Positions 1 to 64,000 of a stretch of 64,000 nt of DNA are shown piece after piece. Source of the DNA: an uncultured Planktomarina sp. Lineage in GTDB: Bacteria > Pseudomonadota > Alphaproteobacteria > Rhodobacterales > Rhodobacteraceae. The notes under the pieces are model-generated. The model worked only from the letters and a program-made list of their open reading frames with translations, ran no database searches and was not told where the DNA came from. A program made the translations under genes and the position numbers. Numbering within the stretch: position 1 is the stretch's first letter; every line of letters begins with the position of its first letter. The DNA lies in the NCBI GenBank assembly GCA_905182455.1, contig CAJJBJ010000001.1:38501-102500 (forward strand). Direction: 5' to 3'.

Positions 1-756
1 ATCTTGCTGGCCGTCACAGCGCCCAGCGCTCTTTTATTCGGCTTTGGCGGTGCTACCTTGGCACGGTCGCGGCTGTTTCCACTACGCTGGATCGGTAAGA
101 TCTACATCTCAGCCGTACGCGGCGTGCCCGATATCGCGTTTTTCTTGTTTTTTGTCATTGCCCTAGATCAAGGCTTTGAATGGCTGCGCCATCAAGCTTT
201 TTGCCCAGATTGGCCCGACGCTATACGGCAAGGCAATGACTTTGTCGTCTGCACAGCGGCCAAACTGCCACTTGGAAATTCACCGCAATATGTCCACGAA
301 ATCTATGGTTTTTTTACCGCTGTGCTCACCTTCGCCATTGTCTTCGGAGCCTTTGCCGCCAATGTGCTTTACGGGGCCATGCGGGCCGTGCCCAAAGCGC
401 AAATCGAAACAGCGCAGGCCTATGGCATGGGGCAAGGCCAAGTGTTTCGGCGCATTTTGGTTCCACAAATGTGGGTCTATGCTTTGCCAGGTCTGTCGAA
501 TCTCTGGATGGTTTTGATCAAGGCCACGCCATTGTTGTTCCTTTTGGGGGTCGAAGATATCGTCTATTGGGCACGTGAATTGGGAGGCACCAAACAGGCC
601 AAGTTTTCAGCTTACCCCCACGAAGATTGGCGCATGCAGTATTTCCTATTCCTGCTCGTCTTCTATCTGGCCTTCACAAAACTCTCTGAAATCGTACTTG
701 AGCGGGTCATGAAGCGCCTCACCCACGGGCAAGGCACATTGGGCGGTGTTACATGA
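1..756 (+). CDS. Amino-acid-type ABC transporter permease, 5' end cut by window
   Basis: Inner-membrane permease of a polar amino acid / opine type ABC importer (HisM/HisQ/GltK family). The frame is open to the first base of the window, so the true start probably lies upstream; an internal TTG at position 4 is the first possible start seen. Several hydrophobic segments are evident. The EAA-type cytoplasmic loop that docks on the ATPase is visible as ETAQAYGMGQGQVFRRI followed by L-V-P around residue 140. Its stop overlaps the next permease by ATGA, so the two are translationally coupled and probably form a heterodimer. The ATPase and periplasmic binding protein are not in the window and are expected upstream. 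The substrate is unknown; the downstream genes suggest an amine, polyamine or amino acid. Confidence 0.85.
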   Translation: MLLAVTAPSALLFGFGGATLARSRLFPLRWIGKIYISAVRGVPDIAFFLFFVIALDQGFEWLRHQAFCPDWPDAIRQGNDFVVCTAAKLPLGNSPQYVHEIYGFFTAVLTFAIVFGAFAANVLYGAMRAVPKAQIETAQAYGMGQGQVFRRILVPQMWVYALPGLSNLWMVLIKATPLLFLLGVEDIVYWARELGGTKQAKFSAYPHEDWRMQYFLFLLVFYLAFTKLSEIVLERVMKRLTHGQGTLGGVT

Positions 757-1556
757 GTTGTAGTCAAACCATTCTAGATTATGGGCTGCGCTCCCTTGGC
801 TATGGCGCCCGGCTTTTGCCAAAGACAGATTTCACCCTCTGTCAACATTTCACCTTGATTGGCTCAGGCTTGATTTGGAACATTTACTTCGGATTCTTGG
901 CGCTGCTTGCCGGGTTTTTCATTGCGAATGCTGTGGCCTTGGCCAAGGCCAGCCCGCGCAAGGCGATAAGAGTTCCTGCGGAATGGTTCATTTTGGTTTT
1001 TCGGGGTTCACCGCTGTTTATCCAATTCTTCTTGGCCTATTTTATCTTTTTAAGGCTTAAACAGCAAGGCATACTGACCTGGCTCACCGCCGCGCAATTC
1101 GGAGCCCTGCTGGTTTTAGTCCTCAACACCGCAGCCTATTCCGCTGAGATATTCTACGGCGCGTTGCGTTCGGTGCCAAAAGGTGAGGTTGAGGCCGCCG
1201 ATGCGTATGGCCTCTATGGCTGGTCACGGTTCCGGCGGGTGATTTGGCCAACGACACTGCGGTTGGCTTGGCCTGCCTACACAAATGAGGCCATATTCCT
1301 GTTTCACGCCACAACCTTGGTATTTTTCTCTGGATTCCCGGCTTGGCAACAACGCGGTGATGCGCTTTACTATGCAAGCTACTTTGCTGATAAGACCTTC
1401 AACCCCTTTGTGGCCTACCCAATTTTGGCCTTCTATTTTGTGATTTTGACCTTCACTATCATTGGGGTATTCGGGTTTATCAACAAGCGGCTTAACCGAC
1501 ATCTTCCACAAGAAGCGCGTCCAAAACTGCGCTACCGACCACAGGTAATCAGATGA
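753..1556 (+). CDS. Amino-acid-type ABC transporter permease, second subunit
   Basis: Second inner-membrane permease of the same importer, 267 residues. The family's EAA loop is clear (EAADAYGLYGWSRFRRVIWP, about residues 146-165), together with several transmembrane stretches such as the hydrophobic run after residue 40. It starts on an ATG that overlaps the preceding stop (ATGA), and its own stop overlaps the start of the downstream ligase in the same way. This ties transport and catabolism into one transcript. Family assignment is firm; the substrate (putrescine-like amine, amino acid or similar) is inferred only from the neighbouring gamma-glutamyl ligases and oxidase. Confidence 0.87.
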   Translation: MSCSQTILDYGLRSLGYGARLLPKTDFTLCQHFTLIGSGLIWNIYFGFLALLAGFFIANAVALAKASPRKAIRVPAEWFILVFRGSPLFIQFFLAYFIFLRLKQQGILTWLTAAQFGALLVLVLNTAAYSAEIFYGALRSVPKGEVEAADAYGLYGWSRFRRVIWPTTLRLAWPAYTNEAIFLFHATTLVFFSGFPAWQQRGDALYYASYFADKTFNPFVAYPILAFYFVILTFTIIGVFGFINKRLNRHLPQEARPKLRYRPQVIR

Positions 1557-2830
1557 GTAAATCACTTCGCGTCGCGGCCGTTGATCTCAACGGCCAGCTG
1601 CGCGGCAAACGCGTCGCGGCTGGGATGGCAGACAAGCAAATGCGGATGCCTTTGTCTGTGCTTAATATTGATGTATTTGGCGCTGACATTGAGGACTCGC
1701 CGCTGGTGTTTGAAAGCGGAGACCAAGACGGTATTATGGAGACCACCGACCGCGACCCGATCCCCCTGCCATGGGTGGCCGGCGACGCGCTTTTGGATCT
1801 TCGCATGATGCACAACGAGGATGGCTCACCCTTTGAGGGTGACCCTCGCATTGCACTCGCCCAAGTCTTAAAGCGTTTTGCCATTCACGGCTGGCAGGTT
1901 ATTGCAGCCTGTGAACTGGAATTTTTCCTGCTGGAGGATGGGGGCAATCTAGCGCCACCGATAAACCCAAAGACTGGCCGTCGTCTGTCCGGCACTGAAA
2001 TCCTATCAATGCGTGAGCTTGATGGGTTCGACGTGTTTTTTAACGATGTCGCAGATGGCGCAAAGATGATGGGGCTTGGCGATTTGACCATTACCGGCGA
2101 GGCTGGTATCGGGCAGTTCGAGGTCACGATGACCCACGGCCCCGCGCTGCATATTGCCGATAACGTGATATTGCTCAAAGAGCTGATCAAAGGTACGGCA
2201 CGCAATCACAGCATGGCCGCCACCTTCATGGCCAAGCCTTTTGCCACCGAAAGTGGCAATGGGCTGCACACGCATTTCTCCGTTTTGAATGCCACGGGCG
2301 AGAATATTTTTTGCAATGAAAATACTTTAGAATCCGCTGTTGCGGGCTGTTTGCAGGCCTTTGAGGCCAGCACATTGTTTTTTGCCCCCTATGCCAACAG
2401 CTTTGAGCGGTTTGTCGGCGGCGCCCATGCGCCAACCTCTGCAACTTGGGCCTATGAAAATCGGACCGTTGCAGTGAGAATTCCCAGCGGACCAGAGGCT
2501 GCCACCCGAATTGAGCACCGTGTCGCCGGTGGTGATGCAAACCCCTATCTGATGTTCGCAGCCATTTTCGGTGCGGCTTTGAAGGGCATGGAAGGCAACG
2601 CCAACGCACCGGCTCCCATAAGCGGAAACGCCTATGGGCAACCGGTGCTAATGCCGGGCCTTCTCACTGATTTGACCGCTGCCATCGACGGGCTTGGCGC
2701 ACCGCTTCTAAAAGAATTTATGCCCAGTATGATCTTGGAAAACCTTGCGGCCACCAAGTCGCAGGAACGCGACCTGTTTGAGAAAATGTCAGATCATGAG
2801 GCTATTTTGGCTCTGATCGACACCGCGTAA
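1553..2830 (+). CDS. Glutamine synthetase family ligase (first paralogue)
   Basis: A 425-residue GlnA-fold enzyme expected to join glutamate to an amine using ATP, like PuuA or GmaS, rather than act as the housekeeping glutamine synthetase. Visible GS signatures are the metal-binding ELEFFLLEDGG region near residue 122, GEAGIGQFEVTMTHG near 183, the ATP-site HTHFSVLN near 240, ENRTVAVRIP near 302 and HRVAGGDANPYL near 322. The N-terminal beta-grasp part is short: the protein begins at the DLNGQLRGKR strand, whereas the paralogue at 3590 carries about 20 more residues before the equivalent segment. It overlaps the upstream permease by ATGA. A second GS-family gene lies two genes downstream, so the two ligases may act on different amines or form a mixed oligomer. 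Substrate cannot be read from sequence. Confidence 0.85.
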   Translation: MSKSLRVAAVDLNGQLRGKRVAAGMADKQMRMPLSVLNIDVFGADIEDSPLVFESGDQDGIMETTDRDPIPLPWVAGDALLDLRMMHNEDGSPFEGDPRIALAQVLKRFAIHGWQVIAACELEFFLLEDGGNLAPPINPKTGRRLSGTEILSMRELDGFDVFFNDVADGAKMMGLGDLTITGEAGIGQFEVTMTHGPALHIADNVILLKELIKGTARNHSMAATFMAKPFATESGNGLHTHFSVLNATGENIFCNENTLESAVAGCLQAFEASTLFFAPYANSFERFVGGAHAPTSATWAYENRTVAVRIPSGPEAATRIEHRVAGGDANPYLMFAAIFGAALKGMEGNANAPAPISGNAYGQPVLMPGLLTDLTAAIDGLGAPLLKEFMPSMILENLAATKSQERDLFEKMSDHEAILALIDTA

Positions 2831-2891
2831 ACAGGTCTTTTCAATTGATCTTTTCAGGCCTAGGTTAACGTAAAATCTGAAAGAGGATCCA

Positions 2892-3593
2892 ATGCTTATC
2901 GGCATTCTACAGTGCGGCCATGCGCCCGACGACGTACAAAGCCTACACGGTGATTTCGACACTATGTTCGCAGCTCTGCTTCAGGGCCATGGTTTTACCT
3001 TTAAGACTTGGAATGTAGTAGATGATGATTTTCCCGCCTCCCCGCTTGAAGCCGATGGCTGGCTGATCACCGGATCAAAGCATGGTGTCTATGAGGGTCA
3101 TGATTTTATCACGCCGCTCAGCGCCTTGATCACAAAGATCTATGCTAGCGCCCGCCCGATGGTTGGAGTTTGCTTTGGCCATCAGATGATCGCTCAGGCA
3201 TTGGGCGGGACCGTCGAGAAGTTTGATGGCGGCTGGGCCATTGGTCGTCAAAATTATGCCTTTGGAGGTCACGGCACTATCGCCCTCAACGCTTGGCACC
3301 AAGATCAAGTGATCGCTTTGGCGCCCGAGGCTCAAGTCATAGCTGGCAACGATTTTTGCAAGTTCGCCGCTCTGGTCTACGAAGATAAGGCCTATACCAT
3401 CCAACCGCATCCTGAATTCAGTAACCCGGTGTTCTCCGATTACGTCAGCGCCCGCCGTGACAGCCCAGCCTATCCTGCAGCCTTGATGGACCGCGCGGAT
3501 CAAACGACCAATATCCCAATACAAGACGGCCTTATAGCCGATGATATTGCGGCCTTCTTCAAGGGGACGTTCAAACATGAGGTGCTCGAATGA
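2892..3593 (+). CDS. Class I glutamine amidotransferase family protein
   Basis: A 233-residue GATase1-fold protein with a complete catalytic triad: nucleophile Cys94 in GVCFGHQMIAQALGG, and His173 and Glu175 in QPHPEFS. It resembles the stand-alone GMP-synthase-like amidotransferases rather than the peptidase C26 type of PuuD. In this operon, between two gamma-glutamyl ligases, the simplest inference is hydrolysis of a gamma-glutamyl amide bond, the role PuuD has in the Puu pathway. The spacer before it is about 60 bp and a GAGGAT ribosome site precedes the ATG. It overlaps the next gene by ATGA. The fold and active site are clear; the substrate is inferred from context. Confidence 0.8.
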   Translation: MLIGILQCGHAPDDVQSLHGDFDTMFAALLQGHGFTFKTWNVVDDDFPASPLEADGWLITGSKHGVYEGHDFITPLSALITKIYASARPMVGVCFGHQMIAQALGGTVEKFDGGWAIGRQNYAFGGHGTIALNAWHQDQVIALAPEAQVIAGNDFCKFAALVYEDKAYTIQPHPEFSNPVFSDYVSARRDSPAYPAALMDRADQTTNIPIQDGLIADDIAAFFKGTFKHEVLE

Positions 3594-4942
3594 GCTGGAA
3601 AAATGAACTACCTGAAGCTGCTAAAGCCTATATTGGCGACCGCCAGTTGGATGAGGTGGAATGCATCATCTCAGATTTTCCTGGCGTGGCCCGCGGCAAA
3701 GCAGTTCCTGCGACAAAATTTGCCAAGCAAAAACACTTTTACCTACCTAATTCCATCTTTTTGCAAACGCTGACTGGCGAATGGGCAGAAGCAGCTGGAG
3801 AAGAAGGCTGGGTGGAACCTGACATGATATTGCGGCCCGATTTAGACACCGCTACGGCGGCGCCCTGGACCGCTGATGTTACCCTACAAGTGATTCACGA
3901 CGCCTATGGTCGCGACGAAACGCCAATTCCCACAGCCCCACGCAATGTGCTCAAGCGTGTGGTGCAGTTGTTTCGCGACAAAGGTTTGGAACCTGTGGTG
4001 GCTCCTGAGATGGAATTTTTTCTCGTCGCCCGCAACATTGATCCCGCCAAAGCCATCATGCCCATGATGGGCCGTTCTGGGCGCCCCGCTGCAGCCCGTC
4101 AGGCCTATTCTATGTCGGCCGTAGACGAATATGGACCGGTGATTGACGATATCTACGACTTTGCCGAAGCACAGGGTTTTGAGATTGACGGTATCACCCA
4201 AGAGGGCGGTGCCGGCCAGGTCGAAATCAATCTACGCCATGGCGATCCTGTTAAGCTGGCCGATGAGGTATTCTACTTCAAACGCCTGATCCGGGAAGCG
4301 GCCCTTAAACATGATTGTTTCGCCACGTTCATGGCCAAGCCCATCGCCCAAGAGCCTGGCTCAGCCATGCATATTCACCATTCCTTCTTGGATGCAGAAG
4401 GGCAGAATATATTCGTGGGGCCACAGGGCGGCGAGACAGATATATTTTATCATATGATTGCCGGGCTACAAAATCATCTGCCCTCAGTGATCGCCATGTT
4501 AGCCCCCTACGTGAACAGCTACCGGCGCTACGTCAAAGATCACGCGGCCCCGATCAACCTTGAATGGGCCCGCGACAACCGCACCACAGGCATCCGCATC
4601 CCACTGTCAGACCCGCAAGCGCGCCGGATTGAGAACCGCTTGGCCGGCATGGACTGCAACCCTTACCTTGGCATTGCTGCATCTTTGGCCTGTTGCTACC
4701 TTGGACTGCTAGACCAAGAACGCCCGGATAAGCAATACCGTGGCGATGCCTATGACGGAGAAGAGGCCATACCTTACGACCTGTTCACAGCACTTGATTT
4801 GTTCGATGGAGCCAACCGGCTGCATGAGGTACTTGGTCCTGAATTTGCCCGGGTCTATTCCATTGTAAAACGCACAGAGTATAGCGAGTTCCTGCAGGTG
4901 ATATCGCCTTGGGAGCGCGAGCATCTGTTGCTGAATGTCTAA
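3590..4942 (+). CDS. Glutamine synthetase family ligase, PuuA-like (second paralogue)
   Basis: A 450-residue GS-family enzyme of the gamma-glutamylpolyamine synthetase type. Motifs seen include the beta-grasp segment DFPGVARGKAVPATKF (residues 29-44), the metal-ligand EMEFFLVAR, GGAGQVEINLRHGDP, the substrate/ATP loop MHIHHSFLD, NRTTGIRIPLSD and NRLAGMDCNPYLGIAAS. Length and motif order fit PuuA and relatives. It overlaps the amidotransferase by ATGA and the FAD oxidase by 8 bp. PuuA followed directly by a PuuB-like oxidase is the known order for gamma-glutamylation of putrescine, so this copy is the better candidate for making the gamma-glutamyl amine that the oxidase consumes. Confidence 0.87.
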   Translation: MSWKNELPEAAKAYIGDRQLDEVECIISDFPGVARGKAVPATKFAKQKHFYLPNSIFLQTLTGEWAEAAGEEGWVEPDMILRPDLDTATAAPWTADVTLQVIHDAYGRDETPIPTAPRNVLKRVVQLFRDKGLEPVVAPEMEFFLVARNIDPAKAIMPMMGRSGRPAAARQAYSMSAVDEYGPVIDDIYDFAEAQGFEIDGITQEGGAGQVEINLRHGDPVKLADEVFYFKRLIREAALKHDCFATFMAKPIAQEPGSAMHIHHSFLDAEGQNIFVGPQGGETDIFYHMIAGLQNHLPSVIAMLAPYVNSYRRYVKDHAAPINLEWARDNRTTGIRIPLSDPQARRIENRLAGMDCNPYLGIAASLACCYLGLLDQERPDKQYRGDAYDGEEAIPYDLFTALDLFDGANRLHEVLGPEFARVYSIVKRTEYSEFLQVISPWEREHLLLNV

Positions 4943-6239
4943 TTTTCTCTACGCCAATGATCAGCGTGCGACTTACCCGTCCAGTTGGTACGCTCAAAGC
5001 GTTGACCATGGGCCCAAGCGCGCGGGGCTCGACCAACCGTTGACCTGCGATGTCTGTGTGATCGGGGCTGGCTTTACTGGCCTGTCCACAGCCTTACATC
5101 TGGCGCAAAAAGGCTTTCGCGTTGTCGTGTTGGAGGCCCATCGGGTAGGCTTTGGCGCATCTGGCCGCAATGGCGGGCAGATGGGCTCAGGGCTCAACCA
5201 AGATCAATGCAAGTTGGAAAAAACTCTAGGCCAGGACGCTGCGCATCGCTTGTGGGAGATGACCCAAGAGGCAAAATCCCTGACCCGCAGCTTGATCGCG
5301 CAGCATGCCCCTGAGGCAGGCTATCAGCCGGGCGTGGCAGAGGCTGATTTCACCCAATCCGACAGCGACGCCAGCCACGCCAAAGCCGATTATTTGGCGC
5401 GCAACTATGGTTATACGGACATTGAATGCCTCGATAAATCGGCAATATCCGCCCTGATCAAATCCCCGTCTTATGCCGGTGGAATTCTAGACTGGGGCGC
5501 CGGACATCTGCACCCACTGCGCTACGCCATGGGACTAGCTCAGGCCGCCGAGACAGCAGGCGCCACCCTCTATGAAGATAGCGCTGTGCTGCAGGTACAA
5601 GATGGCACGCCCAATATTGTTGACACCGAGCACGGCCAGGTCAAGGCCGGCTATGTGGTCCATGCCACCAATGGCTATCATAACAGCCTCAACCGAAAGC
5701 AGGCGAAGCGGGTCCTGCCAATCAACAACTACCTTGTGGCTACCGCCCCGCTTGCAGACCCACAGTCTGTGTTAACCAAAAATATTGCCGTAGCCGACAA
5801 CCGTTTTGTGCTGAATTACTACCGCCTGAGCCATGACAATCGGCTGATCTTTGGCGGCGGCGAAAGCTATGGCGCAAAATTTCCCAAGGATATCTTCGCA
5901 AAAGTACGCCGCCCCCTCACGCAGATATTCCCCCAACTCGCAGATGTCGATCTGACCCATGCATGGGGCGGCACCCTTGGCATCACAACAACGCGGCTGC
6001 CCATGTTCGCGCGCGTAGGCCACCAACAGCTCACAGCTTCTGGTTACTCCGGCCATGGGATTGCTCTGGCAGGTTTTGCGGGCTTGGTGCTCGCAGAAGC
6101 CATCGCCGGCAATGCCGCCCGCTTTGATCTGCTGTCCAAGCTCCCGGGCCCTGCCTTTCCCGGTGGACAGGCGCTCCGCAGCCCCATTATGACTTTAGCA
6201 ATGACATGGTTCTCTCTGCGCGATAAGCTGGGCCTATGA
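4935..6239 (+). CDS. FAD-dependent amine oxidoreductase (gamma-glutamylputrescine oxidase-like)
   Basis: A 434-residue DAO-family flavoenzyme. The FAD-binding dinucleotide fold is at the N-terminus (VCVIGAGFTGLSTALHLA, residues 40-57), followed by the FASGRNGGQ-like segment (GFGASGRNGGQMG, residues 73-85), both typical of PuuB/OrdL proteins. The C-terminal GYSGHGIALAGFAG motif closes the FAD site. The expected reaction is oxidative deamination of a gamma-glutamyl amine to the aldehyde with release of ammonia and hydrogen peroxide. The start ATG lies 8 bp inside the upstream ligase. No aldehyde dehydrogenase sits in this cluster, so the aldehyde must be handled elsewhere. Role is inferred from PuuA-PuuB adjacency. 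Confidence 0.85.
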   Translation: MSNFLYANDQRATYPSSWYAQSVDHGPKRAGLDQPLTCDVCVIGAGFTGLSTALHLAQKGFRVVVLEAHRVGFGASGRNGGQMGSGLNQDQCKLEKTLGQDAAHRLWEMTQEAKSLTRSLIAQHAPEAGYQPGVAEADFTQSDSDASHAKADYLARNYGYTDIECLDKSAISALIKSPSYAGGILDWGAGHLHPLRYAMGLAQAAETAGATLYEDSAVLQVQDGTPNIVDTEHGQVKAGYVVHATNGYHNSLNRKQAKRVLPINNYLVATAPLADPQSVLTKNIAVADNRFVLNYYRLSHDNRLIFGGGESYGAKFPKDIFAKVRRPLTQIFPQLADVDLTHAWGGTLGITTTRLPMFARVGHQQLTASGYSGHGIALAGFAGLVLAEAIAGNAARFDLLSKLPGPAFPGGQALRSPIMTLAMTWFSLRDKLGL

Positions 6240-6448
6240 AACAGATGCGCCCGTGCCACAGATCGCCAAAAAACGTGCCCAACCCCGGTTGGTTTGCAGT
6301 GTCCAATGGTACATGGGCCTGGGCCGGTGCGCCGCCACAGTGCAACCAAGGGCAGTTTGCCCCCTGTTAAACCGGCCTTAAATTCTTCTGGGCTAAAATA
6401 CTCCCACCGGAGGCTACAAGCACCGGCAATATGTTCAAAGGTCCCCTC

Positions 6449-7816
6449 ATGAAAGACCAATCCCCCAACAGCTGGGAAGCGCGGGCAGATGCCCATTCCT
6501 TTTACGGCTTCACCGATTTGCCGACGATTGAAACCCGAGGTGCAACCGTTTTGACCCATGGCGAAGGCCCCTATGTCTTTGACGTGCATGGTCGCAAGTT
6601 CCTCGATGCCAACTCTGGTCTTTGGAACATGGTCGCAGGCTTCGATCACGCGGGCATCGCTCAAGCGGCCAAAGATCAATATGATCGCTTTCCCGGGTAT
6701 CACGCCTTTTTCGGGCGTATGTCAGATCAAACTGTGATGCTGTCCGAGAAACTTGTGGAGGTGTCCCCTTTTGACAGTGGCAAAGTTTTTTACACCAACT
6801 CAGGCTCTGAAGCAAATGACACCATGGTTAAAATGCTGTGGTTCTTGCATGGCTCCGAAGGCAACACCGAGCGGCGCAAGGTTATCACCCGCAAGAACGC
6901 CTATCACGGCGTGACGGCAGTTTCGGCTTCAATGACTGGTAAACCCTATAACTCCGTATTCGGCCTACCGCTGCCGGGCTTTTTGCACCTGACCTGCCCA
7001 CATTATTGGCGCGAAGGCCGCCCCGGTGAGAGCGAAGCACAGTTTACCGCCAGATTGGCCAAGGAACTCGAAGATATGATCCTGACCGAGGGCGCGGAGA
7101 CCATTGCCGGCTTTTTCGCCGAACCAGTTCTCGGCGCCGGCGGTGTAATTCCGCCACCGGCTGGGTATTTCCAAGCCCTGCAACCCATCTTACAAAAATA
7201 TGACATTCCGTTGATTTCAGATGAAGTTATTTGTGGCTTTGGACGCACCGGTCACACGTGGGGCTGTGAAGCCTATAATTTTGTACCAGATGCTATCATC
7301 AGTTCAAAAAACCTCACCGCAGGCTATTTCCCAATGGGTGCCGTCATCTTGGGCGCGGAGCTGACCAACAGGTTACAAGCGGCCTCTGAAGCCATCGAAG
7401 AATTTCCGCATGGTTTTACGGCCTCAGGCCACCCGGTCGGAGCCGCCATCGCTCTGAAGGCGATTGATGTGATCATGAATGAGGGTCTTGCCGAAAATGT
7501 ACGCAAGCTCACACCCTATTTTGAGGCGCATATGCAGCGATTGTTGGAGCACCCAAATATCGGGGAAGCCCGCGGCAAAGGTTTGATGGGCGCGTTGGAA
7601 GCGGTGCAAGATAAGTCCAACAAAACCCCCTTCGCTTCCGATCTCTCGGTCAGTGAGCGGATTGCCAATACTTGTACGGATCATGGGTTGATTTGTAGGC
7701 CTTTGGGGCAATCTATTGTCTTGTGCCCAGCGTTCATCTTCACCAAAAGCCATATTGATGAGATGTTCGAAAAGCTTGAAGCAGCCTTGAAGCAGGTTTT
7801 TTCCGAGGTTGCATAG
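6449..7816 (+). CDS. Class III PLP-dependent aminotransferase (omega-amino acid / polyamine type)
   Basis: About 455 residues, fold type I class III aminotransferase related to SpuC / omega-amino acid:pyruvate aminotransferases. The PLP-phosphate motif (TNSGSEANDTMVK), the aspartate of ISDEVICGFGRTG (Asp258 from the start used) and the Schiff-base lysine in SSKNLTAGYFPMG (Lys287) are all present. The ATG at 6449 is preferred because AAAGG sits 7 nt before it; an ATG at 6431 is the alternative and adds six residues. A 190-bp gap separates it from the oxidase, so it may have its own promoter. It would move the amino group of a diamine or omega-amino acid to pyruvate, which fits the amine catabolic theme. 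A strong hairpin follows the stop. Confidence 0.85.
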   Translation: MKDQSPNSWEARADAHSFYGFTDLPTIETRGATVLTHGEGPYVFDVHGRKFLDANSGLWNMVAGFDHAGIAQAAKDQYDRFPGYHAFFGRMSDQTVMLSEKLVEVSPFDSGKVFYTNSGSEANDTMVKMLWFLHGSEGNTERRKVITRKNAYHGVTAVSASMTGKPYNSVFGLPLPGFLHLTCPHYWREGRPGESEAQFTARLAKELEDMILTEGAETIAGFFAEPVLGAGGVIPPPAGYFQALQPILQKYDIPLISDEVICGFGRTGHTWGCEAYNFVPDAIISSKNLTAGYFPMGAVILGAELTNRLQAASEAIEEFPHGFTASGHPVGAAIALKAIDVIMNEGLAENVRKLTPYFEAHMQRLLEHPNIGEARGKGLMGALEAVQDKSNKTPFASDLSVSERIANTCTDHGLICRPLGQSIVLCPAFIFTKSHIDEMFEKLEAALKQVFSEVA

Positions 7817-7819
7817 GTT

Positions 7820-7850
7820 GCCTGTGGCGGGACATGTCCCCGCCACAGGC
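7820..7850. terminator. Hairpin between the convergent aminotransferase and phaR genes
   Basis: A perfect 12-bp inverted repeat (GCCTGTGGCGGG at 7820-7831 and its complement at 7839-7850) with a 7-nt loop lies between two convergent stop codons. No U-tract follows on the plus side, so it is either a factor-independent terminator with poor tail or a stabilising 3' hairpin that serves both transcripts. Confidence 0.6.
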
Positions 7851-7859
7851 TCTACCGCC

Positions 7860-8408
7860 TTATAGTTTGGAAAGCTTTTCCTGAAGCGCCGCCAATTGTG
7901 ATTTAATGTAACTCAAATCATCGGATGACTCAGTTTTACTAGATTCTGCAGCATTCGGCGCGGGGGAACCAGAAAGCCCCCCGGTCATGGCTTTCATGAA
8001 GGCTTCTTGTTGGGCTTTCATGATTTCAAAACCTGGCATGGCCGCCATCGGATTGACGACCGTCAAATTTTCCATCGCTTTTGATTGCCCATCGCGCAGC
8101 ATTTCAAAGCTTGCCGCCAAAAATTGCGGCACGACGGATGTCGCTTGGGTTGCGTAGGAACGGACAAGGTCTGTCAAAACCTCGACGGGTAAAACGCTCT
8201 CGCCCCGGCTCTCATGCTCAGCGATGATTTGTAGCAAATATTGCCGGGTCAGATCGTCCCCAGATTTCAGGTCGATGATTTGGACCTCACGGCCACTGCG
8301 AATAAAACCCGCAATGTCTTCCAATGTCACATAATCGCTTGATTCTGTATTGTACAAACGTCGGCTCGCGTAACGTTTGATCAAAAGCGGTTTGGTCTTT
8401 TCGGTCAT
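7860..8408 (-). CDS. phaR: Polyhydroxyalkanoate synthesis repressor PhaR
   Basis: A 182-residue PhaR. The conserved N-terminal DNA/PHA-binding domain is obvious: KRYASRRLYNTESSDYVTLE (about residues 10-29), then the DLKSGDDLTRQYLLQIIAE segment. PhaR binds promoter sites and nascent PHA granules, and represses phasin and related genes until polymer accumulates. The ATG at 8408 is chosen because AAAGGG precedes it and the protein then begins directly before the conserved domain; the longer frame to 8498 would add an unconserved cysteine-rich stretch that runs into the phasin terminator. The C-terminus is variable, with a coiled-coil-like end (LAALQEKLSKL). It lies downstream of phaP in the same direction but behind a strong terminator. 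Confidence 0.92.
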   Translation of the reverse strand: MTEKTKPLLIKRYASRRLYNTESSDYVTLEDIAGFIRSGREVQIIDLKSGDDLTRQYLLQIIAEHESRGESVLPVEVLTDLVRSYATQATSVVPQFLAASFEMLRDGQSKAMENLTVVNPMAAMPGFEIMKAQQEAFMKAMTGGLSGSPAPNAAESSKTESSDDLSYIKSQLAALQEKLSKL

Positions 8409-8477
8409 ATCCAGCCCTTTACAGCAGCGACTCACCGCGATTGCGCGGCACTGCGGCAATGCTATGCAAACGCAGCA

Positions 8478-8512
8478 CAAAAAGAAAGGGCGCAGCAAAT
8501 GCTACGCCCTTC
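8478..8512 (-). terminator. Intrinsic terminator downstream of phaP
   Basis: On the minus strand a stem AGGGCG-x-AGCA with a 2-nt loop and complementary arm (8487-8510) is followed by TTTCTTTTTG, a classical Rho-independent terminator. It separates phaP from phaR, which lets phasin be made at much higher level than the repressor. Confidence 0.8.
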
Positions 8513-8569
8513 TTCGGTTGATTCAACTAAATTTGGGAGGAACGTTGATCCTAATTCTTTATGTTCAGC

Positions 8570-8992
8570 TTAAGCAGCTTTTGCAGCTTTGCCGGCTTTT
8601 TTTATTGCAGCAGTTGCTTCAGCGCTTACGTCTTTGCCAGCAGCCATCATCAATTCAGCAGAGTCGAGCTGAACTTTTTTAGCAACACTTGCGATCGCAG
8701 CCATGTTCTCGGCAGCCATTTCAGCGGAAGAAGAAGCGAACTCAGAAAGAGTTTGCGCTGCTGCCGCTGGATCAGTGTTAGCTTTTGAAAGGTCTGCAAC
8801 TTTTTCCAAGGAAGCTTTTGTCCAAGCAGAAGAAATCTCAGCAGATTTCATGGCAGCTTCCAAAGCAACCGCTGACATTTTTTCGCCAAAAGCGGCTTGG
8901 GTTTTGAATGCATCTTCAAAAGCAGACATATCTACTGGGAATTTACCCATCATGTCTTTGAACATCGCGGTGATATCTGGTGTCTGTGTCAT
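8570..8992 (-). CDS. phaP: Phasin (PHA granule-associated protein)
   Basis: A 140-residue, alanine-rich, helical and amphipathic protein with the phasin_2 profile: FKDMMGKFPVDMSAFEDAFK near the N-terminus, then long Ala/Glu/Lys/Ser helices and a basic Ala/Lys tail (AIKKAGKAAKAA). Phasins coat PHA granules and set their size and number. It sits between phaC and phaR, has its own promoter region containing two PhaR-type CTGC-N3-GCAG sites, and ends in a strong terminator, so it looks like a separately expressed, PhaR-controlled gene. A GGATTAAGCAC leader precedes the ATG. Confidence 0.9.
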   Translation of the reverse strand: MTQTPDITAMFKDMMGKFPVDMSAFEDAFKTQAAFGEKMSAVALEAAMKSAEISSAWTKASLEKVADLSKANTDPAAAAQTLSEFASSSAEMAAENMAAIASVAKKVQLDSAELMMAAGKDVSAEATAAIKKAGKAAKAA

Positions 8993-9041
8993 GTGCTTAA
9001 TCCTTCAACTGTGGTTGCCTGTTTGAAGGATTGAGTACATG

Positions 9042-9078
9042 CTGCATCGCAGCATTGCAAGAACTTTCTGCACCGCAG
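9042..9078. promoter_or_regulatory. Two PhaR-type operator sites upstream of phaP
   Basis: Two exact CTGC-N3-GCAG repeats, at 9042-9052 (N3 = ATC) and 9068-9078 (N3 = ACC), 26 bp apart, lie in the 92-bp gap between the phaC stop and the phaP start. In Rhodobacter/Paracoccus, PhaR is reported to recognise CTGC-N3-4-GCAG type sequences. Placement fits repression of phaP by PhaR. Confidence 0.7.
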
Positions 9079-9084
9079 CATAAA

Positions 9085-10827
9085 TTATTTTTGGACGTAT
9101 GTTCCGGGTGCATCTATTAGCTTCAACCCCTTGGCCGCTTTGGGCTTACGGGCCTTCACTGTATTACCGCAATGCAGCAAAAGCCAATCTTGCCATGCGG
9201 GCCACCAACTACCGGCGTGATGCTCGGCATTGGACTGCCAGTCGGCTGGGTCAGCTTGCAGATCAGGATTGGTGTAATATCCATATTTATTGCGTTTCGG
9301 CGGATTTATGATTCCTGCGACATGGCCCGATTCAGCCAAGATAAAGCGCCTTTCGGTCCCCTGCATTTGCTGAACACCCCGGTAAGATTGGTCCCAAGCG
9401 GCAATATGATCAGTTTCACACGCCACAGCTAAAAGCGGTACAGCAACATCACTCAGATGCAATTGCTCGCCGCAAACCTCAAACCCACCATCCGCAAATC
9501 GATTTTGCTGACATAGCCCACGAAGATATTCTATAGCCATACGCCCTGGCAGGTTCGTGCCATCTCCGTTCCAATACAAAAGATCAAAAGCAGGAGGCGT
9601 CTCGCCCATCATGTAATGCCGAATCGCCGGGCCATAGATCAGATCGTTAGAGCGCAGGAACGAAAAGGTGCGTGACATGAACATATTGTCCAACATGCCA
9701 AACTCTTCCACCTCGGCAGCGATTCCATCTACAAAATCGTCCCCCAGAAAGACAGACATTTCTCCTTGTTCTGAAAAATCAGTCAGGGTGGTAAATAGCG
9801 TCGCCGATTTGACTGACGTGTCACCACGCTTGGCCATCAAAGCCAAAGTCAGCGACAATGTTGTGCCACCAATGCAGTAACCGGCGGCATTCAACTGTGG
9901 CACATCACAAATTTCTTTGACCTTCGCAATCGCAGTCAAAAAGCCATCTTCTATATAGGTGTCGACACCCGTCTCGCGCATGCTGGCGTCTGGATTAATC
10001 CAGCTCACCACGAACAGCGTAAAGCCTTGATCAACCACCCATTTGACCAAACTGTTTTCAGGCCGCAGATCCATAATATAGAATTTATTAATCCAAGGCG
10101 GGAAAATCACCAAAGGCACATCCTGAACGGTCTCAGTCGTAGGGCTATATTGTATCAGCTCAAACATATGGTTGCTGAACACCACCTTGCCCGGCGTGGT
10201 AGCCAAATTCTTGCCCACATCGAACGCCCCTTGATCCGCAAGGGTTACCATCAAGTCACCATTATTGGCCTCAATATCACGCACAAGATTTTCAAGCCCT
10301 CGAACCAAGCTTTCACCGTCGGTCTCTACGGCGCGCGCCAGGGCCTGTGGATTGGTGCCCAGAAAATTGCTCGGGCTGAACATATCCATGATCTGACGGC
10401 TGAAGAAATCCAGCTTTTGCCGCTCGCGAGTGTCTAGGTTGTCCATCTGCGCCACGGCGGTCTCCATGGCCTGGGTGTTCAGCAAATATTGCTGTTTGAT
10501 GAAATTGAAATAGGGGTGCTCGCTCCACATTGGATCTGCAAAGCGTCGATCACTGTTATTTTTCTGGCTGGCGACATAATGTTTGAGGGATTGGCCCCAG
10601 TAAGCGATTTGCTGTTCCATCATGCGTGAGGGATTGCTCATCATTTCGGTCAAATAGGCCGTTGCAGCCTTGGTAAACAATTCTTGGCTTGGCCCCTGAA
10701 GCGACGTTCGCACAGGCTTTTTATGGGCCACAGCCGCCAAAAGCCTTTGGGTCAGTGCATCAACACGCTGCAAATTCGAGCTTAATCGCTCTAATGCTGC
10801 GCCTACATCGTTGTTATCAGTTGTCAT
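9085..10827 (-). CDS. phaC: Class I poly(3-hydroxyalkanoate) synthase
   Basis: PHA polymerase of 580 residues, within the usual class I range. It polymerises 3-hydroxyacyl-CoA and stays on the granule surface. The alpha/beta-hydrolase core has the lipase-box-like GYCIGG with catalytic Cys318, the partner Asp in ACETDHIAAW and the general base His in ESGHVAGIINPP. The N-terminal PhaC_N domain contains the typical QQIAYWGQSL and PMWSEHPYFNFIKQQYLL segments. It is read toward phaP and phaR and is divergent from phaZ, with a 95-bp shared promoter region that contains one near-match to the PhaR site. Confidence 0.95.
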   Translation of the reverse strand: MTTDNNDVGAALERLSSNLQRVDALTQRLLAAVAHKKPVRTSLQGPSQELFTKAATAYLTEMMSNPSRMMEQQIAYWGQSLKHYVASQKNNSDRRFADPMWSEHPYFNFIKQQYLLNTQAMETAVAQMDNLDTRERQKLDFFSRQIMDMFSPSNFLGTNPQALARAVETDGESLVRGLENLVRDIEANNGDLMVTLADQGAFDVGKNLATTPGKVVFSNHMFELIQYSPTTETVQDVPLVIFPPWINKFYIMDLRPENSLVKWVVDQGFTLFVVSWINPDASMRETGVDTYIEDGFLTAIAKVKEICDVPQLNAAGYCIGGTTLSLTLALMAKRGDTSVKSATLFTTLTDFSEQGEMSVFLGDDFVDGIAAEVEEFGMLDNMFMSRTFSFLRSNDLIYGPAIRHYMMGETPPAFDLLYWNGDGTNLPGRMAIEYLRGLCQQNRFADGGFEVCGEQLHLSDVAVPLLAVACETDHIAAWDQSYRGVQQMQGTERRFILAESGHVAGIINPPKRNKYGYYTNPDLQADPADWQSNAEHHAGSWWPAWQDWLLLHCGNTVKARKPKAAKGLKLIDAPGTYVQK

Positions 10828-10847
10828 GTCGACAAAAGCCTCCTAGT

Positions 10848-10859
10848 TTGCAGTTGCAG
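10848..10859. promoter_or_regulatory. Possible PhaR half-match site in the phaC/phaZ divergent promoter
   Basis: TTGC-AGTT-GCAG at 10848-10859 differs by one base from a CTGC-N4-GCAG PhaR consensus (read on either strand). It lies 21 bp upstream of the phaC start in the phaC-phaZ intergenic gap. Weaker than the two exact sites before phaP. Confidence 0.35.
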
Positions 10860-10922
10860 CATACGTATAAATTAACATTATTTCAAAATATAATGATGCA
10901 TAGCTGCCATGCAAGGAAAGAG

Positions 10923-12182
10923 ATGTCGATGCGCTACATGGCAACCTACGATATGATGGAAACCCTCCGCAACACCAACCAATGGATGGGGGCGACGGCA
11001 AAAGCTATGGCCTCCTACCCGATGTTCGCGATGATACCTAATCCCGCCTTTCAATGGATGTCGGCTTGGGGTGAGGTCACAGAACGCGCTTTTTCACGCA
11101 TGGTCGTAAAGCCCGGCTGGCGGTTGGACTTTGTTTCGACCGAGGATGGCAAAGATCATTTGGTTGAAGTTGAAACCATTTTGGCCAAACCGTTTGGCGA
11201 TTTGATTCACTTCTCCGTTCCAGGCCGCAAAGTCCGTGACCGCAAGGTCTTGCTGGTCGCGCCGATGTCCGGGCATTATGCAACTCTTTTGCGCTCGACA
11301 GTTCGCAGCCTTTTGCCCGATTGCGAAGTCTATATCACCGATTGGCACAACGCGCGGGATATACCCGTTAGCGAAGGCAAATTCGATGTTGAGGATTACA
11401 CGCTTTATTTGGCCGAGTTCATGCGCACTTTGGGTTCTGACATACATGTGATTGCAGTCTGCCAACCCGGGCCCATAGCACTTGTGGCCACGGCCTATTT
11501 GGCGGCCACAAACCCAGGAATACGGCCTGCCAGCCTAACACTAATTGGCGGTCCCATCGATCCAGATGCAAACCCCAGCGATATCACCGATTTCGGCCAT
11601 CGGGTTCAAATGGGCCAGCTGGAAGAAACCATGATCCAGCAGGTTGGCTTTCAACATGCGGGCGTTGGGCGCAGGGTCTATCCGGGCTTACTACAATTGA
11701 TGTCTTTCATGTCAATGAACGGTGAAACTCACAGCAAAGCCTTTAGTGATCAGATCACCAAAACGGCACAGGGCGAAGCCCGCGATAATGACAAACACAA
11801 TCAATTTTATGATGAATATCTAGCCGTCATGGATATGACTGCTGAGTTTTACCTCTCGACGGTGGATCGCATCTTTAAAAATCGCGAAGTGGCGCGCAAT
11901 GCGTTTTATGTGAACGGCGTTCATGCTGACATTTCACAGATCAAAAATGTACCGGTGATTGTGGTTGAGGGCGAGAAAGACGATATTTCAGCCCCTGGTC
12001 AATGTTTGGCCGCTCTGGATCTGCTGACAGGCCTGCCCAAAAATCTCAAAGCCGCACATCTTGAGCCGGGCGCTGGCCACTACGGCATTTTCGCGGGCAA
12101 AAGCTGGCGCAACAACATCCGGCCCTTGGTGCTGAAATTCATCGACACGCATCAAAAGCCCAAAGCAGCTAAAACTTCATAG
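10923..12182 (+). CDS. phaZ: Intracellular polyhydroxyalkanoate depolymerase
   Basis: A 419-residue intracellular PhaZ of the PHB_depo_C / alpha-beta-hydrolase family, which mobilises stored polymer. The catalytic centre of this group is a cysteine in a CQPxP-like box, seen here as VCQPGPIAL with Cys180; the acid lies in EGEKDDISAPGQ and the histidine in LEPGAGHYGIF near the C-terminus. The ATG at 10923 (MSMRYMATYDMMETL) is preferred over the long upstream frame because AAGGA lies 5 nt before it and the protein then starts at the conserved N-terminus. It is divergent from phaC, the usual arrangement in Rhodobacterales, and ends before a 52-nt hairpin. Confidence 0.92.
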   Translation: MSMRYMATYDMMETLRNTNQWMGATAKAMASYPMFAMIPNPAFQWMSAWGEVTERAFSRMVVKPGWRLDFVSTEDGKDHLVEVETILAKPFGDLIHFSVPGRKVRDRKVLLVAPMSGHYATLLRSTVRSLLPDCEVYITDWHNARDIPVSEGKFDVEDYTLYLAEFMRTLGSDIHVIAVCQPGPIALVATAYLAATNPGIRPASLTLIGGPIDPDANPSDITDFGHRVQMGQLEETMIQQVGFQHAGVGRRVYPGLLQLMSFMSMNGETHSKAFSDQITKTAQGEARDNDKHNQFYDEYLAVMDMTAEFYLSTVDRIFKNREVARNAFYVNGVHADISQIKNVPVIVVEGEKDDISAPGQCLAALDLLTGLPKNLKAAHLEPGAGHYGIFAGKSWRNNIRPLVLKFIDTHQKPKAAKTS

Positions 12183-12196
12183 GATTTAAAACTCGA

Positions 12197-12248
12197 TTTT
12201 AGCGCCATTGCCAGACTCTCGCGAAGAGTGCTGGCAATGGCGCTAAAA
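12197..12248. repeat. Perfect 52-nt inverted repeat between phaZ and rsgA
   Basis: An uninterrupted 18-bp arm (12197-12214) pairs exactly with 12231-12248; inside it ACTCT/AGAGT pairs again, leaving a 5-nt loop and a single bulged G. The outer ends are TTTT on the left and AAAA on the right, the reverse of a normal bidirectional terminator, and no U-tract follows. It may still end or protect the phaZ transcript. Confidence 0.8.
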
Positions 12249-12298
12249 TGTGACACTATGTGGTAAAAGCGCGGCACGCGCTGAGGAAAGAACGAGCA

Positions 12299-13363
12299 AT
12301 GCTGCCCGACACGTCACATGATGATGCCCTAGCCCCCCCCAACGCTGAAACCCAGCTTCGGAATTTGGGATGGAGTGCGTACCTTTGGAACCAAGTGAAT
12401 CCGGCTGAGCTCGAAAACACTCCTCCAGTGCGCATCACTCAAGTGCACAGAAATACCTTGCATATCCAAGGCGCGAACCTCGACATGATGATCCCCTCTC
12501 TGCACGGTGTAACAGTCGGGGATTGGTTGCTGTTCAACCGCGAAGACGCCCGCTCTAGCCAATTGTTAGATCGCAAAAGTTTGATCAAGCGCCGCGCACC
12601 GGGTCATGACCGCAAAGAGCAGTTGATCGCCGCCAATTTGGACACGGCCTTTATCGTGTCGTCCTGCAATAATGATTTTCGCGTCGCCCGGTTGGAGCGC
12701 TATGTCGCCATGGCCCACGAAGCCAATGTGACACCGGTGATCGTTTTGACCAAGATCGACTTGGCCAGAGATGTAGAGTCTTTCGTGTCACAAGCCAAAA
12801 CCATTTCCGAGCGCGTAGCGGTGGTCAGCTTAAACGCCAGAAGCTCCTCAGTGCTGGAAGATCTGGCCTTATGGTGCGCGCCAGGACAAACTGTGGCCTT
12901 TCTAGGGTCTTCCGGCGTTGGCAAATCCACATTGGCAAACACTTTGGCCGGCAATGACGCAATTCAGACCCAAGAGGTACGCAGCAGTGACGATAAGGGC
13001 CGTCACACCACCACGGGGCGACAGTTACATATCATGCCGTCGGGTTGTGCCGTGCTCGACACGCCTGGAATGCGAGAACTACAGCTCACTGATGTGTCCA
13101 TAGGGCTGGAAGAAACCTTCGCAGATCTGCATGCCTTGCGGCAAAACTGCAAATTCAACGATTGTGCTCATGACAAAGAACCGGGATGCGCAGTTCAAGC
13201 AGCCATTGCCAGCGGTGACGTTGATGTGCCGCGCATGCAGCGCTGGCTTAAGCTGGTGGCTGAGGATGTGGAAAACACGAAAATTCTTGCCAAACGTCGG
13301 ATGCGAGAGAAATCAAAGAACAAAAACGTGAAATCCGTTCAAAAACACAGCCACAAAAAATAG
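12299..13363 (+). CDS. rsgA: Ribosome small subunit-dependent GTPase A (RsgA/YjeQ)
   Basis: Circularly permuted GTPase of 354 residues that helps late maturation of the 30S subunit. The permuted order is visible: an OB-fold N-terminus, then G4 (VLTKIDLA), then the P-loop GSSGVGKST (residues 203-211), then G3 (DTPGMREL). The C-terminal zinc knuckle follows as CKFNDCAHDKEPGC with the Cys/His set expected for RsgA, and a very basic tail ends the protein. The first ATG, at 12299 with GAGGAAAG upstream, is used in place of a GTG at 12260. It stands alone between the phaZ hairpin and a convergent hydrolase pseudogene. Confidence 0.93.
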   Translation: MLPDTSHDDALAPPNAETQLRNLGWSAYLWNQVNPAELENTPPVRITQVHRNTLHIQGANLDMMIPSLHGVTVGDWLLFNREDARSSQLLDRKSLIKRRAPGHDRKEQLIAANLDTAFIVSSCNNDFRVARLERYVAMAHEANVTPVIVLTKIDLARDVESFVSQAKTISERVAVVSLNARSSSVLEDLALWCAPGQTVAFLGSSGVGKSTLANTLAGNDAIQTQEVRSSDDKGRHTTTGRQLHIMPSGCAVLDTPGMRELQLTDVSIGLEETFADLHALRQNCKFNDCAHDKEPGCAVQAAIASGDVDVPRMQRWLKLVAEDVENTKILAKRRMREKSKNKNVKSVQKHSHKK

Positions 13364-13373
13364 GGCTCTTGCT

Positions 13374-14069
13374 CTAATCGAGCCAAGTCTGCAAAGTGGC
13401 AATGGTGGCCTCAGGCTGTTCTAAGGTTGGCAGATGACCGGCGTTCCCGATGACCACCAATTCCGCTGGTCCAATAAATTCAGCCATGAATTCATGGAGT
13501 TTCGGCTGGGCAATCTGATCCTGCGCCCCACAGAGAATCAAAGTTGGGCACTTGATATTGCGCAGCATGGATTGCTGATCACGGCGTTTTTGCAAAGCGC
13601 GAGATTGGCGCACAAACACCTCCGGCCCCAGAGAGAGAGCCATATCCACCATCAACTCTAAAATATGTGCCTTAAATAGGGTTTTAGCGAGATAATGTGG
13701 CACAAGATCCTCTCGCATGATTTCCTCCAACCTTCCAGTACGCGCCGCGATGATTTGTGGCTCACGTTCTGCCGCGCGTACGGAGGTTTCCGACACGGGA
13801 TTGGTGTCCATCAGGCAAAGCTGGCTCACCCGATCTGGGGCACGACGGATAATCTCCATCGCCACCATCCCACCCAAAGGCAACCCGCATCAAGCAAAGC
13901 GACGCGGAGTCATGTCCAAAATGGTGCTTGCAATCTCTTCAATCCGCTCGCCCAAATGCACTGGCGCGACCATCACGGCACGCTCATGCGATAACCCATT
14001 AATTTGAGGGGCGAAAAGCCGCGCGTCGCACATCATGCCCAGCAAGAATACAATAGGTTCTGGGCTCAT
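13374..14069 (-). pseudogene. Alpha/beta hydrolase pseudogene (in-frame TGA and lost nucleophile)
   Basis: Reading from the ATG at 14069, the frame gives a normal alpha/beta-hydrolase N-terminus with the family's GMMCDARLFAPQI segment, then hits an in-frame TGA (13890-13892, codon 60). The same frame continues to a natural stop at 13374 and would be 231 residues. The stop lies just before the nucleophile elbow, where relatives have a G-x-S-x-G motif; here it reads GLPLGG, so the serine is proline. The rest (CLMDTNPVSE, LILCGAQDQIAQP, GNAGHLPTLEQPE) is well preserved. A TGA plus loss of the catalytic serine points to a decayed gene rather than a single sequencing error. The intact downstream piece from 13883 is probably not functional. 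Confidence 0.8.
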
Positions 14070-14150
14070 GAGAGTGTTGTGACAAGTTTTCTAACCCCTG
14101 CCAAGATCAAGACACCGCCTCTACCGATAATTAACCATTATTTTAACCGG

Positions 14151-14184
14151 TTAGCCAATCGTCCAGCCACCATCGATCAAAAGG
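14151..14184 (-). pseudogene. 3' tail of a short-chain dehydrogenase/reductase gene
   Basis: On the minus strand the sequence ending at TAA (14151-14153) reads RTLLIDGGWTIG, the typical C-terminus of SDR-family oxidoreductases. Upstream of this the frame runs straight into the left arm of an inverted repeat and no SDR sequence is recognisable on the other side. It looks like a gene remnant cut by an insertion or deletion. Confidence 0.55.
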
Positions 14185-14335
14185 GTTCTGTCAGATAAAA
14201 CTTGTTTGAAGCGAGTAGGGTTACTTTGAAGCGGGTGCTATTAGACAAATGAGTGTGTGCATCAAGTCACATAGATTGGAGAGCCTACTATGGGTGGTCA
14301 GAGGCGTTTGATTAAAGTTTTATCTGACAGAATCC
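14183..14335. repeat. Small inverted-repeat element (MITE- or IS-remnant-like)
   Basis: A 21-bp arm at 14183-14203 matches the reverse complement of 14315-14335 at 20 of 21 positions (core TTCTGTCAGATAAAACTT). The 111 bp between them are non-coding and include a direct repeat, TTTGAAGCG-A/G-GT at 14205-14216 and 14225-14236, adjacent to the left arm, as is common at insertion sequence ends. No transposase and no clear target duplication is seen. The stretch 14070-14452 holds no intact gene apart from a doubtful 37-codon ORF (14290-14403). Confidence 0.6.
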
Positions 14336-14452
14336 ATCCGGTTCATCCACTTTCCCATCTGAACTTTACCCTCATCCGGGCTGCTGAACTGTGGTTGTCC
14401 TAAATATGTTAGCAAAAATTAAGCCATATCCGTCCCCCTAAAAATGTTATGT

Positions 14453-15199
14453 CTAGTTTTCTATGGTTTCAATTACATCGGCAATAGCAGCCTCGATCAA
14501 TGCCAATGCATTTGGCGTTGAAAACCGGTGATCGGCACCTTTGAGCAAGCGCAATTGCACATCTAGGCCCTTGATATGGGCAAAAAGTCTATTGGCCAGT
14601 TGAACCGAAACATCCTCATCTTCATCCCCTTGCAACAAGCGAACCGGGAATGGCAATTCGAGCGGCGTACGCAACACCAAATGCGCCCGGCCATCTTCAA
14701 TCAACCGCTTGGTGATTGGATAAGGGTCACCATAATCTGAGGGGATATTCACCACCCCTTCTTGCAGAAGGTACTTACGGGTATCCTCGTTGAAACCTGC
14801 CCAAAATCCATCTTCGGTAAAATCAGGCGCAGCAGCGATTGTGACCAATCCGGCCACTCGCTCGGAAATCCGTTGCGACATCAGCAACGATATCCAGCCA
14901 CCCATAGAGGACCCCACCAAGATTTGTGGCCCCTCTGTGAGGGTTTCAATAACCGCCTGCGCGTCCTCGGCCCAATCGCCGATACAGCCATCGGCAAAAG
15001 CCTCCGATGAGGCGCCATGCCCAGAATAGTCAAACCGCAAAAACGACCGGCCCTGTGCTTGGCACCAGCTTTCAAGATGCAGAGCTTTGGTGCCTGACAT
15101 GTCCGACATAAAACCGCCAAGAAACACTACGCCTGGGCCCTTGCCCGCCACTTGCACATAGGCAAGCCTGCGGGCTGAGTCTGTTGTCAAAAAATTCAT
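14453..15199 (-). CDS. Alpha/beta hydrolase (serine hydrolase, function unknown)
   Basis: A 248-residue alpha/beta hydrolase with an intact nucleophile elbow (VGSSMGGWIS), an oxyanion-hole region near VVFLGGFMSDMSG, the acid in LLQGDEDEDV and the histidine in KGADHRFS. It resembles small carboxylesterase/palmitoyl-thioesterase-like (ABHD10-type) proteins common in alphaproteobacteria; the physiological substrate is unknown. The ATG at 15199 is used because GGGGTGA lies before it; the ATG seven codons upstream has no ribosome site. Unlike the hydrolase pseudogene 400 bp away, all catalytic residues are present. Confidence 0.85.
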   Translation of the reverse strand: MNFLTTDSARRLAYVQVAGKGPGVVFLGGFMSDMSGTKALHLESWCQAQGRSFLRFDYSGHGASSEAFADGCIGDWAEDAQAVIETLTEGPQILVGSSMGGWISLLMSQRISERVAGLVTIAAAPDFTEDGFWAGFNEDTRKYLLQEGVVNIPSDYGDPYPITKRLIEDGRAHLVLRTPLELPFPVRLLQGDEDEDVSVQLANRLFAHIKGLDVQLRLLKGADHRFSTPNALALIEAAIADVIETIEN

Positions 15200-15422
15200 T
15201 TGTTCATCACCCCAAGTCATCGATCATAGGCTAATCAAGACAGCGGCCATTCTAAAGTCGTTTCAGATAGTCATCCCTTCAGGCTCAGCGCATGTGTCAT
15301 AATGGTCTCAATCATAATGCTTCGGCGGTTGACAGCGAAAATCAAAAGCGCCAAATAGCCTTCGTACCTTATACCCGCAACCGGGCGTTCCGTGGGCGCC
15401 AAACTGACGAGGAGTGCCTTTG

Positions 15423-17369
15423 ATGGTCCAGATCTCACTTACCCTCCCTGATAATTCCATTCGCAACTATGAAGCCGGTGTCACCGCAGCTGATGTTGCG
15501 GCTGATATCGCATCTTCACTGGCCAAAAAGGCCATTTCTGCCACTGTTGATGACAAGCATTTCGATCTAGCTTGGCCGATTGAAGCTGATGCGACCATCG
15601 CCATTCACACCATGAAAGACGAGCTGCAAGCCGATGAACTAATACGCCACGATCTGGCCCATGTCATGGCGCGTGCGGTCCAAGAGATTTGGCCTGATGT
15701 GCAAGTGACCATCGGTCCGGTGATCAAAGATGGCTGGTATTATGATTTTGACCGCAACGAGCCTTTCACACCTGAAGACCTTGCCGTCATCGAAAAGAAG
15801 ATGAAAGACATCATCAACCAACGCGATCCTGTCCGCACCGAGGTTTGGGACCGCACCCGCGCCGTGCAGCATTACACCGATGCAGGTGAGCCCTATAAGG
15901 TGGAGCTTATTTCTTCGATCCCGGGCAATGAGCCATTGCGGATGTATTGGCATGGCGAGTGGCAAGATCTCTGCCGTGGCCCACATTTGCAACATACTGG
16001 CCAATTACCCGCCGATGCCTTCAAACTGATGAGTGTGGCAGGAGCCTATTGGCGCGGTGACAGCAAACGCGCCATGCTGCAACGCATCTACGGCGTTGCC
16101 TTCACCAATAAAGAAAAGCTCAAGGCGCATTTGCATATGCTGGAAGAAGCCGCAAAACGCGACCATCGTAAGCTGGGCCGCGAAATGGATCTATACCACA
16201 TGCAAGAAGAGGCCCCCGGCCAAGTCTTCTGGCATCCAAATGGCTGGACCATCTACACTGAGTTGCAAGATTATATGCGCCGCAAACAACGCGCCGGCGG
16301 CTATGTCGAGGTGAACACCCCGCAAGTGGTGGACCGCAAGCTTTGGGTGGCATCTGGACATTGGGACAAATATCAAGAAAATATGTTCATCGTTGAAGTG
16401 GATGAAGAGCATGCACGTGAAAAAGCCGTGAATGCCCTAAAGCCGATGAACTGCCCCTGCCACGTGCAGATTTTCAACCAAGGCCTCAAATCCTACCGGG
16501 ATTTGCCATTGCGCATGGCCGAATTCGGCAGCTGCGCCCGTTACGAGCCCTCAGGCGCATTGCACGGTATCATGCGGGTGCGAGGCTTTACCCAAGATGA
16601 CGGGCATATCTTCTGCCGCGAAGACCAGATCGAAGAGGAAACAGCGCTTTATATCGAATACCTGACCTCTGTTTACAAAGACCTTGGCTTCGAAAAATTT
16701 CGGGTAAAATTCTCCGACCGTCCAGAAAACCGCTCCGGATCAGATGAGGTTTGGGATCGCGCCGAGACTGCGCTTTTGGCAGCCACTCGAAAGGCCGGTA
16801 TTGAGCCAGAAATGAACCCCGGCGAAGGTGCATTTTACGGACCAAAGCTCGAGTTCGTGCTGACGGACGCCATTGGCCGTGATTGGCAATGCGGCACCCA
16901 TCAGGTGGATTTTGTTCTGCCTGAGCGTCTGGGTGCCAGCTATATCGGCGAAGATGGCAACAAGCACCGTCCGGTCATGTTGCACCGCGCCTGCCTTGGC
17001 TCGTTCGAACGCTTCATCGGTATTTTAATTGAAGAGCATGCGGGCAAACTGCCGATTTGGTTGGCACCACGTCAGGTGGTTGTGGTCTCTATCGTGTCTG
17101 ATGCAGATGATTTTGTGCGTGAAGCTGTGGCCGCTCTGCGCGCTGTGGGCGTCCGTGCTGAAGCCGATATTCGCAATGAGAAGATCAACTACAAAGTCCG
17201 GGAACATTCCGTGGCAAAAGTACCAGTTATTTTGGCAATAGGAATGAAAGAGGTGGAAGACCGTACTGTTTCAGTCCGCCGCCTTGGCAGCAAACAAAGC
17301 GAAGTTATGAATTTGGAACAGTTGGTTGCCGATCTCAAAGTTGAATCAACTCCCCCTGATCTATTGTGA
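15423..17369 (+). CDS. thrS: Threonyl-tRNA synthetase
   Basis: Class II synthetase of 648 residues that charges tRNA-Thr. Domains in order: N-terminal TGS domain (residues 1-62), the editing domain with HxxxH (His76, His80 in HDLAHVMAR) and DLCRGPH, the catalytic core with zinc ligands around [10 protein letters not shown] and motif 2 [20 protein letters not shown], motif 3 near [11 protein letters not shown], and the anticodon-binding domain ([11 protein letters not shown] onward). The ATG at 15423 follows GAGGAG by 8 nt; a GTG three codons earlier overlaps that ribosome site and is unlikely. Single gene with its own upstream region. Confidence 0.97.
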
Positions 17370-17386
17370 TTTGAAAAATAATATCA

Positions 17387-17420
17387 AAAAAACTCACTCA
17401 GATTGAGCGGCCTTTTTTTA
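17387..17420 (+). terminator. Probable terminator after thrS
   Basis: Downstream of the thrS stop an A-rich stretch, a short CTCA-GAT-TGAG stem, a GC block and a run of seven T residues follow. The stem is weak, so this is a tentative intrinsic terminator; the A-run and T-run would also pair with each other. Confidence 0.5.
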
Positions 17421-17438
17421 TGATCGATAAGAAGCCGA

Positions 17439-17772
17439 TTAAGATCCTTGTATATCTGCATAAAACGCGGCGACATCAGGCTTCCACCCGAGGGTCATCT
17501 CAGACCCATTCACGATTAAGGGCCGCTTCATCAAAGTGGGATGCGCTTTTAACAATTCCAACGAATCCATGGCCCGCGCTTGCTCGTCCAAACCACGCCA
17601 TGTAGTGGAAGATTTGTTGATCAAAGCCGCTCCGAATATCTCCAAGGCCATTTTCAGAACATTTCTAGGGACACCAGACTCCCGCACGTCAACATATTCA
17701 ATCGTTATGTTTTTAATAGGCTTTTCGAGCGGCGCGGCAACTGTCGCATGAATTTAATCCGTAGAGTTTCAT
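17439..17772 (-). pseudogene. ArsC/Spx-family (YffB-like) reductase gene with a frameshift
   Basis: From an ATG at 17772, preceded by AAGGA, the minus strand reads MKLYGLNSCDSCRAARKAY and then a TAA. The remaining protein is found in the next frame (ITIEYVDVRESGVP, INKSSTTWRGLDEQARAMD, HPTLMKRPLIVNG) to a stop at 17439. Together the parts make a complete ArsC-like thioredoxin-fold protein of the YffB/Spx group, about 111 residues, with the CxxC at residues 9-12. The whole span is 334 nt, one base more than a multiple of three, consistent with a single indel in the A-rich region around 17710-17725. It is either a recent pseudogene or a sequencing error. Confidence 0.75.
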
Positions 17773-17922
17773 CAATTTTTCCTTGATTTTATTTCCATTC
17801 ACACAATTGTAGAGTTGTGACACCTAAAAACGAATATTTATTCGCAGTATTTTGGTTTTCAGGGCCCTGTCATGCCACCGGCGAAGTGTCCGGCGAGCAA
17901 CTATGAACTAGGAGAATAAGAT

Positions 17923-18132
17923 ATGCCTCTGGGCACAGTAAAATGGTTTAACACCACAAAAGGCTTTGGCTTCATCGAACCCGAAGGTGGTGGCAATGAT
18001 GTTTTTGTTCATATCTCAGCTGTAGAACGTGCTGGAATGACAAGCTTGGCCGACAACCAAAAAATTAATTACGAGTTAATTGAAGGGCGTGATGGCCGTG
18101 AGATGGCTGGTGAATTGAGCCGCGCCGACTAA
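17923..18132 (+). CDS. Cold-shock domain protein (CspA family)
   Basis: A 69-residue single cold-shock domain with both RNA-binding motifs: KGFGFIEPE (RNP1) and DVFVHISAV (RNP2). The opening MPLGTVKWFN is canonical. It would bind single-stranded nucleic acid and act as an RNA chaperone. AGGAG lies 9 nt before the ATG, and a 150-bp leader with no ORF and a short AT-rich hairpin (around 17833-17846) precedes it, as is common for cold-shock genes whose 5' UTR controls expression. Whether it is cold-inducible cannot be told from sequence. Confidence 0.93.
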   Translation: MPLGTVKWFNTTKGFGFIEPEGGGNDVFVHISAVERAGMTSLADNQKINYELIEGRDGREMAGELSRAD

Positions 18133-18209
18133 TCTGAGTTCGGTCATTGCAAACGGAGACGCATCCGCAAAAAGCTAGGCTCGCCTAGGAAGTATGGTTT
18201 TGCGACTCA

Positions 18210-18241
18210 AAAAGCTGCATTGGGGCAATCTATGCCCCAAT
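18210..18241 (-). terminator. Terminator overlapping the thyX stop codon
   Basis: ATTGGGGC at 18219-18226 pairs with 18234-18241 (8-bp stem, 7-nt loop containing the thyX stop). On the minus strand it is followed within ten bases by CTTTTTG. It probably ends thyX and may also serve the convergent csp transcript. Confidence 0.6.
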
Positions 18242-19141
18242 AACACCTTCAAATTCGCGCCATTCACCTTTGCTCATACCTGAGGTTTCATGCGTCACCT
18301 TTTCGCCCGCTAACATTCGGCGCACGCAATCCAGTGATTTGGCTGACAAGACAGCACCACCCAAGCGATAATCCTCAAAAGCACCATAAGCAGCTGGAAC
18401 CCAATCGCGCACCATGTCGCAAATCGCTTCCGCATAGACCCTAATTTCATACTGCGCATGGGCATCTGCCCGCAAACGCAAGAAGTGAAACAGGTTGTGC
18501 AGATCGACCTTCCAATACCATTGCGTATAGATATTGGCCGGTAAGTTCATCCGCGCCAATTCCCGCGCCAGACCGTCTTGGCCCTCGTCAGAGATCATCG
18601 CTTCATAATTATCATAGGCGCGGTTGCTGTCAGTTTTCAAAATCTCAAGAACCCGAGCCGCCTCAGCACCTTGCAGCACCCGACCACGACCTTGATTGTT
18701 GACCACAGATTGCGCCGCCAAAGAATCCGCCTCGGGGATATAAAACTCCCGATCGAGGATGGAATAGCGCGCTGAGTATTCATTTACATTCGCCGTCCGG
18801 TGCCGGATCCACTGTCGCGCCACAAAGACTGGCAGCTTCACATGCAATTTAATTTCGCACATCTCAAACGGAGTCGAATGCCAATGACGCATCAAATAGC
18901 GGATCAATCCAACGTCGTTTTGTACAGATTTTGTGCCTTTGCCATAGCTCACTCGGGCAGCCTGACAGATGGCGGCATCATCGCCCATATAGTCGATAAC
19001 CCGAACAAAACCATGATCCAACACGGGCTGCGCTTTATAGAGATGGTTTTCCATCCCAGGCGCCACGGCCCTCAAGGTTGGCTGAGGATTTGATCGCAGC
19101 TGATCAATTTCTTCTTGTTGTTCTGGTGTCAGCAGCATCAA
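18230..19141 (-). CDS. thyX: FAD-dependent thymidylate synthase
   Basis: A 303-residue ThyX that methylates dUMP to dTMP with FAD, NADPH and methylene-tetrahydrofolate. The ThyX signature RHRxxxxNExSxR is seen as [13 protein letters not shown] (residues 113-125), followed by [11 protein letters not shown], and the substrate-binding [15 protein letters not shown] near residue 215. The start used is the first of two consecutive ATGs, behind AGGGGAT. No thyA-type gene is seen in the window. It stands alone, convergent with the cold-shock gene. Confidence 0.96.
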
Positions 19142-19234
19142 TATCCCCTAAGTTAACTCCATCTGGAGCGATTCCCTGAACACTATATATGGAGCAATCC
19201 AAAGGATGAACCTACTATATAAAGGTAAATGAAA

Positions 19235-19657
19235 ATGAAATATCTACACACAATGGTCCGAGTCGCGGATTTAGAAGCTTCAATCGCGTTTTTCGCCCTT
19301 TTGGGGCTCGAAGAAACCCGCCGTTGGGATAATGACGGTGGCCGATTCACCCTGGTTTTCATGGCCCCCTCAGGCCAACATGAATGCCCCGTTGAGCTGA
19401 CTTACAATTGGGACGGCGACGAAGGCCTGCCCTCTGACAGTCGTCACTTCGGGCATCTCGCTTATGAAGTGAAAGACATCTACGCAACCTGTCAGCATCT
19501 TATGGACAATGGAATCACCATCAATCGTCCGCCGCGTGAGGGTCGGATGGCGTTTGTACGCAGCCCAGACAATATTTCCATTGAGCTTCTGCAAGAGGGT
19601 GACAACCTCCCCCTTGCCGAGCCTTGGATAAGCATGAAAAACACTGGCAGTTGGTAA
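19235..19657 (+). CDS. gloA: Lactoylglutathione lyase-like VOC protein (glyoxalase I)
   Basis: A single VOC-fold protein of about 140 residues that matches glyoxalase I of alphaproteobacteria: LHTMVRVADLEASIAFF at the N-terminus, the metal ligand Glu in PVELTYNWD, the His of HFGHLAYEVKD and the C-terminal SPDNISIELLQEG with the catalytic Glu. It would convert the hemithioacetal of methylglyoxal and glutathione to lactoylglutathione. The second of two near-adjacent ATGs (19235) is chosen because AAAGG sits 9 nt upstream; the ATG at 19229 is only 3 nt from it. The next gene overlaps its end. Confidence 0.85.
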   Translation: MKYLHTMVRVADLEASIAFFALLGLEETRRWDNDGGRFTLVFMAPSGQHECPVELTYNWDGDEGLPSDSRHFGHLAYEVKDIYATCQHLMDNGITINRPPREGRMAFVRSPDNISIELLQEGDNLPLAEPWISMKNTGSW

Positions 19658-20385
19658 CCTTTTCGGCTTTTAGATCGCTTGCGGCGGCAGCTCTGGTTGT
19701 TGCCGCAAGCCTTTCCTCAGCGCAAGCGGCTTGCCGGCAGGCTTTAGCTTTAGGCTTGGATGTCTCCGGCTCAGTGGATGCCGAGGAATATCAGTTACAA
19801 TTGCAAGGCTTGGCCGCAGCGTTGAGCAGCCCCGATGTGACCTCAAGCATTTTATCCATGCCCAAAGCTCCAGTTAAGCTGTTGGTGTTTGAATGGAGCG
19901 GACAGAACTATCAACGAATTCTCGTCCCCTGGACCGAGATTTTAAATGATCAGACCCTGCAAAATCTCTCAGCTGAATTGCGCCAAGCAATGCGACGCGA
20001 CGCGCCACCCACCACCGCATTGGGCAAGGCCATTCAGTCTGGTATCGGGTTTTTGAACCAACAATCAGACTGTTGGAAGCGCACCCTTGATATATCGGGC
20101 GACGGAAAGAACAACACCGGTCCAGAGCCACATCGGGTCAACCTACCTGAACAGATCGGAGATATTGTAATCAATGCATTAATCATTGGTGTCGACGCAG
20201 CCTCCCGCATGTCGCATGCGGAATTGTCCACCGACGAATTGACGGCCTATTTTTCCAATCGGGTTTTGTCAGGTCCCGGGGCATTCTCAGAGGTGGCCAT
20301 CGGCTTTGACGATTATGAACGTGCCATGAGTCGCAAATTATTGCGCGAATTGGAGTTCATCAGCATGAGTCAGTTGGATCAGTAA
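19624..20385 (+). CDS. DUF1194 protein with von Willebrand factor A-like domain, exported
   Basis: About 245-253 residues. A hydrophobic signal peptide (SLAAAALVVAASLSSAQA) precedes a vWA-like domain that opens with the metal-ion-dependent adhesion motif DVSGS (LGLDVSGSVDAEEYQ). DUF1194 proteins are widespread in alphaproteobacteria and their function is not established. No ATG is available at the right place: the frame begins at TTG 19624 inside gloA, and a TTG at 19651 directly before the signal peptide is an equally good start, so the gene is translationally coupled to gloA by overlap. Export to the periplasm is inferred. Confidence 0.82.
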   Translation: MDKHEKHWQLVTFSAFRSLAAAALVVAASLSSAQAACRQALALGLDVSGSVDAEEYQLQLQGLAAALSSPDVTSSILSMPKAPVKLLVFEWSGQNYQRILVPWTEILNDQTLQNLSAELRQAMRRDAPPTTALGKAIQSGIGFLNQQSDCWKRTLDISGDGKNNTGPEPHRVNLPEQIGDIVINALIIGVDAASRMSHAELSTDELTAYFSNRVLSGPGAFSEVAIGFDDYERAMSRKLLRELEFISMSQLDQ

Positions 20386-20405
20386 ATAAATCGGATTTGA
20401 TTGCT

Positions 20406-20564
20406 TCAGTAGCACTCAACCTGACGCAATGATCTGTTGATCTCCTCCACGCCAATCTCATCCAACAAAAGCCGGCGCAATCATTGCACAAGAGCCAAGC
20501 TCTCGAGGTAATAGGCCATGAAGTCTTTGCCATCCTGCGGCTTGTTTGTATTTTGCCCACTCAT
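20406..20564 (-). pseudogene. Small ORF with an in-frame TGA, downstream of sdhE
   Basis: From an ATG at 20564 with a strong GAGGGGG ribosome site 6 nt before it, the frame reads MSGQNTNKPQDGKDFMAYY and seven further residues, meets TGA at 20481-20483 (codon 28), then continues with protein-like sequence (LRRLLLDEIGVEEINRSLRQ) to a second stop at 20406, 52 residues in total. The amphipathic, Leu/Glu/Arg-rich second half suggests it was once coding. It follows sdhE in the same direction. I do not recognise the family. It may be a pseudogene, a 27-residue peptide gene, or an error in the sequence. Confidence 0.45.
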
Positions 20565-20636
20565 TGCAAACCCCCTCAATCTGCTGCTTTGAGCAGTATT
20601 GGGAATATTCGCGAATATTATCTAAACAAGGTGCAT

Positions 20637-22586
<1,950 letters not shown>

Positions 22587-22644
22587 TCTAGCTATATTAG
22601 ACCTTTACCACCTAAATACTTTTCCGCACCCGTGAACATGGGGC

Positions 22645-23001
22645 ATGCAGTTTAAGGTCGAAACCGAGAACCGCCAAAGCAGGCTAGACTCAGAACAGAT
22701 TGCTGTGATCAACATTCGCAATGGCGATGTGAAGCCACATGGCACCTACAGCCGGACGCAAGGCGAAGAACAGTTGATCCAAGACTGGGTTACGCAGCGC
22801 AAAGACCTGCTCGCCCGGCGCGAGATTTATGATATGCTGCGTACGGTGGGCCATCTCAATCTCACGGCGCAATAGGCGAAGTCCAAAGCCAGTTATGATG
22901 ATTTAGAATTGGTAACAGATCAGCTGTTACTCTCCATGCATGATCTGCGTGCTGTTTTGATGCGGAATAAAACTGACCACATGCTAAAAGAAAAGATCTA
23001 A
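22645..23001 (+). pseudogene. Unknown protein gene interrupted by an in-frame TAG
   Basis: The frame from ATG 22645 encodes 76 residues (beginning MQFKVETENRQSRLD, containing YSRTQGEEQLIQDW and RREIYDMLRTVGHLNL) and stops at TAG 22873-22875. The same frame continues without interruption to TAA at 22999-23001 with equally protein-like sequence (YDDLELVTDQLLLSMHDLRA). Read through, it would be a hydrophilic, helical protein of 118 residues. No weak-start region or ribosome site distinguishes the second half. I do not recognise the family. The final codons overlap the stop of the convergent MATE gene by 4 bp. Confidence 0.55.
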
Positions 23002-24356
23002 GCCCGCGTAACACCCGCACGAGTTAAGACCGCGAACCGCGCCCAAAGTAATAAAGCCGCAACCCCCAGGCCGAAGACCAAGCCCAGCCAGATCCCCGTC
23101 TCTTTGAAGTCCAAAACAAAACCTAAGACATAGCTGATTGGCATGCCTATTATCCAATAAGACACCGTCGCGATCAGCATCGGCACTTTGGTATCTTGAA
23201 GCCCGCGCAAAAGGCTCAAGGCCACCACCTGCGCCGCATCCACAAATTGAAACATCGCCGCGACAATCAACAACAGGGTGCCAATGCGCAGGATCTCAGG
23301 GGTCAGTGTATCTTCTGCATCTAAAAATGCACTGATCAGCATATTGGGTGTGGCCAAAAAGAAGAGAATTGCGACCAAAGCCGCCAAAGTTGAAAGCACC
23401 ATCGTGATCGCGGCAATGCGTTGTACGGCCGCCCAATCGCGACGTGCGAAGGCCTTGCCGACCAACACCGTACCCGCCTGAGACAAGCCCAGATGTACCA
23501 TGAAACTCAGCGCCGCCAATTGCAGCACAATCCCGTGTGCCGCCAATTCCAAATGCCCCAGCCAACCCATCATAAATGCAGAGGCCGCGAACAAACCACT
23601 TTCCGCCAAAGCCGTGGCTGAAATTGGTAGTGCGAGGCGCATCACGGCCGCTGTGGCCACCCGATCAAACCGCCAGAAGCGCGCAAACATTTCTTGCTCG
23701 GGGAAATAACGCTGAATGTAAACAACAAAACCTAGCAAAGACAGACCCGCCGCAATTACCGAGGCAATCGCTGCCCCCTGCAATCCCAGCTCTGGCATAC
23801 CCCAATACCCAAAGATCAAAGCATAGTTGATCAGAGCATTGGCAACCAAAACGCCCAAGGAAATCCACAGCACAACGCCCGTATGCTCCAACGCAGAAAG
23901 ATAGCTGCGCAACACAAGCCCCCAAAGCGCCGGCCACAGCCCAAAGCCCGCTATGCGCAAGTAATCCTGCGCCCCCTCCGCCACAATCGCATCTTGTCCC
24001 ATGGACTCAAGAATCGGGGCTGCAAACCACATCGGCAAAAATAACAACCCGGCCGCAATGGTCGACAACCACAGCCCCATCCTCGTGGCGCGTCTGGCCG
24101 ATAGCGGGTCATCTTCTGCCATGGACTTGGCCACCATCGGCAAAATAGCAAAGGCGAAACCAGAGGTGGCGATAAAAGCTATGAACAAGATCTGTGCGCC
24201 CAATGTCACCTGCGCCAAGGCCAAAACTGAATACCAACCGAGCATCAGCGTGTCAGTGGTATGCACCGCAAATTGCGCCACCTGACTGCCAGCCAAAGGC
24301 AAGCCCAGCACCAGCAAGGATCGCGCTTCACGTTTGATTGTTTGAGACTTGTTCAT
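22998..24356 (-). CDS. MATE family multidrug/sodium antiporter
   Basis: A 452-residue integral membrane protein of the MATE (NorM/DinF) family with about twelve transmembrane segments in two internally similar halves. The N-terminal half has the typical LVLGLPLAGSQVAQFAVHTT and the second half begins around FDRVATAAVMRLALPIS. It would export cationic compounds in exchange for sodium or protons. The ATG at 24356 follows AAGG by 4 nt; the upstream extension of 17 residues is rich in Cys and His and unlike the family. Substrate unknown. Confidence 0.9.
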   Translation of the reverse strand: MNKSQTIKREARSLLVLGLPLAGSQVAQFAVHTTDTLMLGWYSVLALAQVTLGAQILFIAFIATSGFAFAILPMVAKSMAEDDPLSARRATRMGLWLSTIAAGLLFLPMWFAAPILESMGQDAIVAEGAQDYLRIAGFGLWPALWGLVLRSYLSALEHTGVVLWISLGVLVANALINYALIFGYWGMPELGLQGAAIASVIAAGLSLLGFVVYIQRYFPEQEMFARFWRFDRVATAAVMRLALPISATALAESGLFAASAFMMGWLGHLELAAHGIVLQLAALSFMVHLGLSQAGTVLVGKAFARRDWAAVQRIAAITMVLSTLAALVAILFFLATPNMLISAFLDAEDTLTPEILRIGTLLLIVAAMFQFVDAAQVVALSLLRGLQDTKVPMLIATVSYWIIGMPISYVLGFVLDFKETGIWLGLVFGLGVAALLLWARFAVLTRAGVTRA

Positions 24357-24589
24357 GAGCCTTTTTAGGCAGCGATGACACAGCTGACCAGTGGAAAAAG
24401 CGTTCACATATTATTCATATATTTCAGGTCTCACTCTCCCCGCGGCGTCGGCAAAATAGGAGAAGTCGCTACAGCTTAAGCGCCCAAACGCGAAATCTAG
24501 TGTAGAATATGGCCCAACATGTTGGGGAGGCCTTTTCTTGCGACGCAACTTCTGCCATGAATAGCGACAATCAAAGAAAGAGCAGCCCC

Positions 24590-26548
24590 ATGGCAAGTGA
24601 CCTATTATCCGCAGCTGATGATACCACCTATGACGCGTCATCCATTGAGGTGTTGGAGGGGCTAGAGCCGGTTCGAAAACGCCCAGGTATGTATATTGGC
24701 GGCACCGATGAACGGGCGCTGCATCACCTTGTGGCGGAAGTGCTCGATAACTCGATGGATGAGGCCGTAGCAGGTCACGCCAATCGCATCGAGGTTGAGC
24801 TTTTGGCCGATTATTCGGTTATGATCCGTGACAATGGCCGCGGCATTCCGGTGGATCCACATCCTAAATTTCCGCATAAATCTGCACTCGAAGTGATCCT
24901 TTGCACACTACATGCGGGTGGTAAATTCTCAGGCAAAGCCTATCAAACCTCTGGCGGCCTGCACGGTGTTGGCGCCTCAGTTGTGAATGCGCTCTCCGAT
25001 TCCATGGTGGTCGAAGTCGCCCGCAATCGTGAATTATATGAGCAACGCTTCTCACGTGGTATTCCGCTTGGGCCCATCCAAAACATAGGTGCAGCCCCTA
25101 ATCGGCGCGGTACCACGGTAACGTTCCACGCGGATGAGCAAATTTTTGGCAAGCACCGTTTCAAACCGGCCCGCATGTTCAATTCCATCCGGTCCAAAGC
25201 CTATCTGTTCTCAGGCGTTGAAATTCGCTGGAAAAGTCAGATTGACGATGGCGAAACGCCAAAAGAAGCCACCTTCCATTTCCCCGGTGGCCTGTCTGAT
25301 TACCTCAACGAAACCCTAGGCAAGGCCAGCACCTATGCGGAAGCCCCATTTGCGGGCACCGTCGACTTCAAAGAGCGCTTCAATGTGCCCGGCAAAGTCG
25401 AATGGGCGGTCAATTGGACGCCCTCTCGCGACGGGTTCATCCAATCTTACTGTAACACCGTGCCAACCCCCGAAGGCGGCACACATGAAAGCGGCTTTTG
25501 GGCTGCGATCTTGAAGGGTATCAAGGCTTACGGCGAATTGGTCAACAATCGAAAAGCCACCAATATCACCCGCGATGATCTCATCGCCGGCGGCTGCGCT
25601 TTGGTATCATGTTTTATCAGCGAGCCAGAATTTGTAGGCCAGACCAAAGACCGGTTGGCGACAGTCGAAGCCCAGCGCTTGGTTGAAAATGCTGTGCGAG
25701 ATCGGTTTGATAATTGGTTGGCCGCCGACACCAAGTCCGCTGGCGCGATCCTTGATTTTCTGGTGCTGCGCGCTGAAGAACGGCTGCGCCGCCGTCAAGA
25801 AAAAGAGACCCAGCGCAAATCCGCCACGAAGAAGCTGCGCCTGCCAGGCAAGCTCACCGATTGCACCTCAAAAACCCGCGAAGGCACAGAACTGTTTATA
25901 GTGGAAGGCGACAGTGCGGGCGGTTCTGGCAAAGGCGCGCGCAATCGCGTCAACCAAGCCTTGCTGCCTTTGAAGGGTAAGATTCTCAACGTGCTGGGGG
26001 CAGCCTCCAATAAGCTAGGCTCCAATGCAGAAATCAGCGATCTTTGCGAGGCGCTTGGCGTCGGCATGGGATCCAAATTCAACGTCGATGATCTGCGCTA
26101 TGACAAAATCATCATCATGACGGATGCGGATGTGGACGGTGCGCACATCGCGAGCCTGCTCATGACCTTCTTCTTTTCGCAAATGCGGCCCTTGATCGAC
26201 GCTGGCCACCTGTATCTGGCCTGCCCACCCCTGTTCCGCCTCACCCAAGGGGCTAAACGTGTCTATTGTTTGGATGAAGCTGAAAAAGCCATGTGGCTGG
26301 AAAAAGGTCTCGGAGGCAAAGGCAAAATTGACGTCAGCCGCTTCAAAGGCTTGGGCGAGATGGATGCAAAGGACCTCAAAGAAACAACAATGAACCCCGC
26401 CACCCGAAAATTGATCCGCGTCACAGTGGATGAGGATGTGCCGGGTGAAACCGGAGATTTGATTGAACGGTTGATGGGCAAGAAACCTGAAAAACGCTTT
26501 GAATATATTCAAGAGAATGCAAGGTTTGTAGAAGAGCTGGACGTTTAA
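24590..26548 (+). CDS. parE: DNA topoisomerase IV subunit B
   Basis: A 652-residue ATPase subunit of topoisomerase IV. The GHKL ATPase domain is evident (LEGLEPVRKRPGMYIGG, EVLDNSMDEAVAGHA, and the ATP lid TSGGLHGVGASVVNALS), followed by the transducer, the TOPRIM domain (ELFIVEGDSAGGSGKGARNR and the acidic DADVDGAHIASLLM) and the C-terminal YLACPPLFRLTQGAKRVYCL segment. It decatenates replicated chromosomes with ParC, which is not in the window. The start at 24590 is the ATG before the conserved region; an ATG 11 codons upstream is possible. Alternative annotation as gyrB is less likely because the protein is shorter than GyrB. Confidence 0.93.
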   Translation: MASDLLSAADDTTYDASSIEVLEGLEPVRKRPGMYIGGTDERALHHLVAEVLDNSMDEAVAGHANRIEVELLADYSVMIRDNGRGIPVDPHPKFPHKSALEVILCTLHAGGKFSGKAYQTSGGLHGVGASVVNALSDSMVVEVARNRELYEQRFSRGIPLGPIQNIGAAPNRRGTTVTFHADEQIFGKHRFKPARMFNSIRSKAYLFSGVEIRWKSQIDDGETPKEATFHFPGGLSDYLNETLGKASTYAEAPFAGTVDFKERFNVPGKVEWAVNWTPSRDGFIQSYCNTVPTPEGGTHESGFWAAILKGIKAYGELVNNRKATNITRDDLIAGGCALVSCFISEPEFVGQTKDRLATVEAQRLVENAVRDRFDNWLAADTKSAGAILDFLVLRAEERLRRRQEKETQRKSATKKLRLPGKLTDCTSKTREGTELFIVEGDSAGGSGKGARNRVNQALLPLKGKILNVLGAASNKLGSNAEISDLCEALGVGMGSKFNVDDLRYDKIIIMTDADVDGAHIASLLMTFFFSQMRPLIDAGHLYLACPPLFRLTQGAKRVYCLDEAEKAMWLEKGLGGKGKIDVSRFKGLGEMDAKDLKETTMNPATRKLIRVTVDEDVPGETGDLIERLMGKKPEKRFEYIQENARFVEELDV

Positions 26549-26568
26549 CACTTTAAGGAGCCTGCTGC

Positions 26569-27003
26569 ATGCCAACCTATGCCATCACCATGCTTGCTGC
26601 CGGAATTGGTATTCCAGTATTGGCGGCGATGAATGCGGCTTTGGGACGCCATCTTGGGGCGCCTATGTTGGCTGGGGCTGTGTTGCTTGCCGTTGGCTTT
26701 CTCACGGCTTCGGTGGTGGCCTTGATCACCGGGCCCGGAGCCCTTGTTAAACTAGCATCCGCTCCCCGGCATTTGCTCTTGGCCGGCTTGTTGCTCGCGT
26801 TTTACGTGCTTTCAATCACTGCCATCGCACCCAAGTTTGGCGTTGGAAATGCGATATTTTTTGTGCTAGTTGGTCAGCTGCTCTCTGCAGCCACGATTGA
26901 CCATTTTGGCCTATTCGGCGCGCAGCCCGTGCCGCTCAGCTGGTCACGTCTCTGCGGGCTGTTGTTGATGGCGACGGGTGTGGTGCTAACGCAAAAGGCC
27001 TAA
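26569..27003 (+). CDS. DMT family transporter, YdcZ/DUF606 type
   Basis: A 144-residue membrane protein with four to five hydrophobic helices (MLAAGIGIPVLAAMNAALG, LLAVGFLTASVVALITG, LLLAFYVLSITAIAPKFG, LLLMATGVVLTQ). This is the half-size DMT-type fold of YdcZ proteins, which probably work as dimers. Substrate unknown. It begins 20 bp after parE with AAGGAG before its ATG and could be co-transcribed. Its stop overlaps by 4 bp the stop of the convergent oxidoreductase gene. Confidence 0.82.
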   Translation: MPTYAITMLAAGIGIPVLAAMNAALGRHLGAPMLAGAVLLAVGFLTASVVALITGPGALVKLASAPRHLLLAGLLLAFYVLSITAIAPKFGVGNAIFFVLVGQLLSAATIDHFGLFGAQPVPLSWSRLCGLLLMATGVVLTQKA

Positions 27004-27989
27004 GCTGGGCCACGGCCCAAAACGCCCACTGCATCCCAAAGCGCATCTGGCACATTAACCTCTGCAATAGGCTCCCGATTGCTGCCAGGCAGACGAGCGC
27101 CCTCTTGCAAAGCCACAGCATCCACCAAACGCGCCAATCTATCGGCAAACCCCGCGTGATGGGTACTTGGGTCAATAATGAAATAGAACTGGCCCAGCCC
27201 ATGCGGCGCGCCTCCAGGCAGCTTCAGCCCACCCACATCCAAAGAGTTTACAGATCCTGTGATGCCCGCAGCCAGCAGTTCGGCCAAAACCCCAAAGCCC
27301 CATCCCTTATATCCGCCAGCCGAAACCAAAGCCCCCAACAAAGCCGCTTCAGGGTCTGTCGTGGGTTCCCCTTGCGCATCCACGGCCCAACCCAAAGGAA
27401 TGGCCCGGCCCGCAGCCTTGGCCATGGTGATCTTACCCAGCGCCACAGCGGAGGTTGAAAAATCAAAATGTACCGCCAAACCGCCTTGCCCATCAGGAAC
27501 AGACATAGCGATTGGATTCGTGCCGATCACCTTTTGGCTGCCACCAGGAGGGGCGACGACTGGGCTTGCGTTTGTGAAGCCAATGGCCAGAAAACCTTCT
27601 GCGGCCAATTGCGAGGTGAAATATCCAAGCGAGGTGCAGGTATGAGCACGGGCCACAGACAGCGATGCCGTGCCATTTTTCCGCGCGGCTGCAATCGCTG
27701 CTGGCAAGGCCGCTTCAAAAGCAGATTGTGCAAATCCAAATTGGGCATCCGACAAAATCGAGCCTGGGCGCGAGGCTGAGACATGCGGATCAACAACGCC
27801 ATCGACCCGGCCCGTGGCCAGTTGAAGGCAATAACTTTCGAGGTAATACAGCCCACAGATCACATTTCCATAAGACTCTGCATCCGCAACCGCGCGCGCC
27901 ACAGAGGCTGCGATCCAATCTTTGGCCCCGTAGGCCTGCAAGGCCGTTTTACTGGCACGTTCAATTTCAGTGGTTGAGACGAGTGGCAT
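27000..27989 (-). CDS. Ldh_2 family oxidoreductase (malate/lactate/ureidoglycolate dehydrogenase type)
   Basis: A 329-residue NAD(P)-dependent dehydrogenase of the Ldh_2 family, distinct from classical malate dehydrogenase. Visible signatures are VARAHTCTSLGYFTSQLAAEG, the nucleotide-binding stretch GTNPIAMSVPDGQG, and the glycine-rich GGYKGWGFGVLAELLAAG. Members reduce or oxidise 2-hydroxy/2-oxo acids, Delta1-pyrroline-2-carboxylate or sulfolactate, so the exact substrate cannot be read. The catalytic His in the family's H-x-G-x-x-x-Y context appears as a Cys/Ser-rich ARAHTCTSLGYF variant. It is isolated from its neighbours and convergent with ydcZ. Confidence 0.8.
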   Translation of the reverse strand: MPLVSTTEIERASKTALQAYGAKDWIAASVARAVADAESYGNVICGLYYLESYCLQLATGRVDGVVDPHVSASRPGSILSDAQFGFAQSAFEAALPAAIAAARKNGTASLSVARAHTCTSLGYFTSQLAAEGFLAIGFTNASPVVAPPGGSQKVIGTNPIAMSVPDGQGGLAVHFDFSTSAVALGKITMAKAAGRAIPLGWAVDAQGEPTTDPEAALLGALVSAGGYKGWGFGVLAELLAAGITGSVNSLDVGGLKLPGGAPHGLGQFYFIIDPSTHHAGFADRLARLVDAVALQEGARLPGSNREPIAEVNVPDALWDAVGVLGRGPA

Positions 27990-28059
27990 AGGCTTTCCAA
28001 TTCACGATGGGCTTTGTCAGTTCTAAAAATCGGGGTTCACAGCGAATTTCAACACAATA

Positions 28060-28737
28060 TTACAAGATCTGGCCCTTACTCAGCCGAACCTGCCGATCCA
28101 TGCGCGCCGCCAAATCCATATTATGGGTGGCAATCAATGCCGCCATGCCCGTGGTGCGAACCAAATCCATTAAGACGCTGAACACATGATCCGACGTTTC
28201 CGGGTCAAGGTTTCCTGTGGGTTCATCCGCCAACAACAGCTCGGGCTCATTGGCCAAAGCCCTACAAAATGCGACCCGTTGCTGTTCGCCGCCTGACATT
28301 TCACTCGGCCGGTGATGCCCACGGTCTGCAAGCCCCACTTGGTCCAACAGCTGCAAAGCGCGCAACCGTGCTACTGAGGGTTTGAGACCCGTCGCTTGTT
28401 GCGGAAGCATGATGTTTTCCACTGCCGTAAATTCAGGCAGTAGATGATGGAACTGATACACAAACCCAATCTTCATACGCCGCATATCTGTGCGCAACCG
28501 ATCCCCGGCATGGCCCATGTCTTGCCCCACAATTTGCAAGCCCCCGCTGTCAGCGGTATCGAGCAAACCGGCAATGTGCAGCAGAGTTGATTTGCCCGCG
28601 CCAGAAGGTGCCACAAGCGACACAACTTGCCCCGCCTCCAGCGTCAAATCACAATCTTGCAACACCGGTACTTCATTGGCGCGGCCCGGATTGTAAGACT
28701 TATATACGCCAGCCATTTTCAGGATCGGTTCACTCAT
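28060..28737 (-). CDS. lolD: Lipoprotein-releasing ABC transporter ATPase LolD
   Basis: A 225-residue ABC ATPase of the LolD/MacB clade that energises extraction of outer-membrane lipoproteins from the inner membrane. Walker A is [13 protein letters not shown] (Ala replaces the more usual first Gly), the signature is [17 protein letters not shown], Walker B is [12 protein letters not shown] and the LolD-clade [20 protein letters not shown]-loop region is clear. The ATG at 28737 follows GAGG by 9 nt and lies 8 bp inside the end of the permease gene, so the pair is translationally coupled. Confidence 0.93.
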
Positions 28738-30013
28738 TTCGCAATGCCTCAACCGGGTTCATCCGCGCCGCACGCCGAGCGGGAAAAATAGTTATGATGA
28801 AAGACAATGACAGCGAGATGCCCATAGCCTTGGCTACATCCACGCCACGCAATTCCGAGGGCAGATGGTATATTCCACGAATAGAGGGATCCCAAACTTC
28901 ACCGCCAGAGATATAGTTTACAAGGCTGAAAATCGCATCGATGTTCGCCACGAATAAAACCCCGAACAAAACACCCAACAGCGTTCCGATTAAACCAATC
29001 CCCGCGCCGCATAAAAAAAATACCCGCAGCACGGTGCCTTCGGTCAGCCCCATGGTGCGCAGAATGCCTATGTCTCGGCCCTTGTTCTTGACCAACATGA
29101 TCAGCCCGGAAATGATGTTCATGGTCGACAATAAGATCAGTACGATCATGATCACGAGCATCACATTATCTTCGATGGCCAGGGCCCTGAGAAACCCGCC
29201 CGCATAATCGCGCCACGTCTCCAAAACCGCGGTATCACCGCTGGCTTCCCAAATTGCTGATGTCATATCATCCACCGATTCCGGATCGCTGACAAACACC
29301 TCTATTTGATCCGCCTGGCCTTCCCTGTTGAAAAAGCTTTGTGCCTCTGCAAACGGCAGGTAAAGGCGGGTTTGGTCGATGTTGTAATGCCCAGCGGTGA
29401 AGATATAGGCCACCGTATATGACTTCACGCGGGGGCTGGTGCCAAAAGCGGTTCTGATCCCGTTAGGCGAAATCAGTTTGATGCGATCACCAATGGACAG
29501 CCGCAAGGCCTTCGCCACCCCAGAGCCAAGGGCCACTCCGTCCGGGAAATCCTCTATATTCCCCAAACTGCGCTCAGAATTGGCCACATTCGGGATTGTT
29601 TTGAGCTTATCGAGGGTAATGCCAAACACCATGATTCCATGATTGAGGTCATCGGAGCTGCCCATCACTTGGCCGCGGATCAAAGGGGCCACCCGTGTGA
29701 CACCTGCAACCGCCTCAATGCGATTGGTCAAATCCTCATAGCGATCTATCGCATAATCAAACTTACCGGTTTGCGGATCAAATTCGCGCTCATAAACAGT
29801 GACATGGGCATTCGCGCCCAAGATGGCATCAACAAATTCAGTTCGAAATCCGCTACGCACCGCTAGTACGATGATTAAAGCCGCAACAGCTAAGGCGATG
29901 CCAACCAAGCTGATCAGGGTCATGACGCTCACGCCACCCTCAGCCCGCTTGGCCCGTAGATAACGCCAAGCAATCAGAAATTCAAAACCAGAAAAAGGGG
30001 CCGCACGCTTCAT
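28730..30013 (-). CDS. lolC: Lipoprotein-releasing system permease LolC/LolE
   Basis: A 427-residue MacB/FtsX-type permease. The N-terminal transmembrane helix follows the typical FLIAWRYLRAKRAEGGVSVM, then a large periplasmic domain (about residues 50-270), then three helices near the C-terminus, ending [10 protein letters not shown]. With LolD it releases lipoproteins to LolA. As in other alphaproteobacteria there is one permease gene rather than separate lolC and lolE, so it probably works as a homodimer (LolF-like). The ATG at 30013 follows AGGGG by 5 nt. Confidence 0.92.
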   Translation of the reverse strand: MKRAAPFSGFEFLIAWRYLRAKRAEGGVSVMTLISLVGIALAVAALIIVLAVRSGFRTEFVDAILGANAHVTVYEREFDPQTGKFDYAIDRYEDLTNRIEAVAGVTRVAPLIRGQVMGSSDDLNHGIMVFGITLDKLKTIPNVANSERSLGNIEDFPDGVALGSGVAKALRLSIGDRIKLISPNGIRTAFGTSPRVKSYTVAYIFTAGHYNIDQTRLYLPFAEAQSFFNREGQADQIEVFVSDPESVDDMTSAIWEASGDTAVLETWRDYAGGFLRALAIEDNVMLVIMIVLILLSTMNIISGLIMLVKNKGRDIGILRTMGLTEGTVLRVFFLCGAGIGLIGTLLGVLFGVLFVANIDAIFSLVNYISGGEVWDPSIRGIYHLPSELRGVDVAKAMGISLSLSFIITIFPARRAARMNPVEALRNE

Positions 30014-30137
30014 AGACACCCCTCAAAAACAAAGAAGGCCATAATTAGGGAGCTGGCGCGCCCATCGCTCAAAGTCATTTCATATCGCATCATGACATTT
30101 TTAGCCTTTTGTTCACGCCAGCCAAATCTTATCCGCC

Positions 30138-31469
30138 CTAAAGGTATTGGGCTATTACTTTTTCAATAGCAGCCTCAGGCGACATTTCTTCGCTGATGCC
30201 TGTTTTTCGATTGGTCAATTCGACCACACCATTTTTCAAGCCCCTTGGCCCTACCGTGATGCGCCATGGTAGACCGATCAAATCCATCGTAGCAAATTTT
30301 CCGCCTGCGCGCTCATTGCGATCATCATAGAGCGGCTCAAGACCGGCTTTGGTCAGCTGCTTATATAGATTTTCACACGCCGCATCGGCCTCATCGTCGC
30401 CCTGCTTGAGGTTTACAATTCCACAATGGAACGGGGTTACACCCTCTGGCCAAATTATGCCTTTGTCGTCATGGCTGGCCTCAATGATAGCGCCTACAAG
30501 ACGGCTCACACCAATGCCATGGCTACCCATATGGACCGGCACTTTCTTGCCTTCCGCATCTTGCACGGACGCCCCCATAGTTTCGGAATATTTGGTGCCA
30601 AAGTAAAAGATTTGGCCTACCTCGATGCCCCGTGCAACTTTGCGGCGCTCCTCTGGAACCTCGGCAAATAGCGCCTCATCATGGGTTTCATCGGTGCGGG
30701 CATATTTAGTGGTGAACTCTTCCATGATCGACTGGCATTCTGCGACATTGTCAAAATCAATCTCACGATCACCAAATGTCAGATCCGTCACAGCACTGTC
30801 ATAGAACACTTCGCTCTCGCCTGTTTCCGCCAAGACCAAAAACTCATGGGTGTCATCGCCACCAATCGGACCACTGTCCGCGCGCATTGGAATGGCTTGC
30901 AAGCCCATGCGTTCATAGGTGCGCAGATAGCTAACCAAATGGCGATTGTAGGCGTGGAGGGCCTCCTCTTTGGTGAGGTCGAATGTGTAGCCATCTTTCA
31001 TATAGAACTCACGACCGCGCATCACCCCAAAACGGGGGCGGCGTTCATCGCGGAATTTCCATTGGATCTGATACATGGTCAAAGGCATGTCTTTATAGCT
31101 GGTGACATGGCCACGGAAAATATCGGTGATCAATTCTTCAGCGGTAGGCGTGAACAGCATGTCGCGGTCATGACGGTCTTTAAACCGCAGCATTTCCTCA
31201 CCGTAGTCATCATAACGCCCGGATTCACGCCACAGATCTGCAGATTGAATCGTCGGCATAAGCATCGCCAAATGGCCTGCTTTTTCCTGTTCTTCATGAA
31301 CGATGGTTTCAATTTTCTTGAGAACCTTGAGACCCAAAGGCAACCAAGAATAAATCCCAGCGGCGGATTGTTTGATCATTCCCGCTCGCAGCATTAAACG
31401 ATGTGAGACAATTTGAGCCTCAGCTGGATTTTCTTTCAGGACGGGCAAAAAATAGCGGCTAAGGCGCAT
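30138..31469 (-). CDS. proS: Prolyl-tRNA synthetase, short alphaproteobacterial form
   Basis: Class II synthetase of 443 residues that charges tRNA-Pro. Motif 1 surrounds [20 protein letters not shown], motif 2 is [20 protein letters not shown] and motif 3 is [19 protein letters not shown], with an anticodon-binding domain from about residue 345. It lacks the long INS editing insertion that bacterial enzymes of about 570 residues carry between motifs 2 and 3; this short form is the norm in alphaproteobacteria. It lies upstream of lolC in the same direction with a 124-bp gap. Confidence 0.95.
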
Positions 31470-31626
31470 GGAACACTCCAGTTAAATTCTTCATCCTGTT
31501 TAGAGCCACGATGCCCTTGTCACAAGCGAAAGCAGCCAAAATAGCGCTTTTTGAGGACATATTTAGCATCAACCTCTTGCAAGGTGCGGCGCAATACGCA
31601 AGTTGGATGACAAAGGGAGATTGATC

Positions 31627-32700
31627 ATGGCTTTACCGGTATCTTCACAACTGCGCTACTGGGGTATCGCGGCACTTATCTTTGGCCTGCTGTTATGGCT
31701 GCTGGGGGATATGCTCTTGCCGTTCATCTTAGGCGGCGCGATTGCCTATTGCCTTGATCCCGTTGCTGATCGTTTACAACGCTGGGGATTGTCTCGGTTG
31801 CTGTCGACCACCGTGATCACATTGGTGGCGATGCTAGCCTTCGTTTTGGCCATTTTACTGATCGTGCCACTCTTAGTGGAACAGGCCATTGCGCTGTTCA
31901 ACACGGCGCCAGCCATTTCTGCGAAATTGTGGGACTTTTTGACGACGCGCTTTCCGGACCTTTTGGACAACAGCAGCAGTATCAGACAGTCGCTCACCGG
32001 ATTGGGAGAGACCATTCAGTCGCGGGGCGGTGATTTGATGAATGGCTTAGCCTCTTCACTGAATTCGCTCGTAAATATATTGGTATTGATCGTGGTGGTG
32101 CCAGTTGTGTCTTTCTATCTACTGCTGGATTGGGACAATCTTGTGACTAAAATCGACGAGCTGGTACCGCGCGACCATGTGAACAACGTGCGCCGTTTGG
32201 GTCATGAAATCGATACCACACTTGCCTCTTTCATCCGCGGCCAAGGCACAGTGTGCTTTATTCAAGGCCTATACTACGCCAGTGCCTTGATGCTGGCCGG
32301 TCTGAACTATGGCATCGTGGTGGGTTTCGTTGCCGGTATCATCTCATTCATCCCCTATGTCGGCGCATTGGTCGGCGGTGGTTTGGCGCTGGGGTTGGCG
32401 CTGTTCCAATTTTGGGGTGACTGGACCTCTATCGGCATTATCGCGGTCATCTTCATGATCGGGCAGGTTTTAGAGGGCAATTTCCTGACGCCTAAATTGG
32501 TCGGGAATTCTGTGGGTCTGCATCCGGTATGGTTGATTTTCGCCCTCTCAGTATTTGGCGGCCTATTTGGATTTGTCGGCATGCTGGTAGCGGTGCCGGT
32601 TGCGGCTATGATCGGCGTAGTGGCTCGGTTTTTCATCGCGCAATATAAAGCAGGTTTGCTGTATCGAGGTTTGAGCACAGAAGATGACAACGATGTTTGA
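31627..32700 (+). CDS. AI-2E family (PerM-like) transporter
   Basis: A 357-residue membrane protein of the AI-2E/PerM family with about seven to eight transmembrane segments. Family landmarks include GGAIAYCLDPVADRLQRWGL near the N-terminus, and GIISFIPYVGALVGGGLAL and GNFLTPKLVGNSVGLHPVWL in the C-terminal half. Members have been linked to autoinducer-2 export or sodium/proton antiport; which applies here is unknown. The ATG at 31627 follows GGGAG by about 7 nt. Its stop overlaps the hdaA-like gene, so the two are coupled; this pairing is common in Rhodobacterales. Confidence 0.88.
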   Translation: MALPVSSQLRYWGIAALIFGLLLWLLGDMLLPFILGGAIAYCLDPVADRLQRWGLSRLLSTTVITLVAMLAFVLAILLIVPLLVEQAIALFNTAPAISAKLWDFLTTRFPDLLDNSSSIRQSLTGLGETIQSRGGDLMNGLASSLNSLVNILVLIVVVPVVSFYLLLDWDNLVTKIDELVPRDHVNNVRRLGHEIDTTLASFIRGQGTVCFIQGLYYASALMLAGLNYGIVVGFVAGIISFIPYVGALVGGGLALGLALFQFWGDWTSIGIIAVIFMIGQVLEGNFLTPKLVGNSVGLHPVWLIFALSVFGGLFGFVGMLVAVPVAAMIGVVARFFIAQYKAGLLYRGLSTEDDNDV

Positions 32701-33346
32701 GCAACTTAGCTTCAAATTGCCGATCAAAGTTGCGCGCGAGCGCGACGCCTTTTTTGTGTCTGTTGCCAATGCAAATGCTGTGGCGACCTTGGAAGAGCCT
32801 GCAACTTGGCCTCTAGGAAAAATGATCTTGCTTGGCCCAAAAGCCTGCGGAAAATCCCATCTATTGGAAATCTGGCTTAGCGAGAACGGGGCACAAAAGA
32901 TCAATCCTTTACGGGATTTTGATCAGCCAGAATCTGGTGCAAAAATTGTGGTGGATGATCTGCACACGGTGGCCGGTATTTCTCAGGCAGAAACACGATT
33001 GTTTCATTTGCACAATCATCTGCTATCCACTGGCGGGCTGTTGCTCATGGCCTCAAGTATCGCAGCACGCCAAGCCGGATTTCGGCTGCCGGATCTGCTG
33101 AGCCGTCTGGAAGGCACAAGCTCTACCAAAATTGATCGCCCGGACGACGCGCTGCTACATGCTGTTTTACTAAAAGCTTTCATGGACCGCCAATTGTCAC
33201 CACCTCCCGCAGTGCTGGCTTATATTCTCAAAAATATGGACCGAAACTTTGATGCTGCGGGCAATATTGTGGCGCAACTGGATGCACAAAGTATGTCGAC
33301 AAAACGCCCCATCACGCGCGCCATGGCGACAAGTATTCTAACCTAA
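32693..33346 (+). CDS. hdaA: DnaA-related regulatory protein HdaA/Hda
   Basis: About 217 residues, homologous to the AAA+ domain of DnaA without its DNA-binding domain IV. It begins like other HdaA proteins (FEQLSFKLPIKVARERDAFF), has Walker A GPKACGKSHL, Walker B IVVDDLHTV and a sensor region LLLMASSIAARQAGF. Hda with the beta clamp stimulates ATP hydrolysis on DnaA and so limits re-initiation; the N-terminal QLSFKL fits the clamp-binding QL-x-F/L-x-L peptide. The ATG at 32693 places that peptide at the start; an ATG at 32684 is possible. Coupled to the AI-2E gene by overlap and upstream of ppk. Confidence 0.87.
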   Translation: MFEQLSFKLPIKVARERDAFFVSVANANAVATLEEPATWPLGKMILLGPKACGKSHLLEIWLSENGAQKINPLRDFDQPESGAKIVVDDLHTVAGISQAETRLFHLHNHLLSTGGLLLMASSIAARQAGFRLPDLLSRLEGTSSTKIDRPDDALLHAVLLKAFMDRQLSPPPAVLAYILKNMDRNFDAAGNIVAQLDAQSMSTKRPITRAMATSILT

Positions 33347-33432
33347 GCCCCGAAGCTTTGGCCAGCATGATCTTACCCCTTACAATTTACCCTTAAAACG
33401 CTTAAATTGTGTGACTGCATACAGGATAACTG

Positions 33433-35628
33433 ATGACAAACCCGGCTGACTTTCTCCACAATGATTTTTCTCCAGCGCGCAGCTGTGGGCTGGATATGGC
33501 TGGGCCAGACCGTTTTTTGAACCGCGAGCTGTCTTGGCTGGCGTTCAATTGGCGCGTTTTGGAAGAAGTTGATAATCTCAATGTGCCTCTGTTGGAACGG
33601 TTACGGTTCTTGTCGATCTCAGCCACCAACCTTGATGAGTTTTATTCTGTCCGCGTCGCAGGCCTGCGTGAACTAGCCCGTGCGGGTAACACCAGCCCCG
33701 GCATGGATGGCCTGAGCACCACCAAGCAGTTGGAGTTGATCGACACCGAAGCCCGCGACTTGATGGCCAAACAGCAATCCATTCTGTCAAATTTGCGCAT
33801 CGAGCTAGCAGCACAAGACATACACATCCTAACCGCAGCTCAGGCCGCAGAAGATCATGCCTACCTGCAACAATTATTCTTGTCTGACGTATTTCCCGTG
33901 GTGTCTCCATTAGCCATTGACCCCGCACACCCTTTTCCATTCATTCCAAACGCAGGTTTCGCTTTGGCACTGCAACTGGAACGCAAATCCGACAAACGCA
34001 GCCTGCGCGCCTTGGTGCCCGTTCCCCAGCAGGTAAACAGGTTTGTACAACTGCCCGGTGATGGTTATCGGTATTTGCCACTGGAAGAGCTGATCCTAAT
34101 GCAGTTAGAACAGCTGTTTCCAGGCTATGAGCTCAAAGGCCATTGTGCTTTCTCAGTCCTGCGCGACAGTGATCTTGAAGTGGAAGACGAGGCGGAAGAT
34201 TTGGTGCGCGAATTTGAAGTTGCCCTCAAACGTCGCCGACGTGGCGAAGTTATCCGCTTGAAGATCAGCACCCAAGCCCCAACGGCACTACGCACCGCCA
34301 TTATGGCAGAGTTTTCCATCACCGAAACCGAAGTGATTGAGGTTGATGGCATGCTTGGCCTGCCGGACCTAAAAGAATTGGTCGTCGAAGATCGCGCAAA
34401 TTTGCTCTGGCCAAATTTCACCCCCCGGGTCCCTGAACGGGTATCAGATCATGAAGGTGATATGTTCGCCGCGATCCGGCAAAAAGACATGCTGCTGCAA
34501 CACCCGTATGAGACCTTCGACATGGTCGTGCGGTTCTTGCAGCAGGCCGCCCGTGATCCGAATGTCTTGGCGATCAAACAAACTCTCTACCGCACCTCCA
34601 AACGCTCGCCCATTGTGGAAGCGTTGTGCGAAGCGGCAGAAGACGGGAAATCTGTCACCGCTTTGGTGGAACTGAAAGCTCGGTTTGATGAGGCTGCCAA
34701 TATTCGGCAGTCGCGCAGGCTTGAACGGGCCGGCGCCCATGTGGTTTACGGTTTTATGAACCTCAAAACACACGCCAAAATCAGTACCGTGGTCCGCCGC
34801 GAGGGAGATCGTCTGGTCACCTATACCCACTATGGCACAGGAAACTACCATCCCATAACCGCACGTATTTATACCGATGTCAGCCTTTTCACCTGTGATG
34901 CAGCTCTGGGTCGGGACGCCACAAAGGTGTTCAATTACCTATCTGGCTACGCGCAGCCCAACACGCTTGAGAATATTTCAATCTCACCGCTGTCCCTTCA
35001 ATCAACCCTTTTGGAGCGCATCGCCACTGAGGCTAAAAATGCCAAAAACGGTAAACCGGCCGCCATTTGGGCCAAGATGAATTCCTTGATTGATTCAGAT
35101 GTCATTGATGCGCTGTACGCCGCTGGACAGGCCGGGGTGAAAATCAGCTTGATCGTGCGTGGTATCTGCGGATTGCGGCCGGGAGTGAAGGGGCTCTCCG
35201 AAAACATCCGAGTGAAATCTGTCATCGGGCGGTTTCTGGAGCATTCGCGAATCGTATGTTTTGCCAATGGTCACGGCCTGCCCAGTCTGGAAGCGCGGGT
35301 TTATATTTCGTCGGCTGATTGGATGGACCGCAATCTGCATCGGCGGGTCGAAACTTTGGTCGAGATCAAAAACGCAACAGCCAAGGCCCAAATTGTAAGC
35401 CAAATCATAGCAGCCAATTTGGCCGATGTCGCACAGTCTTGGGTGATGCAGCCCGATGGTACTTATACTCGCGCCACATGGCCAGAGGGCAGCTTTGCCT
35501 TCAATTGCCATAGATTTTTTATGGAAAACCCGTCTCTTTCCGGCCGCGGCAGTGCCGGTGCGCGCGATGTGCCAAAATTGACCCACACCGATGACACCCA
35601 ATCACCATCAGGGGGGTGGCCGGATTGA
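33433..35628 (+). CDS. ppk: Polyphosphate kinase 1
   Basis: A 731-residue PPK1, which reversibly polymerises the gamma-phosphate of ATP into polyphosphate. The N-terminal domain carries RFLNRELSWLAFNWRVLEE; the catalytic C-terminal domains include YETFDMVVRFLQQAARDPNV, ALVELKARFDEAANI and the autophosphorylated histidine in MNLKTHAKISTVVRREG. The second His/Arg cluster is in RVYISSADWMDRNLHRRVE. Length fits the family. AGGATAACTG precedes the ATG. It is followed 47 bp later by ppx in the same direction, so synthesis and breakdown of polyphosphate are co-encoded. Confidence 0.96.
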   Translation: MTNPADFLHNDFSPARSCGLDMAGPDRFLNRELSWLAFNWRVLEEVDNLNVPLLERLRFLSISATNLDEFYSVRVAGLRELARAGNTSPGMDGLSTTKQLELIDTEARDLMAKQQSILSNLRIELAAQDIHILTAAQAAEDHAYLQQLFLSDVFPVVSPLAIDPAHPFPFIPNAGFALALQLERKSDKRSLRALVPVPQQVNRFVQLPGDGYRYLPLEELILMQLEQLFPGYELKGHCAFSVLRDSDLEVEDEAEDLVREFEVALKRRRRGEVIRLKISTQAPTALRTAIMAEFSITETEVIEVDGMLGLPDLKELVVEDRANLLWPNFTPRVPERVSDHEGDMFAAIRQKDMLLQHPYETFDMVVRFLQQAARDPNVLAIKQTLYRTSKRSPIVEALCEAAEDGKSVTALVELKARFDEAANIRQSRRLERAGAHVVYGFMNLKTHAKISTVVRREGDRLVTYTHYGTGNYHPITARIYTDVSLFTCDAALGRDATKVFNYLSGYAQPNTLENISISPLSLQSTLLERIATEAKNAKNGKPAAIWAKMNSLIDSDVIDALYAAGQAGVKISLIVRGICGLRPGVKGLSENIRVKSVIGRFLEHSRIVCFANGHGLPSLEARVYISSADWMDRNLHRRVETLVEIKNATAKAQIVSQIIAANLADVAQSWVMQPDGTYTRATWPEGSFAFNCHRFFMENPSLSGRGSAGARDVPKLTHTDDTQSPSGGWPD

Positions 35629-35675
35629 CCTGACTTGGGGGTTTGATATCAATGCCCAAGCGCAGGGGAACGTAA

Positions 35676-37220
35676 ATGGACGGATCATCAGACACCGCAC
35701 CAGAATGGGAACCCTTCAACCGGCCCCTTTTTGAGAACCCAAAAGTACGAGACCTGTCACGGGTTGGCGTGATTGATATCGGATCAAACTCTGTGCGCCT
35801 TGTGGTGTTCGACGGGGCAGCCCGTTCACCAGCCTATTTCTTCAACGAAAAAGTCATGTGTGCCCTTGGGGCGGGACTCGCAGAAACCGGCAAGCTAAAC
35901 CCCAGCGGCCGCATCCGCGCCCTATCGGCACTGCGCCGATTTTGCACCATTGCCAAAGGGATCGGCCTACCAGACCTTACCGCCGTCGCGACCGCCGCTG
36001 TGCGCGAGGCCAGCGATGGGCCCGAATTTGCAGCGCAGGTCTTGCAAGAAACCGGTCTAAAAATTCATGTGGTTGACGGTCCAGAGGAGGCGAGGTTATC
36101 CGCACAGGGTGTTTTGCTGGGCTGGCCGGGCTCTTATGGCTTGGTTTGTGACATCGGTGGGGCGTCTATGGAGCTGGCCGAAATATCTGATGGGAAAGTG
36201 GGCCAAAGGCTCACCTCCCCGCTCGGACCATTGAAACTCGTTAACATCCCGGGCGGCAAACGGGGTCGAAAGGCCTTCATCACACAAACCTTGGATCAGC
36301 TGCGAGAGAAAATGGGGCCGCAATCAGATCGATTGTTCTTAGTGGGTGGATCTTGGCGCGCCATTGCACGGATAGACATGCACCGCCGCGGATATCCTCT
36401 GCATGTCATGCATGAATACCGGATGACCGCCCGCGACATTAAAGAAACAGCAAAATACATCGACGAATGCGATCTTGAAAGACTACGCGCTGAGATTCGT
36501 ATTACCCTGGGACGGATGACCCTTGTGCCCATCGCCTCTCAAATTTTGAAGGGCATCGTCAAGCGCTTCAAGCCGCATGATATCGCGGTGTCGAGCTATG
36601 GCATCCGGGAAGGCATGCTCTATGAGCAAATGCCCCAGAACATGCGCGATCGTGATCCTTTGATCGAAAGCTGCCATTTTGCTGAACGCAAAGACGCCCG
36701 CCTGCCCGGATTCGGAATGCGGTTGCACAAGTTCATCTCTCCGTTGTTTCTCAACAATAACCCCAATCGCGCCCGGCTCGTTCGGGCTGCCTGTCTGCTG
36801 CATGACGTCAGCTGGCGCGCCCATCCAGATTTCCGTGCAGAGGTCTGTTTTGAATATGCCACGCGAGCCAATCTGGGAGGGTTGAGCCACGATGAACGCG
36901 TGTTCTTAGGTCTGGCGCTGCTCCACCGCTATCGCAACAAGCGTGACGGAACCCGCTTTGAAGAACTGTATTCCCTTCTTCCAGACGAAGGCCGTAAAGA
37001 GGCGGAAGTCTTGGGCAAAGCAATGCGTTTAGGCGCGATGCTTTGGGCAAATCCAGATGATGAAACCGCAACTCTGCACTGGGATGCCAAGAAAAAAAGA
37101 CTCTCCTTGATCCTAACTGCAGAAGCGTCGCCCCTGTTTGGCGAAGTTGCCGAAGCTCGACTTGAATCTCTTGCCACTGCTCTGAACGCAACCACTCATG
37201 TAGATATTAAACTGACCTAG
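35676..37220 (+). CDS. ppx: Exopolyphosphatase / Ppx-GppA family phosphatase
   Basis: A 514-residue acetate/sugar kinase-Hsc70-actin fold phosphatase that removes terminal phosphate from polyphosphate, and in some members from pppGpp. The two phosphate loops are visible: VGVIDIGSNSVRLVVFDG (about residues 28-45) and VCDIGGASMELAEIS. The catalytic Glu lies in AAVREASDGPEF or close by. The C-terminal half, with HDVSWRAHPDFRAE, is an HD-like helical domain. GGGGAACGTAA precedes the ATG, and the ppk-ppx order supports the polyphosphate role. It is convergent with the DnaJ-domain gene, with only 10 bp between them. Confidence 0.93.
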   Translation: MDGSSDTAPEWEPFNRPLFENPKVRDLSRVGVIDIGSNSVRLVVFDGAARSPAYFFNEKVMCALGAGLAETGKLNPSGRIRALSALRRFCTIAKGIGLPDLTAVATAAVREASDGPEFAAQVLQETGLKIHVVDGPEEARLSAQGVLLGWPGSYGLVCDIGGASMELAEISDGKVGQRLTSPLGPLKLVNIPGGKRGRKAFITQTLDQLREKMGPQSDRLFLVGGSWRAIARIDMHRRGYPLHVMHEYRMTARDIKETAKYIDECDLERLRAEIRITLGRMTLVPIASQILKGIVKRFKPHDIAVSSYGIREGMLYEQMPQNMRDRDPLIESCHFAERKDARLPGFGMRLHKFISPLFLNNNPNRARLVRAACLLHDVSWRAHPDFRAEVCFEYATRANLGGLSHDERVFLGLALLHRYRNKRDGTRFEELYSLLPDEGRKEAEVLGKAMRLGAMLWANPDDETATLHWDAKKKRLSLILTAEASPLFGEVAEARLESLATALNATTHVDIKLT

Positions 37221-37230
37221 GTAGACGTGT

Positions 37231-37911
37231 TCAAACCTGAACTTTCGTCAAGTCATCCCAGGCTTGATTGATCGCCACCAGACGAGCCTCAGCCAATTTC
37301 ACTGCCTCAAGCGGCACACCGCGCGCCATAAGCTGATCTGGGTGATTCTGTCGCACTAAAGTTTGCCAGGCCGCACGCAGCTCCTCAGGACTTGCCGAAG
37401 ACTCCACGCCCAAAACATCATAGGGATCTGCAGGTGTACCGTTTACATAACGTGCCTTCACCACCCGAAAGCACCGCTCGCTGAGGCAAAATATTTCAGC
37501 CACGCGGCTTAAGAAGGCATCTTCCTGATCATGATAAGATCCATCGGCCACAGAAATATGGAACAGGCCTTCGAGCAAATCTTCCAAAATAGTCATCCGG
37601 GAGCCAAACATGGATTTGATCCGGCGGGCATAGGTTTCGAATCCAGCAACATCTTGGCGCGCAAGATTGAACACCTTAGCCGCACTCGCCTCGTCCGCAG
37701 CGGGGATATGAAAAATCTCCCTAAACGCCAAAACCTCCGCGCGAGTCACAATACCATCCGCCTTGGCCATTTTAGCACTGAGAGCGATCACAGCAATCGT
37801 GAAACCCACCGTCTGTTCCGGTGGGGTACGGAGTTTTTCAAATAGAGATGAAAGCCCTTCACCAGTAGCGAGAGCTGCAAGCGCGTCGGCTATGCGGGAC
37901 CAAATAGACAT
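37231..37911 (-). CDS. DjlA-like protein with TerB-like and J domains
   Basis: About 226 residues. The N-terminal two thirds match the TerB/co-chaperone-like helical domain of DjlA (VGFTIAVIALSAKMAKADGI, VADGSYHDQEDAFLSRVAEI), and the C-terminal 65 residues form a J domain (DPYDVLGVESSASPEELRAA) with an intact HPD motif in RQNHPDQLMARG. It should stimulate DnaK ATPase activity. Unlike E. coli DjlA there is no clear N-terminal membrane anchor, only a moderately hydrophobic helix. The ATG at 37911 is used. It lies 46 bp downstream of the VOC gene in the same direction. Confidence 0.85.
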   Translation of the reverse strand: MSIWSRIADALAALATGEGLSSLFEKLRTPPEQTVGFTIAVIALSAKMAKADGIVTRAEVLAFREIFHIPAADEASAAKVFNLARQDVAGFETYARRIKSMFGSRMTILEDLLEGLFHISVADGSYHDQEDAFLSRVAEIFCLSERCFRVVKARYVNGTPADPYDVLGVESSASPEELRAAWQTLVRQNHPDQLMARGVPLEAVKLAEARLVAINQAWDDLTKVQV

Positions 37912-37957
37912 GCCCAATTATAGAAGCTGTAATCGAAAGGCGAAAGGGCAAAGCCGG

Positions 37958-38572
37958 CTACCCTAAGGTCACGACACCGTGATCCGTTTGAATTTCGGCG
38001 GAAATATGCGCAGGGCCATCAGAAAAGCCAATACGCATATCGTTCAATAATTCCCCAAACACCTCTTGCATGCGGGCCGCCTGCGGGTGTTGGACCTGTA
38101 AGCTTAGCAATCTGCAGCCGCTGTCCGGCAAGTCTTGGCACGGATGCGCAGGGGGTTGCCACTGAATAATGGCCGGGCCATATCCGCCAAAGGGCAAGAC
38201 ACCTGAGCTCGAGACAGAGATCTCCCAAGTGTATTTTCCACGCTCCAAGCGAACTGGAGTTCCAAACTCTGGACCGAGCTGTTTTAAGGTTGCCTTCATA
38301 TCTGTGGTTGCCAAAATCCAACTGCCGATACGCGGCGGGCCAGAAAATTGATCCAGCCCAAACCACCGCGCGTAAGTTGGTTGAGGCGCATCGGGATCAA
38401 TAGCAATAGATTCCAAATAACAATCCGCCCCCATGCCCCAAAGATGATTATGGGTGCCAAAATGTGGATGCGCCCCCTGCGCAACTGGGGCGATACCCAA
38501 GCTTTTTTCAGCAAAACCCGTCGCCAGCTGACGGGTCATTCCCACCACTGCAATATGATCCAATACCAGCAT
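37958..38572 (-). CDS. VOC family protein (glyoxalase-like domain)
   Basis: A 204-residue protein with a Glyoxalase_3-like domain: MLVLDHIAVVGMTRQLATGF at the N-terminus, then HPHFGTHNHLWGMGADCYLE, typical of this group. The metal/substrate residues are not certain enough to predict a reaction. It lies 22 bp downstream of the methylmalonyl-CoA mutase gene and in the same direction, behind a GGAG ribosome site, so it may be co-transcribed. The VOC fold is also that of methylmalonyl-CoA epimerase, but this protein does not show the epimerase motifs and is longer, so I do not call it one. Confidence 0.78.
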   Translation of the reverse strand: MLVLDHIAVVGMTRQLATGFAEKSLGIAPVAQGAHPHFGTHNHLWGMGADCYLESIAIDPDAPQPTYARWFGLDQFSGPPRIGSWILATTDMKATLKQLGPEFGTPVRLERGKYTWEISVSSSGVLPFGGYGPAIIQWQPPAHPCQDLPDSGCRLLSLQVQHPQAARMQEVFGELLNDMRIGFSDGPAHISAEIQTDHGVVTLG

Positions 38573-38594
38573 TTTAGTCTCCGTTAAGTATTAT

Positions 38595-40721
38595 TTATCC
38601 ACGCGATTTGCGGATCAGGTCCAACACATTTTGCGCTGCGTCTGGGATATTGGTGCCAGGTCCAAAAATCGCTGCTACACCAGCGGATTTGAGGTATTCA
38701 TAGTCTTGTTGCGGGATCACCCCACCACAGACCACAAGAATTTCTCCAGCATCCGCTGCTTTCAGCGCCTCAACCAGTTTGGGCGCCAAGGTTTTATGAC
38801 CAGCCGCTTGGCTGGAGATTCCGACCACATGCACATCATTGTCCACAGCATCCTGAGCGGCCTCTTCCGGAGTTTGAAATAAGGGTCCAACATCCACATC
38901 GAAACCAATATCAGCGAAAGCGGTGGCAATAACTTTTGCGCCGCGATCGTGGCCATCTTGCCCCATCTTGACCACCAACATCCGTGGTCTGCGGCCCTCT
39001 TCTTTGGCAAAGTCTTCTACCGATCTTTGGATCGCTTCAAAATTTTCGTCGCCCTCATAGGCGGATCCATACACCCCTGCCAATGTCTTCACCTCCGCAC
39101 GATGCCGGCCGAATGTGGCTTCCATCGCTAATGAAATTTCACCAACCGTCGCGCGATGCCGCGCCGCCTCAATAGCCGCCTCGAGCAGGTTGCCACCCAT
39201 TTCACAGCGTCGCCCCAGCTCCAACAATGCCGCGTCACAGGCCACTTTATCCCGGGTGGCCCGAATCGTTTCTAGCTTAGCCACCTGCGCGTCGCGCACT
39301 TGATTGTTGTCGATATCGCGCACTTCAATATCGGGTTGGCTGTCGGCCTTATATTTATTGACCCCAACAATCACTTCTTCACCCCGATCAATCATCGCCT
39401 GACGGCGCGCCGCACTTTCCTCGATTTTCAACTTGGGCAGGCCACTGGCCACGGCCTTGGTCATGCCCCCCATTTCCTCAACTTCTTCGATCAAAGCCCA
39501 GGCCTCATCAATCAAATCAGCTGTAAGCTTTTCCACATAGTAGGAGCCTGCCAGCGGGTCGACCACATTGGTCACGCCCGTCTCTTCTTGCAAAATCAAC
39601 TGTGTATTGCGCGCAATCCGAGATGAGGTTTCCGTAGGCAAGGCAATCGCCTCATCAAAGCTGTTGGTGTGTAAAGACTGGGTGCCTCCCAAAACCGCTG
39701 ACATGGCCTCAAAGGCTGTCCGCACAATATTGTTATAGGGATCTTGTTCCTGCAGGCTCACGCCAGAGGTTTGGCAATGAGTGCGCAACATGCTGGATTT
39801 TGGATTTTTCGGCTCAAATTCCGCCATAACACGATGCCAAAGCACCCGCGCCGCCCGTAGCTTAGCCGCTTCCATGAAAAAATTCATACCAATGGCAAAA
39901 AAGAACGACAACCGACCCGCGAATGCATCCACATCCATACCGCGCGCAATCGCCACCCGCACATATTCGCGGCCGTCAGCAATGGTGTAGGCCAGCTCCT
40001 GCACCAAGTTCGCCCCAGCTTCCTGCATATGATAGCCGCTGATCGAGATGGAGTTGAACTTCGGCATTTCGGTCGCCGTGAACTCAATGATATCCGCCAC
40101 CATCCGCATCGAAGGTTCTGGCGGGTAGATATATGTATTGCGCACCATGAACTCTTTGAGAATGTCGTTTTGAATCGTGCCTGACAGCGCCGCCCGGCTC
40201 ACGCCCTGTTCTTCACCAGCCACAATAAATGAGGCTAAAACTGGAATGACCGCACCGTTCATTGTCATCGACACTGAGATTTTATCGAGTGGGATACCAT
40301 CAAACAAAATCTTCATATCCTCAACACTGTCAATCGCCACGCCCGCCTTTCCCACGTCCCCCACGACCCGTGGATGATCGCTGTCATAACCACGGTGGGT
40401 GGCCAAATCGAATGCGACCGAAACCCCTTGCTGCCCTGCAGCCAGACCTTGGCGGTAAAAGGCGTTGGATTCCTCAGCAGTTGAAAATCCAGCGTATTGA
40501 CGGATGGTCCAAGGACGGCCCGCATACATGGTGGCTTTGACGCCCCGCGTATAGGGCGCTTGGCCCGCAACGCTGTCCATATGCTCCAAGCCCTTTAGGT
40601 CATCCGCCGTATAGATGGGCTGCACATTGATGCCTTCGAGCGTGTCCCAAGTCAGAGAATCCAAGGGTTTGCCGCGCAGCTCTTTTTCGGCCATTTGGCT
40701 CCAGGATGTCTTATCAGTCAT
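38595..40721 (-). CDS. scpA: Methylmalonyl-CoA mutase
   Basis: A 708-residue adenosylcobalamin-dependent mutase that turns (R)-methylmalonyl-CoA into succinyl-CoA, the last step of propionyl-CoA assimilation. The N-terminal substrate domain has [20 protein letters not shown] and [19 protein letters not shown]; the C-terminal B12-binding domain has the lower-ligand motif DxHxxG in [15 protein letters not shown], and later [20 protein letters not shown]. It is the one-gene form common in alphaproteobacteria. The ATG at 40721 follows AAAGGA. No cobalamin riboswitch was recognised upstream. It belongs with pccA and pccB downstream of PccR control, though a divergent DUF4174 gene separates them. 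Confidence 0.95.
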
Positions 40722-40745
40722 AACGGCATTCCTTTTGTCATGGCC

Positions 40746-40757
40746 ACTTGGCCAAGT
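40746..40757. promoter_or_regulatory. 12-bp perfect palindrome in the scpA / DUF4174 divergent promoter
   Basis: ACTTGGCCAAGT is self-complementary and lies 25 bp upstream of scpA in the 102-bp divergent gap. It could be an operator; no matching factor is known to me and it does not resemble the TGCAAA half-sites seen before pccB. Confidence 0.3.
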
Positions 40758-40773
40758 ATTTTTACAGCAACCC

Positions 40774-40816
40774 CCTTCGCTTATAGGAGTAAACACCCTA
40801 TATAAAAGCGAGAAGG
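40774..40816 (+). promoter_or_regulatory. 5' hairpin that would sequester the DUF4174 gene's ribosome site
   Basis: CCTTC-GCTT-ATAGG (40774-40787) can pair with CCTAT-A-AAGC-GAAGG (40797-40816) around a 9-nt loop, with a small bulge. The right arm's GAAGG is the Shine-Dalgarno sequence of the gene that starts at 40824. If transcription starts upstream of 40774, the ribosome site would be buried. Confidence 0.4.
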
Positions 40817-40823
40817 AGATATT

Positions 40824-41270
40824 ATGTTTAAACGAATCCTTGCACTGTGCTTTGGCCTTACCGTCATGAACTCCGCAGCCGTGGCAGGCGAAACATTAGA
40901 CACTTGGCGCTCTGATTCCACCCACATTTTTGACGCGAAAGACGTGGATATCGCTGATGTCATTTGGGCCGCACGCCCTTGGGTGATTTTCGCAGACAGT
41001 CCGTTGGATCCAATATTTTCACAGCAAATGGCGTTGCTGCGGGCTGGGTTGAACGTGGCGCAAGATCGTGACGTGATGATCATTGTTGACACTGACCCTA
41101 GCGCAAAAAGCAACCTGCGCGAAACCTTGCACCCAAAAGGCTTCAATTGGGTTTTGATTGGGAAAGACGGCATGGTAAAACTGCGTAAACCTTTTGCTTG
41201 GGACATGCGCGAACTGAGCCGGGTGATCGACAAAATGCCGATACGGCAGCAAGAAATGAGTAAGCCCTGA
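40824..41270 (+). CDS. DUF4174 domain protein, exported
   Basis: A 148-residue protein with a Sec signal peptide ([21 protein letters not shown], cleavage near residue 21) and a DUF4174 domain containing [11 protein letters not shown] and [18 protein letters not shown], which has a thioredoxin-like look without a CxxC pair. Function unknown; members are frequent in Rhodobacterales. AGAAGGAG lies 6 nt before the ATG, inside a possible hairpin. It is transcribed opposite to the genes on both sides (scpA and pccA), so its position within the propionate block may be incidental. Confidence 0.8.
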
Positions 41271-41294
41271 CTTCTGCTCCGCCAAGCTGCAAAA

Positions 41295-41317
41295 CTGCAG
41301 CACATCATGCGCTGCAG
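41295..41317. terminator. Possible hairpin between convergent DUF4174 gene and pccA
   Basis: CTGCAGC (41295-41301) pairs with GCTGCAG (41311-41317) over a 9-nt loop in the 64-bp gap between two convergent stops. No U-tract on either side, so it is only a weak terminator candidate. Confidence 0.35.
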
Positions 41318-41334
41318 TAATTCAGCGAGCAACA

Positions 41335-43332
41335 TCACTCAAACTCCATGATGATTGCATCCACAGCCAAGCTGTCGCCGGGGGCAACATGAATTTTGCT
41401 GACAACTGATTTTCGTTCAGCGCGCAAAATATTTTCCATTTTCATTGCCTCAACCGTGCAAAGCGATTGACCTTCTTGCACTTCATCACCGATGGCAACT
41501 TCAACCTTAACGATCAAACCTGGCATTGGGCAAAGCAAAAGCTTTGACGTATCCGGTGGCGTTTTTTCTATCATCAGCTTGGCCAATTCTGCTTGGCGTG
41601 GGCTGCGCACAGTCACCTTCATATCTGCGCCGCGGAACCGGATGCGGAAACCGCTGGTGCATTTTTCAACTTTCAAAGCAATGTCAGTGCCATCCACATT
41701 CATCAAGGCCAGTGACTTGCCCGGCGTCCAATCGCTAGCGATCCGGTGGCTGCCAGTCTCAAAGTGAACGGTAGAGCCATTGGGATCCGCGGCAATATCC
41801 ACAGTAAAATCATGGCCCTGCACACTTACGACCCAATCATCACGTACGCGGCGCTCATGATTGTCGATGCGCCCTGATACCCGCGTCCGGCGAATTTCGC
41901 CCAAGCGGTACATGGCAGCCGCACAGGCTGCGACGATTTTGAGGGTCACGGTGGGCAAGGCCACCCCTTCAAATCCATCAGGATATTCTTCCTCAATAAA
42001 GGCCGTTGTAATAGTGCCAGCGCAAAACTTTGGATGATCCATAACCGCAGATAAAAATGGGATGTTGTGAGCAATGCCTTCCACCTCAAAAGCGTCCAAA
42101 GCGTTGCGCATTTTGTCAATAGCCGATGCCCGATCTGGGGCCCAAGTGCAAAGTTTAGCAATCATCGGATCATAAAACATGCTGATCTCGCCGCCTTCGA
42201 ACACGCCCGTATCATTGCGCACAACAGAAGTTTCGTTGTGGCCTTCGACCGGAGGACGATAGCGGGTCAGACGACCGATTGACGGCAAAAACCCCCGGTA
42301 TGGGTCCTCGGCGTAAAGACGACTTTCCATGGCCCAGCCTTTAATTTTAACGTCTTCTTGCTTAAGGCCAAGAGCTTCGCCATTGGCCACACGGATCATC
42401 TGTTCGACCAGATCTACCCCTGTGATAAGCTCCGTCACGGGATGTTCGACCTGCAAACGGGTGTTCATCTCAAGAAAGTAAAAATTTTGTGCGCTGTCGA
42501 CGATAAATTCCACAGTCCCCGCGCTGGTATACCCCACCGCTTGCGCCAGTGCACAGGATTGCTCACCCATGGCCTTGCGCACTTCGGGGGTGAGGAATGG
42601 GCTCGGGGCCTCTTCAATCACCTTCTGATTGCGCCTCTGAATCGAACACTCGCGCTCATTGAGATAAATGCAATTGCCATGGCTATCGGCCAAGACTTGA
42701 ATCTCAATATGGCGCGGCTGGGTGACGAATTTCTCAATAAAAATCCTGTCATCGCCAAAACTGCTGGCCGCTTCATTCTTGGATGATTGAAACCCTTCGC
42801 GCGCCTCGGCATCGTTCCAAGCAATACGCATGCCTTTACCACCACCGCCAGCGCTGGCTTTGAGCATCACAGGATAGCCAACCTCATTGGAGATTTTGAC
42901 GGCCTCATCAGCGTCAGCGATAACGCCCATATAACCCGGCACAGTATTGACGCCAGCTTCTTTGGCCAGCTTTTTGGACGTGATTTTATCGCCCATGCTT
43001 TCAATCGCATGAGCTGGCGGGCCGATAAAGACAACCCCTTCAGCTTCCAAAGCTTCCGCAAACAGCCGGTTCTCAGACAAAAATCCATAACCCGGATGCA
43101 CCGCTTGCGCACCTGTTTGGCGAATGGCCTGCATCACTTTTTCGATCACAATATAGGATTGATTGGCTGGAGATGGACCGATGTGAACCGCCTCATCCGC
43201 CATTTGCACATGCAAAGCCTGCGCATCAGCGTCGGAATAAATTGCCACGGTTTTGATTCCCATAGTTTTAGCTGTTTTGATCACACGGCAGGCAATCTCA
43301 CCACGGTTGGCAATTAAAATTTTATCAAACAT
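41335..43332 (-). CDS. pccA: Propionyl-CoA carboxylase, biotin-containing alpha subunit
   Basis: A 665-residue subunit that carboxylates its own biotin and presents it to the beta subunit. In order: biotin carboxylase N-domain (FDKILIANRGEIACRVIKTA), ATP-grasp (KASAGGGGKGMRIAW, FFLEMNTRLQVEHPVTEL-type segment), the BC C-domain, a BT linker region and the C-terminal biotinyl domain with the modified lysine in VEAMKMENIL. The ATG at 43332 is used, behind AAGGA; the longer frame runs toward the upstream terminator. The PccA call over acetyl-CoA or methylcrotonyl-CoA carboxylase rests on size and on the neighbouring mutase and PccR genes. Confidence 0.93.
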   Translation of the reverse strand: MFDKILIANRGEIACRVIKTAKTMGIKTVAIYSDADAQALHVQMADEAVHIGPSPANQSYIVIEKVMQAIRQTGAQAVHPGYGFLSENRLFAEALEAEGVVFIGPPAHAIESMGDKITSKKLAKEAGVNTVPGYMGVIADADEAVKISNEVGYPVMLKASAGGGGKGMRIAWNDAEAREGFQSSKNEAASSFGDDRIFIEKFVTQPRHIEIQVLADSHGNCIYLNERECSIQRRNQKVIEEAPSPFLTPEVRKAMGEQSCALAQAVGYTSAGTVEFIVDSAQNFYFLEMNTRLQVEHPVTELITGVDLVEQMIRVANGEALGLKQEDVKIKGWAMESRLYAEDPYRGFLPSIGRLTRYRPPVEGHNETSVVRNDTGVFEGGEISMFYDPMIAKLCTWAPDRASAIDKMRNALDAFEVEGIAHNIPFLSAVMDHPKFCAGTITTAFIEEEYPDGFEGVALPTVTLKIVAACAAAMYRLGEIRRTRVSGRIDNHERRVRDDWVVSVQGHDFTVDIAADPNGSTVHFETGSHRIASDWTPGKSLALMNVDGTDIALKVEKCTSGFRIRFRGADMKVTVRSPRQAELAKLMIEKTPPDTSKLLLCPMPGLIVKVEVAIGDEVQEGQSLCTVEAMKMENILRAERKSVVSKIHVAPGDSLAVDAIIMEFE

Positions 43333-43381
43333 TTGGGAATCCTTCTTGGCGCGCACAGGCCGATGACAAAGTGCTGCGCTT

Positions 43382-43418
43382 AAAAAAGAACCGGCTCCGG
43401 CAAAAGCCAGAACCGGTT
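43382..43418 (-). terminator. Intrinsic terminator between the small ORF and pccA
   Basis: On the minus strand AACCGG-TCTGGC, a TTTT loop and GCCGGA-CCGGTT form a long GC-rich stem (43389-43418) followed by a run of T (43388-43382). It lies upstream of pccA, within the pccB-to-pccA direction, so it probably lowers or separates pccA transcription from pccB. Confidence 0.75.
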
Positions 43419-43581
43419 GAGGAAAGAAGGGGTCGATAGATTCTCAAAACCAATGCAATCAATTTTGAATCTATAACTTCAGCATTATGAAACGCAGATT
43501 GCATCGCGCCAAGTGGCGAACGGCATGCCCCTCCAAACTCGGCGCAAAGCCGCGCAATACCCCTGGGGAAGGTAAGCGAAT

Positions 43582-43941
43582 TCACGCCGACCAGCCTTCG
43601 GCAAAAATTTGTGGGAAGGTGGCTTGTGCTTTGAGCATATCAACACGCAACAATGCCACGTAGGATTCTGGGTCAAAATCCTCCTGCGCCGGCACAACTT
43701 CACGCTCAAAGAACCAAGACAAACGGCCACCATCTAGATTGCCGCGTTCAAAGGGTTCTGCACCAAAATGCTGTACCAAAGCCTGCAGAAAAGCCTCATC
43801 TGCCCGACGGTCTGGGGACCGGCGATCTGCATAGCGTTCCCGTCTAATGATTTTAGTTGCACCATCCTTGCTGGCGCGGCGAATGGTAAATTGCGCATCC
43901 GTGCCTGCCAAACGGCCGGGAAATCCTCGATGTTTTTCCAT
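43582..43941 (-). CDS. Conserved-looking protein of unknown function between pccB and pccA
   Basis: A 119-residue soluble protein, not recognised. It is charged (many Arg, Asp, Glu), begins MEKHRGFPGRLAGTDAQFTI and contains FERGNLDGGRLSWFFERE and YVALLRVDMLKAQATFP. It has no signal peptide or membrane segment. It begins 18 bp after pccB in the same direction and ends 163 bp before the terminator in front of pccA, so it is very likely co-transcribed with pccB. Codon use resembles its neighbours. A role connected with the carboxylase is possible but only by position. Confidence 0.7.
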   Translation of the reverse strand: MEKHRGFPGRLAGTDAQFTIRRASKDGATKIIRRERYADRRSPDRRADEAFLQALVQHFGAEPFERGNLDGGRLSWFFEREVVPAQEDFDPESYVALLRVDMLKAQATFPQIFAEGWSA

Positions 43942-43959
43942 TATTGGCTCTCTGCAATC

Positions 43960-45492
43960 TTAAAGTGGAATATTGTCATGTTTTTTCCATGGGTTTTGCT
44001 GGGACTTACCCCGCAGACTGGCAAATGCGCGGCACACCCTACGACGGGTTGAGCTGGGAATAATAACTTCATCAATGAAGCCTTTTTCTGCGGCGACAAA
44101 AGGATTAGCAAACCGCTCTTCATAATCTGCAACATGCTGTGCAATCTTTTCTGGATCACCAAGATCTCCACGATGGATGATCTCTGTAGCGCCCTTAGCC
44201 CCCATGACAGCAATCTCCGCTGTCGGCCACGCATAGTTGAAATCGCCACGCAGATGTTTCGACGACATCACATCATAAGCGCCACCATAGGCCTTGCGGG
44301 TGATCACCGTCACTTTGGGAACAGTCGCTTCGCCATAGGCAAACAACAGTTTCGCGCCATGTTTGATGACGCCGCCAAACTCCTGACCAGTGCCAGGCAG
44401 AAAGCCCGGAACGTCGACCAGAGTGAGAATCGGAATTTCAAAGGCATCACAAAACCTAACAAAACGTGCCGCTTTCCGGCTGGAGTCAATATCCAAACAA
44501 CCAGCCAAAACTGTCGGTTGATTGGCCACAATTCCGACGGTTGATCCCTCCATGCGCACAAAACCCGTCAGAATATTCTTAGCAAATTCTTCCTGAATTT
44601 CATAAAAATCACCTTCATCAGCAATCTTCGCAATCAGTTCCTTCATATCATAGGGCTGATTGGGGTTAGCAGGGATGAGCGTATCCAAACTGGAATCCAC
44701 CCGCGCTGGATCATCATAAAATGGGCGCACAGGAGGTTTTTGACGATTGTTTAGCGGCAAGAAATCCACCAAACGCCGCACTTCGGTGAGCGCTTCGACG
44801 TCATTCTCAAACGCACCGTCCGCTACGGATGATTTTTTTGTATGAGTAGCAGACCCACCAAGCTCTTCTGCCGTGACAATCTCATTCGTCACTGTTTTTA
44901 CAACATCCGGGCCTGTCACAAACATGTAGCTGCTATCTTTGACCATGAAAATAAAATCGGTCATCGCCGGCGAATAGACCGCGCCGCCGGCGCAAGGCCC
45001 CATGATCACACTGATCTGCGGCACAACACCAGACGCCATTACATTGCGCTGAAATACTTCGGCATAACCGGCCAAAGACGCCACACCCTCTTGGATACGC
45101 GCGCCGCCAGAATCGTTAAGGCCAATCACAGGGGCACCGTTTTGCATCGCCATATCCATGATCTTACAAATTTTTTCCGCATGGGTTTCAGATAGGGACC
45201 CACCAAAGACGGTAAAATCCTGACTGTAGACATAGACCATACGGCCATTGATCGTACCCCAACCGGTCACAACCCCATCACCAGCGTATTGCTGTTCTGC
45301 CATCCCAAAATCGACGCAACGATGGGCCTTGAACATATCAAACTCTTCAAAGCTGTCTTCATCCAACAGCAAATCAATACGCTCGCGTGCAGTCAGTTTT
45401 CCTTTAGCATGCTGCGCATCGATCCGGCGTTGACCGCCCCCCATACGAGCGACGTCCCGACGTGCTTCTAATTCAGTCAAAATATTGTTCAT
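43960..45492 (-). CDS. pccB: Propionyl-CoA carboxylase, carboxyltransferase beta subunit
   Basis: A 510-residue acyl-CoA carboxyltransferase that moves CO2 from biotin to propionyl-CoA. Landmarks are [20 protein letters not shown], the oxyanion region [50 protein letters not shown], and in the C-terminal half [20 protein letters not shown] and [17 protein letters not shown]. The ATG at 45492 begins the conserved sequence. Its upstream region holds a cluster of TGCAAA half-sites suited to PccR control, and it is divergent from the MFS gene. Confidence 0.94.
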
Positions 45493-45555
45493 GGCAGTTC
45501 CTCTTTGCCCGTTCATACCCCTCTATCACTACAAAGCGAAGTTGAATTTGGAATA

Positions 45556-45603
45556 TTTGCAAATATTTTGCACTACAAAACTGCAAATTTGCATAACTGC
45601 AAA
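45556..45603. promoter_or_regulatory. Cluster of TTTGCAAA-like half-sites upstream of pccB
   Basis: Five related half-sites lie at 45556 (TTTGCAAA, exact), 45567 (TTTGCACT), 45580 (ACTGCAAA), 45588 (TTTGCATA) and 45596 (ACTGCAAA), including the palindrome TGCAAATTTGCA at 45582-45593. PccR of Rhodobacter sphaeroides is known to bind paired TTTGCAAA motifs upstream of pccB, and a PccR homologue is encoded at 46904. Confidence 0.72.
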
Positions 45604-45643
45604 GTAACTGGACAAGGCGTCAAGGCAGATATAGCAATTTCGG

Positions 45644-46864
45644 ATGGGTATACAGTCACCAACCAAATTCCTGAACAAGGCAACGCCGCCAACCATTTTC
45701 ACACTGATTTGCCTCTCCGCTATCGGTGCCTTGGCGATGAATATTTTCCTACCTTCACTTCCGGCCATGGCAAAGTCATTTGACGTCACCTATGCAACCG
45801 CAACCCTTTCGGTAACGCTATTTTTGGCCATGAACGCGGTTTTCCAGCTGTTTGTAGGTCCATTGTCTGACCGTTATGGCCGCAGGCCAATCGTTCTCTG
45901 GTCGTTGGTCATATTCTGCATCAGCTCATTCGGCTGTATACTTGCCACATCTTTCGAAGTATTTTTGATCTGCCGCTTGCTGCAAGCCGTTGTAGTGGCA
46001 GGCTTAGTTTTGTCGCGCGCCTCCATTCGGGACGTGCACACCCAAGATAGAGCAGCCTCAGTCCTAGGCTATACGACCATGGGTATGGCCGTTTTACCCC
46101 TAATCGGGCCAGCCGTGGGTGGTGGTTTGGAGGTCCAATTCGGTTGGATCGCCAGCTTCTGGGTTTTGCTCGGCATCGGCATCTTTGTGTTTTTGCTCGC
46201 CTATTTGGATATGGGTGAGACCAACCAGCATAAGACCACCTCAATGGCAGTCCAATTTCGCGCCTATCCCGAGCTACTCAAATCACGCCGTTTTTGGGGT
46301 TATTGCCTCACCGCAACCTTTAGTGCGGGCGCCTATTTCGCCTACCTCGGCGGCGCCGCCTATGTTGGGCGCGAGATCTTTGACCTCTCCCCAGCCACTC
46401 TAGGATTTTATCTCGGCGCCCCTGCCATGGGCTATATTTTGGGCAATGGGCTATCAGGCCGGTTCTCCACAGCGCTCGGCGTCAACAGAATGATCCTTAC
46501 CGGTACTTTGGCCACAACGACGGGCCTTCTGCTGTGTATTGTACTGTTCCTATTCACGACACCTCTGCCCATCACCTTCTTCGGTTGTGTCTGCTTTATG
46601 GGCCTTGGCAACGGTATGGTTTTGCCCAATGCCACATCCGGCATGATGTCAGTGCGACCCCATTTGGCAGGTTCAGCCTCCGGCATTGGCGGCACGATCA
46701 ACACCGCAGGCGGCGCACTCATCGCCACAGGCACAAGCGCCATTCTGGTCCCAGGCACTGGTACCTTGCCGCTATTGTTCATCATGCTGACAAGCACTCT
46801 TATGTCCATCGTCACCATCACCTATGTGATCAAACGATCCAATGATTTGAATTTCGCTAATTAG
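45644..46864 (+). CDS. MFS transporter, Bcr/CflA drug-resistance type
   Basis: A 406-residue major facilitator with about twelve helices. The loop 2-3 motif DRYGRRPIVLWSL and the Bcr/CflA opening (LICLSAIGALAMNIFLPSLP, FLAMNAVFQLFVGPLSDRYG) place it with the Bcr/CflA efflux group. The ATG at 45644 is used although no good ribosome site is seen; later starts would lose part of the first helix. It is divergent from pccB, sharing the half-site cluster, and precedes the regulator gene by 39 bp, so it may be controlled with the propionate genes. A substrate connected with short-chain acids is only a possibility. Confidence 0.83.
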   Translation: MGIQSPTKFLNKATPPTIFTLICLSAIGALAMNIFLPSLPAMAKSFDVTYATATLSVTLFLAMNAVFQLFVGPLSDRYGRRPIVLWSLVIFCISSFGCILATSFEVFLICRLLQAVVVAGLVLSRASIRDVHTQDRAASVLGYTTMGMAVLPLIGPAVGGGLEVQFGWIASFWVLLGIGIFVFLLAYLDMGETNQHKTTSMAVQFRAYPELLKSRRFWGYCLTATFSAGAYFAYLGGAAYVGREIFDLSPATLGFYLGAPAMGYILGNGLSGRFSTALGVNRMILTGTLATTTGLLLCIVLFLFTTPLPITFFGCVCFMGLGNGMVLPNATSGMMSVRPHLAGSASGIGGTINTAGGALIATGTSAILVPGTGTLPLLFIMLTSTLMSIVTITYVIKRSNDLNFAN

Positions 46865-46882
46865 CAAAGTTGAGTTTGCAAA
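46861..46882. promoter_or_regulatory. PccR-type half-site pair before the regulator gene
   Basis: TTAGCAAA (46861-46868) and an exact TTTGCAAA (46875-46882) lie in the short gap before the regulator's start codon. The spacing (6 nt) differs from the reported pair, but the position suggests autoregulation. Confidence 0.5.
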
Positions 46883-46903
46883 TCAGCCATGCTAGGCCAA
46901 GCC

Positions 46904-48298
46904 ATGGCCAAACAAAAACTCTATGCCGGAACCAAACTCCGCGAATTGCGGCGCAAAGTAGATCTCACGCAGCGGGAATTTTCCGAGCGGCTTGAAGTAT
47001 CTTTGCCCTATCTCAACCAAATGGAAAACAACAACCGCCCGGTCTCAGCCTCAGTTATAATAGCACTTGCAGATGTGTTTGGCTTTGATGTGACCGAACT
47101 GGTCACCGGCGATAATGCCCGACTGGTAAGTGATATGCGCGAAGTGGCCGCCGATCCAATCTTCGGCGATGATGCCCCACATTTGGCAGATCTTAGGATG
47201 ACCGCCAACAATGCACCCGGATTGGCCCGTGCTTTTCTGCAACTGCACCGCGCCTACCGCGAAACCCATGAGCGGCTAGCCTCTCTGGATGAGGCTTTGG
47301 GCCGTGCCGACAGCCGGCTTCAATCCAGCCCTTGGGAAGAGGTGCGGGACTTCTTTCACTATTGCGACAACTATATAGACGCGGTCGACCGTGCGGCTGA
47401 ACGCTTTGCAGGCAAGGCTATAGGCACCATGCAATCGCATGTCACAGCTGAGCTACAGGCCCATGGGATCACCCTCAGACGTGGCGCAGAGGCAGCATTG
47501 CGCAGCTATGATCCGGCCACCAAAACTCTTACACTTTCGGCCCACCTGCCGGAACCAACCGCCACATTCCAAATGCTCATCCAACTGGCATTGCTCACAC
47601 AGAATGATCTGCTTGACGCCACCTTGGATTTCGCCCGATTTCACTCCCCTGCGGCCCGTGACATCGCCAAGCTGGGCTTGGCCAATTACTATGCGGGTGC
47701 CGCTTTAATGCCCTATGTGCCACTTCTGGAAAGCGCGCATCTGTTTAGGCATGATCTTGAACAATTGGCCGGGAAGTTTGGGGCAAGTGTGGAACAGGTC
47801 GCCCACCGGCTTTCGACCCTTCAGCGCACAGGAAACAAAGGTGTGCCATTCTTTTTCGTAAGGGTGGATCAAGCTGGGACGATCACCAAACGCCATTCCG
47901 CCACCTCATTACAATTCGCCCGCTTTGGCGGCGCCTGCCCCTTATGGAACGTGCACCGTGCCTTTGAAACACCAGGACAATTTCTGCGCCAAATGGCAGA
48001 GACACCAGACGGCAAGCGTTACTTTTGCTTGGCCCGCGACGTCACCAAAACCGGCGGAGCCTGGGGTGCGCCAGTGCGACGCCATGCAATCGGTCTAGGG
48101 TGCGAGATGCGCCACGCAAGATCTTTGGTCTATGCGGATGGTCTCAATACCGGAGCCAATGCCCACTTTGAGCCTATCGGCATCTCCTGCCGAATTTGTG
48201 AGCGCCGGAATTGCCATCAGAGGTCAGTGCCACCTCTGGAGCGCAATCTAAAAGTAGATCCTGACCTTCGGGGTGTCTTGCCCTATCAGGTGAGTTAA
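46904..48298 (+). CDS. pccR: Short-chain fatty acyl-CoA regulator (ScfR/PccR family)
   Basis: A 464-residue XRE-type regulator. The HTH lies at residues 10-60 (GTKLRELRRKVDLTQREFSE, LEVSLPYLNQMENNNRPVS). The long C-terminal part is the ScfR sensor (IrrE/DUF955-like region, then DUF2083) with LGLANYYAGAALMPYVPLLE, FARFGGACPLWNVHRAFETP and a cysteine cluster near the end (GISCRICERRNCHQR). Members sense acyl-CoAs such as propionyl-CoA and regulate carboxylase genes. The ATG at 46904 is taken; an upstream ATG at 46889 adds five residues. Its position near pccB and half-sites in both promoters support the PccR role over RamB/MccR-type relatives. Confidence 0.88.
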   Translation: MAKQKLYAGTKLRELRRKVDLTQREFSERLEVSLPYLNQMENNNRPVSASVIIALADVFGFDVTELVTGDNARLVSDMREVAADPIFGDDAPHLADLRMTANNAPGLARAFLQLHRAYRETHERLASLDEALGRADSRLQSSPWEEVRDFFHYCDNYIDAVDRAAERFAGKAIGTMQSHVTAELQAHGITLRRGAEAALRSYDPATKTLTLSAHLPEPTATFQMLIQLALLTQNDLLDATLDFARFHSPAARDIAKLGLANYYAGAALMPYVPLLESAHLFRHDLEQLAGKFGASVEQVAHRLSTLQRTGNKGVPFFFVRVDQAGTITKRHSATSLQFARFGGACPLWNVHRAFETPGQFLRQMAETPDGKRYFCLARDVTKTGGAWGAPVRRHAIGLGCEMRHARSLVYADGLNTGANAHFEPIGISCRICERRNCHQRSVPPLERNLKVDPDLRGVLPYQVS

Positions 48299-48447
48299 GC
48301 TAGGGGCTTTACCAAAAATATTAATTACATTTATAATGAATAAATTACATATTGTTTAGGCAGATGGCGTGTTCCTATCGTGGTGCTGACGTGGCCATAG
48401 ATTGCCCCGCACCATAGATCGATTTTGACTGCAGAATATTAAAAGTG

Positions 48448-48624
48448 ATGATAAAGACACTCCGCCTGAACCAAGGCCTATCCCAGAAACAATTGGGCGA
48501 CCATGGCAGGGATCAGCACCTGAAGGTGCAGCTCATTGGAAGTGGTGCCGACGCAAGCGTCGAAACACTTAAATGTCTCACAACAGCTTTAAACATTAAT
48601 TTTGCACTCTTGCGAAAAGATTAA
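48448..48624 (+). pseudogene. Degenerate XRE/HipB-like helix-turn-helix ORF
   Basis: A 58-residue frame reads MIKTLRLNQGLSQKQLGD and ends ASVETLKCLTTALNINFALL, which is the start and end of a small HTH_XRE (HipB-like) domain. The recognition-helix region between them (GRDQHLKVQLIGSG) lacks the expected pattern. The next 200 bp give only short protein-like frames with stops. The 543-bp gap 48299-48841 therefore seems to hold a decayed regulator or antitoxin gene; its first 140 bp are AT-rich with nothing recognisable. Confidence 0.45.
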
Positions 48625-48841
48625 AACATGACAGCCAAACGACCGCTCAGATTGATGCAACAGAAGCGCAGAAACAGGCGCAACGGCAAGCAGGCTTTTA
48701 CTAGCATGCCTTGCCTTATTTGATGACTGGGAACAGCGAGAGGTCCCGCGCCCCTTGGGCAAAAAATAGACGGATATGCTGACCAAAATATTGAAGGGCA
48801 GTCCTCTATCGCCGTTCTATCCGCGCACTAGGCCATCCGTT

Positions 48842-50296
48842 TCAGTAGGGCGCTTCCAGCTCGCTCATCCGCACATAGACAGATTTGAGTTGAGAATAGT
48901 GATTAATCGCAGCCTTTGAATTTTCGCGGCCCACCCCAGACAGCTTTGTCCCACCAAACGGCGCCTCAACAGGGGCGTCGTTATAGGTGTTGATGTAGCA
49001 CGTGCCGGCTTCAAGAGCCTTAACCATCCGATGCGCCCGAGGCAGGTTGAGGGTGAAGACCCCCGCCGCCAGACCATATTGCGTATCATTGGCACGAGCT
49101 AAGACTTCAGCCTCATCTTCAAATTCCAAGACAGACATGACGGGACCGAAAATCTCATCGCGGGCAATCGACATATCATCGGTCACATCTGTAAATATCG
49201 CAGGGGTGAGCCAAAATCCGGGCCGCTCCAACCGCTCGCCACCACAAACTAAACGCGCACCTTCCGCTTTGCCCTTAGCGATAAAGCCTTCCACAATATC
49301 GCGCTGGCGTTGCGATACCATCGGACCGAAATTCGTGGCCTCATCCATTGGATCACCCAAAATAGCCGTGCCAACGCGCTCTGCCAGGCGAGCTAGAAAA
49401 GCGGGTTTGATGCCCTTTTGCACAAATACCCTAGTTCCGTTGGAGCAAATTTGCCCCGAAGAATAGAAATTCGCCAAGATGGCACCGCTGACGGCATCTT
49501 CCAGATTGGCGTCATCAAAAATGATCAGAGGGGATTTACCGCCCAATTCCATGGTGACACTTCGCATGCCCTCAGCCGCCGCCGCATAGACCTTGCGGCC
49601 AGTCGGCAATGAGCCGGTCAAAGACACTTTATCCACGCGCGGATCAGTAACCAAGGCCGCGCCCACGTCTCCCAATCCCTGCACCACGTTATAAAGCCCC
49701 GCAGGCAAGCCCGCCGTGTGCAGGATCTCCGCAACTTTAAGCGCGCAGAGCGGTGTAGTCTCGGAGGGTTTAAATACCATAGCGTTGCCACAGGCCAAAG
49801 CCGGTGCAGCCTTCCATGCGGCGATCTGAGTGGGGTAATTCCAAGCACCTATACCGACACAAACCCCCAAAGGTTCCCGAATTGTATAGATGAAATCTTC
49901 ACCAAACTGCACATGCTCGCCCGTCAAACTACCGGCCAAACTGCCGAAATATTCCAAGGCATCGGCCGCGGAGGTGGCATCAGCCACCATGGTTTCCTGC
50001 AACGGTTTGCCGGTGTCATAGGTTTCCAACTCGGACAAAGCTCTATTTTGCGCGCGCATCATATCAGAGGCACGGCGCAAAATCCGCCCACGCTCGGTTC
50101 CAGTGAGGGCAGCCCAAGCGGGTTGTGCGGCTTTTGCGGCTGATAGGGCGGCTTCCAAAATCGCAGGGGTGGCACTGTACACCTGCCCGATGACCTCACC
50201 TGTCGCGGGGTAAATGACGTCAATGACGTATCCCGCCGTATCTTCAACATATGCGCCGTTGATGAAATGGCTTGCGGTTGGTTTCGGGTCGATCAT
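48842..50296 (-). CDS. betB: Betaine-aldehyde dehydrogenase
   Basis: A 484-residue NAD(P)-dependent aldehyde dehydrogenase of the BetB type, which oxidises betaine aldehyde to glycine betaine; related enzymes use trimethylaminobutyraldehyde. Catalytic Cys284 is in [10 protein letters not shown], the general-base Glu in [10 protein letters not shown], and the cofactor stretch is [20 protein letters not shown]. The C-terminal [20 protein letters not shown] is typical of BetB. No choline dehydrogenase (betA) or betI is adjacent. Its ATG overlaps the stop of the upstream DMT transporter (ATGA), so the two are translationally coupled. Confidence 0.88.
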
Positions 50297-51183
50297 AGCC
50301 CAGTCCTTTCAAGTCTTCGCTTCAGTTGGGCTTCTCGCAATGTGATGTAGAGAACTGCCCCAATGATTGTAACTCCCCCCAATATAACGAAGGCGTCAAT
50401 GTTTTCACCAAACAACAAATAGCCAATGGCAACGGCCCAAATCAACTGTAGAAATCCAACAGGTTGCGTCACCGTGAGCGGTGCACATCCAAAGGCAAAA
50501 GTCATTGAGTAATGCCCTGCAACAGCAAAAGTGGCCACAGCAAACAACGTGACAACCTCAAAGCTTGTTGGTGTAATCCAGACCGGAATTGTGAGCGGGA
50601 TTAAACCAATCGTGACGCCAATCGAAAGAAGCGCCACCACCATGTCGGCGCTCGCCAGGTCCGTCAGCCGCTTGGCCATCAGATAGCTGACACCAAAGCA
50701 CAGTGTGGTGCCCAGCATGGCCAGATGCCCCATGGACACCTCACGCAATCCAGGTCGCAAAATCACTAAGACCCCAATGATAGCAACAACAATCGCCAAA
50801 CCGCGGCGCAACGCCAAACGTTCCCCCAGGATAAAAATGGCGCCCAGCGTCACAAAAATTGGGGTGAGGTAGCCCATGGCTGAAACCTCAGCGACCGGGA
50901 TGCGGGCCATGGCATAAAACCAGAGGGTCACGGCAAAGGTGTGCAAAAAAGCGCGCCCTGCCCCCAGCTTGATCACATGCACAGACAGACCTTCACGAAA
51001 CAGGCTGCGTGCCACAGGCAGCAAAAACACCAAGCCCAGCGCATAGCGCAAGAAAGCGCTTTCTGCGGCAGGCAGACGGGTGCCTACATATTTCACGCCG
51101 ACATAGACGCCGATGAAACAGAGCCCTGAAAGCCCCATCCACAATGCGCCCGCTATTGGCCTATCCGGTTGTCCTATTGTCAT
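50293..51183 (-). CDS. DMT superfamily (EamA) transporter
   Basis: A 296-residue membrane protein with ten predicted helices in two EamA repeats ([20 protein letters not shown] and [20 protein letters not shown] open the two halves). Substrate unknown. It is upstream of and overlaps betB by ATGA, so import or export of a quaternary amine or its aldehyde precursor is a reasonable guess. The ATG at 51183 is used; a TTG two codons earlier is possible. It follows the TRAP large permease gene in the same direction after about 50 bp. Confidence 0.82.
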
Positions 51184-51236
51184 AGACAATGGCTTTCACG
51201 CCCCAGTGGGAGAGGCAAGAAAAAACGATCTTAAAT

Positions 51237-52637
51237 CTAGCCAACAAGTGATGGAAGCCAAAGAACAATTCCCGGGAAAGCCACAAGTAAAGCAATTGTG
51301 ACGCCATCGGCCAGAAAGAACGGTGTTACGCCTTTGAACACGTCTTGCACAGTCAGATCATCACGAACCCCAGCCACCACAAAGCAGTTGAGGCCAATGG
51401 GTGGGGTGATCAAACAAAACTCCGCCATTTTCACCACCAAAATCCCAAACCAAATTGCGCACATAGTGCCATTCATGCCAAACGCACTGTCGGCGGCGGT
51501 CACATATTCGCCGCCGTTCAATGCCATGACCGCAGGATAGACCACCGGCAGGGTCAAAAGCAGCATGCCAATCGCATCCATGAACATTCCGAGCACCGCA
51601 TAGGCCAGCAAGATGCAAATCAAAATCAGCATCGGCGCCATATCAAGACTTGTGATCCAGTCGGAGAATACGCCCGGAAGATCGGCAAAGCCCAAAAAGC
51701 GCACATAGATCAAGACGCCCCAGATGATTGAGAAGATCATCACGGTGAGCTTGGCCGTTTCCAGCAAGGCATCCTTAAGCTGTCCCCAGCGCATGCCACG
51801 ATACAAAGCCATAAGGAATACTATAAACGCCCCAACAGCCCCGCCCTCAGTGGGTGTGCCCCAGGCATCTCCGAAAGGATTGTAGACAAAAAAGATGATG
51901 ATCACGACCACAGCCACAATAGGCAAAGCCGCAGGCAAGGCTTCAAATCGTTGTTTCCAAGTAAAGCCACGCACCGGCGGACCCACATTCTTGAAAACCA
52001 CTGCTATACCGATGATCAGACCAGCATAAACCAAAGCTGAAAAGGCCCCCGGAATAAACCCAGCCAGCAACAACTTGCCCACGTCTTGCTCAACAATGAT
52101 TGCATAGATCACCAAAATGGCTGAGGGCGGGATGAGCGAGGCTAGAGTTCCACCTGCCGCAACAACGCCCGCTGCAAACTGTTTGTTGTATCCAATTTTC
52201 AACATCTCCGGAATCGCGATCCGTGCGAAAACCGCCGCAGTTGCGACCGACGCACCAGATACGGCTGCAAAGCCTGCGGTTGCAAACACGGTCGACACGG
52301 CCAAACCGCCCGGCACCCATGCGATCCAACGCTTGGCAGCCTCAAACAGCGCGGTTGTCAGCTTGGCGTAATAGGCGAGGTACCCAATCAAGATGAAAGT
52401 TGGAATCAAACTCAGAGCTTGGGATGAAATTTTTGAATGCGGCACTTGGCCTGCGATCTTAACACTGATTGTCAGCGCCTTGCCCAGCTTGTCGGGATCA
52501 TAGTCAAAGCCATTCCAGCGGAGCCAGAACAGACCGACAAAACCTGCCATCCCAGCCGCAAAGGCCACGCGCATACCAATAAAAACCATGACCAACATGC
52601 CACCGGTGGTCCATAGACCAATTGCGATAGGATCCAT
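51237..52637 (-). CDS. TRAP transporter large permease (DctM-like)
   Basis: A 466-residue DctM-family permease with about twelve to thirteen helices. Typical features are SLIPTFILIGYLAYYAKLTT-like loops, the conserved GGTLASLIPPSAILVIYAII, and the C-terminal NCFVVAGVRDDLTVQDVFKG that follows LITPPIGL. It forms the sodium-driven translocation channel of a TRAP importer with the DctQ subunit, whose stop it overlaps. Substrate unknown; the adjacent LacI regulator and the sulfonate-type operon make an organic acid or sulfonate plausible. Confidence 0.9.
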   Translation of the reverse strand: MDPIAIGLWTTGGMLVMVFIGMRVAFAAGMAGFVGLFWLRWNGFDYDPDKLGKALTISVKIAGQVPHSKISSQALSLIPTFILIGYLAYYAKLTTALFEAAKRWIAWVPGGLAVSTVFATAGFAAVSGASVATAAVFARIAIPEMLKIGYNKQFAAGVVAAGGTLASLIPPSAILVIYAIIVEQDVGKLLLAGFIPGAFSALVYAGLIIGIAVVFKNVGPPVRGFTWKQRFEALPAALPIVAVVVIIIFFVYNPFGDAWGTPTEGGAVGAFIVFLMALYRGMRWGQLKDALLETAKLTVMIFSIIWGVLIYVRFLGFADLPGVFSDWITSLDMAPMLILICILLAYAVLGMFMDAIGMLLLTLPVVYPAVMALNGGEYVTAADSAFGMNGTMCAIWFGILVVKMAEFCLITPPIGLNCFVVAGVRDDLTVQDVFKGVTPFFLADGVTIALLVAFPGIVLWLPSLVG

Positions 52638-53266
52638 TAGTCTTGCTCCGCCAAAAGGGCCGCTTCAGCCATGGCCTGTTCTTCAATACTCATAATCAAT
52701 GGCACTGCTACAGGATGCTCCAAATCTAAGACCATAGCCCTGCCATACCCAATGGCTTGCAAAACTAACCTCACCGACAACAGTCCAAAGGCCACAGGGA
52801 TCAAAAGCTTTGAGGGCCACATAGGAATACCTATATCGATAGAGCTATCACGGCTCCACAAGGGCTTGGAAAAATCAAAACTGCGATCAAAATGGGCCCA
52901 AGAGCCCCAGATCAGTGCGATCATCACCACCAGCATCAGGGTAACTGTAAAAAACTCCATCGCCCAAAGCATACGCCCACGCATTTTGCCAATGATCATG
53001 TCCATACGGATATGACCGCCATAGCGCTGCACATAAGATACGCCCATAAAGGCAATCACCGGCATGGCTGCTTCGATGTAGTCTACATAGCCCGACAGCG
53101 GATGATTGAAAAACTTGCGGCCAGACACAGAATAGGCTGCCAAAAACATCAACGAAAAGACAGCGAGCCCACTCATCAACGCGAAAATGCGCTCAAGCGG
53201 CAGTAAGGCGCGATCGGCGCGGCTCAGCCATGAATTATCTTGGAGCACAGAGGAAGATGAGGACAC
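52637..53266 (-). CDS. TRAP transporter small permease (DctQ-like)
   Basis: A 209-residue DctQ-type protein with four transmembrane helices (FALMSGLAVFSLMFLAAYSV, PVIAFMGVSYVQRYG, EFFTVTLMLVVMIALIWGSW and LLIPVAFGLLSVRLVLQAIG). It is larger than the usual small subunit. The likely start is GTG at 53266, with AAAGG about 7 nt before it. It lies between the binding protein gene and the large permease gene, which it overlaps by 1 bp. Confidence 0.87.
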   Translation of the reverse strand: MSSSSSVLQDNSWLSRADRALLPLERIFALMSGLAVFSLMFLAAYSVSGRKFFNHPLSGYVDYIEAAMPVIAFMGVSYVQRYGGHIRMDMIIGKMRGRMLWAMEFFTVTLMLVVMIALIWGSWAHFDRSFDFSKPLWSRDSSIDIGIPMWPSKLLIPVAFGLLSVRLVLQAIGYGRAMVLDLEHPVAVPLIMSIEEQAMAEAALLAEQD

Positions 53267-53282
53267 GTGTATGCCTTTCGGA

Positions 53283-53325
53283 AAAATAAAATAGAACGCC
53301 CACCCCCATTGTTAGGAGGCGGGCG
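53283..53325 (-). terminator. Hairpin with T-rich tail between dctP and dctQ
   Basis: On the minus strand CGCCCGCC (53325-53318) pairs with 53304-53297 (one G-U), followed by TTCTATTTTATTTTT. In TRAP operons such an element after the binding-protein gene lets that subunit be made in excess over the membrane subunits. Confidence 0.65.
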
Positions 53326-53333
53326 CCACGGGT

Positions 53334-54350
53334 TTAGTTACCCTTACGAGTGTTTTCCAAAGTGGACATCACAAGATCAAACAACTCTTGGCCTGGAATG
53401 CCTTGAGCTTCCATGTCAGCAATCCATGCCGCACGGATCGGATCAGCAGCAGTCGAACGGAATGCAGCCAATTCAGCATCGCTAATCTCTACTTTTTTGA
53501 CGCCTTTTTCAGCCAGAACAGAGTCCCAGCGCTTCAAAAGTTCTCCATAGTTGGCAAGGTAATGCACGATGGACTCGTCTACTGACTCGTTCAAAACTGT
53601 GCGGTGCTCATCTGACAGTGACTCATAAGCATCAATATTGACCACAACAGGGCAGTTTACAGTGCCCGGGTTAAGGTTTGCAGTCCACCAATCGGCACGG
53701 TTGATTGTGCCATAAGACAGGTGCGCGTGCTGCGCGAAGGCCACTGTGTCAACGACACCAGATTCCATCGCTTGATAGGCTTCCGTCGCTGTCACAGATG
53801 TAGGTACACTGCCCACAGCTGCAAAAGCTTTGCCCAAGCCACCGGTTGCACGAACGCGCATACCTTCAAAGTCAGCCAGCTTGGTGCGAGGTTCACCGGT
53901 ACCAACGATGTTGTACTGTGGCATTGGTGATGTCATCAAAAGACGCGCATTCCACTGTGCCATTTCTTCAACAGCTGCAGGGTGTGCGTAGACAGCATGG
54001 CTAACAGCCACTTCTTCCGCTAGATTTGCAACGCCCAAGAATGGCAATTCCAAAACAGTGACAACCCGATTTTTGTCGGGGTGGTAGCCGGCACAGAATT
54101 GCGCCATCTCAAAGGCACCGATAGAAATGCCATCAAGGTTTTCTCGGTTCTTTGACAGACCACCATAGCTTACATTCATGGTAAACTCACCATTGGTCTT
54201 TGCAGACACAAGCTCAGCAAGCTTTTCAACATGCTCCGTAAAGGCGCGACGTTTGCCCCAAACCGATACATTCCATTCAGTAGCAATGGCTTCGCCTGCA
54301 AACGCAACAGCAAGAGCCGCTACAGCAGTTTTGGTTAAAAAAGTTCTCAT
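53334..54350 (-). CDS. TRAP transporter substrate-binding protein (DctP-like)
   Basis: A 338-residue periplasmic protein with a signal peptide (MRTFLTKTAVAALAVAFAGE, cleavage after AIA near residue 23). DctP-family features include MNVSYGGLSKNRENLDGISI and the substrate-gripping loop FEGMRVRATGGLGKAFAAVG with the conserved Arg, followed by MESGVVDTVAFAQHAHLSYG. GGGAGGATACC precedes the ATG. The ligand is unknown. It is the first gene of the TRAP operon and lies 151 bp after the LacI gene, in the same direction. Confidence 0.9.
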   Translation of the reverse strand: MRTFLTKTAVAALAVAFAGEAIATEWNVSVWGKRRAFTEHVEKLAELVSAKTNGEFTMNVSYGGLSKNRENLDGISIGAFEMAQFCAGYHPDKNRVVTVLELPFLGVANLAEEVAVSHAVYAHPAAVEEMAQWNARLLMTSPMPQYNIVGTGEPRTKLADFEGMRVRATGGLGKAFAAVGSVPTSVTATEAYQAMESGVVDTVAFAQHAHLSYGTINRADWWTANLNPGTVNCPVVVNIDAYESLSDEHRTVLNESVDESIVHYLANYGELLKRWDSVLAEKGVKKVEISDAELAAFRSTAADPIRAAWIADMEAQGIPGQELFDLVMSTLENTRKGN

Positions 54351-54501
54351 GGTATCCTCCCAGATAATCAGCCTTAGTTAATTTCGGCATCGTATACAGA
54401 ATAACGTATTGAGCCGTCATTAAAAGGGCGATGTCGCAAAATGTTCATAATTTGGACCGAAAATTATCCACCTACAGTCAAGCTGCTGAAAAAGATGGCA
54501 A

Positions 54502-55539
54502 TCATACGGCACGACAGGTTGCGCGGGCCGACAATCGAATATCACATTTGGTCCTGATCAAGCTTGCCACCTTGTTCGGGGGCTCAGACTGCGCAATCAG
54601 TTGGCACATTTCTCGCCCCGCAAGCCCCCCAATTTCATGTGCTGGAAAATGTATGGTGGTAAGGGCCGGCTCCATTTCTTTACTGCCTTTGAAATCCCCA
54701 ATTCCCATAACGGATACATCCTCAGGCACCTTCAAGCCGCGCTTTAACAGGGCATATATCACCCCCTGAGCGATCACATCATTGCCACAAAGCACCGCCG
54801 ACGGACACTCGGGCAAATCGAACAGGGCCCCGCAAGCCTCCTTGGCCTCTGCAATATTGTAGGGCGATTGGATAGTCCATTCCTCGGGTGGCAGTGCACC
54901 TTGGTCCTGCAACACCTCCACTGCCCCCCCCAATCGTCCTCGTGCTCGATCATTCCCAATGGTAACTGGAAACACCAAAGCAATGCGCCGATGTCCCAGC
55001 TCCACCAAATGCTCAGCAGCCATCCGCCCAGCGTCGTAGTTTTTGGCCCCCACACAAGAGATCCGACTGTCAGCCTCATAATTCCAAATTGAAATCACTG
55101 GAACGGCTTGCTGGTCCAACAGCTGAAACGTCGGCTCCGAATGGTCCAAGCCGATCAGCGCCACCCCATCCACGCGATGCTCCAAAAACTTCCGCAGCAC
55201 CGCATACTCACGGTCCAAATCGAACCCATGGCTGGCAATCAACAGGGTGAAACCAGCGTGATCCACAGCATCTGAAAAACTTTGAATTACCTCAGCAAAA
55301 ATGGCGTTATCAATCGTCGGGACGATCAAACCAATCGTACCGCTACGGCGGCCATGCATGGTTTGAGCTGCGCGATTGCGAATATACCCCAAAGCCTGCA
55401 CCGCTCGTTCAATCTTTTTGCGAGTCGCGGGATTCACTAAATCTGGATGATTAAAGCTTCGTGAAACCGTTGATATCGATACCCGAGCACGGCGTGCTAC
55501 ATCCACAATATCAGCTTTTCCCCCTTGTTTTAATGACAT
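54502..55539 (-). CDS. LacI family transcriptional regulator (SauR-like by context)
   Basis: A 345-residue LacI/GalR-type repressor. The HTH and hinge are at residues 8-60 (DIVDVARRARVSISTVSRSF, ATRKKIERAVQALGYIRNRA), followed by a periplasmic-binding-protein-like effector domain (SGTIGLIVPTIDNAIFAEVI, PSAVLCGNDVIAQGVIYALL). It is divergent from the tctA-tctB-tctC-sauS-sauT operon across 86 bp that contain a LacI-type operator, and is followed by the TRAP operon. In Cupriavidus necator the sulfoacetate genes are next to a LacI-type regulator, SauR, so the same role is inferred. The effector is not known. Confidence 0.87.
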   Translation of the reverse strand: MSLKQGGKADIVDVARRARVSISTVSRSFNHPDLVNPATRKKIERAVQALGYIRNRAAQTMHGRRSGTIGLIVPTIDNAIFAEVIQSFSDAVDHAGFTLLIASHGFDLDREYAVLRKFLEHRVDGVALIGLDHSEPTFQLLDQQAVPVISIWNYEADSRISCVGAKNYDAGRMAAEHLVELGHRRIALVFPVTIGNDRARGRLGGAVEVLQDQGALPPEEWTIQSPYNIAEAKEACGALFDLPECPSAVLCGNDVIAQGVIYALLKRGLKVPEDVSVMGIGDFKGSKEMEPALTTIHFPAHEIGGLAGREMCQLIAQSEPPNKVASLIRTKCDIRLSARATCRAV

Positions 55540-55564
55540 TTTTATAAGTTACCTTCAGATTTTA

Positions 55565-55578
55565 TGAAAACATTTGCA
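55565..55578. promoter_or_regulatory. LacI-type operator in the divergent lacI / tctA promoter
   Basis: TGAAAACATTTGCA fits the general LacI-family consensus TGnAAnCGnTTnCA at every fixed position except the central CG, which is CA. It lies 26 bp from the regulator's start and 47 bp from tctA. A further TTTTCAT at 55585-55591 mirrors the ATGAAAA of this site. Confidence 0.55.
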
Positions 55579-55625
55579 TTACTATTTTCATGGCCTAGTC
55601 TGACAAGTCAAGATAAAGTCAAAAC

Positions 55626-57134
55626 ATGGGATCGATGATGGAGTTTCTCTATTACTTTGATGAGGTATTCACCCTCTGGGCTTTCAGCATGCTGCTGTTG
55701 GGCACTGTCTTTGGGTTAATCCTAGGGGCGACCCCCGGCCTGTCCCCCACAATGGCCGTGGCTTTGGCTATCCCCTTCACCTTCAAGATGGAACCTGCGC
55801 ATGGGTTGATCTTGTTGGGCGCGCTTTACACCTCCACCGTGGCGGGCGGTGCTGTGAGTGCTATTTTACTTAAAATTCCTGGTGCGCCAGCGAATATCGC
55901 CACCACCCTAGACGGGCATGCCATGGCCAAGAATGGCGATGGAAAGCGCGCTTTGCAGCTGTCGTTCCTCGCATCCTTGTTTGGCGGGGTTGCAGGTGTG
56001 CTACTGCTGATTTTCACCACGCCGATCTTGGCAAAATGGGCTTTGGTCTTCGGGCCCAGCGAAAGCTTTTGGATTGCCATTCTCGGGGTAACGATCATTG
56101 GCACCTTGGGCAGCACCTCGGTGATCAAGGGCTTGCTGGCCGGCTGCATTGGGCTTTGGATATCCACAATTGGTTTTGACGATATTCTCGGAACCCAGCG
56201 CTTTATATTCCACTCTTCATTGGCGGGCGGCATCAACATCATCCCCGCATTGATCGGTCTCTTCGCCATCCCACAAGTGATCGCCATGTTTGCCAAGGGC
56301 CGCTCGCATGAGGATATGGAGGTTTTGGAAATCAAACCCCACCCACTACGCAAAGCTATTCGCGAAGTGGCGAGCAGCAGGAGGGCGTTGGGCATTGGCA
56401 CGGCGGTTGGCTCCATGATCGGTTTAATTCCCGGTGTAGGGGGGCAAATCGCGGGCCTTGTCGCCTATGATCAAACCCGCAATTTTAGCCCAGAACGCAC
56501 AAAGTTTGGCACTGGTCACCCCGAGGGCATAATCGCGGCTGAAGCAGCCAACAATGCGATGGTTGGCCCATCTTTGGTACCACTACTCACGCTCTCGATC
56601 CCCGGAAGCCCTACGGCCGCAGTTTTGCTCGGTGGGTTGATCATCCATGGTATTTTCCCGGGCCCAAACATTTTTAGAGATTACCCCCAAGTGGTCTGGC
56701 CATTCATCAATTCAATGTTAATTGGCCAAGTGTTAATGTGTGTGTTTGGCCTGATGATCGCTGGAGCCGCCGCACATGTGGCGCGAGTCCCCCGCTCTGT
56801 TATGGCGGCTGTGGTTCTGGCCTTAGCCGTGTTTGGCAGCTATTCAGTACAGCTGTCGATGGATGATGTCTTTGTCATGCTGATCTTAGGAACAGGGATG
56901 TACTTCCTAGAACGCTACGGCTATTCCGCAGCGCCTCTGGTTTTGGGCCTCATCCTAGGGCCAATAGCTGAAGGCAACTTTGTTGAGGGCGCCATGATTG
57001 CGGCTGCCCAAAACGGCATTGGTACCTATTTCTTCACCGGCACACTCAATCTAACAATGATCGCGATTGTCGTTGGGTCGATCGCTTATTCTGTCTGGCT
57101 CGAGTTAAAAAACCGCCAAGTGGGGGGTGTATAA
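55626..57134 (+). CDS. tctA: Tripartite tricarboxylate transporter large permease (TctA)
   Basis: A 502-residue TctA-family membrane protein with about eleven to twelve helices. Conserved segments are LGATPGLSPTMAVALAIPFT near the N-terminus and its internal repeat GLIPGVGGQIAGLVAYDQTR, with SIPGSPTAAVLLGGLIIHGI after. It forms the channel of a secondary importer that works with a soluble binding protein. Three in-frame ATGs lie within 13 bp (55626, 55635, 55638); none has an ideal ribosome site. It leads an operon into sauS and sauT, so the cargo is probably sulfoacetate rather than a tricarboxylate. Its stop overlaps tctB by one base. Confidence 0.9.
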   Translation: MGSMMEFLYYFDEVFTLWAFSMLLLGTVFGLILGATPGLSPTMAVALAIPFTFKMEPAHGLILLGALYTSTVAGGAVSAILLKIPGAPANIATTLDGHAMAKNGDGKRALQLSFLASLFGGVAGVLLLIFTTPILAKWALVFGPSESFWIAILGVTIIGTLGSTSVIKGLLAGCIGLWISTIGFDDILGTQRFIFHSSLAGGINIIPALIGLFAIPQVIAMFAKGRSHEDMEVLEIKPHPLRKAIREVASSRRALGIGTAVGSMIGLIPGVGGQIAGLVAYDQTRNFSPERTKFGTGHPEGIIAAEAANNAMVGPSLVPLLTLSIPGSPTAAVLLGGLIIHGIFPGPNIFRDYPQVVWPFINSMLIGQVLMCVFGLMIAGAAAHVARVPRSVMAAVVLALAVFGSYSVQLSMDDVFVMLILGTGMYFLERYGYSAAPLVLGLILGPIAEGNFVEGAMIAAAQNGIGTYFFTGTLNLTMIAIVVGSIAYSVWLELKNRQVGGV

Positions 57135-57589
57135 TGCAGAAATATCAACACGCCATTCCCGCCGGACTCATCGCTTTACTGGGCCTTTGGGTTGCATATG
57201 TGAGCTACACTCAATCACCAGCGGCAGCCTTTGCCTTTCCCCGCCTGGTCTCAGCCGTCTTTGTTGTCCTTGCTGTTTGGACCTTTGTCAAAGCCCTACG
57301 CGAGGGGGCCGATCAAGATGGCGGCTTCACCCGCACCGAAATTTTCAAGATTGCGCCAGGCATGATCTTGTCTGCTGCCTATGTTTTTTGGGGCGCTAAG
57401 TTCTTTGGCTTTTACACCGGCACCACAATCGCATTTTTTATACTGCTCAGTTTGTATGACCCAGCCGATCACCAGCTCGCAAAATCATGGGTCAAACGCG
57501 TCATCATCACGGCTGGCTTCATGGCCGTAATGTACTGTCTCTTCGCATTGATCTTAAACGTGTACACACCGCGAGAGATTTGGTCCTGA
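57134..57589 (+). CDS. tctB: Tripartite tricarboxylate transporter small permease (TctB)
   Basis: A 151-residue TctB-family protein with four transmembrane helices (AGLIALLGLWVAYVSYTQSP, LVSAVFVVLAVWTFVKAL, GMILSAAYVFWGAKFFGFYT, VIITAGFMAVMYCLFALIL). It supports TctA. The ATG overlaps the tctA stop by one base behind a GGGGGG-rich ribosome site. Confidence 0.87.
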   Translation: MQKYQHAIPAGLIALLGLWVAYVSYTQSPAAAFAFPRLVSAVFVVLAVWTFVKALREGADQDGGFTRTEIFKIAPGMILSAAYVFWGAKFFGFYTGTTIAFFILLSLYDPADHQLAKSWVKRVIITAGFMAVMYCLFALILNVYTPREIWS

Positions 57590-57634
57590 ACTGTAAGTAC
57601 AGCAGGACATCACAAACCCTAGGGAGGATTGAAC

Positions 57635-58603
57635 ATGAAAAAACTACTCGCAGGTGCAGCCATTGCACTGACGACCTTGGCGGGCATTGCCCAAGCTGAC
57701 GGCCACGCAAATTACCCCGACCGCCCCATCATGCTGATGGTAAGCTATGGTGCAGGCGGTGCTACGGACTTCCAAGCCCGGATCGTGACTATGACCGCAG
57801 GGAACGACGATGCTTTGGGCATGCCCATCGCCATCATCAACAAACCTGGCGCAGGTGGTCGTGTCGGCTGGAATTGGTTGGCAAGCCAAGCCGAAGCAGA
57901 CGGCTATACCATGGGCGCCTACAACATCCCGCATTTCATCGCACAATCTGTTAAAGGTGGCGTTGACTACTCCGCTGCCAGCTTTGAGCCCATCGCCAAC
58001 TGGGGCGCAGACCCAGCTGTCTTCGTTGTCGCTGCAGATAGTGAATTTAATTCCATGGCCGATGTTGTTACATGGGCCAAGGCAAACCCAGGCAAACTTA
58101 CATTTTCTGGCGCAGGCCTATTTGTGGGACACCACATCGCTGCGTTGCAAATCGAAAAGGCGGCTGGCGTTAAAATGGCCTATATCCCTAATAAATCAGG
58201 CGGCTCTGGCGCTATGAAAGCCGTGATTGCGGGTGACGTTATGGCCGGCGTGAACAACCTGTCTGATGCTTTCCGCGCACGCGCTGCTGGCACAGTTAAG
58301 ATCTTGGGCGTCGCAGATTTGGAGCGCAACTCGTTCATGGAAGATGTTCCAACAATGATGGAACAAGGTCTTAATGTGGACAATGCTTCGGTTAACTTCC
58401 GCGGTGTTATGGTCCCCAAGGGCACGCCACAGGGGGTGATTGATAAGCTCGCTGCGGCAGTTCCAGCCATGTTTGCTAACAGCCGTGTTGCCGGCAAAAT
58501 GAAAGCTGGTGGTTCACCGATGCATATCATGACCCGTGATGAGGTTTTAGCCATGTGGGCCGCCCGTGAAAAGACACTAAAAGATCTGCTCGCAGGACTG
58601 TAA
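57635..58603 (+). CDS. tctC: Tripartite tricarboxylate transporter substrate-binding protein (TctC)
   Basis: A 322-residue periplasmic binding protein of the Bug/TctC family. It has a signal peptide (MKKLLAGAAIALTTLAGIAQ, cleavage about residue 21), then YPDRPIMLMVSYGAGGATDF and the pocket motif NKPGAGGRVGWNWLASQ, both typical of the family. GGGAGG precedes the ATG. As the first soluble partner in the operon it should define the substrate; adjacency to sauS/sauT suggests sulfoacetate or another small sulfonate. A 9-bp hairpin follows the gene. Confidence 0.9.
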   Translation: MKKLLAGAAIALTTLAGIAQADGHANYPDRPIMLMVSYGAGGATDFQARIVTMTAGNDDALGMPIAIINKPGAGGRVGWNWLASQAEADGYTMGAYNIPHFIAQSVKGGVDYSAASFEPIANWGADPAVFVVAADSEFNSMADVVTWAKANPGKLTFSGAGLFVGHHIAALQIEKAAGVKMAYIPNKSGGSGAMKAVIAGDVMAGVNNLSDAFRARAAGTVKILGVADLERNSFMEDVPTMMEQGLNVDNASVNFRGVMVPKGTPQGVIDKLAAAVPAMFANSRVAGKMKAGGSPMHIMTRDEVLAMWAAREKTLKDLLAGL

Positions 58604-58615
58604 GAGCATAAATGC

Positions 58616-58639
58616 GGTGGGGGCTTGCGGGCCCCCACC
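58616..58639 (+). terminator. Hairpin between tctC and sauS
   Basis: GGTGGGGGC (58616-58624) pairs perfectly with 58631-58639 over a 6-nt loop, 13 bp after the tctC stop. No U-tract follows, so it more likely protects the 3' end of the tctC message or partly blocks read-through than ends transcription completely. Confidence 0.55.
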
Positions 58640-58664
58640 TCTCCCAAACGAACGGAATTCTCCT

Positions 58665-60068
58665 ATGACAACCCCTGATGATCTTACTCAAGTAGACCTT
58701 GTGATTGCCCGTGCCCGCAAAGCCCAATTGGCGTTTGAGGCGCATGGTAGCCAGGCACGTTACGATCAAGCAGCACAAGCGGTTGGCTGGGCTATCATGG
58801 AGCCGGCACGCAATCGCAGCTTGGCCGAATTGTCAGTACAGACCACCGGATTGGGTAATGTCGCCGATAAAATCACAAAAAATCATCGCAAAACCCTCGG
58901 ACTGCTGCGCGATATAGCTGACGCTAAAACCTTTGGCGTTGTCTTGGATGATGCCAGTACTGGGATCACTGAAATTGCTCGCCCAATTGGGGTTGTGGGT
59001 GCTGTTGTGCCTTCAACCAATCCAGCGGCCACTCCAGCAAACAATATCATCAATGCGTTGAAGGGTGGCAATGCCATTGTGCTATCGCCCTCACCCAAAG
59101 GTATTCCAGCCTGTGCGCTGCTGCTGGGTTATATCTATGATGAGTTTGATAAACTGGGTTTGGATCATGATCTGGTCCAGATGGTGCCCGCCCCTGGCTC
59201 TAAAGCCAAGACGCAGCGGATGCTTGAGACCACAGATTTGGTTATTGTCACCGGCAGCCAAGACAACGTGCGCCGAGCTTACACCTGCGGAACGCCAGCC
59301 ATTGGGGTCGGTGCTGGTAATGTAACTGTGATCGTGGATGAAACCGCTGATCTTGCGGGTGCTGCGTCCAAAATCACCGCCTCCAAGACCTTCGACAACG
59401 CCACATCCTGCTCGTCAGAAAATGCGCTAGTAGTTGTAGATGCCATTTATGATGCCTTCATTTCTGCCATGGCCGCAGAAGGCGGCTGCTTAGTGCGGGA
59501 CGAAGCACCCATCATCGCCAAGCTTTGGCCAAATGGCCACCTGAACCGCGCCGTGATCGCCCAGGATGCCGATGTTATGCTTGAAGCCCTGAATATGGCG
59601 GACAGTGTTCCGCAGGGGACAAAGTTTCTCGCGGTTGAAACCTTGGGCATTGGTCCGGATCATCCCCTCTCGGGTGAAAAACTGTCACGTATTGTGGCGC
59701 TTTACCGGGCCAAAGATTTTGCCGATGCCAAGGCCATTACATCGCGCATATTGAGCCACCAAGGCGCGGGGCATTCAGTTGGCCTTCACTCAACTCTTGA
59801 TGCCCGCGCGCTGGAATTGGGCCGCGAGGTACCGACCTGCCGCGTGATCGTCAATCAAGCCCATTGCTTCGCCACTGGAGGCGCGTTTAATAACGGACTG
59901 CCATTCTCTCTTTCGATGGGCTGCGGCAGCTGGGGCGGAAATTCGATAGATGGCAATCTCAACTGGACCCATTTCATACAGACCACTAAAATTGCGCGTG
60001 AGATTCCAGCCCACGAGCCAGCTGTTGAAGATATTTTTGCGGAATATTGGGCTGCGGCTGGTAAATGA
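58665..60068 (+). CDS. sauS: Acylating sulfoacetaldehyde dehydrogenase (SauS)
   Basis: A 467-residue CoA-acylating aldehyde dehydrogenase. The AdhE/EutE-like N-terminal domain has PIGVVGAVVPSTNPAATPAN and KGGNAIVLSPSPKG; the catalytic Cys249 lies in DNATSCSSENALVVVD; the C-terminus has SHQGAGHSVGLHST and the MGCGSWGGNSIDGNLNWTHF segment typical of this clade. SauS reduces sulfoacetyl-CoA to sulfoacetaldehyde, which Xsc then cleaves with phosphate to acetyl phosphate and sulfite. The assignment rests on family resemblance and on the adjoining AMP-forming ligase, LacI regulator and importer. The ATG at 58665 begins the conserved sequence and the stop overlaps sauT by ATGA. Confidence 0.82.
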   Translation: MTTPDDLTQVDLVIARARKAQLAFEAHGSQARYDQAAQAVGWAIMEPARNRSLAELSVQTTGLGNVADKITKNHRKTLGLLRDIADAKTFGVVLDDASTGITEIARPIGVVGAVVPSTNPAATPANNIINALKGGNAIVLSPSPKGIPACALLLGYIYDEFDKLGLDHDLVQMVPAPGSKAKTQRMLETTDLVIVTGSQDNVRRAYTCGTPAIGVGAGNVTVIVDETADLAGAASKITASKTFDNATSCSSENALVVVDAIYDAFISAMAAEGGCLVRDEAPIIAKLWPNGHLNRAVIAQDADVMLEALNMADSVPQGTKFLAVETLGIGPDHPLSGEKLSRIVALYRAKDFADAKAITSRILSHQGAGHSVGLHSTLDARALELGREVPTCRVIVNQAHCFATGGAFNNGLPFSLSMGCGSWGGNSIDGNLNWTHFIQTTKIAREIPAHEPAVEDIFAEYWAAAGK

Positions 60069-61591
60069 CAATTTTTGACACAGCCCCCCCCAAAGGCACA
60101 GTGCGTGATTGGCTAGACAGCCAAGCTGAAGTTGGTGGCGCGGCGATTGCCTACAAGTTTACAGATGGCACAGCTCCCCTGTCTTGGTGTGATATGCGAG
60201 ATCGCGCACGTAACATGGCACGATATCTCACTGAATTGGGACTGACCAAAGGTGAAAGTCTCGCAGTTATGATGCCCAACGGGAAACCTGCACTTGAGGC
60301 GCTCTTTGCCAGTCTCTATGGCGGATTTCGGGTCACAATGATTAATCTTGCTGCGGGCAATGACGCCATCCGCTATGCGCTTGAACATTCCGAGGCGCGT
60401 TATGCTTTTGTAGGCAAGGCTCAACAGGATCAATTCAGCGAGACGCGGTCCAATCTGGTCGCAGCCCTCCCGGATATCCCAAGTGAAACACGCCTTGCGC
60501 AATTGCACTCCCTAGACGCCGGTGACGATGCCTTGCTTATGTACACATCAGGCACCACAGGTCGCCCAAAGGGCGTCGTGCACAGCCATAGCAGCCTTCT
60601 CGCAGGAGGATGGACGACCGCAACGGCACATGCCCTAACGCCAGCAGACTGCGGCTATTGCGTTCTACCAATCTGCCACATCAACGGGCTTTGCGTCAGT
60701 GTTATGGGCAGCCTTATTTCCCAAAGTCAACTTTTGGTTGCGCCAAAATTTTCAGCCAGTCGATTTTGGAGCGACATAGATACAGGGGCCGCCACTTGGT
60801 TTTCGGTCGTCCCTACAATCATTTCGCACCTACTCCATGGCGCAAAAGACCCCAACGAAAGCGTTAAAGCGCGTTTACGCTTTGGCAGATCCGCCAGCTC
60901 AGCTTTGGCTCCTGACGTGCAAACAGCCTTTGAGGCTAGGTTCGATGTACCGATCGTAGAAACCATGGGCATGACGGAAACGGCGGCGCAAATGCTATCA
61001 AATCCACTACCGCCGGGCTTGCGTAAAATTGGTTCGCCCGGCCTAGCTCTTGGGAATGAGGTGGCAATCCTAAGGCAAGACCTCTCCCTTGCTGATTCTG
61101 ATGAGCAGGGTGAGATCGCAATTCGTGGCCCAAATGTAATGAAGGAATACCTGAAGAACCCAGCTGCCACACAGGCTGCCTTTACCCCAGATGGATGGTT
61201 ATTGTCCGGTGACTTGGGCCACAAGGACACGGATGGCTACGTCTATGTAACCGGCCGCCTGAAAGAGTTGATTATCAAGGGCGGCGAAAACATCGCGCCC
61301 CGAGAAGTTGATGAGGCCCTCTACGCCCATGCAGATGTGGTTGAGGCCGCGGCATTTGCACGGCCCTGCAGCACATACGGCGAACGCGTGGAGGCTGCGG
61401 TTACCCTGAAACCGGGCAGCACGCTTACGTCCGAGGACTTGATCAAAATATGTATTGCAAGGCTTGGGGTTTTTAAGGCGCCTGATTACGTACATTTAAT
61501 AGGTGAGCTACCCAAAGGACCCTCTGGGAAAATTCAACGTTTGAAGCTGGCCGAAATTGTAAAGATCTACGCCACCACCATGCCTGAGTAA
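60065..61591 (+). CDS. sauT: AMP-forming sulfoacetate-CoA ligase (SauT)
   Basis: A 508-residue ANL-superfamily acyl-CoA synthetase. The AMP-binding P-loop YTSGTTGRPKGVVHSH, the A5-like VETMGMTETAAQM, the hinge GDLGHKDTDGYVYVTGRLKE with IIKGGENIAPREVDEAL, and the adenylation lysine in PKGPSGKIQRLKL are all present. In the sulfoacetate pathway SauT makes sulfoacetyl-CoA from sulfoacetate, ATP and CoA, the substrate of SauS. The start overlaps the sauS stop (ATGA), so the two enzymes are made together. Acting on sulfoacetate is inferred from the pair; the motifs alone show only an acyl-CoA ligase. Confidence 0.8.
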   Translation: MTIFDTAPPKGTVRDWLDSQAEVGGAAIAYKFTDGTAPLSWCDMRDRARNMARYLTELGLTKGESLAVMMPNGKPALEALFASLYGGFRVTMINLAAGNDAIRYALEHSEARYAFVGKAQQDQFSETRSNLVAALPDIPSETRLAQLHSLDAGDDALLMYTSGTTGRPKGVVHSHSSLLAGGWTTATAHALTPADCGYCVLPICHINGLCVSVMGSLISQSQLLVAPKFSASRFWSDIDTGAATWFSVVPTIISHLLHGAKDPNESVKARLRFGRSASSALAPDVQTAFEARFDVPIVETMGMTETAAQMLSNPLPPGLRKIGSPGLALGNEVAILRQDLSLADSDEQGEIAIRGPNVMKEYLKNPAATQAAFTPDGWLLSGDLGHKDTDGYVYVTGRLKELIIKGGENIAPREVDEALYAHADVVEAAAFARPCSTYGERVEAAVTLKPGSTLTSEDLIKICIARLGVFKAPDYVHLIGELPKGPSGKIQRLKLAEIVKIYATTMPE

Positions 61592-61626
61592 CCTAACCTG
61601 CTGTCCACACGGCCGACTGATTAGGA

Positions 61627-61938
61627 TTAGTGAGTCCAAATTCCGCGGCGATGAGTGGCAAAATTTTCACCATAGCCGCCTGCTCGGATGTTTGCGCTAC
61701 GCTTTTGTGGCTCTTGAACAGTGGCAACAATGTTTTTCGTAGAAGCGTAGTCCAATGCGGCTTCTTTGGTTTCAAATTGAAGTCGCACCTGAGTTTGGGT
61801 CTCATCGCTCGAGGTCCACCCCATGAGTGGATCCACATCCCGAGCCTCAGTTGCCGCAAATTCCAATACCCAGTGTTTGGTTTTAGCGTTGCCCGATGAC
61901 ATTGCCGTTTTGGTTGGCTGATAGATTCGTGCAAACAT
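61627..61938 (-). CDS. NDUFS4-like ETC complex I subunit
   Basis: A 103-residue protein of the alphaproteobacterial ETC complex I subunit family, homologous to mitochondrial NDUFS4. Seen are MFARIYQPTKTAMSSGNAKT, WVLEFAATEARDVDPLMGWT, and the conserved C-terminal region YGENFATHRRGIWTH. It is a peripheral accessory subunit of NADH dehydrogenase. GGAGG lies 5 nt before the ATG at 61938; the upstream ATG at 61950 overlaps that site. It stands alone between sauT and the 5S rRNA gene, away from nuo genes, as is usual. Confidence 0.9.
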   Translation of the reverse strand: MFARIYQPTKTAMSSGNAKTKHWVLEFAATEARDVDPLMGWTSSDETQTQVRLQFETKEAALDYASTKNIVATVQEPQKRSANIRAGGYGENFATHRRGIWTH

Positions 61939-62021
61939 GATGGCCTCCATTTAGGCTGTTGTAATAATATTTGCGAGTAAAACAAGAGGGGACCTAAGAT
62001 CACAGCTCAGCTTAGACCGAG

Positions 62022-62049
62022 AAAAAAGTAGACCCGCAAGGCCGCCAGT
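62022..62049 (-). terminator. Possible rRNA operon terminator
   Basis: On the minus strand, after the 5S gene, a GC-rich GGCGGCC-TTGC-GGGTC stem of modest strength is followed by a run of six T. The segment 61939-62101 is otherwise without a recognisable gene. Confidence 0.4.
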
Positions 62050-62101
62050 TAATAGAAGTATAATTTGTTTATCGTTATGAGAGAGACAATTATTTGGTTA
62101 T

Positions 62102-62239
62102 GATCTATCTAGGATTGGCGATGACCTACTCTCCCACAACTTAAGCTGCAGTACCATCGGCGCGACCATGCTTAACTGCCGAGTTCGGGATGGGATCGGG
62201 TGTTTCATTGGCGCTATGATCACCAAACCAAGATAGATC
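62102..62239 (-). repeat. Inverted repeat flanking 5S rRNA (processing stem)
   Basis: GATCTATCT (62102-62110) and its exact complement (62231-62239) flank the 5S gene and extend its terminal helix. They would form the double-stranded stalk cut by RNases when 5S rRNA is released from the precursor. Confidence 0.7.
62114..62228 (-). rRNA. rrf: 5S ribosomal RNA
   Basis: On the minus strand the sequence has the bacterial 5S pattern: CCCGATCCCATCCCGAACTC in the loop B/C region, AGTTAAGC, then GGTACTGC and GGGAGAGTAGGTC near the 3' end, with the ends pairing (TTGGTGATC... / ...ATCGCCAA). Length about 115 nt. The boundaries are estimated to within a few bases. It is the last gene of the operon, 138 bp after 23S. 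Confidence 0.95.
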
Positions 62240-62365
62240 TTAGCCTGATCGGGTTTTGAGGCCCATTTCATAGTCAGAGAGTTCCAAGTCAAATACGCTT
62301 ATGCGGCGTTTATTATTGTGTATGGCTTTCGGTCTAGTATTTGGCTGTGTCTGCCTTCTACTGGA

Positions 62366-64000
<1,635 letters not shown>

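Follow-up and report, generated by a model that had tools for sequence, protein, structure and literature searches.

Structure of the locus

The window, i.e., the whole 64,000-nucleotide stretch that was analysed (G000:C1:38501-102500), comes from a marine genome of the roseobacter type and contains a gene for a LacI-family regulator that points away from a run of five genes, tctA-tctB-tctC-sauS-sauT; a conserved site of 28 bp lies in the intergenic stretch (Table 1). ORF calling on the window recovered all six ORFs, and the gene order, the divergent LacI gene and the ATGA overlap of the sauS stop and the sauT start (60065-60068), as described in the earlier note, proved exact to the base. The tctC ORF opens with TTG at 57629, the ATG two codons further (57635) being the likelier start; the mechanical ORF of sauS begins at GTG 58617, and its start is the ATG at 58665. 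LacI is divergent from TctA-TctB-TctC-SauS in 28 of 58 named loci (L057 would be a 29th, its matches to LacI and SauS being weaker); with this recurrence, the layout is not due to chance. The culturable relatives Roseovarius litoreus DSM 28249 (L008) and Litoreibacter halocynthiae DSM 29467 (L037) carry this operon too.

Table 1. Genes and conserved site of the locus (positions in the window)
Feature	Coordinates	Strand	Evidence
LacI-family regulator, SauR-like	54502..55539	-	Pfam LacI 54.1 bits (gathering 27), Peripla_BP_3 99.4
Conserved 28-bp site ATGAAAACATTTGCATTACTATTTTCAT, probable LacI operator	55564..55591	+	Present in 33 of 34 LacI-intergenic loci and in the window; operator role predicted
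TctA, large membrane subunit of TTT importer	55626..57134	+	PF01970 438.6 bits, cut-off 28.9
TctB, small membrane subunit	57134..57589	+	PF07331 55.5 bits, cut-off 29.1
TctC, periplasmic binding protein, probably of sulfoacetate (predicted)	57629..58603	+	PF03401 126.4 bits, gathering 27
SauS, CoA-acylating sulfoacetaldehyde dehydrogenase	58665..60068	+	NF047625 675.9 bits, cut-off 600; Pfam Aldedh 80.2/23
SauT, AMP-forming sulfoacetate--CoA ligase (predicted)	60065..61591	+	Pfam AMP-binding 223.2/29.9; clade with SauS-adjacent ligases

Identity of the dehydrogenase and the ligase

The characterised proteins of Cupriavidus necator were represented by the curated SauS model and by two burkholderial operons. 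The dehydrogenase exceeds the cut-off of this curated equivalog model (Table 1). The ligase passes the cut-off of none of the 25 NCBIfam models among the matches listed, there being no curated SauT model to pass, and it was placed by means of a tree. The tree was offered sequences from 19 of the 58 named loci, 9 plasmid loci and 10 loci of the same genome; ORFs shorter than 380 aa, BLAST matches of 300 columns or fewer, L119 (the window's own gene) and the ligase L115 of the same genome were left out. It supersedes an earlier tree without outgroups, from which L080, L009 and SauT pieces of 380 columns or fewer had been dropped. In this tree, rooted at midpoint and containing several long branches, SauT falls in a group of 26 ligases (support 100/97), of which 25 are SauS-adjacent: 23 are alphaproteobacterial, including that of the window, and two are betaproteobacterial. 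For the remaining member of the clade, L122, no neighbouring SauS was seen. Eight further AMP-ligases encoded in the same genome fall outside the clade. SauT was matched at 1e-60 in 14 plasmid records, and in 11 of these it adjoins SauS.

The SauS/SauT pair proposed in the earlier note is thus upheld by the dehydrogenase score and by the clustering of the ligase. The same note had named a grouping with malonyl- or other acyl-CoA clades as evidence against the pair; the ligase reaches only 255.3 bits with the malonyl-CoA synthase model NF005702 (cut-off 558) and clusters with SauS-adjacent ligases, in a tree whose outgroups come from the same genome, relatives and plasmids and include no named malonate or oxalate ligase. 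One rival reading is that the cargo is another small dianion such as oxalate or malonate; the ligase would then form oxalyl- or malonyl-CoA, from which the dehydrogenase would produce glyoxylate or malonate semialdehyde by reduction. Many carboxylates are carried by TTT systems, and the nearest solved structures to SauT are oxalate--CoA ligases (273.8 bits), followed by o-succinylbenzoate and malonyl-CoA ligases. The SauS score, the low malonyl-CoA synthase score, the clustering of the ligase and, as described below, the proximity and co-occurrence of Xsc speak against oxalate or malonate, and we consider this reading improbable.

A probably dedicated TTT importer

Annotations usually label TTT genes as importers of tricarboxylates. 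All three subunits, TctA, TctB and TctC, score above the Pfam gathering thresholds, and none of the six gene products at 54502-61591 matched an MFS model, the family of the SauU-type importer. The claim that a complete TTT system takes the importer slot therefore stands; as an exception to an MFS rule it does not, because a TTT gene adjoins 48 of the 51 sauS genes in the family sample.

The TctC of the operon is the one TctC match in its genome. A search that scored up to five candidates per genome detected orthologues of TctC in 39 of the 394 family genomes (two of the matches, G032 and G158, being partial), and all 39 adjoin SauS, always at a distance of 73-164 bp. Because of this adjacency, the importer looks dedicated to the SauS pathway, and the 39/39 linkage suggests sulfoacetate as its cargo. 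The ligands named for the solved relatives of TctC are other acids, e.g., terephthalate.

Distribution of the pathway and downstream genes

Across the 394 family genomes, Xsc (E up to 1e-150) is present in 49 of 51 genomes with SauS and in 199 of 343 others (Fisher p 5.6e-9, a test that treats genomes as independent and ignores phylogeny, although they are not independent). The two SauS genomes without Xsc are 86% and 93% complete. These counts and absences are bounded by the number of candidates scored per genome, four in the SauS search and three in the Xsc search; Xsc reaches 1e-150 in 248 genomes, three of which are below the curated cut-off. A draw of 398 genomes over the phylum contained 6 with SauS over the cut-off, of which four belong to the family of the window, and among 14 control genomes neither SauS nor Xsc was over the cut-off in any. 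The sauST genes lie approximately 3.5-5.3 kb from xsc in Mesorhizobium L030 and Paracoccus L104 and L125.

The earlier note found no xsc in the window, correctly: the single Xsc over the cut-off in the genome (914 bits vs 676.4) is encoded on another contig, G000:C4. Its proposal to search the genome for xsc and pta was borne out for both genes, as pta (TIGR00651, 353.5 bits, cut-off 311.2) begins 5 bp downstream of xsc. It is followed by molybdopterin, FeS and DmsC-type genes (SoeABC-like). Approximately 6.5 kb from xsc there is a possible taurine aminotransferase gene (L099, 2353-3741; PRK07678 457.9 bits, below the cut-off of 488), which could supply Xsc from taurine; Xsc is thus no proof of sulfoacetate use, and we rejected the view that it serves sulfoacetate alone. 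Assignment of the MocR gene adjoining TauE as TauR was unsupported, its product passing the PdxR model (343.2 vs 320).

The flux could also run in reverse, with taurine-derived sulfoacetaldehyde oxidised to sulfoacetate, which is then exported. We regard this as very improbable: TTT systems are importers, the Xsc of the genome can consume the aldehyde, and no match to the taurine ABC binding protein TauA was found. The possible aminotransferase near xsc is in favor of the reverse direction, and so is the SqwD/SqwKL pair of a sulfo-TK variant, which runs that way according to PMC12890257, albeit with an ADP-forming ligase, whereas the ligase here is of the AMP-forming type.

The regulator and the conserved site

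LacI is divergent from TctA or SauS in the 34 loci examined. The 28-bp site (Table 1) accompanies the same LacI also where the importer is MFS (L030, L104, L125) or another TTT (L126, L138, L139), and is predicted to be the LacI operator. A search of the whole genome with its 15-base core returned one perfect match, in the operon, and one with a single mismatch at C2:693289 (control pattern, 0); no copy was found near xsc, which by this test lies outside the LacI regulon, and membership of xsc in that regulon was rejected. That LacI serves instead the minus-strand TRAP-EamA-betaine aldehyde dehydrogenase block is barely credible: the TRAP genes do follow LacI in the same orientation, here and in L004, but L004 is the only one of the 28 named LacI/TctABC-SauS loci with that block beside LacI (in L005, L009, L013 and L017 the contig end is too close to LacI to tell), and the site is conserved between LacI and sauS even where TctABC is not in between.

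Proposed pathway and comparison with known systems

Taken at the level of sequence, the gene identities, the linkage, the downstream genes and the conserved site argue for an operon of sulfoacetate catabolism, in uptake and activation, with a probability of roughly 0.86; the importer cargo, the SauT substrate, the LacI effector and the direction of flux are the parts that we infer. TctC would catch sulfoacetate in the periplasm and TctAB would bring it in; the AMP-forming SauT would convert it to sulfoacetyl-CoA, which SauS would reduce to sulfoacetaldehyde at the expense of NAD(P)H. The Xsc of the other contig would then cleave the aldehyde with phosphate, yielding acetyl phosphate and sulfite, and Pta would form acetyl-CoA. 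Sulfite may be removed by the SoeABC-like sulfite dehydrogenase encoded after pta, by a TauE-type exporter, or by both. LacI, bound to the 28-bp site, would repress until the substrate, its CoA ester or the aldehyde appears.

The sauRSTU genes of C. necator H16, with the MFS importer SauU, were reportedly described by Weinitschke in 2010. The operon shares with them a LacI-type regulator, SauS, SauT and the route via sulfoacetyl-CoA and sulfoacetaldehyde; a complete TTT replaces SauU, and the regulator is again beside sauST, but here tctABC sits between the divergent LacI and sauS. In Caballeronia L103, which served as a burkholderial stand-in, the regulator is of the IclR type and the importer is an MFS; its SauS and SauT are 53% and 39% identical.

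The pairing of TTT with sauST had already been published: according to the part of PMC12625764 (2025) consulted, the sponge symbionts OTU4 and OTU1 carry sauST + TTT clusters, termed hybrid type. By gene content, these resemble the operon in SauS, SauT and TTT; in that text they belong to dominant sponge symbionts, whereas the present analysis also locates LacI, the conserved site, xsc-pta and the sulfite genes. Bilophila wadsworthia (Liu 2023), as cited in the consulted parts of PMC12625764 and PMC12890257, has sauSCD with SauXYZ (TTT) and, again by gene content, resembles the operon in that a TTT accompanies SauS; in that bacterium the ADP-forming SauCD carries out the activation, and the aldehyde is converted to isethionate and passed to IseG, not to Xsc.

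The TTT-type sau arrangement is thus common in the family and known already. What is new here is a sau operon of different build that, in a genome of the same genus, occupies the same chromosomal position next to a LacI fragment, and, in one relative (L016, Thalassospiraceae), a two-subunit CoA-transferase between SauS and xsc. Tentatively, these may represent an exchangeable cassette in which SauS is constant and the other parts are swapped: for import, one of three TTT types (told apart by pairwise identity) or an MFS, and for activation, SauT, SauCD or the CoA-transferase. In the genus of the window, this swap would be at the same chromosomal site. If so, the CoA-transferase of L016 would be a third route of sulfoacetate activation, one that the consulted parts of PMC12625764 and PMC12890257 do not mention. 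The linkage would mark one TTT lineage as sulfonate-dedicated, making sulfoacetate use readable from roseobacter genomes and metatranscriptomes, and the 28-bp site would offer a direct handle on regulation across operons with different importers.

Gene content and enzyme identity

The window contains a real, well-supported operon for sulfoacetate. The gene positions in the earlier note were reproduced from the open reading frames: LacI is divergent from tctA, tctB, tctC, sauS and sauT, each part is backed by Pfam, sauS and sauT overlap by ATGA, and tctA and tctB overlap by one base. The genome that carries the window (bases 38501-102500 of contig 1) measures 2.12 Mb and is 95.8% complete.

Features of the window and of related loci
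Sequence	Feature	Position	Strand
Window	TRAP importer (dctPQM), EamA-like permease and betaine aldehyde dehydrogenase block, beside the operon	48842-54350	-
Window	LacI	54502-55539	-
Window	5S and part of 23S rRNA gene, directly past sauT	62113-64000	-
L005, uncultured Planktomarina MAG	SauT match in two pieces	5543-6228	
L016, Thalassospiraceae MAG	two-subunit CoA-transferase locus	3214-6125	
L122, deltaproteobacterial plasmid	ligase locus	1501-5509	
L126, Sulfitobacter alexandrii plasmid	LacI-SauS-SauT with TctC-TctB-TctA downstream	5838-13103	
L128, slot in G045	C-terminal fragment matching LacI residues 257-342	860-1117	
L128, slot in G045	sauT-sauS-tctA'-tctB'-tctC'	6870-12900	

The aldehyde dehydrogenase is SauS, as proposed: it matches the NCBI SauS equivalog with 675.9 bits (cut-off 600), and is 85% and 82% identical to SauS of a Rhodobacteraceae locus (L004) and of L005, which are among its closest matches. 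In L005, the split SauT match is perhaps a frame break or an assembly error. For the ligase, none of the 25 NCBIfam models listed exceeded its cut-off, the malonyl-CoA synthase model included (255.3 bits; cut-off 558). Its closest solved structures are oxalate--CoA ligases, a likeness that fits a small dianionic acid as putative substrate and does not name the acid. In a tree of 39 ligases, the window protein is one of 23 ligases from Alphaproteobacteria that adjoin SauS and group together (support 100/100), and its assignment as the SauT partner of SauS is upheld by a wider group (support 100/97) that adds two burkholderial SauS-adjacent ligases and the L122 ligase. The genes adjoining the latter are annotated as a sulfonate ABC importer, and no SauS was seen at that locus. 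Nine other AMP-ligases were found in the genome of the window; the eight placed in the tree are all outside the SauT group. Among 72,556 plasmid records, SauT had 14 matches at 1e-60, 11 of them with SauS adjoining. Compared with the Caballeronia pair, SauS is 53% and SauT 39% identical. Sulfoacetate is the predicted cargo of the importer and substrate of the enzymes.

Importer and activation step

In C. necator the importer is of the MFS type, whereas a complete TTT system takes that place here. The earlier note framed TTT as the filler of an MFS slot; this framing was not sustained. A TTT gene adjoins sauS in 48 of the 51 SauS genomes of the family sample, and therefore the MFS importer of C. 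necator is the exception in this family. TctC orthologues (69-100% identity; up to five candidates scored per genome) occur in 39/394 genomes, each of them a SauS genome, always on the SauS strand and 73-164 bp away. Nine of the 12 SauS genomes without this orthologue have another TTT adjoining, either upstream (G045, G390, G176, G240, G224, G059, G014) or downstream of sauT (G137, G287). In G183 and G181, TctA lies some kb off on the opposite strand, and in G136 no TctA or TTT was seen within the 11 kb viewed. No relative of the MFS importer of Mesorhizobium L030 was found in the stretches of these 12 genomes; MFS-type loci were seen in L030, L103, L104 and L125. Several roseobacter sau operons are plasmid-borne; the one on L126 has a third TTT.

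The sauST and TTT combination is already known from sponge symbionts: a 2025 article (PMC12625764) describes such clusters, from OTU4 and OTU1, as hybrids that combine the C. necator type with that of Bilophila. Among bins without sponge association, it gives sauST in 4/99 and sauSCD in 3/99. PMC12890257 reviews SauCD/SauS together with SqwD/SqwKL, a system that runs in reverse; in PMC7057948 the relevant passage only cites the C. necator work. No further publication about the operon was found by title, most subscription papers being outside the coverage.

To judge from gene content, the activation of sulfoacetate varies between loci, as the importer does. SauC-like genes follow or lie near SauS in 19 loci, many from Hyphomicrobiales; two of these, taken as representatives, belong to the ADP-forming SucCD type. 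In L016 (SauS, 695.8 bits), a two-subunit CoA-transferase stands between SauS and xsc, where SauT or SauCD would stand; it was not found in the other loci examined for SauC-like genes. A 3-hydroxyacyl-CoA dehydrogenase gene also lies at this locus, so that the CoA-transferase is no more than a candidate activator.

Proposed operon replacement in a relative

The sample contains a single genome of the same genus, G045 (one contig, 3,288,122 bases), and it is collinear with the window on both flanks. The left flank holds BADH-EamA-DctMQP (76.6% over 5958 bp); on the right, the identity is 71.1% across 339 bp for a small gene and 94.9% across 1936 bp for the rRNA genes. The slot between holds an operon in the opposite orientation, with SauS and SauT 67% and 59% identical to those of the window and a different TTT, together with two TauE-type genes (assigned by eye) and the LacI fragment. 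This looks as if one sulfoacetate operon had been exchanged for another, with part of LacI left over; we infer the order of events.

LacI and the conserved site

The site ATGAAAACRTTTGCANNACTATTTTCAT (up to 3 mismatches) was found between LacI and the first gene in 33/34 loci, and additionally in the window; the L057 sequence is divergent. Scanning 1,338,004 bases (the window plus the loci, with up to 5 mismatches allowed) gave a single site in each locus and no others. Operons with an MFS importer (L030, L104, L125) retain the site, and so do L126, L138 and L139, whose TTT is a different one; this is expected for a putative operator of a sulfoacetate regulator. In the stretches viewed of G045, G390, G176, G240 and G224, with another TTT upstream and sauT, neither a full LacI nor the site was found; G045 has the fragment only. 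The predicted partner of LacI is tct-sau and not the TRAP block (whose betaine aldehyde dehydrogenase scores 768.6 bits; cut-off 593), because among 28 named LacI-TctABC-SauS loci this block lies beside LacI in L004 only; four loci cannot tell. Since the 15-base core has only one perfect match in the genome, xsc is probably controlled otherwise.

Link to xsc

A search of the rest of the genome, proposed earlier, located xsc on contig 4 (914 bits; cut-off 676.4) and pta 5 bp downstream. The genes that follow encode a molybdopterin oxidoreductase, a 4Fe-4S protein and a DmsC-type protein, with an alpha/beta-hydrolase-like ORF (by eye) between the first two; together they resemble SoeABC. A TauE-type gene lies farther beyond. 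In the family, SauS exceeds the cut-off in 51/394 genomes, and Xsc (E up to 1e-150) is present in 49 of these versus 199/343 others (p = 5.6e-9, with no correction for kinship). Completeness of the two SauS genomes that gave no such Xsc match is 86% and 93%. On two Paracoccus plasmids (L104, L125), and also in L030, sauS is ~3.5-5.3 kb from xsc. A search of the window's own genome gave no match for TauA. Because an aminotransferase with taurine as a possible substrate lies ~6.5 kb from xsc, on the side opposite pta, Xsc may serve taurine as a further source besides sulfoacetate.
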